DNA of 64,000 nt from positions 21,368 through 85,367 of the IMG/VR virus record IMGVR_UViG_3300044984_001421; one strand, written 5' to 3'. The position numbers were made by a program, and so were the translations under genes. Below are positions 1 through 64,000 of this stretch, piece by piece. Origin of the DNA: a virus. Position 1 is the stretch's first letter, and each line of letters opens with the position of its first letter. The notes under the pieces are model-generated. The model saw only the letters and a list, made by a program, of their open reading frames with translations, made no database searches and was not told where the DNA came from.

Positions 1-1434
1 CTCGACCTTCTTCGCAGCCTCGGCATTACCCATGGATGGATTTTTTTCGAGCAGATCGATGACCTTCGCCGCCATCGTGGCGCTGCCGCCAAACAAGCCC
101 TTGGTTGCGGAAGCCATGGCGTTTTTACCCATGCCGCCGTACTGCGATTTCAGTTGCTTGATCAACTCCGGGCCGATCATCTTGCCGTTGCCCATCTTGC
201 CGGCAAAGCCGCCTTCAAGCGCCATTTCGATGTCGAACGGGTCGTCCGTGCCGTTTCTCGACATGACGTTGTAGATGAAGTTCTTGCCGGAGTCTCCCGC
301 GCGCCCACCAGCCCGCACAGATTCGTCGTAGCCGCCAAGGATGCCGGCCGCATTGGCGCGGATGCCCTTGTCGCTGCTGTTGAACAGCGCCAGCAGCCGG
401 CCGGTATAGCCAGCAACATTGCCGCCGTCGCCGATCATGCTTGCGCTTCTCTCGGCAAAGCGAATCATCGCCTCGGCCGCATCAGACTGACGCGCGCCAA
501 GGTTGCTGCCGGCCATGGCTTCGGCCAGCATCTGCGCCTGCTTCTTCGGATCGCCGCCACCCAAGCCAAGGAACGACATGCGCCCCATCATCGACGCGCC
601 TTGACTCGGGTCCAGACCGAACTGACGAGACAGCGCGATTCCGGCGCGCGTGCCGGACGCGATGCCGCCGCTGCCTGACACGCCGGATAGCTGCGCGAAC
701 GACTTCGACAGCGCCAGCGTCTCGTTGTATGTGACACCCAGCCCATCGCCAGCCGCGCGGATGTTTTCGCGGAAGTCTCCGAATTCCTCGTTGATGCCGT
801 AGACGCTGCGGCGAAGGTCGGACATGCCGAACGCTTCCTGCATTGACTGTTCGGCGTATTTGCTGGCAGCAGCCTGTAGCTTGCCGCCGATGGCCGCGCC
901 TATCATGGCACCGATCGGACCACCAGCCAGACCACCCATCGCGCCTCCCGCGATGCCGCCGATGTTGCCGCTCATCAAGCCACCCAGCGCTGCACCCATG
1001 CCTGGACCACCGTACCAGCCAGGACCGCCAGGACCGTGACCACTACCACCACCTCCGACACCGCCGCTCATCGCAGCGATGTTTCCGGCTTGCGATAACA
1101 CCGAGTCGATGTGCCGTTGCTGCGCGTGTTGATCCGGGAATTGACGTCCTACGTTCTGGTGCCATGAAATGGCGTCGCTGTACAGGCCAGCCTGCCGGCC
1201 AGAACGCAGCGCAGCGGCGGCGTTGCCGCGCACGGCGGTCGAGTACATCTGCTGCATGCCGGCGTTGATGTCGCGGACGTGCTGCTTGGCTGCGTCAAGC
1301 CCAGGCAGCATGTCCAGGTCCGACATCTTTTTGACTTCAAGCCCGAGGCGGCGAGCCTCGTCCATGATTTGCTTGAACGCGTTGACAGCCTGGTTCGGCT
1401 GCGCGTTGATACCGATTGAAACGTTCTGGCTCAT
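1..1434 (-). CDS. Tail tape measure protein, N-terminal part (cut by window edge)
   Basis: The reading frame runs from an ATG at 1434 off the left edge. About 478 residues are visible, starting MSQNVSIGIN. Residues of roughly 120-180 form a Gly/Ala-rich segment (GGIAGGAMGGLAGGPIGAMIGAAIGG), flanked by long Ala/Lys-rich helical stretches. This is the usual character of tape measure proteins, which fill the tail tube and set its length. It lies immediately downstream of the overlapping tail-chaperone pair, the classic position for this gene. Family assignment rests on composition and position, not on a conserved motif. Confidence 0.8.
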   Translation of the reverse strand, partial: MSQNVSIGINAQPNQAVNAFKQIMDEARRLGLEVKKMSDLDMLPGLDAAKQHVRDINAGMQQMYSTAVRGNAAAALRSGRQAGLYSDAISWHQNVGRQFPDQHAQQRHIDSVLSQAGNIAAMSGGVGGGGSGHGPGGPGWYGGPGMGAALGGLMSGNIGGIAGGAMGGLAGGPIGAMIGAAIGGKLQAAASKYAEQSMQEAFGMSDLRRSVYGINEEFGDFRENIRAAGDGLGVTYNETLALSKSFAQLSGVSGSGGIASGTRAGIALSRQFGLDPSQGASMMGRMSFLGLGGGDPKKQAQMLAEAMAGSNLGARQSDAAEAMIRFAERSASMIGDGGNVAGYTGRLLALFNSSDKGIRANAAGILGGYDESVRAGGRAGDSGKNFIYNVMSRNGTDDPFDIEMALEGGFAGKMGNGKMIGPELIKQLKSQYGGMGKNAMASATKGLFGGSATMAAKVIDLLEKNPSMGNAEAAKKVE

Positions 1435-1725
1435 TTACACTTCCTCCCAATCGCCATCGTCGCCGTTCATGAACCGTTCGAAATCTTCGTCAAAATCAGG
1501 ATTCTCGAAGTCGTCTTCAAGCTTGCCGGCCCGGTGCAGATCGTCATAGTGCTGCGACCAATACTCGGTGAGGATTTCACCGATGGTCAGGTCAAGGTAG
1601 CGCGGATCATTGGCCGGCAGGTTGAACTGGCGGCGATACCACAGCGGTATGGTTCCCGCCTGCTCCCGCCCCGCTACCTTCGACAGACGCTCCACTTCCA
1701 GATCGAAATCGGGCCTCTGCGGCAC
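1435..1725 (-). CDS. Tail assembly chaperone, downstream frame (GT-like extension)
   Basis: This frame gives 96 residues from a GTG at 1725. It contains RRQFNLPANDPRYLDLTIGE followed by ILTEYWSQHY, a pattern I recognise from the C-terminal extensions of phage tail assembly chaperones. The acidic tail ends DGDWEEV. It overlaps the upstream chaperone gene by 119 bases, in the +1 (equally -2) frame, and ends one base before the tape measure start. In lambda-like systems such an extension is made by ribosomal frameshifting and binds the tape measure. No clear ribosome-binding site precedes the GTG, which favours production as a fusion over separate initiation. Confidence 0.7.
   Translation of the reverse strand: MPQRPDFDLEVERLSKVAGREQAGTIPLWYRRQFNLPANDPRYLDLTIGEILTEYWSQHYDDLHRAGKLEDDFENPDFDEDFERFMNGDDGDWEEV
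1607..1725 (-). other. Probable programmed ribosomal frameshift zone
   Basis: The two chaperone frames overlap here. The downstream frame is offset +1 (or -2) from the upstream one, not the -1 seen in lambda. Further upstream at about 1775-1783 there is CCC followed by G in the upstream frame, a run that permits +1 slippage. No textbook heptamer is obvious in the overlap, so the exact slip site is not fixed. Confidence 0.5.
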
Positions 1726-2002
1726 GTAGCGCGCCGTAGACCTCCAGGATTTTGCGGTAGGTGTCGTTGTCGTCGGGCTCCATCTCGTCCAGGTTCCAGC
1801 CGGCCGGCGCTTCAGCGGTCAAGGTCTTCAGCGTCGAGAACGCGGTGGCGAACATATCCAGCCATTGCGACGGGGTGGCGACGCCTTCGGTCAGCCGCGA
1901 ATACTCCGCGCCGATCTTGAACTCGTCGCGCATGACGCGTCGGCGGAAAGTGAAAGTGCCGACATTCGGCACCTCGATGGTGTGTTGGCGCTCGTTGCTC
2001 AT
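1607..2002 (-). CDS. Tail assembly chaperone, upstream frame (G-like)
   Basis: 131 residues from the ATG at 2002 (MSNERQHTIEVPNVG). The ATG overlaps the lysozyme stop codon as ATGA. It begins with a beta-rich segment (GTFTFRRRVMRDEFKIGAEY) typical of tail chaperones. After about residue 100 it degenerates into Gly/Ser-rich, low-complexity sequence (SGSGASVEGSGAGAGG), exactly where the other frame becomes protein-like. It should bind the tape measure and help tail tube assembly. Function is inferred from gene order and the overlapping-frame layout. Confidence 0.7.
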   Translation of the reverse strand: MSNERQHTIEVPNVGTFTFRRRVMRDEFKIGAEYSRLTEGVATPSQWLDMFATAFSTLKTLTAEAPAGWNLDEMEPDDNDTYRKILEVYGALRAAEARFRSGSGASVEGSGAGAGGNHTAVVSPPVQPAGQ

Positions 2003-2469
2003 GTTTTCCTCAGTAGTAGTTGTGCTTCGGCCTCTCGCCTGACTACAAGCCCGGCCAGCACCTTGCCGCCCGCCTTGTTCCATCGCCGTATCTCGAAAGC
2101 AGCAGCAGTCCAGTCACGCTGATTGACGCGACGCCGAAGGGTTGATATTTGAAGTTGACCAGCGCCAAGGTTGTAAGCGAAGTCGATCAGCGCGGCGAAC
2201 TTGAATGGCTGATCGTGAACGACAGGACACAGGCGAAGCACCGACTGCGCGCAGGATTCCAGTTCATGCATCAGCATGGAATCGGCCTGCGCCTTGGTGA
2301 TCGGCGTGTCGTTCATCTGCACGCGACGACCGTCGTTGTAGCGAGTGCTGCCAACCCCAATAGTCGGCACGCCGGCCGGGCAACGATAGGGGTAAATCAA
2401 CCCATCGCGCCCGAGGCGAGCCAAGCCCTCGAACTTGACGGCAAGCAGGACAGCGGCGTCAGGAACCAT
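1999..2469 (-). CDS. Endolysin, GH24 phage lysozyme family
   Basis: 156 residues. The catalytic-region pattern is clear: FEG (Glu14), then YRCPAGVPTIGVG with Cys30 and Thr36. In T4 lysozyme the triad is Glu11-Asp20-Thr26. The spacing between the second and third positions (six residues) is kept, but Asp is replaced by Cys, a substitution known to occur in active GH24 enzymes. It should cleave peptidoglycan between MurNAc and GlcNAc. No signal peptide is evident, so export through a holin is expected. The holin-like gene lies just upstream. The gene ends in an ATGA overlap with the tail chaperone, so lysis genes are embedded among tail genes. Confidence 0.88.
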   Translation of the reverse strand: MVPDAAVLLAVKFEGLARLGRDGLIYPYRCPAGVPTIGVGSTRYNDGRRVQMNDTPITKAQADSMLMHELESCAQSVLRLCPVVHDQPFKFAALIDFAYNLGAGQLQISTLRRRVNQRDWTAAAFEIRRWNKAGGKVLAGLVVRREAEAQLLLRKT

Positions 2470-2478
2470 CGCCGCCCA

Positions 2479-2958
2479 TCACTTAGAGCCTTTTTCGAGA
2501 ACTCTACCGAGGAACCAAAAATTCAGGATTGCAGACGCAATTGCCTTCTCTTCTGGCCCGAATGTATTCGCCAGCGCAATCAACGGCGGCGTGCCGGAAC
2601 TTACGGCCAGGCTGAATGCGGCAATCATGGCAGCCGGATAGAGAACCACCACCCATTGCAGGGTGATGATCGGCCGCATGATGGTGGACAACGCATCAGC
2701 CCACTTGACACCAGACTTCTCAGACTGACCCTTGATCGACTCGACCAATGCACCCATTGCCCCAGTGTTCCAGGCAGAATCTGCGGCCGCGCCAATCTCA
2801 GCCATCTTCTGTGCGCCGCGCGTCTTCTCGAATTCAAGCGCCTTGTCCTGCATCGCCAGTTCGTGCTTGCGCTCGTTCTTGGCATCAAGCATCTTGAAGA
2901 CTTCCGGAGCGAGCCGGAAGACACCGCCGAGCAAACCTCCCAGTAGCGTTTCCAGCAT
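2479..2958 (-). CDS. Holin-like membrane protein
   Basis: 159 residues. The N-terminus is hydrophobic (METLLGGLLGGVF-like). A charged helical segment (AKNERKHELAMQDKALEFEK) follows, then hydrophobic stretches around PIITLQWVVVLYPAAMIAAF and near the C-terminus (AIASAILNFWFLG). This layout, directly upstream of the lysozyme, suggests a multi-span holin that controls endolysin release. No family-defining motif was seen, so the call depends on topology and context. Confidence 0.6.
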   Translation of the reverse strand: MLETLLGGLLGGVFRLAPEVFKMLDAKNERKHELAMQDKALEFEKTRGAQKMAEIGAAADSAWNTGAMGALVESIKGQSEKSGVKWADALSTIMRPIITLQWVVVLYPAAMIAAFSLAVSSGTPPLIALANTFGPEEKAIASAILNFWFLGRVLEKGSK

Positions 2959-2960
2959 GA

Positions 2961-3386
2961 TCAGAACCCGGTGCCCTGGACGTCGCGCGCCTTGAACTGC
3001 GCGGTGCCGGATACGATCTGGTGCTTCTGCACGTCGATGTCGCCGGAGTCGAAGACGCAGCCGATGTACTTGCGCAGCACCGAACCGTCGTCCTTGTCCT
3101 GGATCAGAATGTCGAACTCGACGCCTTTCAGCGCTGCGTCGCCGTTTTCCGGGATCAGGCCGGCACCTTGCAGACTGGCGTTCTTGAACTTCAACTGAGT
3201 CAGCGACAGGGTATGGTTCGCTACGGTCGGGACGAATTCCTGGACATGGATATCACCAATGCCACTGGCTCCTTCCATGCCGTATCCGTCAGACGAGCGG
3301 CAGGATTGCGCCATGCCGACTGTGGTGCCGTCGAGTTTGACGATAACGCGGTTGCCGGTGCGGGCATTTGCGCGGGTAGTTGCCAT
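2961..3386 (-). CDS. Tail tube protein
   Basis: 141 residues, MATTRANARTGNRVIVKLDG onward, largely beta-strand-like. It follows the sheath gene and precedes the chaperone/tape-measure cassette, as tail tube genes do in myoviruses. A strong ribosome-binding site (AAGGAGACCGCATC before ATG) is present. It has its own upstream TCGTGACG element after a terminator, which suggests separate, high-level expression, as expected for a protein needed in many copies. Confidence 0.72.
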   Translation of the reverse strand: MATTRANARTGNRVIVKLDGTTVGMAQSCRSSDGYGMEGASGIGDIHVQEFVPTVANHTLSLTQLKFKNASLQGAGLIPENGDAALKGVEFDILIQDKDDGSVLRKYIGCVFDSGDIDVQKHQIVSGTAQFKARDVQGTGF

Positions 3387-3427
3387 GATGCGGTCTCCTT
3401 GGGTATCAGGGTCTTTTCGATACCGTC

Positions 3428-3445
3428 AAGAATTGCGTCACGACT
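3428..3445 (-). promoter_or_regulatory. TCGTGACG gene-junction motif (late promoter candidate)
   Basis: On the - strand it reads AGTCGTGACGCAATTCTT. The core lies at 3436-3443, between the terminator that follows the sheath gene and the tail tube start. See the finding on this repeated element. Confidence 0.6.
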
Positions 3446-3452
3446 AAAGCAA

Positions 3453-3477
3453 AACGGGCCGCGTTGTGCGGCCCGTT
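3453..3477 (-). terminator. Rho-independent terminator after sheath gene
   Basis: A perfect 10-bp stem (AACGGGCCGC / GCGGCCCGTT) with a 5-base loop. On the - strand it is followed by TTTTGCTTT. It lies 22 bases past the sheath stop codon. Confidence 0.85.
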
Positions 3478-3498
3478 GGTTGCTGCGAATTGCGCTGG

Positions 3499-5211
3499 TT
3501 ACACAGAGACAGACCCCGAGTAGGGCACGGCGTGCAGCACGCAGAGGATGTAGTTCAGCGGAATCACCGGGCTGCACTCGAACTCAATCCGCATCACATC
3601 GCCATCCAGCGAAACCTGGATGTTTTTGTAGGCCGGATTGATTTCGTCGCCCGCCAGTACGCCCGGTCCCATCGGTTCCGGTCGCGCCAGTTCGCGCAAG
3701 GTCGATTCGACGCGAGCGCCTGCTTCCGCCAGGATTGCCGGCGTTCCCTTGGAGCCACGCAGATCGTCTACCGCGTTGCGGACATTGCGCGCAGTGAAGT
3801 CGACCGCGAAGCCGGTGGAGACTTCGACCCGGTTGTAGTTGTCGTTGATGCGCCAGGTGCTGATCGACTTCACCACCTTGTAGCCGCGCGCCGTTTCTTC
3901 GATACACAGCACGCCGGACAGGATCAGGTCGTCGGTATCGGTCGGGTTACGCAGTTTGGTTTCCATGCCGCGTACCTTCAGCGCCTTGTTCGTCAACGAT
4001 GTGCCAGGATTGCTGCCTGCGAACGCCGCCGCGACCATCGCAGCAGTCATGTAGCTGGGATACAGCGTCAGCGCGCCGACATTGTCGTAGTCGTAGAAGC
4101 CGGGGTAGCACTGGCTGGTGCGATCGCTGTTCAGCGCCTTGGCTGCCGCCTTGGCTTCGGCGATTGTCTGGCCTGCAGCGCCACCGACAAGGCAACGACG
4201 TTCCATGCGGGCAACGTTGGACATGAACGTGCAATGCGTGTCGGCCTGGGCATGAATACTGACATCCGATGTCAGCGGCACTACCCATTGCACATCTTCC
4301 GATTGCAACGTGGTGAAAGCGGCTGCCCATTCGGTCGATGTCGTGGTGCCATTGGAACCGCCAGCCAGGTAGGTCCAGGCGACGTTATCCGGCACGACGC
4401 CGACGCTGGCCTGTCTGGTGGCGGTGACGTAGCCCTCGCCGTAGCCGTTGAACCAGTCAACAATCGCTTGCAGGTTAGCGGTGGCGGTGACGGTGGCGGT
4501 CTTGACGTCGACGTTGCTGGCGTAATCAAGACCGTTCAAAACCACTTTTTCATCATTGCCATCGAGCACCACAGCGGTGAAGCTGGACACCGAATTGATG
4601 CGGTCAACCAGTTTGCGCACGCTGTTGTAGGTGGCGAGGTCGATCGTGGCAACGACTGTTGAGTTCGGCGCTTCCAGCGTCAACGTGGTGCCGGTGATGC
4701 TCATGCGGGAGGTCGCTTGTGCGCCGGTGTAATGCACCGAGAAGGCGTCGCGGTAAACGTCATCCTGGCTGTAGTAGTCGTTGCCGACTTGCGTACTCAG
4801 ACGCTTGCCCTTGTTGGTGGCAGTCTCGACCTTGGCCTTTATCTCGTTGGTCCACAGTCCGTAATCGGTGGATTGCAGGTTGATGATGTTGGTGGCGCTG
4901 GCCTTCAGCATCAGCGCAGCCTGCACGGCAGGGTTAGCGCGAACAGCCATGACCGTACTCGGCGCGAAGGTCTGCGGAGACGGGTCAAAGGCGCGCTCAA
5001 CCGCATCCAACAGAGGACCGCTGCGCAGCATGGCGCGAGCTTCGCTGGGCGATCCAAACTTGAGCGGCGTGTTCGGTGCGCCACCTTCTGAAGTTCCAAC
5101 CAGGGCAAGGACATTCGCCACAGTCAGGTTTTTGTTGCGCATGGCGGAATCATCCACCAGCGAGGAAGTTGCGGGAGAAACCAGCAGTCGTCCGTTGAAA
5201 AATACGCTCAT
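3499..5211 (-). CDS. Tail sheath protein
   Basis: 570 residues, a normal length for a contractile tail sheath. The start (MSVFFNGRLLVSPATSSLVDD) and the C-terminal region, with IEFECSPVIPLNYILCV-like strands, match the general build of myovirus sheath subunits. The gene sits directly before the tube gene. It polymerises around the tube and contracts on host binding. A GGGAG ribosome-binding site precedes the ATG, and a terminator follows the stop. This is the main evidence that the phage is a myovirus. Confidence 0.88.
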   Translation of the reverse strand: MSVFFNGRLLVSPATSSLVDDSAMRNKNLTVANVLALVGTSEGGAPNTPLKFGSPSEARAMLRSGPLLDAVERAFDPSPQTFAPSTVMAVRANPAVQAALMLKASATNIINLQSTDYGLWTNEIKAKVETATNKGKRLSTQVGNDYYSQDDVYRDAFSVHYTGAQATSRMSITGTTLTLEAPNSTVVATIDLATYNSVRKLVDRINSVSSFTAVVLDGNDEKVVLNGLDYASNVDVKTATVTATANLQAIVDWFNGYGEGYVTATRQASVGVVPDNVAWTYLAGGSNGTTTSTEWAAAFTTLQSEDVQWVVPLTSDVSIHAQADTHCTFMSNVARMERRCLVGGAAGQTIAEAKAAAKALNSDRTSQCYPGFYDYDNVGALTLYPSYMTAAMVAAAFAGSNPGTSLTNKALKVRGMETKLRNPTDTDDLILSGVLCIEETARGYKVVKSISTWRINDNYNRVEVSTGFAVDFTARNVRNAVDDLRGSKGTPAILAEAGARVESTLRELARPEPMGPGVLAGDEINPAYKNIQVSLDGDVMRIEFECSPVIPLNYILCVLHAVPYSGSVSV

Positions 5212-5224
5212 TTCATGCTCCCGA

Positions 5225-5449
5225 TCAGTTTACAGGGCGGTCAGCGTACTCGGCGAAGGCGCGGAGGAAGCCCACGTCAACGTCCTTGTTATGCCCGCGT
5301 TTTTTTGCATCGGCGAAAAAACCGCCGATCAGTTCCACGCGCTTGTCGGTCTTCGACAGGCGTGCGCAGAACTCGTCCAACGTCAGTGATTCCGCCGCGA
5401 TTTCATCGACGGGGTTCTTGACGTCGGCTTTTCCTTCCGATTTGCTCAT
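5225..5449 (-). CDS. Small conserved-looking tail-region protein
   Basis: 74 residues, strongly charged, with LTLDEFCARLSKTDKRVELIGGFF in the centre. An AAGGAGAT ribosome-binding site precedes the ATG. It lies between a tail-region structural gene and the sheath gene, 13 bases from the sheath start. I do not recognise the family. Its position suggests an accessory role in tail assembly. Confidence 0.7.
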   Translation of the reverse strand: MSKSEGKADVKNPVDEIAAESLTLDEFCARLSKTDKRVELIGGFFADAKKRGHNKDVDVGFLRAFAEYADRPVN

Positions 5450-5461
5450 TGCTTTATCTCC

Positions 5462-6304
5462 TTACGGATTGATTGCTGTGGCGACGACCGGGATATCCGA
5501 AATCGTCAAGTAATCGCTGTTGCCAACGACGTTTGAGGTTGTCACGCACGAAAACTGCGAGGACGTCATGTACACAGGCGCGCTATAGCTCTCGTAATCA
5601 TTCGAGTCAGCAGACGGGGAGAAGGTCACTTCATACATTCCGTTGGCATTGAAAAGCGGGATGTTTGCGACCACGATGCGCTCAATCTCCCGGCGCAGCG
5701 TGATGCGCTCATCCGGATTCAATGCCCACCCGACAATGTGCAGCGATACCCTGCTGATCCAGCCGTCCTCGTCGCCTTGATCAAAAGAAATCGCGTCGCC
5801 CTGCCCTATCTGCGCGCCAACACTGTTTGCATCAGGCGCACCCCCGGCGAACTCGACCGTCACAACAGGCCACGCAACATCAGACGCAAGAGGCGGCGAA
5901 TTCAATACCTGAATTTTCCCGCGTGAGTGCGTCATCCGTCCGCGCGCAATCGAATCCTGCAGTCCGTAGTCGAGACGGTCGCGCATGACAGAAAGCGGGT
6001 CCGGGAAATCAATCGTGTAAGTGGACGCTGGGACCACGCTCGTCGCCGTCTCCGTCGTCCAGGACGTTCCATCAAAGAAGAACGGCTGGTAGAAGTAGGT
6101 CGTTCCATTGACCAGCGCAGAGTCATCCAGAACCACTAGCTCGGTTCCGGAATGGATGACAGACGCGGTCGGGTCATTGTGCGCGACGATGTCGTTTGTT
6201 TTTTTGCGCAGCAGCACCCAATTCACCGCGCCAGACGGCGGGCGCAGGAAAAGCCGAACGGCATTCCCGATAGGAAGTGGGTCAGTGAACCAGATTGAAG
6301 GCAT
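5462..6304 (-). CDS. Putative tail-region structural protein
   Basis: 280 residues. The first third looks like a beta-sandwich (NAVRLFLRPPSGAVNWVLLR, then TYFYQPFFFDG), similar in style to fibronectin-like modules. The rest contains ERITLRREIERIVVANIPLF, which resembles tail-completion or baseplate-wedge type proteins. It starts eight bases after a TCGTGACG element, and no clear Shine-Dalgarno sequence is visible. Its place between neck proteins and the sheath gene suggests a tail terminator or completion protein. This is not proven by motif. Confidence 0.6.
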   Translation of the reverse strand: MPSIWFTDPLPIGNAVRLFLRPPSGAVNWVLLRKKTNDIVAHNDPTASVIHSGTELVVLDDSALVNGTTYFYQPFFFDGTSWTTETATSVVPASTYTIDFPDPLSVMRDRLDYGLQDSIARGRMTHSRGKIQVLNSPPLASDVAWPVVTVEFAGGAPDANSVGAQIGQGDAISFDQGDEDGWISRVSLHIVGWALNPDERITLRREIERIVVANIPLFNANGMYEVTFSPSADSNDYESYSAPVYMTSSQFSCVTTSNVVGNSDYLTISDIPVVATAINP

Positions 6305-6309
6305 GACAG

Positions 6310-6327
6310 AATCATGCCGTCACGACC
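6310..6327 (-). promoter_or_regulatory. TCGTGACG gene-junction motif
   Basis: Reads GGTCGTGACGGCATGATT on the - strand, core 6318-6325. It fills most of the 25 bases between the stop of the preceding gene (TAG) and the next ATG. Confidence 0.6.
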
Positions 6328-6329
6328 AG

Positions 6330-7109
6330 CTAAGGCAATACAACCATCTGAGCGAAGTTCTGCATGAACTTCTGCTCCACTCCGCTCGCCAGGTCTCGCG
6401 CGATGTTCAACCCAGGTGTGGCGCGCACTATCCACTTCCCAGTCTGATCCTCTCGCATGACGCGGAAGGTCAGATAGGCGGACGACTTCGACTTACCTGT
6501 TGACGTGTTGAAACGAACCATGCCGGCATGAATGTCTGTCGTGTGGTGAGGCTTCAGCTTTTGAGTCAGGCCAGCCGGCAATCTACCGCCCCACTTGTAG
6601 ACACTCTGCGGCACGGTCGCGCCGGTAGCGGACAATCGTGTCTTCTTTCCGATAACAGAAGACTGAACGAGCTTCTTTGCCTGATCGTAAACATGCTTCG
6701 GCATAGCCAGCGCCAGCGCGCCATGGCCGGGCGTATTGTGACGAAACGGGATGATCAGGTACTTCTTGCCGGCCTTGGTCTGCCGCGTGCGCTGCGATGT
6801 CTGCAGCATGACCTTCAAGTCCCGCTCAGGGAAGCCAGACTCTATGCCAGAAACAGTTTTGTCTTCACTCGATACAAGCGCCGATGTGTTTCCGGTCATC
6901 CGCCACTTAATCGAGTCGATTGCTGCCTTCTTCCCATCCTCACGCACGCCAGGCGCGTGATATATGGCGAGTTGCCATGCCGTCGCAGTTTCTGCCGCCG
7001 TCTTTTCGACTGCATTCGAAACCGACTGCATCACGTCCTGAAGCATGACATCAGCCAGAGCACCAAGGTGCGTCAGGTCAATGTCGACTTTGAATGTGGC
7101 TTGCATCAC
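6330..7109 (-). CDS. HK97 gp10-like / minor tail (neck) protein
   Basis: 259 residues. The N-terminus is helical with MQSVSNAVEKTAAETATAWQ, followed by YHAPGVREDGKKAAIDSIKW. These features resemble HK97-gp10-type neck proteins, which are Ala/Lys-rich and contain a 'RxS...W' strand region. It overlaps the upstream gene by 4 bases (ATGA). It lies in the head-tail joining region, between connectors and tail genes. The family call is by resemblance and position only. Confidence 0.55.
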   Translation of the reverse strand: MMQATFKVDIDLTHLGALADVMLQDVMQSVSNAVEKTAAETATAWQLAIYHAPGVREDGKKAAIDSIKWRMTGNTSALVSSEDKTVSGIESGFPERDLKVMLQTSQRTRQTKAGKKYLIIPFRHNTPGHGALALAMPKHVYDQAKKLVQSSVIGKKTRLSATGATVPQSVYKWGGRLPAGLTQKLKPHHTTDIHAGMVRFNTSTGKSKSSAYLTFRVMREDQTGKWIVRATPGLNIARDLASGVEQKFMQNFAQMVVLP

Positions 7110-7732
7110 CGACCGAACAGGTCAAATCGCCTGACGACAACCCGCCTGGGTAACGGCAATCCACCATGGTGAGCACGCTCTGTCGGGAGTTCCTGAAAGA
7201 CGAAATAGTCCGGATTCCAACGACCAGTCACCGTGTATTTTGTTCCCGCTGCCGGCTGCGGATCGACACCCCAGTCAATCTGTGAATTAACGATTGCACG
7301 CGCCGTTGAGTCCACAATCGTCGCGCCACTGATCCAAAAAACGCGATCAATTGAGTCTGGCGTGAACTGGATGTCATCCAGAACGCCTCTCTCCAAGATT
7401 ACGCTGAATGGCTGGGTTGCTTCAATCAGCCGAACAATGTCGAATTGGCCCATCGCATACAGCGGAGAGTCAGACGGCAGCGTCAACAACAGGTCGCCCG
7501 CCTCAAATATGCCAAAGGCGGCATATTGACGCTTTGAATGCATGCTCGATACGCCGACACGTCCAGCGACTGAAGTCTGCCAAATGCGGCCTTTGCCGGC
7601 ACAGTGTGGGCATGTCGTGCTGGCAGCGCCGGAATGGGGAGAAACGCACGGACAAGCATCTGACTTGCTCCATAGCGTGTCCTGCCCGATTCCAGCCAGA
7701 AATCCATTGAAGGCAATCGGTGATAACTTCAA
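7106..7732 (-). CDS. Neck-region protein with zinc-binding cluster
   Basis: 208 residues. Near residues 27-50 it has CPC...CPHCAGKG, a DnaJ-like CxxCxGxG zinc cluster paired with an upstream CxC. The remainder is beta-rich. Proteins of this type occur in phage head-tail joining modules. It overlaps both neighbours by four bases, indicating translational coupling in the neck operon. Its exact role is unknown. Confidence 0.65.
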   Translation of the reverse strand: MKLSPIAFNGFLAGIGQDTLWSKSDACPCVSPHSGAASTTCPHCAGKGRIWQTSVAGRVGVSSMHSKRQYAAFGIFEAGDLLLTLPSDSPLYAMGQFDIVRLIEATQPFSVILERGVLDDIQFTPDSIDRVFWISGATIVDSTARAIVNSQIDWGVDPQPAAGTKYTVTGRWNPDYFVFQELPTERAHHGGLPLPRRVVVRRFDLFGR

Positions 7733-7887
7733 CTTGCGACCCCCAATGGGCGAGCATCTTCCATGTCGAAACGCTTGGTCAACGTCTCGACTGGTTCTGC
7801 AATCCCATTCCCAAGGTAACGATAGACGATTCCGTCACGGACAAATAGGTCGCCTGGGGAAAGTACCAGCCGGTTATCTTGATCCAT
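7729..7887 (-). CDS. Small neck-operon protein
   Basis: 52 residues from the ATG at 7887 (MDQDNRLVLSPGDLF), which has AAGG upstream. An in-frame start at 7944 would overlap the preceding gene by 71 bases and is less likely. It contains VYRYLGNGIAEPVETL. It resembles no family I know. It overlaps the next gene by four bases, so it belongs to the neck operon. Confidence 0.55.
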   Translation of the reverse strand: MDQDNRLVLSPGDLFVRDGIVYRYLGNGIAEPVETLTKRFDMEDARPLGVAS

Positions 7888-8140
7888 TTCTTGCCCTTGC
7901 ATCAACACGCTTCTGCCAGTCTTGTAGGCAATCCGGGAAGGCATCGCAACTCTTCATCTGCTGTCCGTGATGACTGAACTCGCATGCCTGACAAAACACT
8001 TGCAATGGTTCGCGCCGTAGCTTTTGCGCTTCGAGTGCTTGTTTAAGGTCAAGCGCCTCCCTGAACTGGGCCTGGTCGCACTCGTCCATGACATCGCGGA
8101 ATGTCCCGTTGTCTTGGTCTTCAATCATACGAACATGCAC
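7874..8140 (-). CDS. Small Cys-rich (zinc-finger-like) neck-operon protein
   Basis: 88 residues. It contains a charged helix (QFREALDLKQALEAQKLRRE), then CQAC...C.....C, a four-cysteine arrangement likely to bind zinc. It starts inside the end of the connector gene (16-base overlap) and overlaps the next small gene. The Cys pattern and consistent operon overlaps argue that it is real. Function unknown. Confidence 0.6.
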   Translation of the reverse strand: MHVRMIEDQDNGTFRDVMDECDQAQFREALDLKQALEAQKLRREPLQVFCQACEFSHHGQQMKSCDAFPDCLQDWQKRVDARARNGSR

Positions 8141-8907
8141 CTGATACCGTGGATCGCATCCCGCAACGCGTCCAGCTTGTCATCGATGCCATCGTGCAAC
8201 TTCTGGGTATCAACAGAAGTGCTCTGAGACAACCCATCCGCAGAAATAGAACCAGACTGCGGGAAGAACATGCCGTCAATGATGCGCAGCAGCGCCATCT
8301 TCTTGATGACATCCAGCAGGTCCGGATAGTTGTTCACGGCATCAGTCAATCCAGCCGTATAGCGAATCCTGACCATGTGCGGAACAGATCGCCCGCCGCC
8401 AATGATCTGCATCAGGTGCATGGCAATCGGCGTCGCCATCGATGCGCCGGTCGGTACGATGCGAATTTGTCCGTATTTGCGATCCATGCGTATCCAGTCG
8501 GCGGCGATGTCGAACGGGTGCGATGCGACAGCGGGGAAAACCATCTGAATGCTTTGCACGGCGATGATCGGCTTCTGGCGAGTTACGATAAAGCCCCACT
8601 TGTCGTTCTGGAACATATCTGGCTCGTAGTCATACGCAGCCTCGACCAGATGTGGGACGGTCGTGGTGACCGGCTCCGGGCCATCGCTCACCGTAGTCAG
8701 CGCGGCTATTTCGTCATCTGTCGGGTCGCCAGCAAATATCTGCGTCGGCTCGAACAGCACGCGCAACTGACGCGACGCATCCGCCTCTGCGGCTTTGTAC
8801 TGCGACCATAGGAAGCCCGCTTCATACGAACTTGGCATGGGCATAGCCATGCGGTTCAGAGAGGCTTGTAGCGCGGTTTCTGCATCAATTTGTGAAAGTA
8901 GCGGCAT
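8125..8907 (-). CDS. Head-tail connector protein
   Basis: 260 residues. It contains NKWGFIVTRQKPIIAVQSIQ, then DRKYGQIRIVPTGA and a C-terminal helix-rich part, in the manner of phage head-tail adaptor/completion proteins. A ribosome-binding site (AAAGGATGTTCGT) lies directly after a TCGTGACG element. It is the first gene of the neck operon and would sit at the portal-tail junction. Assignment is by context and general similarity. Confidence 0.6.
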   Translation of the reverse strand: MPLLSQIDAETALQASLNRMAMPMPSSYEAGFLWSQYKAAEADASRQLRVLFEPTQIFAGDPTDDEIAALTTVSDGPEPVTTTVPHLVEAAYDYEPDMFQNDKWGFIVTRQKPIIAVQSIQMVFPAVASHPFDIAADWIRMDRKYGQIRIVPTGASMATPIAMHLMQIIGGGRSVPHMVRIRYTAGLTDAVNNYPDLLDVIKKMALLRIIDGMFFPQSGSISADGLSQSTSVDTQKLHDGIDDKLDALRDAIHGIRCMFV

Positions 8908-8912
8908 ACGAA

Positions 8913-8930
8913 CATCCTTTCGTCACGACA
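8913..8930 (-). promoter_or_regulatory. TCGTGACG gene-junction motif
   Basis: Reads TGTCGTGACGAAAGGATG, core 8921-8928. It begins right after the T-tract of a terminator and ends against the ribosome-binding site of the connector gene, so the whole signal between terminator and start codon is about 25 bases. Confidence 0.65.
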
Positions 8931-8933
8931 AAC

Positions 8934-8961
8934 AAAAAGGGCCACCGAAGTGGCCCTTTTT
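8934..8961 (-). terminator. Rho-independent terminator (bidirectional)
   Basis: Stem GGGCCAC/GTGGCCC with a CGAA loop, flanked by five A and six T bases. It follows the stop of the 65-residue gene and precedes the connector gene. Confidence 0.88.
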
Positions 8962-8975
8962 TGTGAGCTTGCGGA

Positions 8976-9173
8976 TTAACGCTCGCTCAAGGTTTTGACG
9001 CTATGTGCCGACACAAACGTGGTCGCTGTAACGCCACCGTCCAGGTCAAGCTTCGCCATCGCAGCGTTGTGCGCCACGATCAGCTCGTCAATAACATCAC
9101 CAAGCTTCACCTTTGCTGCTGTGGGAGACATTCTGTTCAGGTCAGATTTGAAATTGCGTTTCGGCATATCCAT
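8976..9173 (-). CDS. Small head-region protein
   Basis: 65 residues from the ATG at 9173, which overlaps the upstream stop as TGATG. A GTG three bases earlier is possible. It contains KLGDVIDELIVAHNAAMAKLD followed by a 'GVTATTFVSAHSVKTLSER' end. Short proteins of this kind are common beside phage capsid genes and may decorate the head. No motif proves this. Confidence 0.65.
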   Translation of the reverse strand: MDMPKRNFKSDLNRMSPTAAKVKLGDVIDELIVAHNAAMAKLDLDGGVTATTFVSAHSVKTLSER

Positions 9174-9361
9174 CACTCACCGCCTTTCTTTTTTGTGGCA
9201 GGCTTTTCTTCAACGGGTTCAAGCGTGTAGCCCGGTATTCCATTGAATTGAGCAGCCGCGTCATCTTCCATCACCGACTCAACGCCACCTTCAACGGATT
9301 CGAACTCGATGCCGTTGATGTTGGTGGACGCATTCGGTAACTTGCATGTTACTTTGATCAT
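9173..9361 (-). CDS. Small acidic head-region protein
   Basis: 62 residues, MIKVTCKLPNASTNINGIEF onward, with a Lys-rich end (EEKPATKKKGGE). It has a good ribosome-binding site (AAAGGAGATCAAAG before ATG). The ATG overlaps the stop of the endonuclease-like gene, and a TCGTGACG element lies about 40 bases upstream inside that gene. Possibly a head or neck accessory protein. Confidence 0.65.
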   Translation of the reverse strand: MIKVTCKLPNASTNINGIEFESVEGGVESVMEDDAAAQFNGIPGYTLEPVEEKPATKKKGGE

Positions 9362-10305
9362 CTTTGATCTCCTTTGTTTGAGATGAACGCATTTATGACG
9401 TCACGACTGAATAACTCGGTGTTTCCGTTCTCCATTATTGGCGGGCCTTGGTATTTGAGATGTGCAAAGTCGCGGTGGAATTGGCGCTCGGCAGCGCGAG
9501 CGTGTTCACCGCGAGTGAAGCGAACCTCATGGACCACTTTTGCATTTATCCCGTCACCCAGGCCAAGCCCTTGCTTCCTGAGTTTTGCCGTCCGGTTCGT
9601 TATCCCGATCTTGCACAACACATCCCCACCAGGGAGGGTGAACTCCATGCAGTACAGGATGGCTGGCTTGTCGCCATCAAATCCGTATTTGCCAAGATCC
9701 ATGTGCGCGCAGGCTTCTTCAAGGTAGCCATGCTCTATGGCGTGTTTGTAAGCGCCAGGACACCCGGAATGAAACAGGCTTCGTGTTACAAACTTTCTGG
9801 CGATCAAGAGAGCAGAAGTCTTATGCCAAGATGTTTTTGCATCCATGTGCCCAGATACAGCATCCATCAATCCGCTCCTCATCGCGTAGACGTATGCCGA
9901 TACGTTTCCTCTTCTGAACGCCGCGCGAGTTGTGTACTTTCTCGCCTCATGCGTGATTTTTTCTAAATCCCATAGTGGGTATGTTGGTGCCATGTGAGCG
10001 CATGCTTCATCCAGGAATCCATTGTCCTTTGCATGACAGTATGCCCCTGAACATTTACGCTTGAACTCACTTTTGCTTTTGTGTTTCAGCCCTTCCGTAA
10101 GCGCGGATGCCTTGTCCCAGCGAACATCCGAGTAAACCAAAGATATTTGCATGTGCGAGCAAATGCTATCCAGAATTCCGAGTCGCCATGCAAACATGTA
10201 CGCTGACTGCGAGTGGCGAGCAAACTCAGAGCGGGCTGAGAACTTCATCGCCTCAAGGCTTGCTGACTCAATTGTGAATCGCTTCTTGCGTTTTTTCTTT
10301 TCCAT
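9358..10305 (-). CDS. Homing-endonuclease-like protein (T5orf172/GIY-YIG-type C-terminus)
   Basis: 315 residues. The N-terminal two thirds are four copies of a ~40-residue unit ending in 'GAY..A...G.LDEACAHM', probably DNA-binding modules. The C-terminal part contains VLCKIGITNRTAKLRKQGLG, then a conserved-looking RAAERQFHRDF and GNTELF. This matches T5orf172/GIY-YIG-like nucleases, where the K-I-G-x-T strand is diagnostic. It separates the capsid gene from small head genes, follows a terminator, and overlaps the next ATG. It is most likely a free-standing homing endonuclease inserted in the head operon. Confidence 0.72.
   Translation of the reverse strand: MEKKKRKKRFTIESASLEAMKFSARSEFARHSQSAYMFAWRLGILDSICSHMQISLVYSDVRWDKASALTEGLKHKSKSEFKRKCSGAYCHAKDNGFLDEACAHMAPTYPLWDLEKITHEARKYTTRAAFRRGNVSAYVYAMRSGLMDAVSGHMDAKTSWHKTSALLIARKFVTRSLFHSGCPGAYKHAIEHGYLEEACAHMDLGKYGFDGDKPAILYCMEFTLPGGDVLCKIGITNRTAKLRKQGLGLGDGINAKVVHEVRFTRGEHARAAERQFHRDFAHLKYQGPPIMENGNTELFSRDVINAFISNKGDQR
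9391..9408 (-). promoter_or_regulatory. TCGTGACG motif inside the endonuclease-like gene
   Basis: Reads AGTCGTGACGTCATAAAT, core 9399-9406, encoding part of ...LFSRDVI. It lies about 40 bases before the ATG at 9361 and could drive the two small head genes. Confidence 0.45.
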
Positions 10306-10316
10306 CTCGTCACCAA
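10300..10316 (-). promoter_or_regulatory. Degenerate TCGTGACG motif
   Basis: Reads TTGGTGACGAGATGGAA (GTGACG kept). It lies directly after a terminator T-tract and next to the ATG of the endonuclease-like gene. The arrangement is the same as at 8913-8961. Confidence 0.45.
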
Positions 10317-10322
10317 AACAAA

Positions 10323-10344
10323 ACTGGCCGGATAGCCGGCCAGT
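10323..10344 (-). terminator. Rho-independent terminator after capsid gene
   Basis: A 9-bp stem ACTGGCCGG/CCGGCCAGT with an ATAG loop. It is followed on the - strand by TTTTGTTTT and lies 30 bases past the capsid stop. Confidence 0.88.
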
Positions 10345-10373
10345 GATGTGAGCATACTTCTAGTGCGTTAAGG

Positions 10374-11816
10374 TCAGAACGGACGCCAAGCTGAGCCTGT
10401 TGGCACAATATTGGTGATCAGGACATGCTGACGACGCTTGGTGATGCGCAGGTAACCGCACACCATTTGCAGCCAGGGGATGATCGGGCTACGAACCGCT
10501 GCCATCGGGATCTTCATCATCGGCAGGAACTGCTTCCAGGAGATGGCGTGATCCGATGTGTTCATGTTCAACACATAGGCGGTCGTGGTTCCGGGAATGT
10601 CCAGGTTTTCATCAACCACGACGGTGGTCGCACCAGCCTTGGCAACGCGGGTCATTTCGCGGAAGTCAGTAACAGCATTCGTGCCGTTCAGACGCGAGCG
10701 ATAGATCACGTAACCAGTCTCAGTGCCGCCAGGAGACGCAGTGATGGTCAGGGTGCATTTCTGCGCCGTTGCAATCGCCTGCTGGGCAGTGATCACGCCG
10801 GTGGATTGACCCTTGGCATTGATGCCGGTAACCAAGTAGTAGTAGTTGCCAGCTTGGCCGGCAGCGAACTTGTTGGCAGTGGTGCCAGCAGCAACAGCGA
10901 GCGTGCAACTTGCAGGCTTGAAGATGTTGTTGTTTGCGGCAGTGGCGGAATACTTCACCTCGAAAGGCTTCTGCAGGCGCTCGTCACGGATGAAGACGTC
11001 CTGGTTGGTGGCAATCGCACCGTAGGAAGTCTGAATGGCGCGCACATGAGTGCCGAGGGATACGCTGTTCGGCGTATTGTCCAAGGCGACACGGAAGGCC
11101 GGGTCGAGCTTCGAATTCAGGTCGGTCTGAACGCTGGTCGAACAGAAGATGTCGGTCGGTGTGCCGAAGTTGTCGATACCGAAGATGGTCTCGGCAGCCT
11201 TGGCAATCGGCTCAACGGAATCCAAGGCAGCGCCGCGCATGTCGATGACATGATCGGTGGAGCCAAGACCCTTGATCTGAGTGCGAACGCCGTTGAACTC
11301 GGTCGGAACGATGATGTCGTTGCCTTCCCAGCACAGGTATTCGATGTCGGTCAGCAGTTGCTTCGCGCCGTTGCTGGCTTCCATGGCCTGGGCATCCACG
11401 ATGTTGTTCTGGTGTTGCAGAACAATCGGGATTTTCCGGTAGGTGGACAGGTACTTGACCTTTCCAACCATGCGAGCGTAGTCGCCATTCGCCTCTTCAG
11501 CGTCGCCGTCTTCGGTGTTTGTCGTGCCACCCAAGAATCCGCCGACAGAATACTGTTCGGTCCATTCATCGATGGTCGCGGTTGCGCCAGGCTTCTGCAG
11601 TTTGTTGAACAGGACGAAATGCTTGTTGTCCTGAACGGTTGCCTGCATCGTGGTATCCAGAGACTGGATACGCAGCGCGCCGCCACCAGTCAAAGATGCA
11701 ACGTCAGTGCCGTAGCCAGCGGTAAGGGATTTCTGCAGTTCGGCAAGCTCTTGCATGCCGATCTCGCCGCCCATGGTCTGGCCGGCTCCCGGATTGTTCA
11801 TCAAATTGTCGAGCAT
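10374..11816 (-). CDS. Major capsid protein
   Basis: 480 residues. It is placed after the protease and scaffold-like genes, the standard head-gene order, and is followed by its own terminator. The sequence includes YLSTYRKIPIVLQHQNN and DSVEPIAKAAETIFGIDNFG, with a central region consistent with a phage capsid shell protein. Residues ~33-55 carry AGYGTDVASLTGGGALR, a segment also found in the prohead protease. A mid-chain insertion around residues 295-370 looks like an Ig-like domain (YYYLVTGINAKGQ ... ETGYVIYRS), which may be displayed on the capsid surface. Confidence 0.82.
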   Translation of the reverse strand: MLDNLMNNPGAGQTMGGEIGMQELAELQKSLTAGYGTDVASLTGGGALRIQSLDTTMQATVQDNKHFVLFNKLQKPGATATIDEWTEQYSVGGFLGGTTNTEDGDAEEANGDYARMVGKVKYLSTYRKIPIVLQHQNNIVDAQAMEASNGAKQLLTDIEYLCWEGNDIIVPTEFNGVRTQIKGLGSTDHVIDMRGAALDSVEPIAKAAETIFGIDNFGTPTDIFCSTSVQTDLNSKLDPAFRVALDNTPNSVSLGTHVRAIQTSYGAIATNQDVFIRDERLQKPFEVKYSATAANNNIFKPASCTLAVAAGTTANKFAAGQAGNYYYLVTGINAKGQSTGVITAQQAIATAQKCTLTITASPGGTETGYVIYRSRLNGTNAVTDFREMTRVAKAGATTVVVDENLDIPGTTTAYVLNMNTSDHAISWKQFLPMMKIPMAAVRSPIIPWLQMVCGYLRITKRRQHVLITNIVPTGSAWRPF

Positions 11817-11847
11817 AATGTCTCCTGATAACTCGGTTTATGAAAAT

Positions 11848-12468
11848 TTACTCGGGGAGCCGAGCAAGAATGTCGCCGGGAACGGTCAGACCGTTCTCGA
11901 CAGCAACGTTGGCGCGGGCGACATCGAGTGCAGTGATGCTTCCGGCCTTTTGTGCGGTAAGACACTTCGCCATCAGGTCGCCGCTGGTAGGCTGCGGGTC
12001 TTCGGATTTGGCAAGCGTCGATGTCTTCTCGGAGATGGTCAGAACAGTCTTGCGACCACGACCTTCGCCACTCAGATCGCTCACACTCTTCTTGAGCGAT
12101 GCGATCTCGGCGGTTTGAGACTTGAGCATGTCGGCAATCAAGCCGAGAGACTTACCAAGGTGCTCGCGGTTTTCAGCGTCAGTGGACTCAATGCCATCCA
12201 TGCGCGCAGTCATCGACTTGATCAGCGCAGTTGCGTCGTAGGCGCGGACCTTCTCACCATCGCGTTCCATGCTGTAGCTTTTGCCGAGAACCTCGTCTTC
12301 ACCTTCGGCATCGCCGTCAGTGTCGCCGTCAGTATCGCCGTCGCCGTCCTTGTCTTCATCTTCGTCAACGCCTGCAGCGTTGGCGATTTTCTCGTCTGTT
12401 TCTTTGCCTTCGTCTTGCGACTTAGCAAGCAGTTCGAGGTCTTGGGCCAGCTTGTCGAATTCGCTCAT
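11848..12468 (-). CDS. Scaffold-like acidic protein
   Basis: 206 residues from the ATG at 12468 (MSEFDKLAQDLELLAK). That start has GGAG upstream and overlaps the protease stop as ATGA. A run of Asp/Gly/Glu repeats (DEDKDGDGDTDGDTDGD) is followed by helical, coiled-coil-like sequence (IADMLKSQTAEIASLKKSVS). Acidic, helical proteins between protease and capsid genes are usually scaffolds that shape the prohead and are removed by the protease. The call is by position and composition. Confidence 0.65.
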   Translation of the reverse strand: MSEFDKLAQDLELLAKSQDEGKETDEKIANAAGVDEDEDKDGDGDTDGDTDGDAEGEDEVLGKSYSMERDGEKVRAYDATALIKSMTARMDGIESTDAENREHLGKSLGLIADMLKSQTAEIASLKKSVSDLSGEGRGRKTVLTISEKTSTLAKSEDPQPTSGDLMAKCLTAQKAGSITALDVARANVAVENGLTVPGDILARLPE

Positions 12469-13310
12469 TTGCGTCTCCATGTTTTCAAATCATTAAGGAA
12501 CCGCTCGACCATCTTTTTCGCCTCTGTCGCATCCATCCCGAACGTGTCAGAGACGAACTTAGTGAGCGAAGCAGGGTCGCGCTTGGGGAGAATGCTGCTG
12601 TCACGACTACGCAACATGCCAGCAAGCTTGTTGCGGAATACGTTGTAAACACCGTCATCGAGTGACTGCGCACGCAGCGCACCGCCGCCCGTCAGCGTCG
12701 CGGAATCGGTGCCGTAGCCAGCCTCAAGACCTTTCAGGACGAAAGCGTTCATGGACTTGGCGAAGACACCGAATGGCGATGTCGAGACGTTTGGAATGTG
12801 CTGGTTGACCGGCGTGCGAGACAGCGCGACGTTTGACCATCTCACCTTTTCCACACAGGTGACCGCGTTCTTGGTTTCAGGATCAATCCGGGTGGACTTC
12901 GCCAGGACAGAGCCACCGACAGACGGATACCAGCGCGCAGGCGGCGAAAGCTCGGTGAGCGACGCCCATACCATGTTCGCGTTTGCAGCCAGGGCTGTGT
13001 CACCCTTGTAGAGTTGCGCCTTGACGAAGGTCGTCTTGTCGTTGATCACGACATCGGTCGGCATGCCGATTTCATAGTTCTCCGGATTGGCGATTCCAGA
13101 ACCGGTGCGCTTGCCGAGGATGGTCAGGTGGTCAAGGTCGACGTTGCCGTACTTCTTGTAGAACTCGGCAGACTCGGCCAGCGCTTTCGACAGCACGCGC
13201 TCGCCTTGCTGGTCGATGCCTTCATTGCTGGCTTCAAAGAAGACGAAGCGCTCGCCGCCAATTTCATGCGGCGTCGCCTTGAGAAAGTCGAAGGCAATGA
13301 AGTCGTTCAT
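12465..13310 (-). CDS. Prohead protease
   Basis: 281 residues. It shows the phage prohead protease pattern: NVDLDHLTI with the catalytic-type His, then WYPSVGGSVLAK, and VRWSNVALSRTPVN with a conserved Ser/Thr region. The fold is expected to be herpesvirus-protease-like. It would cut scaffold and capsid N-termini, and perhaps packaged internal proteins. The C-terminal third contains AGYGTDSATLTGGGALR, shared with the capsid N-terminus. It starts in a TAATG overlap with the preceding tagged protein and ends in an ATGA overlap with the scaffold-like gene. Confidence 0.78.
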   Translation of the reverse strand: MNDFIAFDFLKATPHEIGGERFVFFEASNEGIDQQGERVLSKALAESAEFYKKYGNVDLDHLTILGKRTGSGIANPENYEIGMPTDVVINDKTTFVKAQLYKGDTALAANANMVWASLTELSPPARWYPSVGGSVLAKSTRIDPETKNAVTCVEKVRWSNVALSRTPVNQHIPNVSTSPFGVFAKSMNAFVLKGLEAGYGTDSATLTGGGALRAQSLDDGVYNVFRNKLAGMLRSRDSSILPKRDPASLTKFVSDTFGMDATEAKKMVERFLNDLKTWRRK

Positions 13311-13942
13311 TATTTACCACCAGCCTTGTCATAGGCTTCTTTGACCATCTTTGTTTCAGAGCCAAATTTCGGATTGGCGTGATGGATCGTGAGTTCGTTG
13401 TTCTTGAATGTGGCGACATGCCCGTCCTGGTGGACCATGACGTCATGCTTGTCGCCATCCATAAAGCCCATCTTTCCCTTGTGGACGCGCCAGCCTTGAT
13501 CTCCCATGGCATCCATGGTGTCGACGTGCCGACCGCCGCCAGTCCGCATCGTGACGACTGTCTTTCCGTCAGCCCCAGACTTCGAATGAACCCACCCAGC
13601 ATCCTCTGCTTCATTGCCACCTGTCAGGCGGCTTTGAAGGTCAGAAACAGCCTTCGGAGGGGTGATCGAGTTGCCTTCAGGCTTTTTCGCTATGTGGCTT
13701 GACGAATCTTTTCCGCCATTGGCAAAAATGTAATTGCCGACGTGGTTGGTGCCAGACCAGGCATGAACAACGCCTTTCTTCGCATCCTTTTTGAAGTCGA
13801 CGTTTCCGTGAACGGACTTGACTCCGGATACCCATTCGTCATGAGACATCTTCGTGCGTTTGTCGTCGTGAGCCTGAACGACAGCGCCATCCTTCCGGGT
13901 GTACGCATCGATATGGCTCTTGAGTAGGGTGAACTGATTCAT
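13310..13942 (-). CDS. Probable internal virion protein with LKSHIxAYTRKDG tag
   Basis: 210 residues from the ATG at 13942, preceded by CAGGAG. Residues 6-22 read LLKSHIDAYTRKDGAVV and are followed by QAHDDKRTK. The same N-terminus begins two other proteins in this window. The remainder is His/Gly/Lys-rich, with no family I recognise (HVDTMDAMGDQGWRVHKGKM). The gene is translationally coupled to the prohead protease. I infer that the tag directs packaging or processing. Confidence 0.7.
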   Translation of the reverse strand: MNQFTLLKSHIDAYTRKDGAVVQAHDDKRTKMSHDEWVSGVKSVHGNVDFKKDAKKGVVHAWSGTNHVGNYIFANGGKDSSSHIAKKPEGNSITPPKAVSDLQSRLTGGNEAEDAGWVHSKSGADGKTVVTMRTGGGRHVDTMDAMGDQGWRVHKGKMGFMDGDKHDVMVHQDGHVATFKNNELTIHHANPKFGSETKMVKEAYDKAGGK

Positions 13943-13964
13943 GCACGGCTCCTGAATATGGAGC

Positions 13965-13982
13965 CAGCATTGCGTCACGACT
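13965..13982 (-). promoter_or_regulatory. TCGTGACG gene-junction motif
   Basis: Reads AGTCGTGACGCAATGCTG, core 13973-13980. It abuts the stop codon of the SNF2 polyvalent gene and lies about 30 bases before the next ATG. Confidence 0.62.
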
Positions 13983-16900
13983 TAGAACATGGATGCCTGC
14001 GGCTGATCAGTCTTTGGCTTGATGAAAGACGCAATCCCTGTGTCGTCCAGCCCATCCATCGGGTCGGTCATAAACTCGCGCAGCATGTGCTTCTTCGCCA
14101 GGCGGTCGCGCGCAGCCTTCTCGGATTTGTGATTGGCAACAACATCCAGCAATTCGACGTTGTTCTTCTGTCCGAGCCGGTGGATTCGCGCATTGCGCTG
14201 ACCGTGGACCATGGCGGTATTCGGCGAGTCGTGCTGGATAAGCCAATTTCCGCGCTGGAGGTTGAGTCCAACGGCTGCCGCGTCAGACGCGACCATGATG
14301 TCCGCCGATGCTTCTCCGCTCTCCGGGTTGAACTGCTTGCGCTTGGCATCCTTGTCCTGCGCCGAGTCAGATCCGGTGATGGTGACGACGCGATGGCCGG
14401 CAGCCTTCAGGCGCTTCTCGATTTCAGCAACGGCAGCGCGACTGTGCGCGAACACAACGCCGGGCTTGCCTTTGCGCGCGCCGACCAGTTCCATGACCTT
14501 GTCGATCTTGGCGTTATCCGGGTGAGTGTTGATGATGCGCGATGCGGCGGATTCCTTGATGATGCCAAGCGACTCCTGGATGTTCTTGGCGATCGCTTCG
14601 TGCTGTTCTTCCGGTACCCCGTCGAAGGAGTCCGGGCTGATCGCCTTGCAGGATGCGACATCGACCTTGCCGGCCGTTTTTGCCGCCTTGGCTTTCGACA
14701 TCGACTTGTCGAGCGCAGCAAGTGCTGACTTCTGGCCGGCAGACAGTTCGACTTGATGGACTTCATGCTGCGCGTCGACGTCTGGCGCGATAGTGTTTGA
14801 GATTACGTGGCGGGCCATTTCGCGCTTTAGCGCAGCCTTTGCAGCAATGGTGTCGCCGCCGTACTTGCGCATGAATGCTGCGCGGTCTCCGTAACGCTCG
14901 CGGTCCATTTTCGCCATGACGTCGTGAATTTCAGAACTGTCGTTCTTGATCGGATCGCCAGATCCGTAGACGTGGTATTCGGCATTATCAGAGACGGCAT
15001 CGATCACGTTCGACCGAGCAGAATTCTCCTTTCCGGCACGATTTACGATCTGGTGCGCTTCATCGACCATGGTAGCGTCGAAGTTCATGCCTTCCTTGTC
15101 CATCACTTCCTTGGCCCAGGTCTTGCGCTCGGCCGGCGTCATGGCAGACAGCTTGGCGTTCATTTCTGACTCGGTGATGCCGGCGTGCTTGGCACCCAGG
15201 TGCTGCATGTCGGCGCGGAACGATTCGTGCGTCATCACCGCGAAGTGATGGTCCGGATTCTTGTAGGCGGCAATCCGCTCTGCCTGCGACGCGCCCGGCT
15301 GACAGTGCCAGTTGAACTTGCCAGGCTCCAGGTAGCGCAGAGCCTCGCCGCCAAATTGCCCCTGGACGACAGAAGGCACCAGCATCAGCGCCCGCTTGAT
15401 CTTGCCGGTTTCGTGCAAGTGCGAGAACGCGCCCAGGTAGATGCCGGTCTTTCCGGAGCCGGCACCGTAGGACAGAACCGTCCGCTTGTTGGCTTCGATG
15501 TGCTTGATGGCACGCTGCTGCGGCGTGTACTTGTCGTTCATCGACGGCTGCCACAGCTTCGTCGGATGCCCTGGTTTGAAGTTCTTCCCGACCACCGACA
15601 TCATGCCGGCGATCTGCTGCTCGGCGGCATGGCCCAGCGTGTGGCGTTCGTCGGCCCCCAGCGGAACCTTTTTCCCGGCGTCAGGAAGATGGTCTTCTTC
15701 GGTCGAGAAGAAACCCATCTGCGACTGTTCGAATGCCGCCTTGGCTTCCTGCTGCGCCTCGATCTTGTCTGCAACAGATCCTGATGAGTACTTGCCACCG
15801 GCACGCTCGCGCAGAGAATCCACCAGCGCGCGATGCGATTCCTCACGCTTGGCACGTGCGGCAGGATCGACTGCATCCAGGTGGTTCAAGTTGCCAGCGA
15901 TAACCGTCTTGCCGACCTTGAGCGGGTTCTTCTTGTTGAGCGTGTTGTGGACTTCTGCAAACTTGCTGACAACATGGGAGCGGACCAAGTCCTGCACCGA
16001 CTTGATGGCATTCTCCGGGCTGCCCATGATGCCGACGTACTTGTTCCAGTCCAGGCCGGAAGAACCAGCAACCTGCGACAGTTCGTCACGCTTGGCATTC
16101 CAGGCTGACCACTCCGGCGTCGTGGACGTCTCGCCGAACATATCGACGGATTCCTTCTCCGGCTCGTTGGCAAGGTGCGCCTCATGTTCGTCGCGCGCCG
16201 CCTTGCCGGCTTCGTCCACTTTCGCCAGATTCTCGTTGAACCACTTCCGGAGTCCAGTGCGCTCCTGCGCAGACAGGTCGCCGATGGGCTTGAACGCTGC
16301 GACACCTTCCGGCGTTTCAGACAGCGCACGATGCAAAGCATCGACGGATTTCTGGTTGATCTCGATCTTCTGCCGATGCAGCGGAGAGCGGTCGCCGCCC
16401 ATCTTCCCAACATAGTCGTCGGCCATTTTCTCGAACTCGCCAGCCAGGCTCTCGACCGGGCGCATCTTGCCGTCTTCACTCTTGAGCGGAGCAACAGAGT
16501 CGAGCGCAGCACGGTAGGCTTCAGGGTCGCCAGACTTGGCATGGAAGTCGCCAGACTGGATATCGGCCAGGATGTCTGCGGGTGAATCGCCGTCTGCCGC
16601 GCGCCCGCCGATGTAGTCGCGGAGCGATTGCGCCAGGTCAGCGCCAGGCTTGAACGGTTGCGCCAGGCGTTCAGCGACGCCAGGCTCTGCCTTCATCGCA
16701 AGATCCGGCCGGTTGGCAAAGCCCTTCGGCAGCCAGCCGTCCTCGTCATGCTTTCCGGAGATGATGTCCATGTTCCGGCTGATCTGCTTCATGCCTTCGA
16801 CATCAACAGGCGCAGCAAGTCGGTCCAGACCTTCACCGGTAATCGTGGTGACAAGGTTCCCGTTCACTGATTCCAGCTTGTAGTCGCCAGACTTCAGACC

Positions 16901-19129
16901 GAGCGCGTGCAGTTTGGTAATCGCCGACTTCGGGTCCACCTTTCCGAGCGACACCTCGACATGGTCCTTCGCGCCTTCGCGTAGCGCCATCACCAGCGAC
17001 GCGCCGGCCTGCAGTTGACCGGTTGCCTGCCCGAGTACGCGCTTGGCCTGCATGACGGCTTCCCGGCGCTTGTGATTGGCTTCTTGGGCGGTTGCCAGGT
17101 CGTATCCGGTTTTGCCTTCCGGCATTTCGATTTCACCAGCGGCGTCGGCGAGTTCGCGCGCCTGCTTGACGGCATTCTGCTGGATGTCGTTCTGTGACTG
17201 GACGTGGTAATTCTCGGCACCTTGGCGGATGCGGTCCAGGTCGCCGGCTTCGTAATCCTTGTGGATGCGGCGGGCAATGATCTGCGACGCGGCACTGATG
17301 CCGAGAACGTCAACCACCGAACGGTCGATCATCGAGTCACCGGCTGCAGCCTGGGCGAAGGCGTTCAGCGCGTTGAATGCGCCGGCTCCGACGTGACCGC
17401 CAAGCGATTCCTCGCCGCCCATCTTGTCGATCTCTGACAGCAGGCCGACAGCGCCGATGGTCTTGATGTCCTGCTCCATCTGTTTGCGCGCGGCGTCTTC
17501 AACATCGGCATCCGACACTTCGAGGATGTGCGCCTTGGACTCAACCACGGAAGCGCCGTCCAGTTCCATGCTGGCATGACGCGCGGCCATTTCGAGCATC
17601 TTCAACTTCTTCTGCGCCTTCACCAGCGCGGCAGCTTTCTTGGCGTCGTCCAGCACCTTCGGCTGCGGCTTGACCGTTTCCGGATTGGCGAGCTTGAAGT
17701 CTTCTACCTCTTTGGCGATGCCGGCAGCCAGGTCTTTCTTCTCGGCAGCCTTCGACGCCTGCGCAGCCAGTTCATCCGGCGACTTTGCATCCGCGCCGTG
17801 GACATTGGTCAGTTCCGCCTCGACAGATTCCGGAGTCAAGCCTTTGTCTGCCGCGCGCTTGCCGAAGTCTTGCGAGAAGCCCAGGCCGGGCGTCTTTTCC
17901 GGCATCGGGTCGAGGTCGGCAACGGAAATCTGGTCCGGGCTGGGGTCGGTCAGCGGGATCTCTCCCAGGCCGGATGCCGCGAGAGCTTCGTGGTCTTCGA
18001 CCAGATTCTTGCGGTTCATTTCAACGGCAGCCTTGGCGCGATGGAAGATGTCCTTGTCGTGTTCCTTGCGGGCTTTCGCCTGGGCTTCTTCGGACAAGCC
18101 GGCGTGCGCTTCTTCATCGAACGCCAGCGACTTGTCGTCCCAGCCCATAACGTCGGCGACCGTCTTCACGAATTCCTCGCGCTGCTTCTTGACCGACTCC
18201 TTCAGCGCGCCCTTCTCGGCTTGCTTCTGGTTGTGTATGCCGGCTGCCTTGTCGGCTTCGATTTGCTTCTTCTTGGCTTCCTGCCGAGCCTGCCCGCGCT
18301 GCTTGATGGAGTCCTTGTAGGACTCGCCGGTCTTCACCGAGCGCAGCTTAAGATGGTTCAGCGCGCCGCCCGCGCCGCCGATGACGCGCATCGAGCCGTC
18401 TTCGTGCGGCATAACCAGAATCGGGCTGCCCTTCGCGCCTGGGTGCGAATGAACAGTGACCCAATGTGCCCCGGCAGGGATGGGACCGTGCTCGGATTTC
18501 AGCATGTGCTGACCGAAGTCTAGAGAATGATCAAAGTCAACTCGGGCAACTCGGGTAACCGGGTCAATTACCCGATTTGCCCGGACTTCCGCCTTCACCA
18601 TCCGCCCGTCAGCCGCCAGCACCTTCTGCTTGAATTCCTCCACCGGCATAGCCGTGACCGGACCAAGGAAACGAGGGTCGTCGTAGTGAAGCAGGTAGGC
18701 GCGCTCGGCTTCTTCCTGGCTGGCAAATTGGAGCATCGCCTTGTCCTCGTCATACCGATCCCATGCGCCTGCCTTGCGCTGGTGGATGATGTAGACCATC
18801 GGCGCGGTTTCATCCGGCCCGAGGTAGCAATCCACATGGTCACCGTCGACACCCAGGCTGGACAACACATAGCCGTAGGGAAACACCATCCGCGTCCCCC
18901 AGGCGTGACCGTCCCGATCAACGCCACGCCGGAACGAGCCGGCCTCGTTTTCAATCGAGATGGTCAGGCCATTCCAGGCGACCTTGCGCTTGCCGTAGTT
19001 CCCGGCCTTGATCTGCGCCGGGGTCGGCTCATGCGGGAAACGGTAGACGGCGTTCTGAGTCTCAGCCTTCGCCAGCGGCGTGCCGACGAAAGCTGCAATG
19101 TGACTACGGAGTGCGGATAGAGAGTCCAT
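13982..19129 (-). CDS. Polyvalent virion protein: pyrophosphatase-like domain plus SNF2 helicase
   Basis: 1715 residues from the ATG at 19129. A GTG lies six bases earlier. Residues ~40-170 match the inorganic-pyrophosphatase-like domain of polyvalent proteins (GLTISIENEAGSFRRG, then FPYGYVLSSLGVDGDHVDCY and LGP). Residues ~200-270 contain GPIPAGAHWVTVHSHPGAKG, another segment typical of such proteins. The long middle is helical. The C-terminal ~530 residues form an SF2/SNF2 helicase, with Walker A SYGAGSGKT (~1225), DEAH (~1355) and motif VI QRNARIHRLGQ (~1650). The family is known for virion-packaged, injected proteins. The N-terminal LRSHIAAF weakly echoes the KSHIxAY tag. Confidence 0.85.
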   Translation of the reverse strand: MDSLSALRSHIAAFVGTPLAKAETQNAVYRFPHEPTPAQIKAGNYGKRKVAWNGLTISIENEAGSFRRGVDRDGHAWGTRMVFPYGYVLSSLGVDGDHVDCYLGPDETAPMVYIIHQRKAGAWDRYDEDKAMLQFASQEEAERAYLLHYDDPRFLGPVTAMPVEEFKQKVLAADGRMVKAEVRANRVIDPVTRVARVDFDHSLDFGQHMLKSEHGPIPAGAHWVTVHSHPGAKGSPILVMPHEDGSMRVIGGAGGALNHLKLRSVKTGESYKDSIKQRGQARQEAKKKQIEADKAAGIHNQKQAEKGALKESVKKQREEFVKTVADVMGWDDKSLAFDEEAHAGLSEEAQAKARKEHDKDIFHRAKAAVEMNRKNLVEDHEALAASGLGEIPLTDPSPDQISVADLDPMPEKTPGLGFSQDFGKRAADKGLTPESVEAELTNVHGADAKSPDELAAQASKAAEKKDLAAGIAKEVEDFKLANPETVKPQPKVLDDAKKAAALVKAQKKLKMLEMAARHASMELDGASVVESKAHILEVSDADVEDAARKQMEQDIKTIGAVGLLSEIDKMGGEESLGGHVGAGAFNALNAFAQAAAGDSMIDRSVVDVLGISAASQIIARRIHKDYEAGDLDRIRQGAENYHVQSQNDIQQNAVKQARELADAAGEIEMPEGKTGYDLATAQEANHKRREAVMQAKRVLGQATGQLQAGASLVMALREGAKDHVEVSLGKVDPKSAITKLHALGLKSGDYKLESVNGNLVTTITGEGLDRLAAPVDVEGMKQISRNMDIISGKHDEDGWLPKGFANRPDLAMKAEPGVAERLAQPFKPGADLAQSLRDYIGGRAADGDSPADILADIQSGDFHAKSGDPEAYRAALDSVAPLKSEDGKMRPVESLAGEFEKMADDYVGKMGGDRSPLHRQKIEINQKSVDALHRALSETPEGVAAFKPIGDLSAQERTGLRKWFNENLAKVDEAGKAARDEHEAHLANEPEKESVDMFGETSTTPEWSAWNAKRDELSQVAGSSGLDWNKYVGIMGSPENAIKSVQDLVRSHVVSKFAEVHNTLNKKNPLKVGKTVIAGNLNHLDAVDPAARAKREESHRALVDSLRERAGGKYSSGSVADKIEAQQEAKAAFEQSQMGFFSTEEDHLPDAGKKVPLGADERHTLGHAAEQQIAGMMSVVGKNFKPGHPTKLWQPSMNDKYTPQQRAIKHIEANKRTVLSYGAGSGKTGIYLGAFSHLHETGKIKRALMLVPSVVQGQFGGEALRYLEPGKFNWHCQPGASQAERIAAYKNPDHHFAVMTHESFRADMQHLGAKHAGITESEMNAKLSAMTPAERKTWAKEVMDKEGMNFDATMVDEAHQIVNRAGKENSARSNVIDAVSDNAEYHVYGSGDPIKNDSSEIHDVMAKMDRERYGDRAAFMRKYGGDTIAAKAALKREMARHVISNTIAPDVDAQHEVHQVELSAGQKSALAALDKSMSKAKAAKTAGKVDVASCKAISPDSFDGVPEEQHEAIAKNIQESLGIIKESAASRIINTHPDNAKIDKVMELVGARKGKPGVVFAHSRAAVAEIEKRLKAAGHRVVTITGSDSAQDKDAKRKQFNPESGEASADIMVASDAAAVGLNLQRGNWLIQHDSPNTAMVHGQRNARIHRLGQKNNVELLDVVANHKSEKAARDRLAKKHMLREFMTDPMDGLDDTGIASFIKPKTDQPQASMF

Positions 19130-19134
19130 CAGCA

Positions 19135-19152
19135 CATCGTGGCGTCACGACA
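19135..19152 (-). promoter_or_regulatory. TCGTGACG gene-junction motif
   Basis: Reads TGTCGTGACGCCACGATG, core 19143-19150. Differs from the copy at 19783 by one base over 18. It begins five bases after the preceding stop codon. The TCGTG/CACGA arms could pair. Confidence 0.68.
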
Positions 19153-19157
19153 CAGGG

Positions 19158-19760
19158 CTATTTGTTCTTCGAACCGGACCCGTTGTTCGCCGTGTTGACT
19201 GCGGCGTGACCATTTGCGTAAGCATGGTGCAGAGCAAGCTGCAGGCTGCGCTTGCTTACGTCATGGAAGTCTTTACGATCAGAGCCGCCCTCTTTCAGTG
19301 TGTCGAAATTGGCGAAATGCTTGGCAGCATCCTTCACCGAGTTGTCACGGTGAACACGCAGCGCGGGATTATTGCCACCAGCGCCCGCGTTGTAGGCATG
19401 TTCGAGAGCGCGCTTCGTGCTTACCTTTCCGGTGTCAACGAAGTCATCGTCGTCATGCCCGACTTCTTTGAAACCATTAACGCCAAGGTGCTTCTTTCCG
19501 GCTTCCTTGGCGGCAGACTCCATCGCATCTGATTTGCCGGCAGCATGGACAGCATTCATCACATCCGCGTGATGTTTGGCAAACCTCTCGTCATCAAGGA
19601 TGACGTGGTGCTTTCCGCCGTTCTTTACCTGAAAGCCGCCATGCTTGAACGGAGACGTTGTGAACGCAGCCTGCCGTGAATCATCATGCGCCTGCACCAC
19701 AGCGCCATCCTTGCGCGTGTAAGCGTCAATATGCGATTTCAATAGGTCGAACTGGTTCAT
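19158..19760 (-). CDS. Probable internal virion protein with LKSHIxAYTRKDG tag
   Basis: 200 residues from the ATG at 19760, which has AAAGGA upstream. The N-terminus reads MNQFDLLKSHIDAYTRK then DGAVVQAHDDSRQ, nearly identical to the protein at 13310-13942. The body is His/Ala/Lys-rich (HHVILDDERFAKHHADVM; SLQLALHHAYANGHAAV) with no recognised fold. It is framed on both sides by TCGTGACG elements, so it may be its own transcription unit. Confidence 0.7.
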   Translation of the reverse strand: MNQFDLLKSHIDAYTRKDGAVVQAHDDSRQAAFTTSPFKHGGFQVKNGGKHHVILDDERFAKHHADVMNAVHAAGKSDAMESAAKEAGKKHLGVNGFKEVGHDDDDFVDTGKVSTKRALEHAYNAGAGGNNPALRVHRDNSVKDAAKHFANFDTLKEGGSDRKDFHDVSKRSLQLALHHAYANGHAAVNTANNGSGSKNK

Positions 19761-19782
19761 TTTCGGTTCCTTTAAGTTACCG

Positions 19783-19800
19783 CATCGTGCCGTCACGACA
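19783..19800 (-). promoter_or_regulatory. TCGTGACG gene-junction motif
   Basis: Reads TGTCGTGACGGCACGATG, core 19791-19798, between the tRNA-Thr gene and the tagged protein gene, about 30 bases before its ATG. Confidence 0.68.
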
Positions 19801-19815
19801 GCCGGCCTTGATAGA

Positions 19816-19893
19816 TGGAGCCGAAGACAGGAATCGAACCTGTGACCTGCCGATTACAAATCGGCTGCTCTCCCAGCATAAAGCTACTTCGGC
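19816..19893 (-). tRNA. tRNA-Thr (anticodon TGT)
   Basis: A complete cloverleaf is visible on the - strand. The acceptor stem is GCCGAAG/CTTCGGC and the D stem GCTT/GAGC. The anticodon arm GCCGA-TTTGTAA-TCGGC gives anticodon TGT (reads ACA). The T loop is TTCGATT and CCA is encoded. The discriminator base is T, which is unusual for tRNA-Thr. It is the only tRNA I found here and lies among virion-protein genes. Confidence 0.9.
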
Positions 19894-20398
19894 ACATACG
19901 GGATGCGACAGGACGCGGCACGCTGGATTTAGACACCTTCCGACTCGGCACCAGCACACCCGGAGCTACCCGGTCTTGTCTATTCCGCCCCTTCTAGCTT
20001 TTCAGGGGGCCGTAGAGGTCGGCTATCGCCGGCCTGTCGCATTTCGTATTGGCTGTTGGTGACCGGTGCTGATCTCCGGCTTCGCCCAATGGATTGTCAC
20101 CAGATGGGCAGACCATAGCTGCGCATCAGCCTGCGCATCCACCAACACGGCTGCGCTCTCGTACCGGCCCGGTCGATTTACCTCCGCGAGTCGCAGAGGA
20201 CAAGAGCGCATGCGTGTTTGTGCCGTCTCTCCGGCTGCCACGCTGCTGTCCGCGTTCAGATGATTCGGTAACGTCGAGTCAACAACCCCGTACCTGGACA
20301 TTTCTGAAGCGCGACGCCAAGTCTCGTCTTATCGCTCCAACCGGTCTGGTTTCCGGCCCGCACCGATAAATCGGCCGCGTGTGTTCGTGGCTTCTATA
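19894..20398. other. 505-base stretch upstream of the tRNA with little recognisable content
   Basis: No convincing gene, tRNA or terminator is visible apart from a doubtful ORF at 20023-20301. The sequence is GC-rich with several short inverted repeats. It lacks the tight gene packing seen elsewhere, so it may hold an uncharacterised RNA or decayed sequence. Confidence 0.4.
20023..20301 (-). CDS. Doubtful hypothetical ORF
   Basis: 92 residues (MSRYGVVDSTLPNHLNADSS onward). Its codon third positions look coding-like, but there is no ribosome-binding site and no recognisable motif. It lies in the otherwise empty stretch upstream of the tRNA. It is kept only because it is the sole open frame of any length there. 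Confidence 0.3.
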   Translation of the reverse strand: MSRYGVVDSTLPNHLNADSSVAAGETAQTRMRSCPLRLAEVNRPGRYESAAVLVDAQADAQLWSAHLVTIHWAKPEISTGHQQPIRNATGRR

Positions 20399-20632
20399 TC
20401 AACTCTGAATCCGTTCCTTGGCAAGTCCTATCACATGCGCCACCTTGCCGCGCTCCATGGTCAGCTTCCGGTATTCGTCGGCAGCAGACTCGTCCCCGGA
20501 AACAGCCGGCCGGAGTTCGTCCAAGCGCGAGGCAATCTCTCCGTCCCGTTCAACCGCACGGTCGTGGATACGCTGCTCTGCCGCGTTGGTACGGGCAGAC
20601 AGCGCAGCCAGGTCGGAGAACAGGCGCTTCAT
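20399..20632 (-). CDS. Small helical protein
   Basis: 77 residues, charged and helical throughout (LSARTNAAEQRIHDRAVERD, AADEYRKLTMERGKVAHVIG). The ATG overlaps the upstream stop as TAATG, so it is co-translated with the two-copy tagged protein. It could be a coiled-coil partner of that protein. The family is not recognised. Confidence 0.62.
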   Translation of the reverse strand: MKRLFSDLAALSARTNAAEQRIHDRAVERDGEIASRLDELRPAVSGDESAADEYRKLTMERGKVAHVIGLAKERIQS

Positions 20633-21516
20633 TAGATCCGGTGCAGCTTGGTCGGGTGGAAGTCTTTGCCGCTGTAGGTCTTCACCGATGAACCGACGTG
20701 TTCCATCACTTCGTGTTCCTTTCCGAAGTTGTCCTTCACCTTGTCGCCGCGACGGAAATAAGCGCCGTACTTCTGGTGCTCTTCGTGACCAACATCGCCA
20801 GGCTTCGGAACGCGCTGGTCGTCGTGCGCCTGAACTACCGCGCCGTCCTTCCGAGTGTAGGCTTCGATGTGCGACTTCAGGACTTCATGGTCTTCGTCGT
20901 CTTCGTCGCGGTCTTCATCTTCGTCGTCTTCGTCATGCGGAGACAGATCGGACTCATGGTACGAAGCCTTGCTGCCGTCGCTGTGCTTGACGATGTGGAA
21001 GTGACCGCTCGGCGCGGTTTCTTGGATCACGCCGGTTTTACCTTGACCGTTGACCTTGCCGGTCACCTTCACCGAGTCGCCTTCTTTGTGCGTTACCGTC
21101 TTTTCTTCGGCGGCAGCGGAATCATCAATGGGCGCATGGTAGCGGGCATAGCCGTAGCCTTCGGTATTCACAAGATGACGCCCACCATCCTTGTGCTTCA
21201 AGACAAAGTGCTGCGGAGCATTCTCGGCGAAGTCCTTATCGAAATCTGACCCGGCCGGGCTTGTTTTCCCGGCGTTCCCGTAGACCTGTTGATGCGAGAA
21301 TTCAGGAGCGCCATCCGGGATGTCGCCGGCTGGGATTTTCTTCGTGTCGCGCGACCACTCGGTGTCCTTCGACATGAACTTGTCGTCGTGTTTTTCAGCG
21401 ACAGCACGGAGGTCGACCTTCTTGGTGCGCTTGTCATCATGCGCGTTCACAACGGCACCATCCTTGCGCGTGTAGGCGTCGATGTGGCTTTTCAACAGAT
21501 CAAACTGGTCGGTCAT
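20632..21516 (-). CDS. Probable internal virion protein with two copies of the LKSHIxAYTRKDG tag
   Basis: 294 residues, ribosome-binding site AAGGAGAGCAAAG. The tag occurs at the N-terminus (FDLLKSHIDAYTRKDGAVV, then NAHDDKRTKK) and again near residue 214 (VLKSHIEAYTRKDGAVVQ, then AHDDQR). The second copy follows an acidic DEDDEDEDRDEDDEDHE linker. After each tag comes a small domain. The second resembles an RNA/DNA-binding or SH3-like barrel (RRGDKVKDNFGKEHEVMEHV). The layout looks like two tagged proteins fused end to end. A packaged-virion role is inferred from the tag. Confidence 0.72.
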   Translation of the reverse strand: MTDQFDLLKSHIDAYTRKDGAVVNAHDDKRTKKVDLRAVAEKHDDKFMSKDTEWSRDTKKIPAGDIPDGAPEFSHQQVYGNAGKTSPAGSDFDKDFAENAPQHFVLKHKDGGRHLVNTEGYGYARYHAPIDDSAAAEEKTVTHKEGDSVKVTGKVNGQGKTGVIQETAPSGHFHIVKHSDGSKASYHESDLSPHDEDDEDEDRDEDDEDHEVLKSHIEAYTRKDGAVVQAHDDQRVPKPGDVGHEEHQKYGAYFRRGDKVKDNFGKEHEVMEHVGSSVKTYSGKDFHPTKLHRI

Positions 21517-21814
21517 CTTTGCTCTCCTTAACGTCCGGACATTCTGCCGTCACGACACGCCGCCCGAACGCCTCTCCTTCCGGGCCTCTCGGCGCAGCAG
21601 GAGAAATGGCGATGCGCGACAGCACCGCGCGGAAGTCGACGCCTTTGTCGGCCATCTCCCCCATCAGCGCAGCCGATACAGCAAGCCACTTCGAGACGTG
21701 CCCGCTGGTCCCGTAGTTGGCGACAGCAGCAGGGTGCATTTTCACAAGCTCGGCGAACTCCTTGATGGAGAGGCCGGCTTTGCCAAGGTGGCGTTTGAAT
21801 TCGTCATAGGTCAT
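21500..21814 (-). CDS. XRE-like helix-turn-helix regulator
   Basis: 104 residues. MTYDEFKRHLGKAGLSIKEF followed by AELVKMHPAAVANYGTSG gives a helix-turn-helix like those of short phage Cro/CI-type regulators. VSKWLAVSAALMGEMADKGV follows. It is transcribed divergently from the early genes. The 136-base gap between them holds tandem AACA-N4-TGTT sites, so it is the leading candidate for their repressor. Its 3' end contains a TCGTGACG element and overlaps the next gene by 17 bases. Confidence 0.75.
   Translation of the reverse strand: MTYDEFKRHLGKAGLSIKEFAELVKMHPAAVANYGTSGHVSKWLAVSAALMGEMADKGVDFRAVLSRIAISPAAPRGPEGEAFGRRVVTAECPDVKESKDDRPV
21540..21557 (-). promoter_or_regulatory. TCGTGACG motif inside the XRE-like gene end
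   Basis: Reads TGTCGTGACGGCAGAATG, core 21548-21555, about 30 bases before the ATG of the double-tagged protein. Confidence 0.62.
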
Positions 21815-21859
21815 GGGTAAAGCATATCACGCCGCGCGGGCGAAGCAACTCAAATAAAA

Positions 21860-21920
21860 AACAGAACAATTTAATTATCTAACATTTCTGTTTGCTTTAT
21901 AACAAAACTGTTATAGAGTG
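21860..21920 (+). promoter_or_regulatory. Early promoter P1 with tandem AACA-N4-TGTT operators
   Basis: Sites: AACAGAACAATT (21860-21871, degenerate), AACATTTCTGTT (21881-21892) and AACAAAACTGTT (21901-21912), spaced 21 and 20 bases apart. The last TGTT runs into an extended -10 (TGTTATAGAG). The promoter faces the + strand early genes and may also control the divergent regulator. Confidence 0.72.
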
Positions 21921-21950
21921 AGGTCGTCCCCAAACAAACAGGAGCACGAA

Positions 21951-22145
21951 ATGAACGGCACCGAACAGACCACCTTGGAATTCGGAACCAAGTACCTCGT
22001 AACCCATTCCGGTGGCACCGAACGCCTGACGCTGGTGCGCGGATGGAATGACCGGCTCCGGTTTGTTGACGAAGACGGCAGCGGGATCTGGATCAACCGC
22101 AACACCATCGCATGCATGGCGCAACTTGAAGGAGAGACGGCATGA
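21951..22145 (+). CDS. Small early protein
   Basis: 64 residues, first gene of the early operon, with AGGAG ten bases upstream. Beta-rich sequence (TLEFGTKYLVTHSGGTERLT ... GSGIWINRNTIACM) looks like a small barrel. No recognised family. It sits directly under the P1 operators, so it should be among the first genes expressed. The stop overlaps the next ATG. Confidence 0.72.
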   Translation: MNGTEQTTLEFGTKYLVTHSGGTERLTLVRGWNDRLRFVDEDGSGIWINRNTIACMAQLEGETA

Positions 22146-22321
22146 GCAAAGAAACGGAAGCGCTAAAGAAGATCGCCGCACACAACATATTGAAGCGTGC
22201 AGCCCCCGATCTTCTTGCGGCACTCGAACAGATCATGGCTGAAGTTGCCGGATGCCAGAAAGAACCGAAGTACGAGGCGGCAAGAGCCGCAATTGCAAAA
22301 GCGAAAGGAAACAAATCATGA
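22142..22321 (+). CDS. Small early protein
   Basis: 59 residues, MSKETEALKKIAAHNILKRA then APDLLAALEQIMAEV. This resembles the short phage helical proteins that contain 'APDLLxALxxLxxx'. ATGA overlaps at both ends couple it to its neighbours. Function unknown. Confidence 0.72.
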   Translation: MSKETEALKKIAAHNILKRAAPDLLAALEQIMAEVAGCQKEPKYEAARAAIAKAKGNKS

Positions 22322-22602
22322 GCGTCAAGCAAACAATTTCAGCGGCAGCAGAAGCGATCCCCGCCGAGTTCATGAAGCAGATCGGTGCTTCTAACGCGCA
22401 GGTTGTCAGCGACAGAAGCATTCGCTTCGACATCAAGCAAACATCGGCCGGCGTCAACCGCATCAAGATCACGCTGCAGCCTGACGGCGAGTGGCGGCTC
22501 AGGACATACAAGGTCGAGGAACTGGAAGACGTGCCGGGCATCTTGCCGGCCAGCCTGACCGGTGCGATTGCACAGATTGCAGGGATTGGAGAAGAAGCAT
22601 GA
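22318..22602 (+). CDS. Small early protein
   Basis: 94 residues from the ATG at 22318 (MSVKQTISAAAEAIPAEF). The strand-rich middle (GVNRIKITLQPDGEWRLRTY) is followed by a helical end. It overlaps the preceding stop as ATGA. Unrecognised family; part of the P1 operon. Confidence 0.7.
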   Translation: MSVKQTISAAAEAIPAEFMKQIGASNAQVVSDRSIRFDIKQTSAGVNRIKITLQPDGEWRLRTYKVEELEDVPGILPASLTGAIAQIAGIGEEA

Positions 22603-22826
22603 CCGCAGCACTCATCACAGAACAAATCGTGGACCCAGGCAAGAACATGATGGAGTTCATCGTGGACGCTTCCAGCATCGGACTGAAGCCGGGTGAGTGG
22701 CCTGACACACTCGCAACGAACATGGGAAACACGCTCCCGTTCGCCAAGATCAGCGCCGACGCAGAAGGAACGCATGTGTACCGGCAGATTGCCGGCGGGA
22801 TCACGCTGACCGTCCTCAACGACTAA
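22599..22826 (+). CDS. Small early protein
   Basis: 75 residues (MTAALITEQIVDPGKNMMEF ... RQIAGGITLTVLND), ATGA-coupled to the gene before. It is the last gene before the P2 operators, whose first site begins one base after the stop codon. Function unknown. Confidence 0.7.
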   Translation: MTAALITEQIVDPGKNMMEFIVDASSIGLKPGEWPDTLATNMGNTLPFAKISADAEGTHVYRQIAGGITLTVLND

Positions 22827-22886
22827 AACATAATTGTTTTATTTCTTAACTTTTCTGTTTGCTTTCTAACAGTTTTGTTATAAAGT
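22827..22886 (+). promoter_or_regulatory. Early promoter P2 with tandem AACA-N4-TGTT operators
   Basis: Sites: AACATAATTGTT (22827-22838), AACTTTTCTGTT (22848-22859, one mismatch) and AACAGTTTTGTT (22868-22879), 21 and 20 bases apart. The last overlaps an extended -10 (TGTTATAAAG). The shared TTCTGTTTGCTTT upstream block is identical to P1. Confidence 0.72.
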
Positions 22887-22917
22887 GAAGTTGTTCCAAA
22901 CAGACCGGAGAAACAGC

Positions 22918-23115
22918 ATGAGCGAAATCACCATCAGCGGCGCGATCAAGTTCCAGCCCGACGCTGGGAACAAAGACGGCGGGGAATACAAGTTCCAACT
23001 GAACGAGCACCAGACATGGGGAATCCCGGTGAGAACCATCACCCCGGAAGACCTCCGCGCGATGGCTGACCACCTCGAAGCGCAGCGCAAAAACCAAGGA
23101 GCGAGTAATGCCTGA
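22918..23115 (+). CDS. Small early protein
   Basis: 65 residues. MSEITISGAIKFQPDAGNKD is followed by HQTWGIPVRTITPEDLRAMA and a charged end. First gene after P2, with CGGAG upstream. It overlaps the next gene by 8 bases. Unrecognised family. Confidence 0.68.
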   Translation: MSEITISGAIKFQPDAGNKDGGEYKFQLNEHQTWGIPVRTITPEDLRAMADHLEAQRKNQGASNA

Positions 23116-23362
23116 CATGACCATCACCATCAAGATCCATGTGTCCCCAGACGATGCCGCATACGCCGAATGCAAGACCATCTATGAGATGTGCGCAGCA
23201 GAACTTGCTGCATGGATAGGTAACGATTTGGATGACATGGTGTCCGGATACACGCCGGCCAGCATAACGGTCACTCCAGGTCACGATGAAGACACCAGCG
23301 CGGCGGAAGAAGCCGCATACCTTGACGAGTTGAATCGCGGATACGCGCAAGACCGAATTTGA
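23108..23362 (+). CDS. Small acidic early protein
   Basis: 84 residues, acidic, beginning MPDMTITIKIHVSPDDAAYA and containing AAELAAWIGNDLDDM. No known motif. Acidic small early proteins are often host-takeover or anti-defence factors, but nothing here shows it. Confidence 0.65.
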   Translation: MPDMTITIKIHVSPDDAAYAECKTIYEMCAAELAAWIGNDLDDMVSGYTPASITVTPGHDEDTSAAEEAAYLDELNRGYAQDRI

Positions 23363-23433
23363 CATGCCACCACGCTGGGTGAGTTTTCACTAGGCAAATA
23401 CGCCGCACACCACGGCATCTGAAAGGAGATCCA

Positions 23434-23919
23434 ATGTCCACAGTAATAAGGCTCGACAGAAACGCGATAGACGCACTGTTCCCGGATGGAAGCGAAGCCA
23501 GAGTTGAACTCCAGCGCGCGGTACTTTCAACAGTGATAAAGCAGTCGATGCACGTTAAAAGCCCGGCTCAGATCGAGGCCATGATCGAGAAAGAACTCAC
23601 GGTGATCCATGCCGACACCAGGAAACTGGTCGCTGAATCATCGGCCAGCGTTGCGAAAGAATGGTTTCAATCTTCATGGGGAAATCATTTCCTCACGTCA
23701 GACCGGAAACAGTGCATACGCAAGGCTGTCGAGGATTCGATGGCCGAGCATGTATCCGAATCCATCAAATCTGCGGTTTCCGCGTCTCGGGAATCGGTGG
23801 TGTTCCGAGCAAGCAAAATCGCTGAACGTGACATACAGCGAATCGTTGACGAAACAGTCGATAAGTCCATTGAAGAAGCGGTCAAGAAGCGCTTCATCGA
23901 ACTCGCAGCAAAAGCCTGA
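23434..23919 (+). CDS. Helical early protein
   Basis: 161 residues with a strong AAAGGAGATCC ribosome-binding site. It is almost entirely alpha-helical and charged (AQIEAMIEKELTVIHADTRK ... DIQRIVDETVDKSIEEAVKK), so coiled-coil assembly is likely. No family recognised. Confidence 0.72.
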   Translation: MSTVIRLDRNAIDALFPDGSEARVELQRAVLSTVIKQSMHVKSPAQIEAMIEKELTVIHADTRKLVAESSASVAKEWFQSSWGNHFLTSDRKQCIRKAVEDSMAEHVSESIKSAVSASRESVVFRASKIAERDIQRIVDETVDKSIEEAVKKRFIELAAKA

Positions 23920-23952
23920 CCAACATCACCACCAACCAGACAAGGAATCAAC

Positions 23953-24438
23953 ATGGCACACGGTGATATCAGAAAAGCCCTTGGCCTTGATTTAAATGAA
24001 AACCTTGGCAAGCACCGAACATATCGAATTTGGAAAGCGATGAAATCGAGGTGCTCATGGGATGGACACGAAGCAACCGACAGATACAGAGGTAAAGGCG
24101 TCAAGGTCTGCGCGCGCTGGATGGACTTTTTGTCCTTCCTCGAAGACATGGGACACCCCCCAACAGCAACCCATTCAATCGACAGAAAGGACACCAACGG
24201 CGACTACGAACCAGACAACTGCAGATGGGCAACAAAACTCGAACAAAGCAGAAACCGAGTCATGTGCATTTACTTGGACACCCCAATTGGCAGGGTCACC
24301 ATGACGGAAGCTGCAGCCTACTACGGAATTGATTACCACACGGTGTGGAAGCGCCATTTAAGAGGATGGCCGCTTGCAAAACTATTCTCACCAATCACAA
24401 AACCAGGCCCAAACAGAAGGAATCAAAATCATGCATGA
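23953..24438 (+). CDS. HNH-type homing endonuclease
   Basis: 161 residues. SIDRKDTNGDYEPDNCRWAT followed by KLEQSRNR is the signature of phage HNH/AP2-type endonucleases. After it comes a helix-turn-helix-like end (TMTEAAAYYGIDYHTVWKRH). It is AT-richer than its neighbours and overlaps the next gene by 8 bases. It is probably a selfish insertion within the early operon. Confidence 0.82.
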   Translation: MAHGDIRKALGLDLNENLGKHRTYRIWKAMKSRCSWDGHEATDRYRGKGVKVCARWMDFLSFLEDMGHPPTATHSIDRKDTNGDYEPDNCRWATKLEQSRNRVMCIYLDTPIGRVTMTEAAAYYGIDYHTVWKRHLRGWPLAKLFSPITKPGPNRRNQNHA

Positions 24439-25414
24439 ACTCGACACTACAACAGGCACCGCAGCGATGGCATACGCGGCCGGCAGCGCAACACCATGGC
24501 ATGGCCTGGGCCAGACCATAGACCCGAACGCGAAGCCGAAAGACTGGCAGCGCGCGGCCGGCATCGAATGGGAAGCCAAGCGCACCCCGGTCGTCTTCAA
24601 CAACATAAAGGATGAATACCAGGAGTGGAATGCCAAGCATGTGCTTTACCGCAGCGACACCGGCATGCCTTTATCGGTGGTCAGCGATGACTACCAGATC
24701 GTCCAGCCGGCCCATGTGATGGGCTTCTTCGGCACACTCGCAGAGCAGGGCGGATTCCAGATCGAGACGGTCGGCGCAATCCGCGAAGGTCGCCGCATCT
24801 GGGCGCTCGCCAGGGTCGGAGAAAACGCCAAGATCATGGACGACGAAGTCGCACCATACCTGCTGCTCGCCACCAGCTACGACGCAAGCATGGCGACGGT
24901 GGCGAAGTTCACCACGGTGCGAGTGGTGTGCAACAACACGCTCCAGGCCAGCCTGAAGAACAACGCCGGCCGGAAGCAAGTGTCTATCCCGCACTCGGCG
25001 ATGTTCAAGCCAGAACAGGTGCGCGCGGAACTTGGCATCGCGCTCAACTCTTGGGAGGAATTCAAGCTCAAGGCCGGCACGATGGCGAAGATGAAGATCA
25101 CCGACACCGAGATGGACGTCTACCTGCAAGAACTTCTGGAAGACTTCATCCCATACGGAACGACATACAACCCGGATAAGGTGCGCGCCAGCAAGGGATA
25201 CCAGCGCATCACGCAACTGTTCCACGGTGGGCAGCTTGGAACCGGCCAGGACGCGATCAACGGCACAGTCTGGGGTCTGGTGCAGGCAGTCGGACAGTAC
25301 GTCGACCATGAGAAGGGTCGGCTGCAGGACAACAGGCTCGACGCGGCATGGTTTGGCCCAGGCGCGAAGATCAAGGACGCTGCATGGACTTTGGCCGAAA
25401 AGGTAACGGCATGA
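24431..25414 (+). CDS. DUF932 / TIGR03299-type phage protein
   Basis: 327 residues from the ATG at 24431. It shows the family pattern: ATPWHGLGQTIDPNAKPKDW near the start, VVSDDYQIVQP, then VVCNNTL and a C-terminal NRLDAAWFGPGAKIKD. This family is common in phages and plasmids. Members lie near recombination or early genes, but their biochemical role is unsettled. It is coupled to the next gene by ATGA. Confidence 0.82.
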   Translation: MHELDTTTGTAAMAYAAGSATPWHGLGQTIDPNAKPKDWQRAAGIEWEAKRTPVVFNNIKDEYQEWNAKHVLYRSDTGMPLSVVSDDYQIVQPAHVMGFFGTLAEQGGFQIETVGAIREGRRIWALARVGENAKIMDDEVAPYLLLATSYDASMATVAKFTTVRVVCNNTLQASLKNNAGRKQVSIPHSAMFKPEQVRAELGIALNSWEEFKLKAGTMAKMKITDTEMDVYLQELLEDFIPYGTTYNPDKVRASKGYQRITQLFHGGQLGTGQDAINGTVWGLVQAVGQYVDHEKGRLQDNRLDAAWFGPGAKIKDAAWTLAEKVTA

Positions 25415-26325
25415 AAGACACAGCAACCGTAGTCGACACGCTGGTCGGTACGTCGGCCATCAACGCGATGGTCACGAAGTCGAACCGGGACAAGATGCCT
25501 TCGGAAAAACTCGGTCGAGTATTGGCCGCGCTTGGGGTCAACCCGATAGGCAAAGACCCGCGCGGGTTCATGCTGTGGTCTAGCATCGCTGTGCAAGCGG
25601 TCATCCCAGGAATCAGAAAGGTCATCGAGGACGAGAAGTCTGTGATTGACAAGCTGTCCGAGCCGCAGAAAGAAGAACCAAAGCCGGCCGCATTGCCAGA
25701 ATACGCGAACCTTATCGCCGACATGGACCACCGGGTCAGCCTGATCATCGGCGACATAATGGAGGATACGGTCGAGAAGGTCGCGCAGATGCACGCTGGG
25801 AATCAAACCATCTTCAAGACGCTGATCGAGCACGACAAGAAGCGGAAGGACGAACATGATGCGGTCATGCAGAACCTGCTCGATGTGACATCTGGACTTG
25901 CGGCCATCGTTGCGAAACTGAATGAGCCGGTAGTCGATAAAAAACCCGCGCAGGCGCAGATTGCCGATCCAACTTCCAAAGAGATACCGCGAGTTGTTGA
26001 AATTCTTGAGTCGGCAATCCAAGGGAAAAAACACCGTCCGCACATCGGCATCATCGGCATCACATCGCCGGCATCGTCGCAGATTGAAAAAGAGTTCTGC
26101 GATAGTTTCAAGATATCGATGCTCGGCCCGAACGAGCCGCACAAGATCGTCAATATGCGCAACTGCGACCGCGTCTTTACGCTGCGCGGCAAGGTCATGT
26201 CGCGCCACATGAACGAACTCAAGAATATCGGACAGAAGCCGTACAGTATCGGAGACAGCGTGAGCAAGATCCGCGACGCGCTGACGGCTTACTTCATCGA
26301 AGTGTCTGAGAAGGAGGCAGCATGA
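25411..26325 (+). CDS. Hypothetical early protein with conserved-looking C-terminal domain
   Basis: 304 residues from the ATG at 25411. The N-terminal half is helical with a charged linker. The C-terminal ~100 residues (HRPHIGIIGITSPASSQIEK, then LGPNEPHKIVNMRNCDRVFT) look like a compact alpha/beta domain with a glycine-rich first strand, nucleotide-fold-like in style. I do not recognise it. It is ATGA-linked on both sides. Confidence 0.7.
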   Translation: MKDTATVVDTLVGTSAINAMVTKSNRDKMPSEKLGRVLAALGVNPIGKDPRGFMLWSSIAVQAVIPGIRKVIEDEKSVIDKLSEPQKEEPKPAALPEYANLIADMDHRVSLIIGDIMEDTVEKVAQMHAGNQTIFKTLIEHDKKRKDEHDAVMQNLLDVTSGLAAIVAKLNEPVVDKKPAQAQIADPTSKEIPRVVEILESAIQGKKHRPHIGIIGITSPASSQIEKEFCDSFKISMLGPNEPHKIVNMRNCDRVFTLRGKVMSRHMNELKNIGQKPYSIGDSVSKIRDALTAYFIEVSEKEAA

Positions 26326-26558
26326 TGCTTCCGCAATCATCGGAACGCATCAGAAAGCTCAAGTCAGAAGGTGCTGCCAAACGTAAGCGCCTTATGTCTC
26401 TGGTGCCTGATGAATTCACCATAGCGCAGTTGGTGATGGCCTCTGGGATGAGCGCATCAGAAGCCAGATCACAGATCCAGAAAATGATGCGATGGAATGA
26501 AGTGAAGCAGACAAGCGAATACAAAACTCCACGCACATACAGAAAGGATGCAGCATGA
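26322..26558 (+). CDS. Small winged-helix-like protein
   Basis: 78 residues. EFTIAQLVMASGMSASEARS followed by QIQKMMRWNEVKQTSEYKTP has the shape of a winged helix whose wing reads out as a short strand pair. It could be a DNA-binding regulator. It pairs with a similar small protein immediately after. Confidence 0.65.
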   Translation: MMLPQSSERIRKLKSEGAAKRKRLMSLVPDEFTIAQLVMASGMSASEARSQIQKMMRWNEVKQTSEYKTPRTYRKDAA

Positions 26559-26839
26559 GCCGCCCTACACATCGAGGAAACACACTGTCCCCGGAAATGA
26601 ATGCATCAGAACTGACCTATCTTGCGATGAGAGCAGGCCCGATTGATGCGTCTGCGCTCCGCATAAGAGCCGGAGGAATCAGCCACGCAAACAAGATGGT
26701 TCGCATCGGGCATGCGACGGTCAGTACAGACGGACAGAATCCGGTCTACCGCATCACGAATGAAGGACGTGCAGCGTGCCCAAGCCGCCGCACAATCGAG
26801 AAGGAAATCGTTGAGATTTATCCGGGAGTGATGGCATGA
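26555..26839 (+). CDS. Small winged-helix-like protein
   Basis: 94 residues. MNASELTYLAMRAGPIDASA then LRIRAGGISHANKMVRIGHA and VYRITNEGRAACPSRR suggest a winged helix. It follows another such protein in an ATGA-linked pair. Possible regulators of the early or middle genes. The family is not identified. Confidence 0.65.
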   Translation: MSRPTHRGNTLSPEMNASELTYLAMRAGPIDASALRIRAGGISHANKMVRIGHATVSTDGQNPVYRITNEGRAACPSRRTIEKEIVEIYPGVMA

Positions 26840-27099
26840 ACGAAACTGAACTCGAATCTCCGCGAGATGAAATGGGCCGGCTGCTCAGTCACGGTGAGCA
26901 TTACTGGCTGGACTTGCCGATTCACCCCAATGCTGCTGCGGCTCTCGGAGAAGAACGGATGATCGTGATCTTCAACCAGACGATGGTGGCGCTCCACAAC
27001 AACGTCGCCAACCGGCTGATATTTGCCTGGTCCGGTTCGATGCGTTACCCAGGCTGCCACGGTGATGTCGTGTTTAACGAAGCTGGGGATGCAGCATGA
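26836..27099 (+). CDS. Small early protein
   Basis: 87 residues (MNETELESPRDEMGRLLSHG ... FAWSGSMRYPGCHGDVVFNE). No motif recognised. Four-base overlaps at both ends place it in the same operon. Confidence 0.65.
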   Translation: MNETELESPRDEMGRLLSHGEHYWLDLPIHPNAAAALGEERMIVIFNQTMVALHNNVANRLIFAWSGSMRYPGCHGDVVFNEAGDAA

Positions 27100-27416
27100 A
27101 AACAGCATCGAAACAAACCTTGGAAGCGCGCATAGCAACGCTTGAGCGTCAGCTTCAAGAAGCCATAGCAGGGCAAGCGCACACCTACCACTTCGCTGAC
27201 GCCTATCTGGACAAGGCGAGCACTAAACACCTCATGGCTTCTGGTGTGATTCTGACCATGACGGTGCTCGGTGGGAGGGCAATCTGCGAACCAGTGTTGA
27301 TCCGGGATGGGCTGTCAGACGAAACGATAGCCGCACTGAAGGCTGACATGCGCCGAAGTTACGAACTGGCGACCATGTACAAACCTAAACCGCTGCCACA
27401 AAAGGAAGAAAAATGA
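27096..27416 (+). CDS. Small early protein with N-terminal coiled coil
   Basis: 106 residues. An N-terminal heptad-like helix (QTLEARIATLERQLQEAIAG) precedes an alpha/beta part. Proline/lysine-rich end (KPKPLPQKEEK). Function unknown. Confidence 0.65.
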   Translation: MKTASKQTLEARIATLERQLQEAIAGQAHTYHFADAYLDKASTKHLMASGVILTMTVLGGRAICEPVLIRDGLSDETIAALKADMRRSYELATMYKPKPLPQKEEK

Positions 27417-27781
27417 GCAACAAGCACTACGCGGAACGCGACGCCATGGAACAGGGGCAGTTCTACATCGACCACGTCATGGCAATGACAGCAGAGGAAC
27501 TGCACAGCAAGGCGGACATCGCCGCAGAGTTAGCGCACCGAGACATCATCATCAAGAACCTCGAAAACCGCCTCGCTGTCTGGGAAGCCGGCACTGCTGC
27601 GGACATCTCGCGGTCGATGATCAAGACGGCAGACAAACTCATGCAGGAGCGCGATGCCATCAAGTCCGCGCTCTCCGATCTGCTGTTTGTCATCAACCCG
27701 GACAAGGACGGGTCGTTTTTCATCTGCGAAGAAGGAGCGGTAATTATCGCTGCCGCGCGGATTACATTGGAGGAATCATGA
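27413..27781 (+). CDS. Helical early protein
   Basis: 122 residues, helical with many Glu/Ala (MTAEELHSKADIAAELAHRD ... QERDAIKSALSDLLFVINPD). It resembles phage Ea-type proteins of unknown role. ATGA-linked to both neighbours. Confidence 0.65.
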   Translation: MSNKHYAERDAMEQGQFYIDHVMAMTAEELHSKADIAAELAHRDIIIKNLENRLAVWEAGTAADISRSMIKTADKLMQERDAIKSALSDLLFVINPDKDGSFFICEEGAVIIAAARITLEES

Positions 27782-28002
27782 GCGAGAAAAACACAGGCGG
27801 GCCGGCGTTTCCGTTTGCATTTGCAGATGAAGACCGGGTTAGTGATGGCATGACCATGCGCGATTACTTCGCGGCGAAGGCGATACCTTACGCACAAGAA
27901 TCAGGTTTCTATGACAAAACAAAGCCTGGAACTTGGGCAGAACAGGTTGCGGTTGAGTGCTATGAGATGGCCGACGCAATGCTGAAAGCGAGGGAAGCAT
28001 GA
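27778..28002 (+). CDS. Small phage protein of the 'GMTMRDYFAAKA' type
   Basis: 74 residues. GGPAFPFAFADEDRVSDGMT then MRDYFAAKAIPYA is a widespread signature of small phage proteins of unknown function. ATGA overlap with the gene before. Confidence 0.78.
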   Translation: MSEKNTGGPAFPFAFADEDRVSDGMTMRDYFAAKAIPYAQESGFYDKTKPGTWAEQVAVECYEMADAMLKAREA

Positions 28003-28070
28003 GCCGGCCAGGACAAGGAACAGACATCAAGGTCGCCAGCCCGGCATGCCGGATGTTCGAGCAGAAATAA
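27999..28070 (+). CDS. Possible 23-residue peptide gene
   Basis: Starts in an ATGA overlap with the preceding stop and ends at TAA at 28070 (MSRPGQGTDIKVASPACRMF plus three residues). It may be a real terminal cistron or a truncated remnant. Confidence 0.3.
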   Translation: MSRPGQGTDIKVASPACRMFEQK

Positions 28071-28080
28071 CCGTTTTTTT

Positions 28081-28112
28081 ATGTTGCTTTATAACAGTTT
28101 TGTTTGTACTGT
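28081..28112 (+). promoter_or_regulatory. Early promoter P3 with one AACA-N4-TGTT operator
   Basis: Contains TTGCTTTATAACAGTTTTGTT. The operator at 28093-28104 is identical to a P2 site, followed by TTTGTACTGT as a weaker extended -10. It precedes the gene at 28119. Confidence 0.6.
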
Positions 28113-28118
28113 AAGCGC

Positions 28119-28313
28119 ATGGACAGAAAAACAGCCATCCAGGTAATCAAGGTCGCCGGATACCACGGTGATACGAAAACATTCATGCGGACCTACTGCG
28201 AGAACAGGATCAGCTTCGCCGTCGCGGATAACTTCTTCCGCAAGGGTAAGCAAGCAAAGCTGGCCGGCATGAAGTGCGACTGCAACCAGTGCAAGAAGGA
28301 GAAAGGCGAATGA
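28119..28313 (+). CDS. Small Cys-containing early protein
   Basis: 64 residues, MDRKTAIQVIKVAGYHGDTK onward, ending CDCNQCKKEKGE (possible metal site). No clear ribosome-binding site; the start codon lies close to the P3 promoter, so the transcript may have a very short leader. Function unknown. Confidence 0.65.
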   Translation: MDRKTAIQVIKVAGYHGDTKTFMRTYCENRISFAVADNFFRKGKQAKLAGMKCDCNQCKKEKGE

Positions 28314-28546
28314 GCACGCACACGGTCTTACAGTGCCACAAAACCAAGTGGCACAAGAATCCGGTGTCAGGTCACGAATGGCCTGAATTCACGTTCATCA
28401 ACCGCTGGCAAGTTCAGGGCGGTGTGGCGCTTGGCGAAGTCTTCTTCAGCGAGAAAGCTGCGCAGAAGCATGCCGACTTCCTCAACAAGTTCTGCCCGCC
28501 TGAATACATCAAGCGCATCCAGGCGATAACTGCACCGAAGGAGTGA
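28310..28546 (+). CDS. Small early protein
   Basis: 78 residues from the ATG at 28310. KTKWHKNPVSGHEWPEFTFI then ALGEVFFSEKAAQKHADFLN. No recognised family. GAGAAAGG upstream serves as ribosome-binding site, and the start overlaps the preceding stop. Confidence 0.65.
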   Translation: MSTHTVLQCHKTKWHKNPVSGHEWPEFTFINRWQVQGGVALGEVFFSEKAAQKHADFLNKFCPPEYIKRIQAITAPKE

Positions 28547-28547
28547 C

Positions 28548-28895
28548 ATGGACAACAACAAGACCGCACTCATGCTATCCCAGGCCATACCGATGGGAGA
28601 GCACGACAACCCGCACGGAGAATGGATTCGGGTCCGTCTCGACGTTGTTCTTGACGCCATCGAGCAACTCAAAGACGCGGCACGTTACCGCTGGCTGATG
28701 GAGCGGATGCAGGAAGTCTATGACGGCGCTAACTATGACATTGGTCATGTCGACATAAGCTGCATGATGATCTTCGGCCGCAAAGAAGTGCGTCGCGTGT
28801 CGGCAGAAATTAGCTGGTTCGATGAGCGAGACGAAGACCTCAACTTGAGCTCGGCAATTGACCGCGAACTCCAACAACCAACAACAAAGGATTGA
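28548..28895 (+). CDS. Early protein with 'DAARYRWLMER' motif
   Basis: 115 residues. QLKDAARYRWLMERMQEVYD is a motif seen in many phage proteins of unknown function. The rest is strand-rich and acidic. It follows the previous gene by one base. Confidence 0.7.
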   Translation: MDNNKTALMLSQAIPMGEHDNPHGEWIRVRLDVVLDAIEQLKDAARYRWLMERMQEVYDGANYDIGHVDISCMMIFGRKEVRRVSAEISWFDERDEDLNLSSAIDRELQQPTTKD

Positions 28896-28897
28896 AG

Positions 28898-29260
28898 ATG
28901 TGGATCGCACTTAATAACAGCTTCTTAAGCATTGTCCGAAAGCAGCCGCGCGACAAGTTCCTGACCGTCCGCGCCAGGGTTGCTGGCGACATTGAGCGCG
29001 TGTTCCCGGACGCTAAGGTCCAGGTCGGAGGCGGAACGGATTACAAGTTCCGCGCGCAGATCGGCGATAAGGTCGTGGCGGATGCCATCGCAAAGCAGAT
29101 CAAAGGCATCAGCTACGGCAACTTTAAGGACAGCGTGCAGGACGATGACCGGCACGATGCCTACTTCAACGTGTGGCGCGCGATGATGGCGATGCAGAAG
29201 ATGCCAGTCGACCACCGGCAAGATGCGATGTTTGACTTCTACGAAGACAGTGTCGATTGA
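28898..29260 (+). CDS. Conserved phage protein of unknown function
   Basis: 120 residues from the ATG at 28898 (MWIALNNSFLSIVRKQPRDK), then FLTVRARVAGDIERVFPDAK. This pattern occurs in a widespread phage protein family without known function. It is the last gene before the attC-like cassette series, which begins three bases past its stop. Confidence 0.75.
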   Translation: MWIALNNSFLSIVRKQPRDKFLTVRARVAGDIERVFPDAKVQVGGGTDYKFRAQIGDKVVADAIAKQIKGISYGNFKDSVQDDDRHDAYFNVWRAMMAMQKMPVDHRQDAMFDFYEDSVD

Positions 29261-29262
29261 TT

Positions 29263-29326
29263 ACGCAACGCTGGCGTAACCGGCGCGCAGCGAAGCGGAG
29301 CGTCCGCGTTGACGCAAATGTTAGAA
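29263..29326 (+). repeat. attC-like recombination site 1
   Basis: Inverse core ACGCAAC (29263-29269); arm GCGTAACCGG pairs with TCCGCGTTGACGC. The R' core GTTAGAA lies at 29320-29326. Length and fold fit integron attC sites. The following base extends R' to GTTAGAAC. Confidence 0.75.
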
Positions 29327-29344
29327 CTCAGGAGGGAATAGACC

Positions 29345-29551
29345 ATGCAACTCAGAGAGGGCGAAGTGGCTTTTGTGATGGCGCAAATTGCGCTGCTGAA
29401 CTGCGAAGTGGCTGGCATGCAGGCCGAAAACACGCACCGCCTGAACTGCGGAAATTCCGTTGCCTACGGCGCGGACGAGTTCGCGGCCGTGCGGCAGCAG
29501 TACGAGGCGCTGATCGGCAGCAACGCGATCTTAGAGATGGCGCGGTCATGA
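29345..29551 (+). CDS. Cassette 1 protein
   Basis: 68 residues, with AGGAGGG ribosome-binding site inside the cassette start. Helical and Ala-rich: MQLREGEVAFVMAQIALLNC then AVRQQYEALIGSNAILEMAR. It begins 24 bases after the recombination point of attC 1 and ends one base before attC 2, as integron cassette genes do. No recognised function. Confidence 0.7.
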   Translation: MQLREGEVAFVMAQIALLNCEVAGMQAENTHRLNCGNSVAYGADEFAAVRQQYEALIGSNAILEMARS

Positions 29552-29575
29552 GTTCTAACGAATGACGTGTTAGCC
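29552..29575 (+). repeat. attC-like site 2 (short form)
   Basis: Only 24 bases: inverse core GTTCTAAC (29552-29559), the exact reverse complement of the site 1 core, then R' core GTTAGCC (29569-29575). The central arms appear deleted. Confidence 0.6.
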
Positions 29576-29609
29576 ACGACACGCTAAAACGTGGCACCAC
29601 TGAGAGGAT

Positions 29610-29978
29610 ATGAACGTGCGAACTTTGACTGACCATAAGATTAACCCCGGCAATGACACGCTGACCATTACCGTGCTGGACGAACCTGGGCACGGTGGAG
29701 CAAACCACGCCTACGACATCGAAGGTGGCGAGGCGGTACCGACGCACCTGCGCTTTCAAAACGGCCCGATCAACGCGGACGGCAACGGCGTGAATGGCAT
29801 TACTCACGAGGCGTTGCTTGCGGTGCTGTGTGACCGCCTGCGTGGGTTCCAGGCGGGGCAGTATGCCTGCAAAGCGAACGCTTGCGCACTGACCCACCTG
29901 GAAGAAGCACAGCACTGGCTGCAACAGCGCACCATCGAGCGTATGCGGCGTGGCGTCGAAGGCACGCACACGGTTTGA
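29610..29978 (+). CDS. Acb2/Tad1-type anti-defence protein (cassette 2)
   Basis: 122 residues with GAGAGGA upstream. The N-terminal half is beta-rich (DTLTITVLDEPGHGGANHAY). The C-terminal half has ITHEALLAVLCDRLRGFQAG, then ALTHLEEAQHWLQQRT and RRGVEGTH, matching the helical hairpin of the Acb2/Tad1 domain. Known members sequester cyclic nucleotide signals (CBASS) or gcADPR (Thoeris). Which ligand this one binds cannot be told. It occupies an attC-bounded cassette of about 530 bases. The family call is from memory of the motif, not a search. Confidence 0.72.
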   Translation: MNVRTLTDHKINPGNDTLTITVLDEPGHGGANHAYDIEGGEAVPTHLRFQNGPINADGNGVNGITHEALLAVLCDRLRGFQAGQYACKANACALTHLEEAQHWLQQRTIERMRRGVEGTHTV

Positions 29979-29985
29979 TGTTATG

Positions 29986-30017
29986 GCCGGCATGACGACG
30001 CGAGAACTCATGCCGGC
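29986..30017 (+). terminator. Inverted repeat after the Acb2/Tad1-like gene
   Basis: Perfect 10-bp arms GCCGGCATGA/TCATGCCGGC with a 12-base loop, eight bases past the stop. There is no T-tract, so it may act in RNA 3'-end protection rather than as a classical terminator. It overlaps the start of attC 3. Confidence 0.45.
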
Positions 30018-30105
30018 TAACGAACCAGCTAAGTGGCGCGCGTGACCAAGCCAAACGAAGCTGCGCCGGATGTTCGCGCGTCCCGCCTTGAGCGCCTTGT
30101 TGGGC
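30015..30105 (+). repeat. attC-like recombination site 3
   Basis: Inverse core GGCTAAC (30015-30021) is the exact reverse complement of site 2's R' core. Arms GTGGCGCGCG and CGCGCGTCCCGC can pair. R' core GTTGGGC (30099-30105) fits GTTRRRY perfectly. Confidence 0.75.
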
Positions 30106-30134
30106 TTCTCTGGGCGATCATCTGGCGTCGATGG

Positions 30135-30269
30135 ATGACTGGGCCTGGCGGTCACAAGCGGCGAGTGGTGCGCGTTAAGGGGTGGCGCACAGCCATCGTC
30201 GAGAGCGACTGGGAAATGCGCGTGACGGTGACGCCGTGTTTCTCGGTTTTTGGATGGCGGTTCGATTGA
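30135..30269 (+). CDS. Cassette 3 small protein
   Basis: 44 residues from the ATG at 30135 (MTGPGGHKRRVVRVKGWRTA), ending FSVFGWRFD. The frame is open back to 30033, but that would run through attC 3, so a start inside the cassette is preferred. No ribosome-binding site is obvious. Basic, strand-like sequence; function unknown. Confidence 0.45.
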   Translation: MTGPGGHKRRVVRVKGWRTAIVESDWEMRVTVTPCFSVFGWRFD

Positions 30270-30273
30270 TGAC

Positions 30274-30341
30274 GCCGAACGCCTAGCTAACCGGCGCAGG
30301 CGGCCTTATCGCCTGCGTCCGGGTTGAGCGACGTGTTATGC
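30274..30341 (+). repeat. attC-like recombination site 4
   Basis: Inverse core GCCGAAC (30274-30280) matches the complement of site 3's core at six of seven bases. Arms GCTAACCGG and CCGGGTTGAGC pair around a perfect CGCAGGCG/CGCCTGCG hairpin. R' core GTTATGC (30335-30341). The best-formed of the sites. Confidence 0.8.
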
Positions 30342-30364
30342 CTTTGACAACGAAAGGATGCGCA

Positions 30365-31048
30365 ATGGAACACACAAAAGAGCGTTGGGAGTGGTCGGAG
30401 CACAAATTCAACGCGCCGCCGTTCGAGGGGACACTTGACCACGAATGCGGCATTTACCCACCAGACGGCGAGAGCGGCCCTGTGGCGATAGCCAGCGGGA
30501 AGAACGACGCACGGCGCATTGTGGCTTGCGTGAATGCTTGCGCCGGAGTGACGACGGAAGAACTTGAGCAGGGCGGGTTTGTTTCTGGACTGATTGAGCA
30601 GCGCGACGAGCTTGCAAAACTGTGCAACTACAACGAGCGCTTGATGCAGGACTGTTTGCGCCTGGCCGAAGAAGCGCCGCGCTGGCGTGATGTGGTTGAT
30701 GAGCTTCCGCAAGAGGCGCAAGAAGTGCTGTTTGTGCGTGACGGAAAGACAGTTCACGGCGCGTGGATTGGCGGGATATTCTGGCACAGCAACAAGAAGA
30801 TGGCCGCTGCGCAATGGATGCCACTGCCGAAACCGCCAACGGCGGCGCTTGCGAGACGGCGGCCTGTGGCGTGGATTCGGTTTTGCAGCGACGGATGCTA
30901 CGAGGGGCCGATCATGGACGCACAGATTGAAGATGTGCGAAAGCAAAGCGGGGCATGGACTCCGCTCTATAAGCACAACGACTTGCGACTGGTGCAGGTT
31001 GGTCCCTGCACATGCAGCGACCACGAATGCGGGGAGTGCATGCGATGA
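30365..31048 (+). CDS. DUF551-containing phage protein (cassette 4)
   Basis: 227 residues from the ATG at 30365, with AAAGGATG upstream. A middle segment WRDVVDELPQEAQEVLFVRD and QWMPLPKPP form the DUF551 signature (usually W.sv.d.LP..g..VL and hWmplP..P). The N-terminal third resembles Ea-type proteins (RRIVACVNACAGVTTEELEQ). The C-terminus ends in a Cys cluster (CTCSDHECGECMR). Function unknown. It lies 23 bases past attC 4. Confidence 0.72.
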   Translation: MEHTKERWEWSEHKFNAPPFEGTLDHECGIYPPDGESGPVAIASGKNDARRIVACVNACAGVTTEELEQGGFVSGLIEQRDELAKLCNYNERLMQDCLRLAEEAPRWRDVVDELPQEAQEVLFVRDGKTVHGAWIGGIFWHSNKKMAAAQWMPLPKPPTAALARRRPVAWIRFCSDGCYEGPIMDAQIEDVRKQSGAWTPLYKHNDLRLVQVGPCTCSDHECGECMR

Positions 31049-31287
31049 ACTTCGACGACTGGATGGCTACGCAAAACCCTAAGTACATGCCGACCGACGA
31101 CACTGTGGCGCTGAGGTTGCTGCGCGATTGCTGGAGAGCGGCGGAGTTCCACAGTGATAGAGCGCAGGAGCGCGAGCGGATGATTGCACTGATGCGAGAT
31201 AAGTGCAGGAAAGTCGGCGCTGACAGGACGGCGGCACCTCATGGGCGTTGCGGCATACCAGGAATGCTTGGACACCATGAGGCATAA
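31045..31287 (+). CDS. Second protein of cassette 4
   Basis: 80 residues from the ATG at 31045, overlapping the previous stop by four bases. MNFDDWMATQNPKYMPTDDT then LRLLRDCWRAAEFHSDRAQE is a helical protein of a kind common in phage early regions. Its stop codon lies inside the inverse core of attC 5. Confidence 0.68.
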   Translation: MNFDDWMATQNPKYMPTDDTVALRLLRDCWRAAEFHSDRAQERERMIALMRDKCRKVGADRTAAPHGRCGIPGMLGHHEA

Positions 31288-31318
31288 CGCATGAGACACA
31301 GCAGAATTGACGTATAAC
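31281..31318 (+). repeat. attC-like site 5, probably truncated
   Basis: Inverse core GGCATAAC (31281-31288) is the exact reverse complement of the site 4 core. TTGACGTATAAC follows, but no good GTTRRRY core. This ends the cassette series just before convergent - strand genes. Confidence 0.5.
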
Positions 31319-31335
31319 TGCGAAATCTAGATGTT

Positions 31336-32559
31336 TTACTTCATGCCAGCCTTGCTGATGACATCGTGATCTGCTTCGCTATCCAGATACAGATGAAGAT
31401 CTGACTCTGGAACAAGATGCGCTGCCTGGCTCTCCCAGCCAACGTCCGCAGGCGTTCCTCCGACACGAACCGCATGATAGTAGCGTGTTACAGATGACGT
31501 CCGGTCGACGTCACAGGCATAGCCTACGATCTTCACCTTCAGGCCGGATTCTTCGAACACTTCCTTGATGGCATTCGCCTGCCAGGACATCTCGTCCTCG
31601 ATTTTCCCTTTAGGGAACGTGTTTTTATAGCCGCCGAACTGGTTGGTCGGAGACACCAGCCAGACACGACCATCCGGCTCTTTGATGATGCAGCCTGATG
31701 CCGGCTTGAGTCCTTGCTTCAGATGCATGACAGGCTCGTCCAGGTCTTCCATCTGCCCTTCGACGTAATCCCACTCTTCGTCGGTCTTGGGATGATCCAG
31801 CCAGGGTGACAACGCGAGTCCGTTCAATTCGTCCGGGCAAGCGCCACCAGGGATGAACGTCGCCGTCTTCTTCTGGTCGTGCCAGGTTTCAGGCGCAGTC
31901 TGATGATTCGGGTTGTAGATCCCGACCGGCTTACCGTTGTCGCCGTTCTTCGGGTGGTAGACCTTGGGCGGCGCTTTCGGCAGCGTGTGGAACAGGAACG
32001 AGCCGCCACCCATGCCGTACTGCGGCGCGACAATCTTCTGGTGCGGCTGCGTACTCAGTTTCTTGATCTTGCCGGAGTCGGTGTGCTTGATGCGGAACAG
32101 CGATCCTTGGCGCTCGTAGTCCTTGACGACCGTGCCGTCCTTCTTTGTGTGACCGTGGACGTGCGACTTCGCCATCGTCTCGCCACCGGCAAGCATTTTG
32201 TCTACTGCCTTCTTTGCGTCTTCAATGCCGCCAGGATTCGCCCATGCCTGCGCACGGTAGTGGTCAGAGGACTTCTCTCCGGTGGATGGGTTGACGACCA
32301 GTTTGTAATCATGCCGGTCGAGTATCTCGAACACCGTGGTAACAGTTTTCTTCGTGCCAGCCTTCATCTGCCCAAACACAGATTTTGTTGCCTTTTTCGA
32401 GCCTTCACGCTTGAACACGCGCAACCGAAAGCCACGATACGGCTCGCCGACGTTGTGCTCAGTTCTTGAGTCCTCATGGGCGCGAACGGCTGTGCCGTCT
32501 TTGCGCACAAAGCCGTGGACGTGCGACTTCAACAACCCGGAGTCGGTGACAACGATCAT
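31336..32559 (-). CDS. Nudix-domain polyvalent protein with two KSHVxGxxxKDG elements
   Basis: 407 residues from the ATG at 32559, preceded by AAAGGA. Two copies of the tag-like element occur: LLKSHVHGFVRKDGTAV near the N-terminus and MAKSHVHGHTKKDGTVV near residue ~155. The C-terminal ~130 residues are a Nudix fold: GKIEDEMSWQANAIKEVFEE then SGL, close to Gx5Ex7REUxEExGU but with Met at the first Glu position and Lys for Arg. Nudix enzymes hydrolyse nucleoside diphosphate derivatives such as ADP-ribose. The altered residues leave activity open. ATGA overlap with the gene before. Confidence 0.78.
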   Translation of the reverse strand: MIVVTDSGLLKSHVHGFVRKDGTAVRAHEDSRTEHNVGEPYRGFRLRVFKREGSKKATKSVFGQMKAGTKKTVTTVFEILDRHDYKLVVNPSTGEKSSDHYRAQAWANPGGIEDAKKAVDKMLAGGETMAKSHVHGHTKKDGTVVKDYERQGSLFRIKHTDSGKIKKLSTQPHQKIVAPQYGMGGGSFLFHTLPKAPPKVYHPKNGDNGKPVGIYNPNHQTAPETWHDQKKTATFIPGGACPDELNGLALSPWLDHPKTDEEWDYVEGQMEDLDEPVMHLKQGLKPASGCIIKEPDGRVWLVSPTNQFGGYKNTFPKGKIEDEMSWQANAIKEVFEESGLKVKIVGYACDVDRTSSVTRYYHAVRVGGTPADVGWESQAAHLVPESDLHLYLDSEADHDVISKAGMK

Positions 32560-33050
32560 GCCGGCATCCTTTCTTCTGCTCCCATCAGAACTTTGACCGC
32601 GTACTGCAGCGACGGCTTGAGCATCACACCAAACAGCATGTCGTCGCCATCGGCCAGCTTCCACTTCTCGATAACCAGCGCAGCCAGCCAGTCGAACAGG
32701 ACCGCGACAGGATCATCGGCGAACTCATGCCGGTGAGCATGCCAATGCGGTCCCAGGTCAATCTTCAGCTTGTTGCCCAGCGTGAAGTCGTTATAGCCAT
32801 TGATGATGCTGTAACCAGGGTCACGCCCGGAGAAGATGCCGGCCAGACGGGTGATCTCAGAGCCAAGTTCAGCATGCGCAGAATCTCCCGGAACCTCTCC
32901 GGAAGACGCTGCCATGGCAATCGCTTCAACCTTGGCGGCGAATCCACCAACCAAGCCGGCGACTACATCAGGATTGCCAAGACTGGTCGCGCTTGACGGG
33001 TCCGAGAAGGCTCCTGGCGATACACGATAACGGTCTCTTTCTTGTCCCAT
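32556..33050 (-). CDS. Hypothetical protein overlapping the polyvalent gene end
   Basis: 164 residues from the ATG at 33050, which has AAGGAG upstream. The first 88 bases overlap the end of the 1903-residue gene in another frame. GPHWHAHRHEFADDPVAVLF then DWLAALVIEKWKLADGDDML is a distinctive helical part. Role unknown; it sits between two polyvalent genes and may be their partner or an immunity-like factor. Confidence 0.65.
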   Translation of the reverse strand: MGQERDRYRVSPGAFSDPSSATSLGNPDVVAGLVGGFAAKVEAIAMAASSGEVPGDSAHAELGSEITRLAGIFSGRDPGYSIINGYNDFTLGNKLKIDLGPHWHAHRHEFADDPVAVLFDWLAALVIEKWKLADGDDMLFGVMLKPSLQYAVKVLMGAEERMPA

Positions 33051-36000
33051 TCCGAATTACTCCTTAACGATTTCGCCAGCGTCTGGCCTTTAAGTTGAGC
33101 CACGAAGCCAGTGTCTGGCGGCAGCATGATAACGTCGATGAATACGCCTTGCGGGTGGTTGTGACCGCCAGGCTGAACATCGACTACCAGATACCGCTGG
33201 CCCGGCAACGTTGTCAGTTCGCCCTCACTGCCGAGAGAGCCTGTGCCATACGTCGGCGTTGCTTTGCACCCTGCCGCGCAGCGAATCCGCATCTTGATCT
33301 GCTTGCCGTCCCCGTTCGTAAAGTGCGGCGAGTCGCCCCAGCTTTCGTGGAACGAGGTACACATCGAGTCCGTGTTCTGCAGTATAGCGCCCGGCTTGGT
33401 GGCGAGAAGCTGCTTGGTCATCGACTTGCCAGCCGTGTCGTCGTCCATCCATCGCCACATCTGCGTGCCTTCAGGAAGATCCACAGCGTCGTCGTAGATG
33501 CCAGCCGTCACCTTGTTGATCGGCGTCGAGTCGTATGACGACTTGCCATGCGACCACAGATGGTTTGCAGCACCAGAACCCTGCACACTTGAGATGTAGG
33601 TCTTGGTCGTGCTCCTGACCTTTTGATAGGCAGCCTTGAGCATTCCAGCGAACGATGTTCCTGACTTCTGCCAGAACCACTTCGTCCTTTTCAACAACGC
33701 GACAGCATCGCCTTCATCGATCTGGCACAACTTCATGAAGTACCCGAGACGGTGCTCCTGCGGGATTGTCGTCACGTTCTGGCCTGGCGCGAAAGAACCG
33801 ACCGCATCGGCAATCTCGCTGACCAGACCGAAGCTGCCAAGCGACGGCATCTCCAATGTTTCGACAGGAGGATAGCCAATCGACTGCAGCGTCTGGACCA
33901 GCGACGCCCACTGCTGCTGGATGTGGTTGGAAGGATGCTCTGTAATCGGCTTCTTGCCGATGGACTGGCCGGTCTCCTTGTCCACCGCGTCGTAGTGGTA
34001 ATCCTTCAACGCCTTCAGGTTGCCTTGCATGGCGAAGGCTGCCAGAGCCGCGCTGTCGGCGCTGTTTTTGTCGTTGACGTGCTGCTTCGAAGATACCGGC
34101 TTTCCGCCGTTCAGCGTGTTGAAGTCAAGCGGCGGCTTGATGTCGGCCGGGTCGACGGTCAGCTTTGTCTCATCGACCGGAGGCGTATCCCACTGGTCGA
34201 CAATTCCCATCTGCTTCAGGACGTCAGCGCGCCTGGCAATCAGCTTCTTGGCAAGCGCGGCCTTTTCCGCATCCGTGCCAGGCCCGGCAATTTTGCAGAG
34301 TTCTTCGATTTGCGACGGCTTCAACTTGTTCAACTGCTTGCCACCCCAGGCAATCGATGCGTCCGTAGCGCCGGCAAAGACCGCCGCAGCCTTGGCGTTC
34401 TTGCCGTAGTCCTTCATGGTCTTCAACTCGGCAACCGTGTCGCCGAAGTCCGCGCCCTTCTTGCCGCCCATGGCACGGTAGTCGAGCGAACCGCCCACGT
34501 CGATGCGGACAGCGCCGCCTGAACTGTTGAGCAGCAGGTTGTCGTTCGCCATGCCGACGACATCCCAGTTGCCGATCCAGGCGTCGATGGCGAATGCCTG
34601 GTGTGCGCCAGCTGCGCTGGCAAGATTCTCAGCGCTGCCCTTCTTCATCCCATCAACCCACTTCGAGGCGATACCCAGCTTGCCGTCCTTTTCGACCAGC
34701 TTCAGCGTCGGAACATCGACGCCAAGCATCTGGTAGAACTTGGCAGCCAGGAATTCGCTGCGCACCATTTCGGCGTCGGCCGGGAACTTGCAATACCACT
34801 CCTGCCCGCCTTTGTCCTTGAACTTTCCGCCAGGGTTTGAACCCAACTGCGGACCAGTCTGCGGCCAGGAATCCATTACCGAAACGTGGTCGCCAAGCTT
34901 TGACTTGGCAATCGAGATCGGCGCTGCCGGTTCAACTTTGTGCCAATGGCCGTTTTGGAACACCAGCATGCCATCCGCGCCCTGCTTGGTATCGCCGTCC
35001 TTCGGGCTGGCAGATTGAGCGGCAGTAGAACCCAGTGCAGCGGGGTCAACGCCTTCTGCTTCCGGATCGAACTTGCCAAGCGCAGCGGCATGCATTTGCT
35101 GGCAGAACTTGTAGAACTGTTGACGACGAACAAGCGTCGAGATCGATGTACATTTTCCTGTTTTGAATCCAGTGACGTTTTGCTTCGCCGAAACAGAGCC
35201 GTCGTTGTGGAAAGTGACGTACTGCTTCAACCCTGTAACTCCGCCATTCAATACTGCGTTCTTTATCGCAGTCGAGATGTTGACGTAGATTTTTGAGTTT
35301 TGATGCGGATCAAGCGTCTCGTAATCCGGTACCGGAACTGCCGCTATCTGCTGCGCCTTGGTCAGTTTTTTCTTCTTCTTGAAGACGATGACAATCGGCG
35401 GAATCTCGGTGGGTATTGGCTCGAAGCCGGAAGAGCCGACATAGCTGTAACCGTTTGCGCCCTTCATTCCGACCAGCTTGATCGCAGCCTTGACCGCCGC
35501 GTCGTTGCTGGCATGGACTTCGTCGCCGCTGTGGCCTTTCTGCCCGATCTTGCCGTAGGTCTTGGTCAAAACAGTGCCATGGACCTCGACCTTGTAGAAC
35601 TTGTTGTGCCCTGGTTTTTTGTTTTCCATGTGCGCAATCCACTTGTACCCGGTGGCAGGCTGCGCAGCAGGAGCCGCAGGAGCTGCAGCCACACCCTTGA
35701 TCTTGTCCAGCATTCCGGAATCCGGCATGTGAACGCCGAACATCTTGTCCAGCGTGTTGCGGACGTCGTTTTTGTCGAACGCGGACCATGGGCCAGAACC
35801 GCTACCATCGGCATCGGATGTGCCAATTTGGTACTCTTTCAGGTCATTGTCCCAGCCCACATAGATGGTTGATGTGGCTGTGTGCTCAAGCAGGATCACG
35901 TTGTTCCCGCTGAACCCTTCGTCGTTCATCGACACTTGCCAGGTGCCGGATGGCGCAGGAGCATCGGACGCTGCCGGCTTGGCCGATTCCTGCTCGGCCT

Positions 36001-38674
36001 TTTCCTTCAGAAACTCCTGCTGTCCATTGGTCAAAGAATGCCAAAGCGCCCACATGGTCTTGTCCGTGTTGTCGGTCTGCGGCATGCCAGCCGAGATCCA
36101 CAACTTGAGCGCGTGCTCGTCTTCAGCAGACACATTGGATGGAGCAACCTGCAAGTGCCAGCGACCGTTGAACAGGACGTAGTTCTTGCCGTTGATTTCC
36201 TTGACGTCGCCCTCTTTCGGCCCGCCTTCCTGCGTTTTCTGGCCTGGATGAAAGGCCAGGTTGAGCATCTTTATCGGGTCAGCGCCTTCGTTCTGGACAG
36301 CAACCTCGACCGCAAGTTCATAGGACGCTGAGTGCATCGGCGGCGATGCGGGAGCAGGAATCTCGCCGGCCAGCATCGAGAACATGGCAGCCTTCCAGCC
36401 GTTCTTGCTGTAATCCTGTCCGGTCAAGATGTTCTTCCAGGAGCCGTCCTTCTGCTTCTGGTAGTTGTGCCCTTTGTACGAAGCGTTCACCGCCATCTTG
36501 CCAGCGGCAGCATCCATCTTGCCGGCCGTTTGCATGGCCTGGTCGAGCGCGTACATCGGAGAAGACCAGCCGTCGCCGTCCAGTTCATCGTCGATGAACG
36601 ACTGATAGAAGCCATCGGCAGTCTTGACGACCTTCACATGGTGCCCGTTTACGTTGTCGAACAACACAGTCTCGCCGGCAGCAGGAGGAACGTCAGGCAT
36701 TACCGGAGCACCGACCTTGCCGCCTTGTTTCTTGTTTTCCGCCTTCAAGTGCTGGACTGCCGTCTTCAACGCGGAAGGTTTCAGCCCTGCGTTGTTCGCC
36801 AGAGCCGTAACGACACGCTCCAGCGCTTCACTCGGAACGTGGGCGAGGACCGACATATGATCAATCACGGCGTTGATTGCTTCCTGCGACGGCATGTCGG
36901 GAGTGGATGGCTTCGAAGCTGCAAGCCACTGCTCTCCTGCCTTGTCGATCAAGTGACCAACTTTATCCAGCCCATGCTTGGCAATCGCCGCACTTATGTG
37001 CTGCTGGCCGTTCAGTTCCTCGTAAGTCATTGCTTCGTGCTGCTCGACAGTCGGCACCTTGCCGGCATCGAGCGAGGCGTGCCAGCCATCAACGCCAGGG
37101 ATGGTGTGCGGGTCAACGTCTGGCGCGACCTCTGATTCATGCAGCCACACGGCAACCTGCTTCGGGTTGAATCCGTTCTTTTGATACGTCCCTTGATCGA
37201 CACTGGATAGGTGGGCATACACCGTCTCGTCGGCCGAGAGCTTTGCGCCGATGGCGAGCAGATACCACTTGCCACCGTCGTAATCGACGACCTTCTTGTC
37301 GGCCATCTTCGCCTGGTATTCTGCCTTTTCTTTTTCGGCTAAAGACGGCGACTTGTGCCAACGCCCGTCCTTGAAGGTCAGCGTCCCGCCTTCGCCTTGC
37401 TTGGTGTCGCCATCCTTCGGCGAATCATCCGCTTGCAGCACCACCTTTGCAGTACCGGCAGCGAGCGCAGCGTGCAGCGTCTCCTTCGGGATTGAGACGG
37501 TGTTCTTCGGGCCAGGCACCGTCGCTCCGACCTTGTGCATCTGGTAGGAGTCTGCGCTCTGGTTGTAGATCGTCCAGTCGCCCGCGTTCATCTTGGCGTA
37601 CTGGCTGTCCAGCTTCAGCACAGCGCCGGTCTTGAGGTCCGGGTGCTTGGCAGGCTCTGGTACCGGAGCGGCAATGTTCGCGGCATTCCAGCCGACAGAC
37701 CACTCCTGCAGCGCGTCCATGTATTCGGCATACGGCAGATGGTTGTGCGCCTGCAAGAAGTCCTGGTCGATACCTGCTGCGTGCGGCTTTCCAGCAGCGA
37801 ACGCCGCTGCGCCGTATTCCTTCGGGGTCATGGGCTTCTTGTCGTTCGCATCGACATGAACAGGCGACGTGTCGCTGTTTTCCGTTTTCTTCGACACGAC
37901 ACCCATCAATGCCTCGGCCTTTTCAGCGCCAATGGCCGACTCGATATCTGTCGCCATTTTGGCGACTTTGACCGGGTACTTAGCTGCGTACTCGAAGTAC
38001 GCCTTCTTCTGGCCGGAAGTCGGCGTCTGGCCGGCGAGCATTGCCGCCTTCCAGCCCGAAACAGCAGCGGACAGCGAAGCCTCGGCCTGCAGATCGGTGG
38101 CGTGCGCCAGGACCAGCATCGCCTTGTCGTGGTCGCCAAGCGCGCCGAAGTCTTTCAGTTCCGCCGACAGCTTCTTGTGCGCGGCTTTCTGGTAGTGCGA
38201 GCCTTGGCCGTTTCCGACCTTGGCATGGTCGTGGTCGTCCGAGACGTTGACCATCTTGTGATGGGCATGGATTACCGTGCCGTCCTTCTTCACCGACGCA
38301 GGAATCCACATCTCCTTTTTCACGGTCGCCTTCAGCAAGTCCTCGGTGAACACCAGTATTGACTTGTGAATCGGCACGCCGGAAGACTTCGCGTTCTGAA
38401 CAGCCGCATGCAACTGCTCGGCGGTTGCACCTTCGCCGCCGAATAGATCGTTCGTGCATTTTTCAGGCTTCTTCATGCATTCGTCAGAGAACGGCGACGC
38501 CTTCATGGGTGGTGCTTTCGGACGGGCGAACAGATCAGACGTGTGCGCGTCCTTGGAGGCTCCGCGCGAGTTTGAATGCGGTGACACCTGGACGACGCGA
38601 CCGTTGGCAAGGCGACGCTCGTAGCCACGCACAGCGCCCTTGATGATGTCGGTGACGAAAAACATGATGGTCAT
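32963..38674 (-). CDS. Giant polyvalent protein: kinase-like, WGR and ADP-ribosyltransferase domains
   Basis: 1903 residues. Near residue 115-135 is a tag-like LLKATVKKEM...KKDGTVIHAH. Three 'GDTKxG..L.F..GRWHK' repeats (~435, ~838, ~1246) separate modules. A WGR domain lies at ~1015-1080 (VHGTVLTKTYGKIGQKGHSG). At ~1255-1450 is a protein/lipid-kinase-like domain with EWYCKFP, DAWIGNWDVVGMANDNLLLN (catalytic-loop-like) and DVGGSLDYRAMG (DFG-like). At ~1690-1880 is an ADP-ribosyltransferase with the R-S-E pattern: GTQMWRW, CTSFHES, SEGELTTLPG. It is probably packaged and injected. WGR domains bind nucleic acid in PARPs. Confidence 0.78.
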   Translation of the reverse strand: MTIMFFVTDIIKGAVRGYERRLANGRVVQVSPHSNSRGASKDAHTSDLFARPKAPPMKASPFSDECMKKPEKCTNDLFGGEGATAEQLHAAVQNAKSSGVPIHKSILVFTEDLLKATVKKEMWIPASVKKDGTVIHAHHKMVNVSDDHDHAKVGNGQGSHYQKAAHKKLSAELKDFGALGDHDKAMLVLAHATDLQAEASLSAAVSGWKAAMLAGQTPTSGQKKAYFEYAAKYPVKVAKMATDIESAIGAEKAEALMGVVSKKTENSDTSPVHVDANDKKPMTPKEYGAAAFAAGKPHAAGIDQDFLQAHNHLPYAEYMDALQEWSVGWNAANIAAPVPEPAKHPDLKTGAVLKLDSQYAKMNAGDWTIYNQSADSYQMHKVGATVPGPKNTVSIPKETLHAALAAGTAKVVLQADDSPKDGDTKQGEGGTLTFKDGRWHKSPSLAEKEKAEYQAKMADKKVVDYDGGKWYLLAIGAKLSADETVYAHLSSVDQGTYQKNGFNPKQVAVWLHESEVAPDVDPHTIPGVDGWHASLDAGKVPTVEQHEAMTYEELNGQQHISAAIAKHGLDKVGHLIDKAGEQWLAASKPSTPDMPSQEAINAVIDHMSVLAHVPSEALERVVTALANNAGLKPSALKTAVQHLKAENKKQGGKVGAPVMPDVPPAAGETVLFDNVNGHHVKVVKTADGFYQSFIDDELDGDGWSSPMYALDQAMQTAGKMDAAAGKMAVNASYKGHNYQKQKDGSWKNILTGQDYSKNGWKAAMFSMLAGEIPAPASPPMHSASYELAVEVAVQNEGADPIKMLNLAFHPGQKTQEGGPKEGDVKEINGKNYVLFNGRWHLQVAPSNVSAEDEHALKLWISAGMPQTDNTDKTMWALWHSLTNGQQEFLKEKAEQESAKPAASDAPAPSGTWQVSMNDEGFSGNNVILLEHTATSTIYVGWDNDLKEYQIGTSDADGSGSGPWSAFDKNDVRNTLDKMFGVHMPDSGMLDKIKGVAAAPAAPAAQPATGYKWIAHMENKKPGHNKFYKVEVHGTVLTKTYGKIGQKGHSGDEVHASNDAAVKAAIKLVGMKGANGYSYVGSSGFEPIPTEIPPIVIVFKKKKKLTKAQQIAAVPVPDYETLDPHQNSKIYVNISTAIKNAVLNGGVTGLKQYVTFHNDGSVSAKQNVTGFKTGKCTSISTLVRRQQFYKFCQQMHAAALGKFDPEAEGVDPAALGSTAAQSASPKDGDTKQGADGMLVFQNGHWHKVEPAAPISIAKSKLGDHVSVMDSWPQTGPQLGSNPGGKFKDKGGQEWYCKFPADAEMVRSEFLAAKFYQMLGVDVPTLKLVEKDGKLGIASKWVDGMKKGSAENLASAAGAHQAFAIDAWIGNWDVVGMANDNLLLNSSGGAVRIDVGGSLDYRAMGGKKGADFGDTVAELKTMKDYGKNAKAAAVFAGATDASIAWGGKQLNKLKPSQIEELCKIAGPGTDAEKAALAKKLIARRADVLKQMGIVDQWDTPPVDETKLTVDPADIKPPLDFNTLNGGKPVSSKQHVNDKNSADSAALAAFAMQGNLKALKDYHYDAVDKETGQSIGKKPITEHPSNHIQQQWASLVQTLQSIGYPPVETLEMPSLGSFGLVSEIADAVGSFAPGQNVTTIPQEHRLGYFMKLCQIDEGDAVALLKRTKWFWQKSGTSFAGMLKAAYQKVRSTTKTYISSVQGSGAANHLWSHGKSSYDSTPINKVTAGIYDDAVDLPEGTQMWRWMDDDTAGKSMTKQLLATKPGAILQNTDSMCTSFHESWGDSPHFTNGDGKQIKMRIRCAAGCKATPTYGTGSLGSEGELTTLPGQRYLVVDVQPGGHNHPQGVFIDVIMLPPDTGFVAQLKGQTLAKSLRSNSEWDKKETVIVYRQEPSRTRQARPVLAILM

Positions 38675-38677
38675 TGA

Positions 38678-39778
38678 TCAACCCTTCTTTAGATTCTGTT
38701 TCAGCCAGGCATCGAACTGGCTGTTGCTGCCACTAACCGTCTTCGTCAGTTTTTCCCACATGCCACGGCAATGCGGGTGGAACACGCCAGAAGAAGGCTT
38801 CCACATTTCAGAGTCCATGCGCTTGACCAGGCCGGTCGGCGTTTTCTTGTACGGCGATGAGGATCGGCCGACGTTGTTCTTGCCGACCCAAACCTGGGTG
38901 TCCCAGTTCTTCTCTTTGGCATCCGGCGACACGACGTCGAAGACCTTCCCGTTGACCGAAGTGCAGAACGCGCAAGCGCCGTCGTAACGCTCATGCCGGC
39001 GCACCTGATCACCCACTGCGCACGATGCGATAAACCCTTGGTTCGCGTTTTCGCCAGCCTCTGTAACGGCAATTCGCCGCCAGTCACGATTCATGTCGCC
39101 GAAGTCGTCCAGCAGCTTCTGCTGCAACGAGGTCCGACCTTCCTTGTCTGGCACGCCGAGAAACTTCTGCTCCTGCCAGTCGATGATCGAAGTCTTGAGT
39201 TTGGCGCGCATCTTATCGGTGATGCTGGTCACGTACTGGCAGCAGCGAGCCGATCCGAACTCCATCGCGGCTTTTTGCTGGCTTGCCATGCCGCCAAACA
39301 TCGCCTCTGTGGATTTGATGCTGAACGGTGCAGCCATCATCAGCGCGGTCGCCTGCGCAAACGTGATGCCGCTGGCGCGCGCCTGGACTTGCCCCATGAT
39401 GTTCGAGCGAACAGCCAACCATTCGGCTTCTTGCAACATCACGTCCTGCGGGAAGTAGCGCTGGACGAGGTAATCGACAACCATCATCCAGTCATCAAGC
39501 GTGAACAGTTCTGGCGGGACGTTTTCAAGGTAATGCCGCGCGGCCGAAAGCTCTCCAGGAGTCCATCTCTGGACCGAACCAGGCGTGACGACATAGCCAG
39601 GCCGGTCCTTGTTATCCAGCCAGCGAGACAACTCGGACTGCAGCGCGCCGAATTTATCCAGCCCCTTGTTGGTCCATTGCTCGATCAGGTGGCGGATAAA
39701 CTGCGACTCATGCGGTCGCCATGGGTCATCGCCCGGACGGGCAGCCTTCAAGAGTTCTTCGTCGCAGTGTTCGCACAT
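38678..39778 (-). CDS. MuF-type head morphogenesis protein
   Basis: 366 residues. The C-terminal region shows the MuF pattern: RRIAVTEAGENANQGF, then GACAFCTSVNGKVFDV and FHPHCRG. MuF proteins are minor head proteins associated with the portal, needed for head assembly and sometimes injected. It carries its own upstream TCGTGACG element and no clear ribosome-binding site (ATG 18 bases after the motif). Confidence 0.8.
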   Translation of the reverse strand: MCEHCDEELLKAARPGDDPWRPHESQFIRHLIEQWTNKGLDKFGALQSELSRWLDNKDRPGYVVTPGSVQRWTPGELSAARHYLENVPPELFTLDDWMMVVDYLVQRYFPQDVMLQEAEWLAVRSNIMGQVQARASGITFAQATALMMAAPFSIKSTEAMFGGMASQQKAAMEFGSARCCQYVTSITDKMRAKLKTSIIDWQEQKFLGVPDKEGRTSLQQKLLDDFGDMNRDWRRIAVTEAGENANQGFIASCAVGDQVRRHERYDGACAFCTSVNGKVFDVVSPDAKEKNWDTQVWVGKNNVGRSSSPYKKTPTGLVKRMDSEMWKPSSGVFHPHCRGMWEKLTKTVSGSNSQFDAWLKQNLKKG

Positions 39779-39783
39779 TGCAA

Positions 39784-39801
39784 CAGTCTTGCGTCACGAC
39801 A
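39784..39801 (-). promoter_or_regulatory. TCGTGACG gene-junction motif
   Basis: Reads TGTCGTGACGCAAGACTG, core 39792-39799, two bases after the stop codon (TAG) of the upstream gene. Confidence 0.65.
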
Positions 39802-40251
39802 CTAAGCCGCCAGAAGGATCGCCATCATTTCAAGTTCGACGTCAACGAACTCTGCCGACGCACTGCAGTCTGCTGCGCCGACAGAATCAACTGAGGCGGA
39901 TGCGACAAGCCGTACCGACTTCACCCTGCCGGAAGCAGAAACGTCCGCGCCGATTTGCTCTGCCGATATGCTGCCAGATAGAACGCGGCGAAGCTGCCGC
40001 TCGATTTCCTGGCGCTGATACTCCGCGACGATGAATGATGTCGACGGGATGATTCCGTGACGCCCGCCAGGCTGTCCGCCTGCGTACTGACCGACGGAGG
40101 CGAGTCTGAGCGATGCATTGCCGGATACTTCGAGTGCCCCGCACTCAACATCAATGTCACCGTGCAGGATTTCGCTGCGCGCACTTCGGCCTAACCCATT
40201 GGCAACGAGTACGTCACCGAATAGTCCAAGTCCGCGTGCAACCAGTGCCAT
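39802..40251 (-). CDS. Structural-block hypothetical protein
   Basis: 149 residues. FGDVLVANGLGRSARSEILH at the start, strand-rich Ala/Ser/Val sequence at the end (VRLVASASVDSVGAADCSAS). It lies between the fibre-like repeat protein and the MuF gene. Possibly a virion component; no family recognised. Confidence 0.65.
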   Translation of the reverse strand: MALVARGLGLFGDVLVANGLGRSARSEILHGDIDVECGALEVSGNASLRLASVGQYAGGQPGGRHGIIPSTSFIVAEYQRQEIERQLRRVLSGSISAEQIGADVSASGRVKSVRLVASASVDSVGAADCSASAEFVDVELEMMAILLAA

Positions 40252-40276
40252 CGTCAGCCCACCTTGTCTTCAAACA

Positions 40277-42406
40277 TTACTGCAATCTCTCTCGGTGCTC
40301 TGCACCTTTACCTCGATACGTTTGTGTCTTAGCCGCATCTTCGTGCAACTGTGCCGTAAGGTACGGTGTCACGCCATCATCAGCATAGACGGTCATAACG
40401 CCAGTTGTCGGGTCAGTGACCGTTTTGTTCCTCAAAATCGCACTACATATCAGCATCTTGTCTGCAAAATCTACGGCTGTTGCGTGCGTCCATACCGCAT
40501 CTGATACTTCGGTTTTGGTCGGGATCAAAGCAATCAGTTCTGCCAGCGTCATATCGCCATCCTCTGTATAGATAATTGTGCCAAGCGTATCGATGGTGGA
40601 TAGCGACCCCACCGAAGACGTAATGGCCGCACCGATAAGCGACTTCGTGCGGAGTATATCGAACGCACCAAACCCTACGGTAACTTGCGATCCAGTAACG
40701 CTGGCAGATCGTTCATTCGAAAGCGCACCAGCCGATGTCGTCGCCGAAGCGCCAGATAGTGCGATTGTTTTGTCGCATACAAGAGAACCTTCTGAGACAT
40801 GGATTTCATCGCCATCAACCACCGCTGATCTGGCGATAGTGAACGTGCCAACGTCAGCCGAAACATGAGCACCGGTAAGCGCGACCAGAATCTCTTTGAC
40901 CGGCGTAACAGTACCAACTGAAGTTGTCGTCTGAGAGCCAACTAATGCAGCAGTTTTTCCTACGGTGGCTGATAGTGCGCCAACAGATGTTGTGGCCGAC
41001 ACACCAGCCAAAGCTACAGTCTTCGCGTGACCCAATATCCCGGTTGAAGTTGCGGCATTCGCGCCAGTCAGTATGGCCGTTTGCGCGACCGTAGCGACCA
41101 GCGTACCAGCATCGGTTGTGGCCGCGCTGCCAGAAAGCGGCTTGCTGACTTGAAGCGCTGTGGTGCCTGCCGATACCGTGACTTCCGCCCCGATAAGCGC
41201 CGCCTGCTTGGACTCAGCGTAGCTGACAGACCCGGATGACGCAGTGACCGACGTTCCTGTCAGTGCGACGGTCTTCGCGTGCGCCAGCGTACCAGCAGCG
41301 GTCGTTACTTCCGACCCAACCAGCGATGCTGCGCCTTCTACGACTGCGACAACTGTGCCAGCCTGGGTCGAGACTGATGAGCCAGCGAGTGCTACCGCGT
41401 TTGCTTGCGCCAGCGTACCGGCTGAGGCAGCGACTTGCTGCCCGGTAAGGGCTGCGGTCTTAGCATGGGCCAGTGCCCCCGCTGATGCTGCGACTTGTTC
41501 TCCAGTCAGCGCCCTCGTATTAACAACCGAGAGCGTGCCGGTTGAGGCCATGACTTGCTGGCCGGTCAGTGCAGCGGACTGTGCGGCGGTGGCTGTGAGC
41601 GTGCCGGCGTGAGTTACTACAGACACCCCAGAGATCGCGGAAGTTACGTCCGCACTGCCCAGTGCGTCGAACTGAACCCACGACACCTTGACGCTGATGA
41701 TGTGGAGCGTGCCCGCCGAAGCTGTGACTGAGCCGCCTGTCAGTGCAGCGGATTGTGCGACGGTCGCGGAGAGCGTGCCGGCTTGTGTGGTTGATGCCGC
41801 TCCCGCGAGTGCCTTGATGTGCTGCTCGGAGATGCTACCCGTAGAGGCAGTCGCTGCGCTGCCAGTCAGCGCGACAGTCTTTGATTGCGCCAGCGTACCG
41901 GCTGAGACAGCGACTTGCTGCCCGGTAAGGGCTGCGGCCTTCGCGTGCGCCAGCGTGCCAGTTGAGGCAATCGCTTGATCGCCGGTCAGCGCCTTTGTAT
42001 TGACAGCCGAGAGCGTTCCGGTTGAAACGAGGACTTGTTGGCCGGTCAGCGCAGCGGACTGTGCGACGGTGGCTGTGATAGTACCCGCCTGAGATGCTGC
42101 CGAAGACCCAGCCAGCGCCTTGCTGCTCTGTACCGACACACTACCTGCTGTGGCAGTGAGTGCGCTTCCAGTCAGGGCAACATTGATGTCCGTTACCGCA
42201 GAAGCGGTGATTGTCCCGGTGGACGTTGTGACCGCACTACCACTCAGTTCAAGTGACTGAACCGCCGCAATCGTGCCGACCGACGCTGTTACCGCTGATC
42301 CAACGAGCGCAACAGATACGTCCGTCACCGCCAGTGCATCGAACTGCACCCACGAGACTTTTACGTCTACTGCTGCAGACTTGCCATAGATTAGCAGCAG
42401 CGACAT
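40277..42406 (-). CDS. Repeat-rich fibre-like structural protein
   Basis: 709 residues, about 27 tandem repeats of 20-22 residues with consensus ALTGxxVxxSxGTLxxAKTx. The repeats are also near-identical at DNA level, and VKVSWVQFDAL occurs twice. Such strand-turn repeats are expected to form an elongated beta structure. The non-repeat C-terminal ~100 residues (MTLAELIALIPTKTEVSDAV) are typical of tail structural proteins. Likely a tail or head fibre. Repeat number is likely to vary by recombination. Confidence 0.75.
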   Translation of the reverse strand: MSLLLIYGKSAAVDVKVSWVQFDALAVTDVSVALVGSAVTASVGTIAAVQSLELSGSAVTTSTGTITASAVTDINVALTGSALTATAGSVSVQSSKALAGSSAASQAGTITATVAQSAALTGQQVLVSTGTLSAVNTKALTGDQAIASTGTLAHAKAAALTGQQVAVSAGTLAQSKTVALTGSAATASTGSISEQHIKALAGAASTTQAGTLSATVAQSAALTGGSVTASAGTLHIISVKVSWVQFDALGSADVTSAISGVSVVTHAGTLTATAAQSAALTGQQVMASTGTLSVVNTRALTGEQVAASAGALAHAKTAALTGQQVAASAGTLAQANAVALAGSSVSTQAGTVVAVVEGAASLVGSEVTTAAGTLAHAKTVALTGTSVTASSGSVSYAESKQAALIGAEVTVSAGTTALQVSKPLSGSAATTDAGTLVATVAQTAILTGANAATSTGILGHAKTVALAGVSATTSVGALSATVGKTAALVGSQTTTSVGTVTPVKEILVALTGAHVSADVGTFTIARSAVVDGDEIHVSEGSLVCDKTIALSGASATTSAGALSNERSASVTGSQVTVGFGAFDILRTKSLIGAAITSSVGSLSTIDTLGTIIYTEDGDMTLAELIALIPTKTEVSDAVWTHATAVDFADKMLICSAILRNKTVTDPTTGVMTVYADDGVTPYLTAQLHEDAAKTQTYRGKGAEHRERLQ

Positions 42407-42409
42407 GGA

Positions 42410-42691
42410 TTAGCTCACTTCACCTGCAGGTGCTAGTCCGTTGGTAACCAAGTACGTGTAGATCGCATATGACAAGTCGTCTCTCCTGGTCAGCCCAGGC
42501 GTGGACATAGCGTCCAGTATTACAGACGTGTTCTCAGGCGAGATCGAAAGTTCCAGACAGTCAATCTCGTTCCACTCGCCATCTTCTTTAACGTACCCCT
42601 TGCGCAGAGTGACCATTGCGCTGCCGTCTGCATGCAAGATCAGCGGCAGCAGCTTGTACGCGATGCGTACCGTATCAGTGAAAATCGGCAT
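42410..42691 (-). CDS. Small structural-block protein
   Basis: 93 residues with AAGGAG before the ATG. Contains RIAYKLLPLILHADGSAMVT then ENTSVILDAMSTPGLTRRDD. No family recognised. It sits between two large structural genes and ends four bases before the repeat protein. Confidence 0.68.
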   Translation of the reverse strand: MPIFTDTVRIAYKLLPLILHADGSAMVTLRKGYVKEDGEWNEIDCLELSISPENTSVILDAMSTPGLTRRDDLSYAIYTYLVTNGLAPAGEVS

Positions 42692-42700
42692 AACTACTCC

Positions 42701-44311
42701 TTAGACCAAGGGGATCATCTCTTGCGAGACGGTTGAAAGGTGAGACTGAAGCAGGATACAGTCGTAGTTGTCCGTGCCGTCGATAACGCAGTACGAAGCC
42801 ATACGCTTACCTTGCGCCGCCGTGCCAGCCTGCAGGAAGTCGGTCGGTGTGAACGGTGCCATTACCCGGTTTTTCACATCGAAGCGGTACATCTGGTTGA
42901 CCGCAGAAGCCACATAGGCGTTCATGTAGAACATGCGGCCCTCGTTTTCGTAGGGAGAATACGCACCGCATGACGCTGCGGTAAGTGTCACTGCACCGTC
43001 GATGGTCTGACCGTTGGTCCATGAGCCGTTTATGGCCCCCGCGATGTCCAGCATGTCAACCGTCGCCGAGCTACCCCGGAAGAAGTGACAGTGGCTATGA
43101 CGCGCATTACGAGCGTCATCCGGCTGAATACCCCACGACGGTGCCCACATACAGCCTGTGGCCATCGCATTACCTGCGGCTGCGAAGTAAGTAGTGCTCC
43201 AAGTGTCCGCAGTGATGCTGTTGGTGCCGTTGTTGATGGTCGCGTCGGTGTAGTTATAGGTGTAGACCGTGGTGGTCGCAGAGGAACGCGCCACAATCAG
43301 GTTCGGCAACTCGATGACGTACTTGGCAGAGGACGAAGGCGTTACCGTCCATGTTGTGCCAAGTGTGTAAACCGGCGAAGGGCCAGCCGTGTGCGAGGCA
43401 ATGATGCGGCGCTGACCGACTGCCGTTGGCGTGGCGGTATCCTGCACGATGCGAATCTGGAAGTTGCGGTACTCGTTGGCGAGAATCACAGCGTCACCCA
43501 GCGTTGCCTGCCCGGTCAGCGTCCCTGGAGCCGCCGCAGTCGCAGCGAGCGCGTGGCGCGTCTCTACCCCGGAGTCATAGACGAATGTGCCCTGGATCAT
43601 GCCCTCACCCGGCATGCAGTCGTAAGGTGTGTACTGCTCGTCCAACACCATGAACGCGGTGTCGGTCGACACAGTGGCCGGTAGATTGGTGCTTACCTTG
43701 TTGGCAAGGAAGTTCGTCGCCAGTTCGTAGCTACGCAAGATTGAGGCGGCGAGAGCGCCGGCAGACAGCATGAACAGGCGACCAGCGACGATTTCGTACC
43801 GTGCGCCAGTGGCCGGCGTAAACGAGAATGCGGACAGCACTTTTATCGTCGGGGTGGTGCTTGCTGTGTTGCCGACGATGTAGCGCTCTTCCGTCTTGCC
43901 CGCTGTGGTGTCGGTGATGCGCAGCTTGAAGCCGTAGTCACCTGAACCTCCACGATTCGCCAGCATGTTGATACCTACCGCTGCGGGGAGAGCGGTGGAC
44001 AGCACGACAGAGGTTGTCGTGGCACCGGCTGCGATGGTCCCGACCAGACCGAAGCTAGGTACGAAAACCGCTTCTGCACCGGCAGCGTAAGTGCCGCCAA
44101 GTGCGGGGGACCCAATGAGGTTCCACGCCTTCGTGACGATGTTGTATCGGTTGAACGTCGTAGCGTTGACTAGGTTGTAAACGAACGGGTTCCTGCTGAT
44201 GCCTGATCGCATGTCGGACGCGAGAATACCCGCAGCAGTATGGGCGTTAGGCGACGGAGCAACCTGTCTCCACGCCAGCATGTCGATGACTTTTTTGAAT
44301 GTGTTTGCCAT
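42701..44311 (-). CDS. Large virion structural protein
   Basis: 536 residues, Ala/Thr/Ser-rich and strand-rich (GTIAAGATTTSVVLSTALPA; SATTTVYTYNYTDATINNGT). It has the look of a head- or tail-attached surface protein with repeated beta modules. The C-terminal DNYDCILLQSHLSTVSQEM is a compact end. Placed in the fibre block. No specific family. Confidence 0.68.
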   Translation of the reverse strand: MANTFKKVIDMLAWRQVAPSPNAHTAAGILASDMRSGISRNPFVYNLVNATTFNRYNIVTKAWNLIGSPALGGTYAAGAEAVFVPSFGLVGTIAAGATTTSVVLSTALPAAVGINMLANRGGSGDYGFKLRITDTTAGKTEERYIVGNTASTTPTIKVLSAFSFTPATGARYEIVAGRLFMLSAGALAASILRSYELATNFLANKVSTNLPATVSTDTAFMVLDEQYTPYDCMPGEGMIQGTFVYDSGVETRHALAATAAAPGTLTGQATLGDAVILANEYRNFQIRIVQDTATPTAVGQRRIIASHTAGPSPVYTLGTTWTVTPSSSAKYVIELPNLIVARSSATTTVYTYNYTDATINNGTNSITADTWSTTYFAAAGNAMATGCMWAPSWGIQPDDARNARHSHCHFFRGSSATVDMLDIAGAINGSWTNGQTIDGAVTLTAASCGAYSPYENEGRMFYMNAYVASAVNQMYRFDVKNRVMAPFTPTDFLQAGTAAQGKRMASYCVIDGTDNYDCILLQSHLSTVSQEMIPLV

Positions 44312-44740
44312 TTAGGTGATCCTCGCTCTTACGTTTAAGTTCCATGCCGCGTTGATGTTTGCGCGAACTTGAGCATCCGCGTTGAATCCGCCGATGTTGG
44401 TTTGGCTGGTCAGGGTTCCCACCGTGGTGACACTACCAACGCTGGTGACACTACTCACCGTGGTGACATTTCCCAGCGTTGGCAGTGTCTCAACCACCAC
44501 CGTTCCGCGCTGCCGTTGCAGTGACTTGTCATAGCCCAGAGGCGACAGCAGCATCTGTAGGATGCGACCGAGTATTCCGTTGCCGTCGCTGTCTTGTACT
44601 GGGACTGGGTTACTCTCAGAAGCATCTACAGCTTCGCCGTCGCCGCCATGTGTAAGCTTGACACGTTGGTACTTGACGCCGCCTATGTCGTCTGAGGCAA
44701 TTACGTCCCCAGTTCCGGGTAAGGTGGTGTTATCAGACAT
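44312..44740 (-). CDS. Phage structural protein ('GVKYQRVKL' type)
   Basis: 142 residues. PGTGDVIASDDIGGVKYQRV then KLTHGGDG is a start seen in a widespread family of phage structural proteins of unknown exact role. A valine/threonine repeat follows (TVVVETLPTLGNVTTVSSVT). One base separates it from the next gene. Confidence 0.75.
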   Translation of the reverse strand: MSDNTTLPGTGDVIASDDIGGVKYQRVKLTHGGDGEAVDASESNPVPVQDSDGNGILGRILQMLLSPLGYDKSLQRQRGTVVVETLPTLGNVTTVSSVTSVGSVTTVGTLTSQTNIGGFNADAQVRANINAAWNLNVRARIT

Positions 44741-45388
44741 TTATTGAGCCTCCAAGGTGACACTGAGATCGGCGTAGTCAGTGATCGCATCACACTCAGC
44801 GCCGGATAATGTGATGGTGTAGTCAGCCCAGGACGCGCCGAGACTGGTGAACGTGCGGGTGGCGATAGTCGTTGCACCCTGCTTCAAGGTAGCCACCAGA
44901 TCATTACCGTTGGCTGACTGAGCGCGGATCGTGATGACCTGACCGGATGACGTTGCCGGGTCGGTGACTGCGTTGAGTGCCACTTCGCAGGTGCTTGCCG
45001 TGGTTGTCTCGATGTAGTCGGTGTCGCTGGCGGTCGTTTCGTCCAGCATGTCATAGAGGTCTGAGCCGGTTGAAGGTGTCCATGCGCCTGCTGAGATGTC
45101 GGAAGATGGTCGTGCAAAGCGAAGTGCAGCCCCACTCAGCGTCGTCCAAGTACCGACAACCTGCACAACATTGGAATACGTCGCGCCGTCATAGATTACC
45201 GCTGCGCTGTCGTACTCAGTCGATGCGCTTAACCCGGTAGCTTCTAGATACTGACCCGATCCTGTCCATGCGGCATTGCCTGCCCACGATGCCGCTGCAC
45301 CTGTCGAATCCTGCCCGGCGACGATTTGCACATTTGACGGTGTGCCGGTGCCTGCGGGGTAGGTGACGATGTAGAGCGTTTGCGGCAT
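44741..45388 (-). CDS. Adhesin-like protein with fibronectin-type beta modules
   Basis: 215 residues. The first ~75 residues resemble a fibronectin-III-like unit (YLEATGLSASTEYDSAAVIY). The second half is a jelly-roll-like module (VITIRAQSANGNDLVATLKQ, FTSLGASWADYTITLSGAEC). Such modules bind surfaces or link fibre parts. It lies among putative fibre genes. Confidence 0.68.
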   Translation of the reverse strand: MPQTLYIVTYPAGTGTPSNVQIVAGQDSTGAAASWAGNAAWTGSGQYLEATGLSASTEYDSAAVIYDGATYSNVVQVVGTWTTLSGAALRFARPSSDISAGAWTPSTGSDLYDMLDETTASDTDYIETTTASTCEVALNAVTDPATSSGQVITIRAQSANGNDLVATLKQGATTIATRTFTSLGASWADYTITLSGAECDAITDYADLSVTLEAQ

Positions 45389-45391
45389 AGC

Positions 45392-46234
45392 TTATGCGCT
45401 CGCGGTCAATCGTCCGCCGCTACTGGTGATGTTGCTCACCGCGAGGGAGGTGAGAACGGGGAATGATGATCCGAAGGAATAGATGACTTGCTTCTTATTT
45501 TTATACAGGCCGAATATCTCACCTTTAGTCATCAATCTAGATATTTCTGAATCAGTCAGTGCCCTGTTCCAGTTAGCGGCAAAGTGCACCGCAGAATTGG
45601 ATTCTCCAGATACATTTCTACCAACAATAATCAATCTATTTGCTTCAGATACCTGAATTAAATTAGTCAGTGATCCTGAGGTTGATACGATTGAACCGTT
45701 GTCTGTTCTAGCGTGAATTGAACTACTCGCGCCGTTAAACCGACCGATCACCATCACTACCGTACCGAGCGTATGGGGCGATATAGCGACGGATAAGGCT
45801 GATCCAACGTTATTATAATACAACTGAAATTTAGCATAAGCGACCCCAACATCCGTCCTTGTATGCAAGTGCCAACCTTGGCAATCTATACCGGAAACAT
45901 AATTACCATCATAGAACTGAGAACCTATTGCCGTAGCACTGCTACTCATGATTGTGGCAATAGACATCACCGTGAATGGTTGCCCCGCTGCATATCTTGA
46001 TTTTGCTAATTTTGTCTTATCTATTGTTTGAGCGACACCATTTCCATAGTAGGCATCTTTTTTGAAACTTGGTTGGTCAAAGTTTGCAGCTGAATATAAC
46101 GCTGCGTTATTGACAATCTCATGTGTACCGTTGAAAAGGTGTTGTAACCCCTTCGTAAGTGAATTGTTCCAATTTACGCCAACAGCCGATTGCGGCTGCT
46201 GCGTAAACCTCCGAGGCAGGATTATCGAAGCCAC
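45392..46234 (-). CDS. Lectin/LamG-like putative receptor-binding protein
   Basis: 280 residues from a GTG at 46234. The middle has a concanavalin/LamG-like look (GQPFTVMSIATIMSSSATAI; GTVVMVIGRFNGASSSIHAR; AVHFAANWNRALTDSEISRL). The last motif (W.RALTdsEI..L) is typical of the end of LamG-like lectin domains in phage fibres. The gene is clearly AT-richer than its neighbours, suggesting recent exchange, as is common for host-range determinants. Confidence 0.72.
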   Translation of the reverse strand: MASIILPRRFTQQPQSAVGVNWNNSLTKGLQHLFNGTHEIVNNAALYSAANFDQPSFKKDAYYGNGVAQTIDKTKLAKSRYAAGQPFTVMSIATIMSSSATAIGSQFYDGNYVSGIDCQGWHLHTRTDVGVAYAKFQLYYNNVGSALSVAISPHTLGTVVMVIGRFNGASSSIHARTDNGSIVSTSGSLTNLIQVSEANRLIIVGRNVSGESNSAVHFAANWNRALTDSEISRLMTKGEIFGLYKNKKQVIYSFGSSFPVLTSLAVSNITSSGGRLTASA

Positions 46235-46237
46235 GAT

Positions 46238-46675
46238 TTAGGCCGAGTTCGCCGAGATATTGGCTTGGTAGACGTTGCCAGAAGTCAACGCTACACCAAG
46301 ATCATTTTTAACCACCAGTTTCAGGTATCGCGCAGTCGGCAATCCTGAGATCGAGAAAAACTTGCGGTGGGTGTTGGTGTCGTTCATCGGCAACACACCA
46401 AGAAAATGCAAATCAGATTCTTCCGTTGCCGTGGTTCCGCTTTCCGGACCTGAACCGTAATTGCTGTTATCAAGGCTGAACTTGCAGAACAGCACCAGTT
46501 GTTTGTTGCCTGATGGCGTTCCGTTGGCGTCAGCCTCCACCTCGAAGGTGACATCAATCGGAATGGCTGCGCCAAGGTCAATGGCGGAAGACATGACGTA
46601 AGTCGCACTTGCCAGCGTGCCAAGATTGAGAACTGATGCGCTGCGCGTACCTTGCGCTAGGGTGGTTGTGGTCAT
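46238..46675 (-). CDS. Structural-block beta-sandwich protein
   Basis: 145 residues. AIDLGAAIPIDVTFEVEADA then RKFFSISGLPTARYLKLVVK is a jelly-roll-like pattern. Probably a minor virion protein in the fibre block; no specific family. Confidence 0.65.
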   Translation of the reverse strand: MTTTTLAQGTRSASVLNLGTLASATYVMSSAIDLGAAIPIDVTFEVEADANGTPSGNKQLVLFCKFSLDNSNYGSGPESGTTATEESDLHFLGVLPMNDTNTHRKFFSISGLPTARYLKLVVKNDLGVALTSGNVYQANISANSA

Positions 46676-46678
46676 GGT

Positions 46679-47125
46679 TTATCCCCTTGTCGATTGCGCG
46701 ATTTGTTCGATGGTCACGCTGCCGAGTCCTGCTTGTTCCGCCCGCGAAATCAGCGTATCGGCCAGGCTCAGAATCACCAGCTTGTTCGTTTCAGTGAAAT
46801 CCGGGATCAGTTCTTCAGCGACCAGACCATCCAGAACTTGCGTGAACTTGCCCAGGATCATCGGATTGCTCAGGTCGAAGATCGGGAATACTTCGAGCGC
46901 ACGTTTAGCTGCAACGCAAGCAGGCTGCTGGCTGGCTTCGATAGCTATCAGGAGGTCCACCAACATCAGATACTGGCGAATGTCATGACTTGCGACTTTG
47001 CCTTTTGCTGGAATGTCTTTGCGGTTGAGGATTGCCGCAACTACGCCGTCTGCTCCGACGGCGATGTGCGGAGCGAGTTCTTCGGCCAGCGGGCCGGAGG
47101 TGAGTTCTTCAAGTAGTGTGGTCAT
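46679..47125 (-). CDS. Hypothetical helical protein of the fibre block
   Basis: 148 residues, alpha-helical (RQYLMLVDLLIAIEASQQPA; GKFTQVLDGLVAEELIPDFT). It is unlike the surrounding beta-rich proteins and could be a chaperone for a fibre. No motif proves this. Confidence 0.65.
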   Translation of the reverse strand: MTTLLEELTSGPLAEELAPHIAVGADGVVAAILNRKDIPAKGKVASHDIRQYLMLVDLLIAIEASQQPACVAAKRALEVFPIFDLSNPMILGKFTQVLDGLVAEELIPDFTETNKLVILSLADTLISRAEQAGLGSVTIEQIAQSTRG

Positions 47126-47127
47126 GA

Positions 47128-47550
47128 TTATGCGAACCGAACCAAGCCGGTCGTGCTGTCGTTGGTAGGCATCGTCAGCGTGAAGTTACCCGCCGTGATG
47201 GTCTGGCTACCGAAGGTGAACACGCCGATGGAGCGATCCGAGTCAGTGGTGGAGTAGATCATCACGGCATCGAACGCGGTTGCCAAGGTGACGGTGGTCC
47301 AGGCGATAGACGCCGAAGGAGTCCAGTAAGCTGTAGTGCCAGTCAAGCCGGCACTGTTCGCATTGGTGACGGACGCGCCGGTTGCGGTGTAGCCAGTACC
47401 GGAGACTTCGCCAGTGGCGGTGTACGCCGCGTTGGTCGGGCCAGTGGTTGCCGAGGCCAGATACAGCGAGCCTTTGAGGGTCTTGCCGTTGACGATGGCT
47501 GCGAGAGCTGCCTGTTTGGCAGCGCCGGTAATGCCTTGTGAATTCGCCAT
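47128..47550 (-). CDS. Structural protein, phage fibre-block type
   Basis: 140 residues. VNGKTLKGSLYLASATTGPT then FDAVMIYSTTDSDRSIGVFT and FTLTMPTNDSTTGLVRFA are a recurrent arrangement in phage virion proteins of unknown role. Preceded by GGAG. Confidence 0.72.
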   Translation of the reverse strand: MANSQGITGAAKQAALAAIVNGKTLKGSLYLASATTGPTNAAYTATGEVSGTGYTATGASVTNANSAGLTGTTAYWTPSASIAWTTVTLATAFDAVMIYSTTDSDRSIGVFTFGSQTITAGNFTLTMPTNDSTTGLVRFA

Positions 47551-47559
47551 GATGGCTCC

Positions 47560-47760
47560 TTAATTCAAAGATTGGGTGATAGGTTCAGCGGTCAGCCCGC
47601 GCTTGGTCAAAACGTGCGCAGACTCACGCACAACTTCATCACCCAGCGAGTAGGTCTCTACCAACTTGGTGTATTCGTCGGTCACTTCCCAGCGTGTGGC
47701 GTAGGCCAAGTCGCTGATCGGGAGGTTTCCTTTGGTGGTGTAGATCATCGGTGTCGACAT
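47560..47760 (-). CDS. Small structural-block protein
   Basis: 66 residues. MIYTTKGNLPISDLAYATRW then ETYSLGDEVVRESAHVLTKR. It looks like a conserved small phage protein, function unknown. Confidence 0.68.
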   Translation of the reverse strand: MSTPMIYTTKGNLPISDLAYATRWEVTDEYTKLVETYSLGDEVVRESAHVLTKRGLTAEPITQSLN

Positions 47761-47783
47761 GGTCAGCCCTTATATGGTCATAG

Positions 47784-48239
47784 TCATTCAAGTGGTTTTG
47801 AAATCAGGTAGAGATGCTGCGGCGTCAGCCAGTGAGAATCATTCATATCAATGATTGGATGCCCCGTTTCCTGTGCGGCCCATGCAATCAACTCATGGCA
47901 GACCCATTTTTCTTTGTGCTGCCAGTTGCGCCTGAATACCCAGCCGAATAGGTACATCCAGTCATAGGGTTTGCCGATCTGGCTAAACGCAGCCGACCAA
48001 ACAGCCACCGGATCAGGATGCGGAATCATTCTGAAATCCCAATCGCCGCGCGCTATGTAGGCATCGACCTCGCGCACATAAACACCAGACGGTTCTGCTA
48101 TGCCGGATGACTCGATATAGCGGCGATTCATGCCAGGGTGCATCAGCATGCAGTGCGACCAGCGCCCGCGTGTCAACCACTCGATCATTCGACCAATGAT
48201 CGTGTTTGATCGAGAAAACCCGATGACAAGATGCGTCAT
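47784..48239 (-). CDS. NlpC/P60-YiiX-like cysteine peptidase
   Basis: 151 residues. It has the permuted papain-like pattern: RWSHCMLMH (His) near residue 30 and WVCHELIAWAAQ (Cys) near 115, with GKPYDWMYLFGW between. Related enzymes cut or rearrange amide bonds, often in cell-wall peptides or acyl chains. In a fibre block it may help penetrate the envelope. It starts in a TGATG overlap with the membrane-anchored gene before. Confidence 0.72.
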   Translation of the reverse strand: MTHLVIGFSRSNTIIGRMIEWLTRGRWSHCMLMHPGMNRRYIESSGIAEPSGVYVREVDAYIARGDWDFRMIPHPDPVAVWSAAFSQIGKPYDWMYLFGWVFRRNWQHKEKWVCHELIAWAAQETGHPIIDMNDSHWLTPQHLYLISKPLE

Positions 48240-48682
48240 CAGATTGTCACCCCCATGCTTTTCCCAAGCGCATACACACCGTATCCAATCGCTCCGAGTA
48301 CGGCCGCAATCGGGATGAAGTTATCGCGCACCCATCGCATGACAGCCCAGAATCCCTGAATCTTTGCCCAAGTGTCTGGGAAGTCGGTCATCTTGGTCAT
48401 TGTGTTGGCAATCGTCTCGAGCGACGTATTGATAGATCCGATTGACTCGGTCATCTTGTGGACGTCTGCGCGCAGACCATGAACTTCAATCTTCACAGAT
48501 GTGACTGACTCCTGAATGCGCCCGATATCAAGCTCAAAAGTCTGCTTGCACTTGTCGACACGATGCTCAAGCGCCTCTAGCTTTTCGCATGCCTTGCTTG
48601 AGGCGCGACGATCGGGTCCGCTCCATGTATGAGCGTCTTCGCACGATTCGGATTGTCCTTCTTCCTGCATGGCTTCCCTCAT
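48239..48682 (-). CDS. Coiled-coil protein with C-terminal membrane segment
   Basis: 147 residues. A long helix/coiled coil (LEALEHRVDKCKQTFELDIG ... GSINTSLETIANTMTKMTDF) is followed by one membrane span near the C-terminus (FIPIAAVLGAIGYGVYALGK). It resembles phage inner-membrane proteins associated with lysis or superinfection exclusion. Role not established. Confidence 0.7.
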   Translation of the reverse strand: MREAMQEEGQSESCEDAHTWSGPDRRASSKACEKLEALEHRVDKCKQTFELDIGRIQESVTSVKIEVHGLRADVHKMTESIGSINTSLETIANTMTKMTDFPDTWAKIQGFWAVMRWVRDNFIPIAAVLGAIGYGVYALGKSMGVTI

Positions 48683-49089
48683 GGTGAGACAACACGGTAG
48701 GCGACAGAGCCAATATGAAGCTCTCCACCGGGCTGCACCGTGAGTGATTCGTTGATATTCAAATTTCCTTCGTCGCCACCGGTCAGTCCGACAGTTCCAT
48801 CAAAAACAGAATCTCCGGAAACGGTTGACGCGCGGAACCAGACAGCATCTTTGCCGCCTGATGTGTTTGTATCCGGAGTCAACGGGAGCGATAGAATCAC
48901 ACCGTTGACAGCAGGATTGAATGCCGGTAATCCGAACCGAAGCGTTGCGAGCGGAATGTCCGCCGGCGCTATGTCGCAAGATGCTGGCTTCGCATCCCCG
49001 TAGACGTGCAGATACCCGTCATCAAGACTTGAACCAACAGCATCCGCCTGCAGATTGACGGCGAACGTCGAAACCTTCGTCTCACGCAT
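48679..49089 (-). CDS. Small beta-rich structural protein
   Basis: 136 residues. GVILSLPLTPDTNTSGGKDA then LNINESLTVQPGGELHIGSV. It starts inside the portal stop region (8-base overlap) and overlaps the next gene by four bases. Unrecognised; possibly a virion decoration protein. Confidence 0.65.
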   Translation of the reverse strand: MRETKVSTFAVNLQADAVGSSLDDGYLHVYGDAKPASCDIAPADIPLATLRFGLPAFNPAVNGVILSLPLTPDTNTSGGKDAVWFRASTVSGDSVFDGTVGLTGGDEGNLNINESLTVQPGGELHIGSVAYRVVSP

Positions 49090-51529
49090 CGCTCACCTCA
49101 ACACTCATCGAACCGTCAGGATTGCGGCGAACGGTCTGGCTGCGCGGCTTCTGTTCCGGCATCTGCAGCGTCAGGTTTATTTCCATCGGCTTGCGCTCTT
49201 CTGCGAGCATGGCGGTCAGCGCCTTGGTCATGTCGTCCGGTTTGCTGGCTGCATCCGCGACAGCATCGATGCGAACAGTTTGCTCGGCGAGCGCAGCAGA
49301 AAGTGCATTTGTCTGGTCGGCCATTGCCTTCTGCATGGCATCGACCAGCGGTTGCATGTCCGTTGCTGCAACATTGATCACAGGGGCTGGAGACTCGGCC
49401 GGAAGATAGACGGTTTTCTCAACCACGGTCGGATCTGACTTGACCAGCGGTTTGCCCAGCACAATCTCGCGCTCGTCGGCCATGTCTTCGTCGTCTTCTG
49501 GCATTTCGCCGGAAAGGAAATGGCGCTTGCCGGTCAGCGGGTCTTCGACAACGGAACCAGACTCGCCACGATCAACGACGTGGTACTGACGCTCGGCACG
49601 TTTCTTGTGACCACGGAACGCATCCCAGAGCACGCCGCTAAACTTGCCGTCTCCAGCGTCTACGGTCATCCCATCCTTGCCAATGGCGCGGACACGACCG
49701 GAAGTCACGCCTGATTCTGGGTGACTATAAAACACCTCGTCATCGATTCCGACACCGTACTGGTTCGCTTTTAGGAGGGATTCACCCAATGCGTCTCCAG
49801 ACTTCGCAAGACCAGATTTGTCGTCATCGCCAGCACGATCCCCACCGCTATTGTCAGAACCGACAGAACCACTACCAGCGCCAACAATGCCGCCCTTTCC
49901 CTCATCGTCATCGTTTTCGTCTTTCTGTTCGCTACCGTCCTGCTCTTCTGCACCGTCTTCTCCATCTTCCTTGTAATCTGGGTGTTGCTCTTCGCCGCTT
50001 GTGTCCGGGCCTTGCTCGGCCTGTTGTTGCTGCTGCATGTCGTTCATCCACGCACCGACCAGCGACGGGTTTGCAGGCGCATCGCCCCAAACAGCGTCGC
50101 TCTTTTCGTACCCCTCTTGAGCGCGGATTTCGTTGATCGACAGAATCGCCTTCTTGAGTTCGTGCCGCTTCTCCTGGTCAACCTCGTCAACCCCGGTCCA
50201 GCGGAAAACGTACTTGTCGCCAAAGTCGCCCAGGACGTAATCGGTAAACAGGTTCTCGAAATAGGACAGCAGCGGGCGCAAGCCCTTGTCCTTCGAGTCC
50301 GCCAGGCGCTCTGCGGTATCGGAGCCGGACAGCGCGGACTTGCCTGAACTGAACGATTCGAAGTTGATCTCGTCCGGCGCAATGCCGTAGACGGCGCAGA
50401 TGATCGAAGCCAGGAAGGTCATCCACTTCGAGAAGTACATCTCATTGAATTCGACGCCGAAGTTCTCGAAACTGGCCTTGCTCTCCTGGTCCTTGGAGAT
50501 CATCACCGGGACGGTCCAGGAGTTGTTAACCCCCTTCACCATCGAGTTCCAGTAACGCTTAAACGCCGCCAGGTCATCCGCGCCATAGTTGCCGGTCATG
50601 TGCAGCACGCCGCGCGGGATGGAGTTGTCCGAGAAGCCCCGGATGTTCAAGGTCATGGCGTTCAGGAAGCCGGTGACAACGCGCACCAGAAGCTCGGTCT
50701 CGGACAGGCCATAGCCAGCGGTCAGCACATTCGACTGCGGGTTGCGCGGCTCGTAGACCAGATCGTAGTGCGAGTAGGCAGCCCTGATCTGCCCCTGAAT
50801 AACCTGCAGCGCGTAGATTTTGTCGTCGCCCCGGTAGCCTTCCTCGGAGCACAGGCGGATGGTCGCGCCATCGACCGCGTACAGGCCATCAATGCCGAGA
50901 CTGCGGTCGCGCTTGAATTCCGTCTCAATGGCGCAGGAGTCCATGACCAGCGAGTCGCGCACCGCTTTAGCCATGAAGCTGCTGAACGTATCGCGGCCAA
51001 GGATTTTCCGTTTGCGCGGATTGAACTCCCAGCCGCAGTTAATGAAGAAGCGCTGCAAAAGCTGGACCGATTCGTCCTCGCTCTTGGTCAACTGGTGTGT
51101 CTTGTCGATGTGGTTGATCGTGAAGCCCGGACCGTCGCCAGACTCCTGCACTTTGCAGAAGGCGTTGACCTGGCGGATGCGGGTCAGCATCACCGCACCG
51201 AGAACCGGAGTCTGATCGACCATCGCGCGCAGCATGTCGAACGACATATTGCCAGGACGTTCGATGTAGTCGCCCTGTAAGGTAATTGTAAGGTCGTCAA
51301 TCTTGACCGACTGCATACCCTTCTTGCCGGCGTTCTTCGATGGGAACGGAATGACGTTGGCCTTGAGCATTTGCTGCTCACGCCAGAGATTCGCCACATG
51401 ATCAATCATCGGGCGGATATTGTCGGAATGGACGATATCGGCCCGCGAAATGGAGGCTTTTTGCAATTCCGACTGTGCGTCGTATCGCTCGTCGGCCGGA
51501 GCGCTCTGATCGAATGCTGGTGAAGTCAT
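49082..51529 (-). CDS. Portal protein with long C-terminal extension
   Basis: 815 residues. Residues ~1-480 read as a portal: SNVLTAGYGLSETELLVRVV and WMTFLASIICAVYGIAPDEI then NFESFSSGKSALSGS are portal-typical. It would form the dodecameric DNA entry ring. After ~residue 500 comes an acidic linker (DGEDGAEEQDGSEQKDENDD), then a module with VLWDAFRGHKKRAERQYHVV, VDRGESGSVVEDPLTGKRHF. I have seen this segment in polyvalent phage proteins. The end is helical. The start codon follows a TCGTGACG element by 14 bases. Confidence 0.85.
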   Translation of the reverse strand: MTSPAFDQSAPADERYDAQSELQKASISRADIVHSDNIRPMIDHVANLWREQQMLKANVIPFPSKNAGKKGMQSVKIDDLTITLQGDYIERPGNMSFDMLRAMVDQTPVLGAVMLTRIRQVNAFCKVQESGDGPGFTINHIDKTHQLTKSEDESVQLLQRFFINCGWEFNPRKRKILGRDTFSSFMAKAVRDSLVMDSCAIETEFKRDRSLGIDGLYAVDGATIRLCSEEGYRGDDKIYALQVIQGQIRAAYSHYDLVYEPRNPQSNVLTAGYGLSETELLVRVVTGFLNAMTLNIRGFSDNSIPRGVLHMTGNYGADDLAAFKRYWNSMVKGVNNSWTVPVMISKDQESKASFENFGVEFNEMYFSKWMTFLASIICAVYGIAPDEINFESFSSGKSALSGSDTAERLADSKDKGLRPLLSYFENLFTDYVLGDFGDKYVFRWTGVDEVDQEKRHELKKAILSINEIRAQEGYEKSDAVWGDAPANPSLVGAWMNDMQQQQQAEQGPDTSGEEQHPDYKEDGEDGAEEQDGSEQKDENDDDEGKGGIVGAGSGSVGSDNSGGDRAGDDDKSGLAKSGDALGESLLKANQYGVGIDDEVFYSHPESGVTSGRVRAIGKDGMTVDAGDGKFSGVLWDAFRGHKKRAERQYHVVDRGESGSVVEDPLTGKRHFLSGEMPEDDEDMADEREIVLGKPLVKSDPTVVEKTVYLPAESPAPVINVAATDMQPLVDAMQKAMADQTNALSAALAEQTVRIDAVADAASKPDDMTKALTAMLAEERKPMEINLTLQMPEQKPRSQTVRRNPDGSMSVEVSDA

Positions 51530-51535
51530 GCGCTA

Positions 51536-51553
51536 AATGTTGGCGTCACGACT
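51536..51553 (-). promoter_or_regulatory. TCGTGACG gene-junction motif
   Basis: Reads AGTCGTGACGCCAACATT, core 51544-51551, 14 bases before the portal ATG. Confidence 0.65.
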
Positions 51554-51702
51554 GAAGACGATGAAGCCAGCGCGCCACATTCCAAGGCTGGCGCTTGGTT
51601 TAAGGAGTGGTATCCGTCAGTTTTCTCTGCCAGGCACGGAAACCGTCGTCACGCAACCGATGTGGCACGGTATAGCGCAAGTCGATATGAAGCCTGAGAT
51701 GT
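51554..51702 (-). other. Intergenic stretch between terminase and portal genes
   Basis: Holds an imperfect hairpin (AAGC-CAGC / GCTG-GC-GCTT, 51574-51598). It also holds an 18-codon open frame (51649-51705) that starts five bases after a TCGTGACG core. No ribosome-binding site, so the peptide is doubtful. Confidence 0.4.
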
Positions 51703-51720
51703 CATCTTCACGTCACGACG
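51703..51720 (-). promoter_or_regulatory. TCGTGACG motif overlapping the terminase stop
   Basis: Reads CGTCGTGACGTGAAGATG, core 51711-51718. The TGA of the core is the terminase stop codon. Confidence 0.5.
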
Positions 51721-54313
51721 CGCGACGCGCGAAATAATCGCACGCTGGATCGTCTGACTTTACGCGGCATACTCTCTCCGTGCAGTGAAGGTCTGCCTCA
51801 TAATTGCAACCACCGCATGTGTCCGATGTTTCGAGTGAGATCGTCTTTCCGGGCATGCCATTGATGGTCTTCAAGACGCGCCCCTCCTTGATGTTCGGGA
51901 TGAATATCTCAACCTGAGAACTGCCAATCAGTTCCATGAATGCGCGAGACAGACCATCGACCTGATCGTCCCAGGTACCATTCGGGAACATTCGCATCTC
52001 GGAAATCAGCGCGTCGTTCCAGTCGGCCTTTAGCATCATGACGTTCCCGACGTTGATCTGGCTGGCGAACGGCTCTGCCCGCGTGATCTTGCTGCCAGTC
52101 TCCGGAGACGTTTTGACCGTGTAACCGGCCAGCTTGCGCACCAGATACTTGATCTGAGTCACACCAGCCTGTCCAGGGTCTTGTGGAATTGAGATGCGGC
52201 ATGTGTCGCCGTCCCGAGCCGCTGTATTAACCAGCGCAGCATCCCGTTCATCAGGACCAACGCGGATGCGAACCATGTCGCCGATGATCAACCGCCCATC
52301 CGGAAGCAGGCCAAGCTTCGGCCCAGCAGACCAGTCGCCGGTTGTTGTTGAGGCGAAGTCCCAGCCGCGCACCCAATCAATCGGGCCTGCAGGAATTGCC
52401 CCGACGATCTGGATGTTGTCCGGCTTGAAGATGCCACCAGCCAACGGAGACGGGCGCTGCATGTACTGGCCGGCGAACGTGTACGGGTCGGCCATTTCCA
52501 TCTGGCGCAGCATTTCAATCGAGTGCTTCTCGGGCCAAAGCGCCTCGCCAGTTTCAGTGATCGCGGACAGGCATAGATGCTCCCATTCCTCTCCGCTGCC
52601 ACCGTTCAGCAAGAAGCCAGTCATGTCGTTTTCATGCAAGCGCTGCATGATGACGATGATTGGCGTCTCGGGCGAGTTCGTCCGACTGGCAATCGTGTTC
52701 GTGAAGCGGCGGTTGATCCGGTCGCGCATCGTGTCCGAGAAAGCATCATCCGGCTTCAACGGGTCATCAATGATGATCGCGCCTGCAAATCCATCTGCCG
52801 GGCTTCCAGTTCCAACTCGACGCCGGCCCATTCCGCCAGCACCGAAACCGGTAATCGCACCGCCTGCTGCAGTCGCATACAAGCCGCCGCGCGCCTCAGT
52901 AAACCATTTCTTTTTACTGTCCGAGTCTGCGCGCAACGCCATCGGGAAGAACTTCTGATACTCGGCAGACTTGACCAGATCCCGGATCGCGCTCGAATTG
53001 TCCAGAGCCAGGTCGTCCGAATAGGACAGGTGGATAAACTTCGCCGCCGCGTTGTTCGCCAGGCACCAGGCGATGAACATCTTGACGGCAATTTCAGTGT
53101 TGTGCGTCACCACAAGGTCGCGCCCAGCGCAGAATAGGTGGTCCGGAGCTTCAACGGAGAAGCAAACCATTTCACGCGATTCGACCGGAGAAATATCAGC
53201 AACAAACCTGCGCGGGCTGTTGCGCTCACTGCGTCCACGCACAAGGTCCAGCTTGCGCTTGAGTCGAAACGCAACATCCCCGTTTGCCAAAGAGATGGAC
53301 GTTTTATAGGCCCGCCTGCCACATTCCGGCTGGCTCTCGTTGCACCGCCAAGTACCGCCAAGACTATTAATCAAAAAATGGAGATCGTCTGAAAGCCTTT
53401 TACTTGAAAAGCTAACCGACTGCTCTCCATTCTTCTTGTTTACCGTTCCGTCCGTATCGGAGATACCTTGAAGTAGCGCGAGTCGCTGGCGATGGCTTGA
53501 CCGGAAATACACATCAGGTATGTGCTTGTTTTTCAGAACACCAAGATCCAATAGCGCGCGACCGAAACCTTTCCTGATCCCGTAAGTTGTTGCCCGTCCA
53601 GAGGATTGATGCTTGTGAGGTTTCGGTTCGAAGCCAGAAAAACAGTCGATTATTTCCTTGTCCATCGTTGTTATCGCGGCATAGTGCGAATGACCGTCAC
53701 CAAGCCACAACCCAAATAGATACGGGTCAATTGGCAGTGAAATATCGCAATCATTCCCGTCAGCAAGAACGGGAATGCGCCACTTTTTACGACCATCAGC
53801 CTCAAACAGATCTGCAGCCAATTCGTCTGTTTTCTTGATCTGCCATGGAGCCGTCCATGAACGATCTGACGATTTGTCTCGTAACCTGGCAGACCACAAG
53901 TGCTCACCGCAAGCAACAAGCGATGCGCCATCCGAGAATGAAACCTTATAGGCTGGCTTTACCCCTTGCGGATAAACACCAAGCACGGCCGTCCAGCGCC
54001 CATCACTTCCGAGAAGACTTCCACCAACACGCACATCACCAGCACGAACCCATCCTTCTGGTGTCCACATTGGCGTGTCAGAGTCAATTGCCTTCGCGTA
54101 ACGAGGCGGAATGTTGATGATCAACCGCCGCGTCTCTCCGCGCGCCACCCGTACCAGCGCATCGAACAACTGCGCGTGATACGGCTCCAGCATGAAGCTC
54201 TTGTTGTACTGAGCCTTGAAGAAGAAGCGGACGAAGTAATCGAACTCCGTCAACAACCTCACATACTGCAGATCCAGCAGTTCTTGCTCAGAGTGCTGCA
54301 TCGAGCACGTCAC
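51713..54313 (-). CDS. Terminase large subunit interrupted by an intein
   Basis: 866 residues before splicing, 535 after removal of the 331-residue intein. The extein has LIINIPPRYAK-TEIAVKMFIAW (Walker A, split by the intein after Lys74) and GAIIIDDPLKPDDAFSD (Walker B). The C-terminal nuclease part has VRGWDFASTTTGDWSAGPKL with an Asp likely to bind metal. The enzyme packages and cuts DNA. The C-terminus has several Cys (CGGCNY ... CTERVC) that may bind zinc. The start may be the GTG at 54313 or the ATG at 54301. Confidence 0.88.
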   Translation of the reverse strand: MTCSMQHSEQELLDLQYVRLLTEFDYFVRFFFKAQYNKSFMLEPYHAQLFDALVRVARGETRRLIINIPPRYAKAIDSDTPMWTPEGWVRAGDVRVGGSLLGSDGRWTAVLGVYPQGVKPAYKVSFSDGASLVACGEHLWSARLRDKSSDRSWTAPWQIKKTDELAADLFEADGRKKWRIPVLADGNDCDISLPIDPYLFGLWLGDGHSHYAAITTMDKEIIDCFSGFEPKPHKHQSSGRATTYGIRKGFGRALLDLGVLKNKHIPDVYFRSSHRQRLALLQGISDTDGTVNKKNGEQSVSFSSKRLSDDLHFLINSLGGTWRCNESQPECGRRAYKTSISLANGDVAFRLKRKLDLVRGRSERNSPRRFVADISPVESREMVCFSVEAPDHLFCAGRDLVVTHNTEIAVKMFIAWCLANNAAAKFIHLSYSDDLALDNSSAIRDLVKSAEYQKFFPMALRADSDSKKKWFTEARGGLYATAAGGAITGFGAGGMGRRRVGTGSPADGFAGAIIIDDPLKPDDAFSDTMRDRINRRFTNTIASRTNSPETPIIVIMQRLHENDMTGFLLNGGSGEEWEHLCLSAITETGEALWPEKHSIEMLRQMEMADPYTFAGQYMQRPSPLAGGIFKPDNIQIVGAIPAGPIDWVRGWDFASTTTGDWSAGPKLGLLPDGRLIIGDMVRIRVGPDERDAALVNTAARDGDTCRISIPQDPGQAGVTQIKYLVRKLAGYTVKTSPETGSKITRAEPFASQINVGNVMMLKADWNDALISEMRMFPNGTWDDQVDGLSRAFMELIGSSQVEIFIPNIKEGRVLKTINGMPGKTISLETSDTCGGCNYEADLHCTERVCRVKSDDPACDYFARRAS
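53099..54091 (-). mobile_element. Intein with LAGLIDADG endonuclease, class-3-like
   Basis: 331 residues, terminase residues 75-405. It begins AIDSDTPMW and so has no Cys/Ser at position 1. It ends VVTHN, with Thr as the first extein residue. Trp66 (after GEHL), Cys310 (EMVCFSVE) and Thr329 (VVTHN) match the WCT triplet of class 3 inteins. The endonuclease carries both LAGLIDADG-type helices (LFGLWLGDG at 125-133; LLQGISDTDG at 206-215). It lies in the ATP-binding loop, so the terminase is inactive until splicing. Confidence 0.88.
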
Positions 54314-54821
54314 GCATCGACCTCACGCGTTCCGGAGAACGATCAATCTGGACGCTTGTCTGAACCGTGTTGTTGATGATGGTGTCGGGAGACTTCCCAA
54401 GCACCGACTCCTGCGTCTTGGCAATTGCAGTCGCCGCCGCATTCAGTTCGGCATAGCCGGCGTTCACGCCGTCGCGCTGAACCTTGGTCGATACCGTCTT
54501 CGCAATGAGAACATTCGAGTTCCGAAAGAACGCTTCTAGCTTTGTCCGCTCGTCGGCCAGGGTGTTGATTACTCGCTGATCTGTTGAATCTTTCTGTTGA
54601 ATTTCGGCCTTTATTGCCTCAACCCTTTGAACCGACTCAACTTTTTTTTCAACAAGCTGTTGAATTTCGCCGCCCTTCTTCCAGCCTTCTGCCTTCGCCT
54701 TCTTGCTGATCGAGCTTCTATCCTTGATCGCCACTTCATCCCTGGCAGTGATATCCGCCAAAGACAGGCCAGCCTCAAAGAATGACCGAGCAACGCGCCA
54801 CTGTTCGTCCGTGTATGCCAT
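54288..54821 (-). CDS. Terminase small subunit
   Basis: 177 residues from the ATG at 54821 (MAYTDEQWRVARSFFEAGLS). The N-terminal helix-turn-helix (SLADITARDEVAIKDRSSIS) is followed by a helical middle and a C-terminal PDTIINNTVQTSVQIDRSPE. This fits small terminases that recognise the packaging site. It overlaps the large subunit gene. The start was chosen because of GAGG upstream and a TGATG overlap with the preceding stop. Confidence 0.8.
   Translation of the reverse strand: MAYTDEQWRVARSFFEAGLSLADITARDEVAIKDRSSISKKAKAEGWKKGGEIQQLVEKKVESVQRVEAIKAEIQQKDSTDQRVINTLADERTKLEAFFRNSNVLIAKTVSTKVQRDGVNAGYAELNAAATAIAKTQESVLGKSPDTIINNTVQTSVQIDRSPERVRSMRDVLDAAL
54300..54317 (-). promoter_or_regulatory. 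Degenerate TCGTGACG motif at the terminase start
   Basis: Reads ATGCGTGACGTGCTCGAT, core 54308-54315 with one mismatch. It covers the alternative GTG start of the large terminase. Confidence 0.35.
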
Positions 54822-55072
54822 CAGCGCACCCTCACAAGCCGTGGATGAACCCACATGGAGAACAGCACGCCGGTCGGACCGCCAGCCAGGGTTGCTGCAA
54901 TCTCAGACCAGGACGCAGACGGTATCAAGCGCCAGAGCACGATCTGGACAGCACCGATGGCGACGCTGGTGAGTGCGGCAAGGAGGTAGTGCCGGCCATG
55001 GACGTTCTGCTGCTGGAAGACCAGGAGCGCGACGACAGCGAATGCTGATGCGAACAGCGCGAGTTCAGTCAT
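54821..55072 (-). CDS. Small membrane protein
   Basis: 83 residues from the ATG at 55072 (MTELALFASAFAVVALLVFQ). Three hydrophobic stretches (residues ~2-18, ~28-48, ~56-72) suggest membrane spans. It might be a second lysis or superinfection protein. It lies upstream of the small terminase, coupled by overlaps at both ends. Confidence 0.65.
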   Translation of the reverse strand: MTELALFASAFAVVALLVFQQQNVHGRHYLLAALTSVAIGAVQIVLWRLIPSASWSEIAATLAGGPTGVLFSMWVHPRLVRVR

Positions 55073-55238
55073 CGCCAGCCTCGCTCTCAACGTTGCGCAG
55101 GACGGCATCGCATTTTCTGCAGATCACGATGAACTCCTGAAACGGGCTGCACTCCGTGGACGTCCGGTCAGACGGACCCATGTATGCGACATCGGAGAAA
55201 TCCACGGTCTCGTCGCATTGTGTGCAGACCTCGCTCAT
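55065..55238 (-). CDS. Small zinc-ribbon protein
   Basis: 57 residues from the ATG at 55238 (MSEVCTQCDETVDFSDVAYM). Two CxxC pairs (CTQC ... CRKC) are spaced as in a zinc ribbon. Function unknown; such proteins often regulate transcription. Confidence 0.6.
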   Translation of the reverse strand: MSEVCTQCDETVDFSDVAYMGPSDRTSTECSPFQEFIVICRKCDAVLRNVESEAGDD

Positions 55239-55242
55239 TGGA

Positions 55243-55503
55243 TCACCACTTGGCACGCTCATCTGCTTCAGATGCCATCTCGCGCAGTCGGTTAATGAAG
55301 TTCAATCCGCGAGATGCACACCAAGGCTTCTGCCACTCGTCAACAACACGACGAACCGCCTTGGCGACAGCGCGCCTGGCTACGTGGTCGGCGAACAGTC
55401 GGCAGGACACGGAAGTGACGACGGTTTTGTTTGCCGGGTCATCGAACTCGAAGAACTTGTCGAATTCGTCCTGGATGTCGTCTCGGCTCATGTCTTGGGT
55501 CAT
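55243..55503 (-). CDS. Small hypothetical protein
   Basis: 86 residues from the ATG at 55503, overlapping the methyltransferase stop as ATGA. MTQDMSRDDIQDEFDKFFEF then WCASRGLNFINRLREMASEA. No family recognised; operon partner of the methyltransferase. Confidence 0.62.
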   Translation of the reverse strand: MTQDMSRDDIQDEFDKFFEFDDPANKTVVTSVSCRLFADHVARRAVAKAVRRVVDEWQKPWCASRGLNFINRLREMASEADERAKW

Positions 55504-57143
55504 GCTTTCCTTGCCTCCATGATTGAAACCGACACGCTCGCACCGGCAAACTCGTTGTCGAACTGCGCGCTCCAGGAAACATCGAATCCAGGCAAGGTGA
55601 ACTTGTTGCGCATGCTGGCCGGCAGGATCGCCACCAGTCTGCCGCCCGGCTTGACCCGGTTTGCGGCAGCTTCGACGTGCGCCTGCGCCCTGCCCTCGCT
55701 GAACGGAGGATTCATAACGACTCGGTCGAACATCGCACCGGTTTCCTTCGCCCACTGGATGAAGTCGGAGCAATCCACCGTGTGGCCTTTTGACTTCAAA
55801 ACCTTGCAATGCAGATCAGACACCTCGACGCAGACAGTGCGGTCCATTGGCATCAAGTCGGCCAGCCCACCGATGCCGGCGCTTGGCTCCAAGCAAGAAT
55901 CATCCGGGCCGATCTGTGCCGCTTCAACCGCGATGCGCGCAAGCCGCTCCGGCGTTGGGTAATACTGGTGCGCCTTTTGGTCTGGAATGCAGCCTGACGC
56001 GACGATATCGCGGATGACATCGCGCGGCTCGTAGTCGAACTGGAAGTAGCCTTTCTGCGTCTTCGTACCGCCGATGGCTTCCAGCACCTTCTCTGCCTCA
56101 TGGCGTGCCGGCTTGCTGTCGCTTGCACTTGCGTAAGAGAACTGCATGGCGTTCGGTATTGGGACGCGTCTGAATTGTTCGCGCCAGTTTCCAGGTTGCG
56201 CGACCATTTCAACCGCCTGCGACATTCCGCTCAGAACCTCCAACACTGCGAACGGCAGCGGGCGTTGGATCATCTGGTATTCCTTGGCGCGCTTCTCCCG
56301 CTTCGGCTTGCGGCGGAATTCCTCCGGGATGGCAGCCGGGTACATGCTGGACAGGACGCTGTTCAAGCGCCATGCCATGTCCGGGTGAACCTCCAAGTGC
56401 GCCGTGCCCTTCTTGTAGAGCCGGATGCGAACCGCGCCGCCGTCCACCGTCACCCATTCACCCCAGCGGTGCTTCAGCGTCTCGATCATGTTGGCGCTGA
56501 CGCCCCACTTCGGCTCGTCGCGGCCCATGAACTTCGCAATCACGCAGCGCAGATCGTTGATATAGCCTGCCTTGCCGTGCTGCACGCTGTAGTAGTCGTT
56601 CAGAACGTAGTTCAGGATCATCCGCTTTCCGAACCCGGCCGGGCTGTTGGTGATGTGCTCGCCGGACAGGTTGCGGAAGATGCCGTCTACCCGCTCGGCA
56701 AAGAACTTCGACCGGCTGGCGAGCAGGGTCTCAATCGTTGCGCGTACCGTATCTTCCGTAAACTCTGGACAGGTCATGTCGCGGATTGAGGCGTGCCATT
56801 CGTCGCGCCGAGCCTGTGGCATCGAGTCGATCACGTCGGTCAACTGGATAGTCTTGCTCCAGCTTTCCGCATCAAGCGCCGATATCGCGGCCTTTTCATC
56901 GAACAGTACAGCAGGCGGAGAGAAGTGCCGATCATTCGACCGTGCGGCCGCGAGGAAGTAATGCACCGCCGCGCCATTCGGGCCGGCGAACTGCCTCGCA
57001 ATCGCCTCGATGCGGGACCGCATATCACGGTACTGACCCATGATGCCGTCGATCATGTCAGATGACGCCAGCGCGAAGAACTCGGGCGCGTCAGGGTCGA
57101 TCAACTCCCCGGCGATGGCGTTATGGATGTCGGAAAGATTCAT
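55500..57143 (-). CDS. DUF4942-type adenine DNA methyltransferase
   Basis: 547 residues. The N-terminal ~300 residues resemble DUF4942 (GFGKRMILNYVLNDYYSVQH; VRIRLYKKGTAHLEVHPDMA). The C-terminal part is a SAM-dependent N6-adenine methyltransferase: CLEPSAGIGG near ~410 binds SAM and FDRVVMNPPFSEG near ~475 holds the NPPF catalytic motif. It may protect phage DNA from restriction. A P4-type operator lies in the gap upstream. Confidence 0.82.
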   Translation of the reverse strand: MNLSDIHNAIAGELIDPDAPEFFALASSDMIDGIMGQYRDMRSRIEAIARQFAGPNGAAVHYFLAAARSNDRHFSPPAVLFDEKAAISALDAESWSKTIQLTDVIDSMPQARRDEWHASIRDMTCPEFTEDTVRATIETLLASRSKFFAERVDGIFRNLSGEHITNSPAGFGKRMILNYVLNDYYSVQHGKAGYINDLRCVIAKFMGRDEPKWGVSANMIETLKHRWGEWVTVDGGAVRIRLYKKGTAHLEVHPDMAWRLNSVLSSMYPAAIPEEFRRKPKREKRAKEYQMIQRPLPFAVLEVLSGMSQAVEMVAQPGNWREQFRRVPIPNAMQFSYASASDSKPARHEAEKVLEAIGGTKTQKGYFQFDYEPRDVIRDIVASGCIPDQKAHQYYPTPERLARIAVEAAQIGPDDSCLEPSAGIGGLADLMPMDRTVCVEVSDLHCKVLKSKGHTVDCSDFIQWAKETGAMFDRVVMNPPFSEGRAQAHVEAAANRVKPGGRLVAILPASMRNKFTLPGFDVSWSAQFDNEFAGASVSVSIMEARKA

Positions 57144-57187
57144 GGCTTTGATTTAGTGGTTTTAGTGCAGCCAATGATACTTGATTT

Positions 57188-57216
57188 ATGTGCATTCATA
57201 ACAGTTTTGTTTGTCT
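57188..57216 (-). promoter_or_regulatory. Promoter P4 with one AACA-N4-TGTT operator
   Basis: On the - strand: AACAAAACTGTT (57200-57211), then TGTTATGAATG as an extended -10. It precedes the DUF4942 methyltransferase by about 45 bases, so this gene seems to share the early control. Confidence 0.58.
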
Positions 57217-58647
57217 TTATGCACCATTCCACTTCGACGTCAGAGCATCGATCACCGACTGCGGGAACGGCTCGCCAGTCTCGGCATGAACTGGAACGCG
57301 ACCGGTGTACATGAAGTAGCGCACAGCAATGACGTCGCAAAACTTCGGATCGAACTCCATCAGCCTGGCGCACATGCCAAGACGCTCGGCGGCAATCATG
57401 GTGGTGCCAGATCCGCCGAAGCCGTCGATGATGATGTCGTTCGCCCTGGCGTTGTTCTTTGCCAGGCGCTCCCACAAGGCGACCGGCTTCATGGTTGGAT
57501 GCATTGCTGACCGCTTCGGCTTGGGAACGTGCAGCAGCGTAGACGGCGCTTCCTCGACAACAGCGTCAGCGTTGAGGTAGTAGATCGAATCTTCAGAGAC
57601 GATGGCGTAACGGCCATCTTCCATGCGCTGTATGGGCGGCGTGTCGCCGTAGGATTGGACCGTTGTTTGCTTGCGCCCGCCGAACCATGCGCGGGTGGCT
57701 CCCGGCTTGGTTGCGTACAGGATTGGCTCATGGCGGTAGTGGAAGTCGCCGCGCCCGAGAACAAGCGCGTTCTTGACCCACATCAGACAGGACTTCAAGT
57801 GAAAACCCGCCTTCTTCAGCGCGCCCCGGAAGTTGGCCCCTTCGCTGTCGGCGTGCGCGACGTACATCGCAGCGCCCGGCTTCATCACCGCAAACGAGCA
57901 GGTATAAAAGTCGAGCAAGAACTGGTAGAACTCGCCGTCCTTCATGTCGTCGTTCTTGATTTTTCCCGCCAGCTTCGACTCGTAGGCGACGTTGTAAGGC
58001 GGATCGCAAACCTGGATATCAGCAAGCTCAGTGCCCATCAGCGCGGTCCAATCCCCCATGTCGGTGGATGACCCGCAGCGAACACGGTGTGGACCGCACA
58101 CCCAGATGTCGCCAATCTTCGAATACGGATCGACCGGGATGTCAGGCGCTGCGTCAGGGTCTTTCTCTGGATTGGTGAGGTCTGGATCAAGCAAGTCGGT
58201 CAGCATATCGCCGAAGCCAAGCAGATCCAGGTCAAAGCCTTCCAACTTCAAATCAGCCAGTTCGACCTTCAGCAGTTCATCGTCCCATCCGCTCGCCAGC
58301 GCGATCTGGTTGTCGGCCAGGATGTACGCGCGGCGCTTTGTGTCGCTCCATCCAGAGCAATCAACGACCGGAACAGTGCCAAACGGAATCTGGTCGCCAT
58401 TTGGCAATTTGATCGGGACACCGGAAGCGTAAAGCTTCTGCGCGCCAAGGACTCGACCGTGACCAGCAACAATCCCTTTCTCGTCCGCAAGGACTGGGTT
58501 CGTGAATCCAAACTCTGAAATGCTTCCTGCGATTAGGGCGACATTCTTGCTGTCGTGCGTCCGCGCATTTCTGATGTACGGGATCAGGCTGTCAACGCTC
58601 GCATAGCGTGTGCTCAACGACTCAGATTGCTTTTCTGCGGTTTCCAT
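57217..58647 (-). CDS. ParB-like plus D12-type DNA methyltransferase
   Basis: 476 residues from the ATG at 58647, which has GGAG upstream. Residues ~20-130 are a ParB/Srx-like domain (SISEFGFTNPVLADEKGIVA then GHGRVLGAQKL). Residues ~200-440 are a methyltransferase with DPPYNVAYESK (~215) and DGFGGSGTTMIAAERL (~405, SAM binding). This fusion is frequent in phages and modifies adenine or cytosine-N4. It gives the phage two distinct methyltransferases. A TCGTGACG element sits before the start. Confidence 0.85.
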   Translation of the reverse strand: METAEKQSESLSTRYASVDSLIPYIRNARTHDSKNVALIAGSISEFGFTNPVLADEKGIVAGHGRVLGAQKLYASGVPIKLPNGDQIPFGTVPVVDCSGWSDTKRRAYILADNQIALASGWDDELLKVELADLKLEGFDLDLLGFGDMLTDLLDPDLTNPEKDPDAAPDIPVDPYSKIGDIWVCGPHRVRCGSSTDMGDWTALMGTELADIQVCDPPYNVAYESKLAGKIKNDDMKDGEFYQFLLDFYTCSFAVMKPGAAMYVAHADSEGANFRGALKKAGFHLKSCLMWVKNALVLGRGDFHYRHEPILYATKPGATRAWFGGRKQTTVQSYGDTPPIQRMEDGRYAIVSEDSIYYLNADAVVEEAPSTLLHVPKPKRSAMHPTMKPVALWERLAKNNARANDIIIDGFGGSGTTMIAAERLGMCARLMEFDPKFCDVIAVRYFMYTGRVPVHAETGEPFPQSVIDALTSKWNGA

Positions 58648-58654
58648 ATCACTC

Positions 58655-58672
58655 CAGTGTGGCGTCACGATT
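58655..58672 (-). promoter_or_regulatory. TCGTGACG gene-junction motif
   Basis: Reads AATCGTGACGCCACACTG, core 58663-58670. The TGA of the core is the stop of the upstream zinc-ribbon gene. Confidence 0.62.
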
Positions 58673-59024
58673 GAACAAGCTCTTGCATGAGGACGACTTC
58701 ATGCGGGAATTCCGGTGTTTTTTCAGGGTTTGGAACACAGCGAACGCGGCTGCTGGCACCGGACGGATAGTGGTGACCACAGAAGCACAGTTCTTTGAGC
58801 TTTCCAGTCTCATGCCCACAGTTCGAGCAGCGATATCCAGTAACCGGAAGCGGTTCTTGCTTTGGCTTATCATTGGAAAATCCAATGAAATCCAGCGTTG
58901 AGGATTCCTTCGTCGGCCTCGGCTTTGCCGGGGTGACAAGACCGGCATCTGACTCGACAAATGACAGGATGCGCCCGACACCGCAATGACGGCACATATG
59001 GTCTACCAACTGATATATCCGCAT
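58665..59024 (-). CDS. Zinc-ribbon protein
   Basis: 119 residues. CRHCGVG near the N-terminus and YRCSNCGHETGKLKELCFCG in the middle form two zinc sites. The function is unknown; it might bind nucleic acid. It starts right after the preceding stop. Confidence 0.65.
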   Translation of the reverse strand: MRIYQLVDHMCRHCGVGRILSFVESDAGLVTPAKPRPTKESSTLDFIGFSNDKPKQEPLPVTGYRCSNCGHETGKLKELCFCGHHYPSGASSRVRCVPNPEKTPEFPHEVVLMQELVQS

Positions 59025-59585
59025 TCAGAACAACCTCAACTGAACAGGTGCAGCATGCGTAAGAAGACCAGTGACGAAGATCTTGTGCTGGCGCTTCATG
59101 GACCCGGCAAGCAGGAAGTTACTGGTCAGCATTCGGACTGCTTTTCCACTACAGGATCGAAAGGCCAGGACAGCCGCCTCTACTGGCGAACAAAACCGGT
59201 CAAGGTGCGCGTGTCCACCTCCCTGCACGTCATAGTCGACTGAGTGCAGGCGTTTGGCGTGCGTCGGATATGACCCCTTCGCATTCATGCCGATAAGCAA
59301 CTCACGCTCTCGGTTGTAGCAAGAGACGCAGATCGCACCGCGTATCAAGCGCTGATCTGTTCTGCCGCATCTGGCGCACATATGACGCGCCACCTCGCGC
59401 ACAGGGAGAGCACCAGCATGTAGCGCGCCGATATCGCACTCACGGCAGAGTATGCGATTGCAGTTCTCTACGGTGCCGCGAGCACTTCGCCAGTTTTTCG
59501 CGCAGGCATCGACAGAGAACGTCCCGCGATATGGAGTGCATTCGAAATAATCACCGTCAACTCCGTCAATCTTCAAATATTTCAC
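59025..59585 (-). CDS. Cys-rich protein with several zinc sites
   Basis: 186 residues from a GTG at 59585 that overlaps the preceding TGA. Cys pairs: CRECDIG, CARCGRTDQRL, CVSCYNRE; the middle resembles phage zinc-finger proteins that recur in replication regions (MCARCGRTDQRLIRGAICVS). Function unknown. A GTG nine bases earlier is an alternative. Confidence 0.6.
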   Translation of the reverse strand: MKYLKIDGVDGDYFECTPYRGTFSVDACAKNWRSARGTVENCNRILCRECDIGALHAGALPVREVARHMCARCGRTDQRLIRGAICVSCYNRERELLIGMNAKGSYPTHAKRLHSVDYDVQGGGHAHLDRFCSPVEAAVLAFRSCSGKAVRMLTSNFLLAGSMKRQHKIFVTGLLTHAAPVQLRLF

Positions 59586-59818
59586 CGTTGCCACCCCCGC
59601 GCTTTGACCACATTGATGAAACCAAAGACTTCAATTTTTCCGCTTGATCCGGGCCATGCAGCGCCTCGAATTTCATGACCAACGACTGCCTTGCTTGTAA
59701 GTTTCTGGTGATCAATATCTCGCGCGCCGCTATGTAGGTAGGGAACGCGCAAAGAGAAATGCGAAGCCGTTCCTGACAGCAGAATCTTTCCGAATAGACG
59801 TTTGATTCCGATGTGCAT
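59582..59818 (-). CDS. Small protein, frame not certain
   Basis: 78 residues from the ATG at 59818 (MHIGIKRLFGKILLSGTASH ... KIEVFGFINVVKARGWQR). It reads as a plausible beta-rich protein, and its TGA overlaps the next GTG. A different frame is also open here (59566-60054), so the call is moderate. Confidence 0.5.
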   Translation of the reverse strand: MHIGIKRLFGKILLSGTASHFSLRVPYLHSGARDIDHQKLTSKAVVGHEIRGAAWPGSSGKIEVFGFINVVKARGWQR

Positions 59819-59828
59819 AGCGCGCAAT

Positions 59829-60050
59829 CTACCGACTCAACATGATCTGGAATTGCACTTCCAGAAGCTGCGGGTTCTCCAAGTGAATCTCTGCGCAGTT
59901 CCAACAGACCTTCGCTGACATCTTCCTGCCGAGTCCGTTGTGCATCAGGAATATGATCGGGCTGGCTGAAGATATCGGCTCCCCGCACGTCGCGCATGCC
60001 AAAGAGGTCCGTGAACTCTGTGGTGGCGGGAGTAGGACGGGCGGGTTCAC
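59829..60050 (-). CDS. Small zinc-ribbon protein
   Basis: 73 residues from a GTG at 60050 that overlaps the preceding stop (GTGA), with GGAA upstream. CATCGEPISSASPIIFLMHN then VCWNCAEIHL gives two CxxC pairs. Preferred over the alternative frame because of its zinc motif and initiation signals. Confidence 0.6.
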   Translation of the reverse strand: MNPPVLLPPPQSSRTSLACATCGEPISSASPIIFLMHNGLGRKMSAKVCWNCAEIHLENPQLLEVQFQIMLSR

Positions 60051-60334
60051 TCACGTTCCAGCGCTTCAATGGTCATGGCGAGCAGGATCGGCTCGCTCAG
60101 TTTGTAACGGCGCTCAAACTCCCTGGTACCGAGTCCGTGCAGGCCGGTCGCTCCACGGTGATGCTCCGGGCACAGACCGATTGCAAGCCAATGACTGGCC
60201 CGCTGCGCCATGCCTTCAGAGAAGCGCGGGTGATGCACCTCTGCCGGCGTCACGCCATAACCAAGGTGCCTGCACAGCACACAGCCGAGACGTGCAACTC
60301 GGTCTAGATGGCGCTTTTCTGCTGACGTGCTCAT
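60047..60334 (-). CDS. Ref-like HNH nuclease
   Basis: 95 residues from the ATG at 60334 (MSTSAEKRHLDRVARLGCVL). CVLCRHLGYGVTPAEVHHPR, then GMAQRASHWLAIGLCPEHHR and GLHGLGTREFERRY match the HNH core of P1 Ref-type, RecA-directed nucleases. The usual size of the core domain fits. It may aid recombination or DNA repair in phage replication. Confidence 0.82.
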   Translation of the reverse strand: MSTSAEKRHLDRVARLGCVLCRHLGYGVTPAEVHHPRFSEGMAQRASHWLAIGLCPEHHRGATGLHGLGTREFERRYKLSEPILLAMTIEALERE

Positions 60335-60846
60335 TCCCCGAACCCCATCAGAATTGTTTCCATCATTTCGCTCGGGTCTTCCAGGTGCTTCCAGAGGTAA
60401 TGCGCCGCGTGCGGGCCGCGCAAGAAGTCGATCACTTGATCGTGGTACCGGTGAAACTCTTCCTCGTCGGCCTTGGCGTAACTGATCGACTTCGGGATCG
60501 GAACGACGCCACCCTTCGGGCCGGCAGCCCAGATCACCCAGGCAGCGCCGACCTTCAGCCAGTAGCGGAATTGCTCGAAGTCGGTGAACTTGTCCTGCGC
60601 ATCGAACACCGACTGCTCGATCTTCATGTGCCGACGATGGAACGGACCGGAACGCGGAAACACCATCTCCAGAACTGCCATCTCGCCAGGACCAAGCGCA
60701 ATGAAGCGCTTCCACATGCGACGCCATGCGCGCTTGTCGTCCTTGTGCGCGCCGTCGATGACGCCGAACAGGAATCCGCGAACCTGTTCCAGAACGCTCT
60801 CTGGCGGCAGTTCCTGGTTGGTTCTGGCGATGGTGATGACAGTCAC
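60331..60846 (-). CDS. DUF1367-like phage protein
   Basis: 171 residues. FEQFRYWLKVGAAWVIWAAG then GGVVPIPKSISYAKADEEEF and HRYHDQVIDFLRG resemble the DUF1367 family, common in phage replication/recombination modules next to Ref- and RusA-type genes. Biochemical role unknown. ATGA overlaps on both sides. Confidence 0.65.
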   Translation of the reverse strand: MTVITIARTNQELPPESVLEQVRGFLFGVIDGAHKDDKRAWRRMWKRFIALGPGEMAVLEMVFPRSGPFHRRHMKIEQSVFDAQDKFTDFEQFRYWLKVGAAWVIWAAGPKGGVVPIPKSISYAKADEEEFHRYHDQVIDFLRGPHAAHYLWKHLEDPSEMMETILMGFGE

Positions 60847-61295
60847 TTGCGCGCGCCTTCATGCTGGTTGGATGCACGCGCCGTCTGCATCTGGATGGCA
60901 CGCGCAACGGCGTCGCCAGCCTCTTGCAGATCTTGAAGCACGTCACCCTTCCCGCGCAGTCCGGAGCACAGCAGTTTCTTGATCGCGTGCTGACGAGCAG
61001 GACAGGTGACGGAAAACGCGTCCAGAACCGCGTACACGTCGAGCGCCCCATCGACAAGGCACACCGCTTTTCGCAGGTACTTTAAACCGCTTTTGTTGAA
61101 CGTCGGTTCTGCTTCAGGAATATCCGGGATAGGTTCATCCGCCGCGTAGATGTCACCACCACCAAACGGCCCCGCTTCAAACGTGCCAGGTTTCACGGAA
61201 TCACGCATGAAATGGTTTGTCGTTCCATGGCATTCTGAACATGGGTATTTGTTATCAGGCGTTGCACTGTGAATGCAGCTTTCGCACGTTTCCAT
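60843..61295 (-). CDS. Phage protein with zinc site and conserved C-terminal helix module
   Basis: 150 residues from the ATG at 61295. N-terminal CESC...CSEC is likely a zinc site. The C-terminal DVYAVLDAFSVTCPARQHAI then KKLLCSGLRGKGDVLQDLQE is a module I recognise from other phage proteins, function unknown. Confidence 0.65.
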   Translation of the reverse strand: METCESCIHSATPDNKYPCSECHGTTNHFMRDSVKPGTFEAGPFGGGDIYAADEPIPDIPEAEPTFNKSGLKYLRKAVCLVDGALDVYAVLDAFSVTCPARQHAIKKLLCSGLRGKGDVLQDLQEAGDAVARAIQMQTARASNQHEGARK

Positions 61296-61296
61296 T

Positions 61297-61731
61297 TCAC
61301 TCTTTCGGTGTGAACCATGCCGCATCAAAGTACGTATGCGGTGTGGTGTTTCTTGGGGCAGGCGTGACGCGATAGCTCACGCCAGACTGGCTGTATTTCG
61401 TTTCCATGCGACCAACAATCTCGACATCAACCGGGATACCACTGAAGTTTGTCGTCGCCTTGTCGCCAACCTGAAGGTCAAGGAATGTCTTCTTTCCGTC
61501 GCCAAGATGCGGACAGTCCGTGCAGGCCATATCGCTATGGCGCAACGTGTGACCACATGCGATATCAAGCCATGGCGTAGTCACTAGATTTACGATTTGG
61601 CGACGCTCAAGCACATGGTCTGATGCATAGACATTGCGCACAGATGCAGGAATCGAAGCCGTGTCATTGCCGCCACGCTTTAATCCCCAGCATCCGTACC
61701 GATGGCCGGCGTTATGAACACCAGGCTTCAC
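61297..61731 (-). CDS. Hypothetical protein with Cys cluster
   Basis: 144 residues. Centre: CGHTLRHSDMACTDCPHLGD, a likely zinc site, followed by a beta-barrel-like end (GDKATTNFSGIPVDVEIVGR). ATGA overlap with the gene before. Function unknown. Confidence 0.6.
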   Translation of the reverse strand: MKPGVHNAGHRYGCWGLKRGGNDTASIPASVRNVYASDHVLERRQIVNLVTTPWLDIACGHTLRHSDMACTDCPHLGDGKKTFLDLQVGDKATTNFSGIPVDVEIVGRMETKYSQSGVSYRVTPAPRNTTPHTYFDAAWFTPKE

Positions 61732-62144
61732 AGAGATGCCCTCACGCCGCCGAACCGGTCAAGATCAGCCATCATCGCCATCGCTGCATCGAACACATCT
61801 CGATTGGATGAGCGCATCAACGCGGGCAATGTCACCTTAATGGCTGCTCGGATCGGCAACTCTTCTGACGGCGTGATGTGGTTATCTTCACGCGACATGA
61901 CGATTCCGATCATCCTGATGATTGCATCAGCCTGGATGCGCTCAGGGCCAGACTTGAACATCCGTCGAATGATGTCAGCGTGCGCGCACAGCATCGAGTA
62001 ATGCTCCTGAGTCGCCATGCCAGCCTCTAGCGCAAGCAAGGAGGCATGCACATCACCCTCTGTCATCCACGCATTCCGCATGTTCAGAGGACGAATCACC
62101 TCCTTCTGGCGATAGCGCTTGGCCGGCTTTTTGTTTCCAGCCAT
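61728..62144 (-). CDS. Helical hypothetical protein
   Basis: 138 residues from the ATG at 62144 (MAGNKKPAKRYRQKEVIRPL). Basic N-terminus, then a helical body (MLCAHADIIRRMFKSGPERI). It resembles small phage proteins of replication modules but I cannot name a family. Confidence 0.65.
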   Translation of the reverse strand: MAGNKKPAKRYRQKEVIRPLNMRNAWMTEGDVHASLLALEAGMATQEHYSMLCAHADIIRRMFKSGPERIQADAIIRMIGIVMSREDNHITPSEELPIRAAIKVTLPALMRSSNRDVFDAAMAMMADLDRFGGVRASL

Positions 62145-62145
62145 G

Positions 62146-62502
62146 TCAGGTGTTCCCGACCATGGCAACCGCCTCTGCGTTCAGATCTCGGAAGTTTGCG
62201 TCGTGCTCGGTGAAGCCGTCCGGGAAACGAGCGCGCAGCTTGTTGATGTTGGCGACGGCGATGTCTTCCAGCGTCACGCCCAGGCCAGTCGCCATCAGCG
62301 AGACGAACCACATCAGATCGCCGCATTCCTCGATCATGTTCTGGCGGTCAAGAACCTTCCCGTAACGGCGATGCTTTTTGATCGCGCTGGCGATTTCACC
62401 GACTTCATCGACCATGCCCTCGAAGGCGTGACCGATCTGTTCGATTTGCGATTCGTTGCGTGCAGTCCGCATCGCCAAGGATTGATATGCGTTGAGCTTC
62501 AT
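62146..62502 (-). CDS. MazG-like nucleotide pyrophosphohydrolase
   Basis: 118 residues from the ATG at 62502. FEGMVDEVGEIASAIKKHRR then QNMIEECGDLMWFVSLMATG shows the ExxE...ExxD metal-binding pattern of MazG-type enzymes. They hydrolyse NTPs or dNTPs, or alarmone-like nucleotides, and phages use them to tune host nucleotide pools. It follows DnaB closely. Confidence 0.85.
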   Translation of the reverse strand: MKLNAYQSLAMRTARNESQIEQIGHAFEGMVDEVGEIASAIKKHRRYGKVLDRQNMIEECGDLMWFVSLMATGLGVTLEDIAVANINKLRARFPDGFTEHDANFRDLNAEAVAMVGNT

Positions 62503-62510
62503 GTCGTGTC

Positions 62511-63845
62511 TCACAAGTTGTTGTCGCGCGGTCTGCGCGTAGGTTTGGAAGATGCCGGCTCGTAGTGGCCGGCGAAGTTTTCAAAGCGAACAACGTCGCC
62601 ACGGAAGACAGAAGGCACCATCCCAGTCTCGCCGTGCCGGTTCTTTCTGATCAGGATTTCGCAGACACCCTTGTCCTGCGTGTCCGGGTTGTAGACCTCG
62701 TCGCGGTAGAGCATCAGGATCGAATCAGCGTCCTGCTCGACAGCGCCAGACTCGCGCAGATCGGCTTGTTGTGGACGGCGGTCTGCGCGGTCTTCGAGCT
62801 TTCGATTCAACTGGCTCAAAGCGATGACCGGGCAGCCAAGCTGCTTGGCCGCGATCTTCAGCGAGCGTGTTATCTTTGCGATCTCCTGTTCCCGCGTGTC
62901 GCCAGACGACTGCACCAGGCCGATGTAGTCGATGACGACCGGGCCGATCCCGCCATTGCGGCGTTTGAACGTCCGCATCGTCGCCAGAATCTGACTGAGC
63001 GACGTGCTGTGGTCGTCGATGTAGACGTGGACCTGTTCTAGTTTTCCGACTGCTGCAGCCAGACCACTCCAGTCGTGGTCATCGAACTGCGCTGTCCGGA
63101 ATTTCTTCAGATTCACCCGGCCGGCAGAAGACATCAGCCGGTCGACCAATTGGCCCGCCGACATCTCCAACGAGAAAAACAGGCCGGGCTTTTCCGCCGT
63201 GGACATGGCATCCGCGATCTGCATCGCAAAGGCACTTTTACCCATTCCTGGTCGGCCAGCGACGACCATCATGTCGCCCGGTCGAACCTTGCCCAGCATG
63301 GTGTCGAGATCGGTCAAACCAGTGCTCAAGCCGTCGTCGTTGCCGGCGAAGATGCCGTCCAGCACGTCGATGCGACTCGCCGCCAGCGTCGATGCGCGCA
63401 CCGGCTCCCGCGTTTCTGCGCGGTCGCCTATCGCCATGATCCGCGACTGCGCATCCGCAAGAATGTCGGTCACATCGCCAGACTGCAGCGCCTCGGTGAT
63501 CTGGTTCAACGCCACCATCAGCCCGCGACGGATGGCACGGTCTTTGACCTGGGCGGCGTAGGTTTTCACGTTGGCCGACGAGTAGACGTTCTGCGCAAGA
63601 CTGGTCAGGTAGTCCAAGCCGCCCACGGTGTCGAGCTTGCCGGCACGTTCCAGCGTATCGGAAACGGTGATGACGTCGACCGGCTTACCAGCATCCAGCA
63701 TCGAGCGGATCGCCTGCCAAGCGGTGGCGTGCGACACGCTGGCGAAGTCTTCCGGGACGATTTCCAGACCATCCGCCGAGTCAGGCCAGAGCAGCGCCAC
63801 GCCGATGACATGCTGCTCGGCCGGAATGTTTTTCAGGTCGATCAT
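62511..63845 (-). CDS. dnaB: Replicative DNA helicase (DnaB family)
   Basis: 444 residues. The N-terminal domain (EQHVIGVALLWPDSADGLEI) is DnaB-like. The RecA-type core has Walker A AGRPGMGKSAFAMQ (~200), Walker B region GIGPVVIDYIGLVQ, and a conserved QLNRKLEDR stretch. It unwinds DNA at the phage fork. It follows the end of a replisome-organiser-like gene with an ATGA overlap. Confidence 0.92.
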   Translation of the reverse strand: MIDLKNIPAEQHVIGVALLWPDSADGLEIVPEDFASVSHATAWQAIRSMLDAGKPVDVITVSDTLERAGKLDTVGGLDYLTSLAQNVYSSANVKTYAAQVKDRAIRRGLMVALNQITEALQSGDVTDILADAQSRIMAIGDRAETREPVRASTLAASRIDVLDGIFAGNDDGLSTGLTDLDTMLGKVRPGDMMVVAGRPGMGKSAFAMQIADAMSTAEKPGLFFSLEMSAGQLVDRLMSSAGRVNLKKFRTAQFDDHDWSGLAAAVGKLEQVHVYIDDHSTSLSQILATMRTFKRRNGGIGPVVIDYIGLVQSSGDTREQEIAKITRSLKIAAKQLGCPVIALSQLNRKLEDRADRRPQQADLRESGAVEQDADSILMLYRDEVYNPDTQDKGVCEILIRKNRHGETGMVPSVFRGDVVRFENFAGHYEPASSKPTRRPRDNNL

Positions 63846-64000
63846 GCAGCCTCCTGCTGGTGATATTTACCCTCGATCAATCGGGCAAACGATGACGGCT
63901 GCATCAGAAATTCGAGGTCGGCGAAGAACGGCGACCGGTCCCGGCCATTGACCTGACCGGTCAAAAATTTCGACTGCGCCGCGTAGCCGAACAGGCGGCG
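63842..64000 (-). CDS. Replisome-organiser-like protein, C-terminal end (cut by window edge)
   Basis: Open to the right edge; 52 residues are visible. SPFFADLEFLMQPSSFARLI then EGKYHQQEAA fits the C-terminus of phage replication proteins that load DnaB (pattern W.aDf.wlm.p..w.kiieG.Y). It ends in an ATGA overlap with dnaB. Only the end is seen. Confidence 0.6.
   Translation of the reverse strand, partial: RRLFGYAAQSKFLTGQVNGRDRSPFFADLEFLMQPSSFARLIEGKYHQQEAA

What the first reader, a model, noticed from the sequence alone, without database searches (positions are those of the whole stretch)
29263..31318. A run of integron-like gene cassettes inside a phage early region
Five attC-like sites separate five small genes in four cassettes. 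The decisive evidence is pairwise. In integrons the inverse core of each cassette's attC is the reverse complement of the R' core at that cassette's start. Here GTTAGAAC (29320) pairs with GTTCTAAC (29552), GTTAGCC (29569) with GGCTAAC (30015), GTTGGGC (30099) with GCCGAAC (30274, one mismatch), and GTTATGCC (30335) with GGCATAAC (31281). Sites 1 and 4 also have the internal arms expected of attC. Cargo is phage-type (Acb2/Tad1, DUF551), so the phage appears to trade early accessory genes as cassettes.
Basis: partly seen in the sequence, partly recalled or inferred. Interest (0 to 1): 0.9.

Follow-up and report, generated by a model that had tools for sequence, protein, structure and literature searches.

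The report
Phage gene cassettes from reversed integrons
This phage carries a short row of swappable gene cassettes like those of bacterial integrons, and its relatives show that temperate phages own complete integrons whose genes point the opposite way from bacterial ones and whose cassettes differ between otherwise near-identical phages, so phages seem to trade anti-defence and other accessory genes with a tool thought to be bacterial.

Summary
The array is real. A covariance model built only from bacterial and plasmid attC sites finds three sites at E<=10 in the 64-kb window, all inside the finding (A4 E 2e-4, A3 1.8e-3, A1 0.12). A model from other phages' sites adds the truncated A2 and nothing else. 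The fifth 'site' is only a terminal core box. Cassette 2 encodes a Tad1-type anti-Thoeris protein.

(1) Polarity: every attC lies on the strand opposite to the genes, so each cassette is attC followed by its gene, the reverse of the canonical layout. (2) Related viral contigs encode their own integron integrase (36 IntI loci in IMG/VR) beside a conserved attI-like junction, with inverted arrays: 73 intervals inverted, 4 canonical, against 1 versus 14 and 0 versus 7 in controls. Near-identical phages carry different cassettes at exactly that junction, including one single-cassette insertion.

The window phage shows no IntI or attI in its 85-kb record (possibly a fragment); it is a phage CALIN, probably fed in trans. 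Phage CALINs were already published (Qi 2023); the reversed, phage-resident integron with visible turnover was not found in the literature searched. Recombination is inferred from sequence, not tested.

The parts
29263..29326 (-). attC A1, upstream (outer) end of the array; belongs to cassette 1
   Evidence: CM R1 17.6 bits E 0.12; R2 27.3 bits E 1e-4; DNA fold z -1.2
29269..29558 (+). cassette 1 (attC A1 + gene), cut points inferred as RYYYAA|C
   Evidence: boxes GTTAGAA 29320 / TTCTAAC 29553 complementary
29345..29551 (+). cassette 1 gene, 68 aa, no known family
29553..29575 (-). attC A2, truncated: core boxes kept, hairpin lost; start of the Tad1 cassette
   Evidence: R2 17.8 bits E 0.027; R1 14.7 bits with filters off
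29559..30020 (+). cassette 2 (attC A2 remnant + tad1)
   Evidence: GTTAGCC 29569 / GGCTAAC 30015; the same boxes bound the homologous cassette in other phage arrays
29610..29978 (+). Tad1/Acb2-type anti-defence protein, 122 aa
   Evidence: profile of homologues matches Thoeris anti-defense 1 structures, E 8e-23; PF24729 18.9 bits, below its cut-off of 27
30015..30105 (-). attC A3
   Evidence: R1 26.1 bits E 0.0018; R2 41.2 bits E 4e-8; not a stable fold by energy, z +1.8 on the plus strand
30021..30279 (+). cassette 3 (attC A3 + gene)
   Evidence: GTTGGGC 30099 / GCCGAAC 30274, one mismatch
30063..30269 (+). cassette 3 gene, 68 aa from this start (GTG at 30033 gives 78 aa), no known family
30274..30341 (-). 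attC A4, best site; 98% identical over 62 bases to L019:7433-7494 in another phage array
   Evidence: R1 30.4 bits E 2e-4; R2 52.1 bits E 9e-11; fold z -2.5
30280..31287 (+). cassette 4 (attC A4 + two genes)
   Evidence: GTTATGC 30335 / GCATAAC 31282 complementary
30365..31048 (+). cassette 4 gene 1, DUF551-like (weak), 227 aa
   Evidence: PF04448 15.8 bits, below its cut-off of 22; phrog_924 E 3.4e-4
31045..31287 (+). cassette 4 gene 2, 80 aa, no known family
31281..31288 (+). terminal core box GGCATAAC closing cassette 4; no attC and no phage attI beyond it
   Evidence: no CM hit; attI-type motif absent beyond chance from the window

Best explanation
The locus is an integron gene-cassette array (a CALIN: attC sites without an integrase beside them) in the early operon of a tailed phage. 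It belongs to a larger set of phage arrays in which cassettes have inverted polarity: the attC precedes its gene in the direction of transcription. In related temperate phages the array lies against an attI-like site upstream of a phage-encoded integron integrase. The integrase inserts or removes single cassettes there by recombining attC at G|TT (shown as sequence differences between near-identical phages; catalysis inferred). Because the genes point toward intI and along the phage operon, they are probably read through by phage transcription, not from an integron Pc promoter (inferred). The window phage, which shows no IntI in its 85-kb record, probably gains and loses cassettes through an IntI supplied in trans by a co-infecting or resident phage of this kind or by a host integron (inferred). 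The cargo (Tad1, DNA methyltransferases, RNA ligase, a PTPS/QueD-like enzyme, DUF551) fits an exchangeable counter-defence and accessory set.
For: attC models, bacterial-trained and phage-trained, hit only these sites in the window. In the related contigs almost all sites lie on the strand opposite to the genes, and in the IntI-bearing viral loci all 89 hits are on the strand opposite to intI. ORF polarity in intervals: phages 73 inverted, 4 canonical, 3 ambiguous; controls 1/14/1; bacterial relatives of the phage IntI 0/7/2. G009 IntI: TIGR02249 465.9 bits, cut-off 265, on a contig with a lambda-type terminase (575 bits), primase/helicase and RusA. 36 IntI loci in IMG/VR, 10 of 29 searched records with a terminase of that family; six neighbours of an array or intI tested are phage-type integrases. 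G009, G024 and G025 share flanks and IntI at 99.9-100% but have different cassettes up to RYYY|AACTTAAATTCG 63 nt before intI. L180/L181: one extra attC+gene unit, GTTCGGCGTC...GACGCCGAAC, inserted exactly between GGCAC and AACTTAAATTC. Box pairing over 38 cassettes. Shared cassettes among phages.
Against: No IntI over the cut-off and no attI motif in what was searched of the window phage, and its near-identical copies show no difference in the array. The record has no terminal repeats and may be a fragment. A3 does not fold stably by energy, A2 has lost its hairpin, and A1 is only E 0.12 with the bacterial model. The ORF polarity count is a simple ORF/Shine-Dalgarno rule. The relatives are metagenomic contigs; 19 of 29 IntI records had no hit to the one terminase family searched. 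No recombination assay was run.
Confidence: 0.87

Rival explanations
1. The phage passively picked up a piece of a host's chromosomal integron by ordinary recombination; the array is a dead fragment and phages have no special relation to integrons.
For: Host integron pieces in phages are documented (V. anguillarum phages, P1, Shewanella M16-3; Qi et al. 2023, PMC9892861). The window array has no IntI and contains a truncated attC.
Against: The cargo has homologues in ordinary phage contexts without attC. Polarity is opposite to that of the bacterial arrays tested. Many related viral contigs have arrays and their own clustered IntI lineages, with turnover in near-identical phages.
Confidence: 0.08
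2. The repeats are not attC but phage terminators or other hairpins placed between genes.
For: Hairpins between small phage genes are common (own knowledge), and A3 and A2 are poor attC.
Against: A bacterial-trained attC model finds them and nothing else in 64 kb; core boxes pair across genes more than within sites; units insert precisely at AAC in relatives.
Confidence: 0.02
3. The array is genuine and cassettes move, but for this phage only through host integron integrases; the phage-encoded IntI genes are not the enzyme that serves it.
For: The window phage shows no IntI. IntI1 can recombine attC sites of other phages (Qi et al. 2023). These attC are recognised by a bacterial-trained model.
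Against: Phage IntI sit next to conserved attI-like junctions with observed variation; inverted polarity is the phage habit, not that of the bacterial arrays tested.
Confidence: 0.25

Closest known systems
CALINs in virulent and temperate phages (Qi et al. 2023, PMC9892861)
   Same: attC sites and cassettes in phage genomes without IntI; five of six phage attC tested there recombined with attI1 by IntI1
   Different: In TJE1 the attC lie on the gene strand, and the paper calls the TJE1 and PH101 layout typical of bacterial arrays; here attC are opposite to the genes, and relatives have phage-resident IntI and turnover
Complete integrons in temperate phages (V. anguillarum p16, P1 L-II, Shewanella M16-3)
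   Same: IntI plus cassettes in a phage genome
   Different: The paper reads the V. anguillarum cases as pieces of the host chromosomal integron and the P1 case as class 1 integrons; here the IntI cluster among viral contigs and the arrays are inverted
Class 1 and sedentary chromosomal integrons
   Same: IntI of TIGR02249, attC with core boxes, array on the 5' side of intI, insertion at G|TT next to attI
   Different: Cassette genes point toward intI rather than away; an attI-like sequence of the type TTAAATTCnnCGACA shared across the phage set; phage-type cargo; several intI lie beside a phage integrase
Tad1 (Thoeris anti-defence 1)
   Same: Cassette 2 protein family, profile E 8e-23 to solved Tad1
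   Different: Its other homologues seen here lie in ordinary phage gene clusters; here the gene is in a mobile cassette

Membership tests
CALIN (cluster of attC lacking an integrase) | at least two attC sites close together | tested here: met
   three attC within 1.1 kb plus one truncated
CALIN (cluster of attC lacking an integrase) | no intI nearby | tested here: met
   only a phage-type tyrosine recombinase found in the 85-kb record
Complete integron (window phage) | intI gene | tested here: inconclusive
   none over the cut-off in 85 kb, but the record has no terminal repeats and may be incomplete
Complete integron (window phage) | attI site | tested here: not met
   phage attI-type motif not found beyond chance in the window; other attI types cannot be excluded
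Complete integron (related phages G009, G024, G025) | IntI of the integron family | tested here: met
   TIGR02249 465.9 bits against cut-off 265 for G009; identical protein in G022-G025
Complete integron (related phages G009, G024, G025) | attI next to intI with variable cassettes | tested here: met
   three different cassette ends joined to the same AACTTAAATTCG junction; motif shared by many IntI loci
Complete integron (related phages G009, G024, G025) | attC sites in the array | tested here: met
   G009 five sites, G024 one; the short cassette stretch of G025 gave no hit
Complete integron (related phages) | cassette genes read away from intI, as for expression from Pc | tested here: not met
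   73 of 80 scored intervals have the gene opposite to attC, i.e. toward intI where intI is present
Integron | IntI-dependent recombination of folded attC with attI | not testable with these tools
   inferred from sequence junctions only
Tad1/Acb2 | sequence profile of the family | tested here: met
   A4 profile to PDB Tad1 E 8e-23; Pfam hairpin model below its cut-off
Tad1/Acb2 | binds nucleotide signals, blocks Thoeris or CBASS | not testable with these tools
   no assay

The most novel reading that the evidence does not exclude
Temperate phages own a distinct, long-standing class of integron with reversed cassette polarity, its own attI type and IntI lineages. It serves as a shared exchange system for counter-defence and other accessory genes among unrelated phages, including phages such as this one that carry only the cassettes and borrow the integrase.
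Probability: 0.72. Interest if true: 0.95.

Novelty: new variant of a known kind. Interest (0 to 1): 0.88.

Why it matters
Phage accessory and anti-defence genes turn over fast, and this is usually put down to undirected recombination. A phage-resident integron would be a dedicated, site-specific mechanism for swapping single genes, here with an anti-Thoeris protein among the cargo. The attC/attI grammar would also be a search tool: genes bounded by these sites are candidate anti-defence genes. The reversed polarity suggests that the integron machinery can serve an operon without its own Pc promoter, and it means that tools built on the canonical layout may assign the wrong attC to a gene.

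Tried and rejected
The first attC scanner demanded complementarity of the two core boxes within one site and found almost nothing; in arrays the boxes pair across the gene, so it was replaced. Rfam at gathering thresholds gave no attC hit. Nucleotide search of the phage and plasmid collections with the region found nothing. Relatives of the upstream gene (L008-L012) have no attC hits but gave no clean empty site, as the downstream gene was found only in copies of this phage; a further upstream gene also found only its own phage. Virus Rctr41k has an IntI-like gene but no attC hit in the 13.6 kb read. The host was not determined: the terminase's best named matches are Acinetobacter phages at about 53% identity over half the protein, not enough to name a host. 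Passive capture of a host integron and non-attC hairpins were considered and set aside for the reasons given under rivals.

Full report
WHAT WAS CHECKED. The window is bases 21368-85367 of an 85,367-base IMG/VR virus record, called G000. The question was whether they are attC sites.

ARE THEY ATTC? A covariance model (R1) was built from 25 attC sites of class 1 integrons, Vibrio and Shewanella integrons and bacterial chromosomes, none from the window or its phage relatives. Over the whole 64 kb, both strands, it gives three hits at E<=10, all inside the finding: 30274-30341 (30.4 bits, E 2e-4), 30015-30105 (26.1, 1.8e-3), 29263-29326 (17.6, 0.12). Without filters the truncated site 29553-29575 gives 14.7 bits. 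A second model (R2) from 34 sites of related phages, window excluded, gives 52.1, 41.2, 27.3 and 17.8 bits and again nothing else. The box at 31281 is not an attC; it is the closing core box of the last cassette. The pairwise box argument alone is near chance in a 2.1-kb stretch (P 0.057; chained link 0.0145), but across 38 cassettes of this and related phages it is far beyond shuffles (121 against 79+-5).

POLARITY. All hits are on the minus strand while the genes are on the plus strand. The model tells strands apart: A4 scores 30.4 on minus and 6.5 on plus, and the class 1 control site L120:17250 scores 49.3 in its true direction and 17.0 in the other. In related contigs G005, G008, G015 and G026 (genes plus, attC minus) and G009 (genes minus, attC plus) the same holds for nearly all sites. 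In the control phage TJE1 the sites are on the gene strand. With a simple ORF plus Shine-Dalgarno rule, phage intervals are 73 inverted, 4 canonical, 3 ambiguous; the control arrays 1, 14, 1; bacterial integrons nearest to the phage IntI 0, 7, 2. In the Tad1 contigs L018, L020, L021 and L024 an attC or attC-like end lies upstream of the gene and none downstream, only a core box (GGCTAAC, or GGCTAAA in L024), as expected if a cassette is attC followed by gene.

PHAGE INTEGRONS AMONG RELATIVES. The Tad1 cassette was found in other viral contigs. One of them, G009, encodes a full IntI: TIGR02249 465.9 bits, cut-off 265, in a contig with a lambda-type large terminase (575 bits), a primase-helicase and RusA. 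The identical IntI occurs in four more records. Oriented along intI, the records G009, G024, G025, G022 and G023 share aligned flank stretches at 99.8-100%, but between the far flank and intI G009 has about 2.75 kb of cassettes, G024 about 0.36 kb, and G025 another cassette next to intI. All join the same sequence, RYYY|AACTTAAATTCGACGACACC, 63 bases before the intI start. G022 repeats the G009 arrangement and G023 that of G024, in other metagenomes, which speaks against assembly error. A second pair, L180 and L181, has identical IntI and near-identical flanks; L181 has one extra unit, attC then gene, with 10-base terminal complementarity (GTTCGGCGTC...GACGCCGAAC), placed exactly between ...GGCAC and AACTTAAATTC. 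This is what one cassette insertion at attI looks like. (The two arrays also differ at the far end.)

BREADTH. An alignment of three phage IntI found 36 IntI loci in IMG/VR. Arrays lie on the 5' side of intI in nearly all loci with sites (L189 has sites on both sides); the 89 attC hits by R2 are all on the strand opposite to intI. The motif AACTTRAATTC lies upstream of intI in many of these loci, with variants such as AACTCCAATTC in others. Ten of 29 searched records carry a terminase of phrog_15; G026 and G027 carry tail genes, L202 a portal gene, and a phage-type integrase lies near intI in L176, L180, L183, L191 and L192, and near the IntI-less array of G005. L199 ends in a lon gene, as an integrated prophage would. 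In a quick tree the viral IntI are clustered, four label changes against 17.8 when shuffled, with several long branches of unsure place. Some records are short, and a few could be host integrons filed as viral.

CARGO. Window cassette 2 is Tad1-type. Elsewhere: N6/N4 and Dam methyltransferases, RNA ligase, DUF551, a DHH protein, and a 6-pyruvoyl-tetrahydropterin-synthase family (QueD-like) gene next to intI in G025. Homologous cassettes recur in different phages, while Tad1 homologues in other phages sit in contexts without attC.

HOW IT PROBABLY WORKS. Shown from sequence: attC array, inverted polarity, phage IntI and attI-like junction in relatives, precise differences at the cut point. Inferred: IntI recombines folded attC with attI; cassettes are expressed by the phage operon; the window phage, in which only a phage-type integrase was found, with no attI-type motif and unknown completeness, relies on IntI in trans. 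Its near-identical copies show no change in the array, so movement in this very phage is not shown.

KNOWN AND NEW. Qi et al. 2023 (PMC9892861) reported phage CALINs and a few complete integrons, several interpreted as host-derived, and showed IntI1 activity on phage attC. Eight literature searches found no report of reversed cassette polarity or of cassette turnover in phage-resident integrons; the library holds open-access papers only and no preprints, so absence there is not proof. I therefore call it a new variant of a known kind.

Noticed in passing
window 51713-54313 (-): Large terminase is 866 aa with an intein-like insert: residues about 65-405 match parts of unrelated phage proteins in PHROGs, with a LAGLIDADG domain at 276-338 in Pfam.
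   Followed up: partly
window 13310-13978, 19158-19796, 20632-21516 (two copies), 31336-32664 (all -): A motif like LLKSHIDAYTRKDGAVVQAHDD recurs, mostly near the start, in several otherwise different proteins; possibly a shared targeting or packaging tag.
   Followed up: partly
window 31336-32664 (-): Protein with the repeated motif and a C-terminal NUDIX domain.
   Followed up: no
window 13982-19135 (-): 1717-aa protein combining an inorganic-pyrophosphatase-like domain and a helicase; conserved at 48% in phage G008.
   Followed up: no
window 32963-38674 (-): 1903-aa protein with a WGR domain.
   Followed up: no
L104:16383-17813: The terminase match of the related phage G008 has two in-frame stops inside it.
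   Followed up: no
L019:7532-7660 compared with 8369-8460: The start of a methyltransferase gene is cut off at a GTTATGC by an RNA-ligase cassette, close to an intact gene with nearly the same start; looks like insertion at a secondary site inside a gene.
   Followed up: partly
window 19816-19893 (-): Single tRNA-Thr(TGT) gene.
   Followed up: no
L199:9890-12316: A lon gene, probably the host's, beside an IntI-bearing prophage end; could identify host and attachment site.
   Followed up: no
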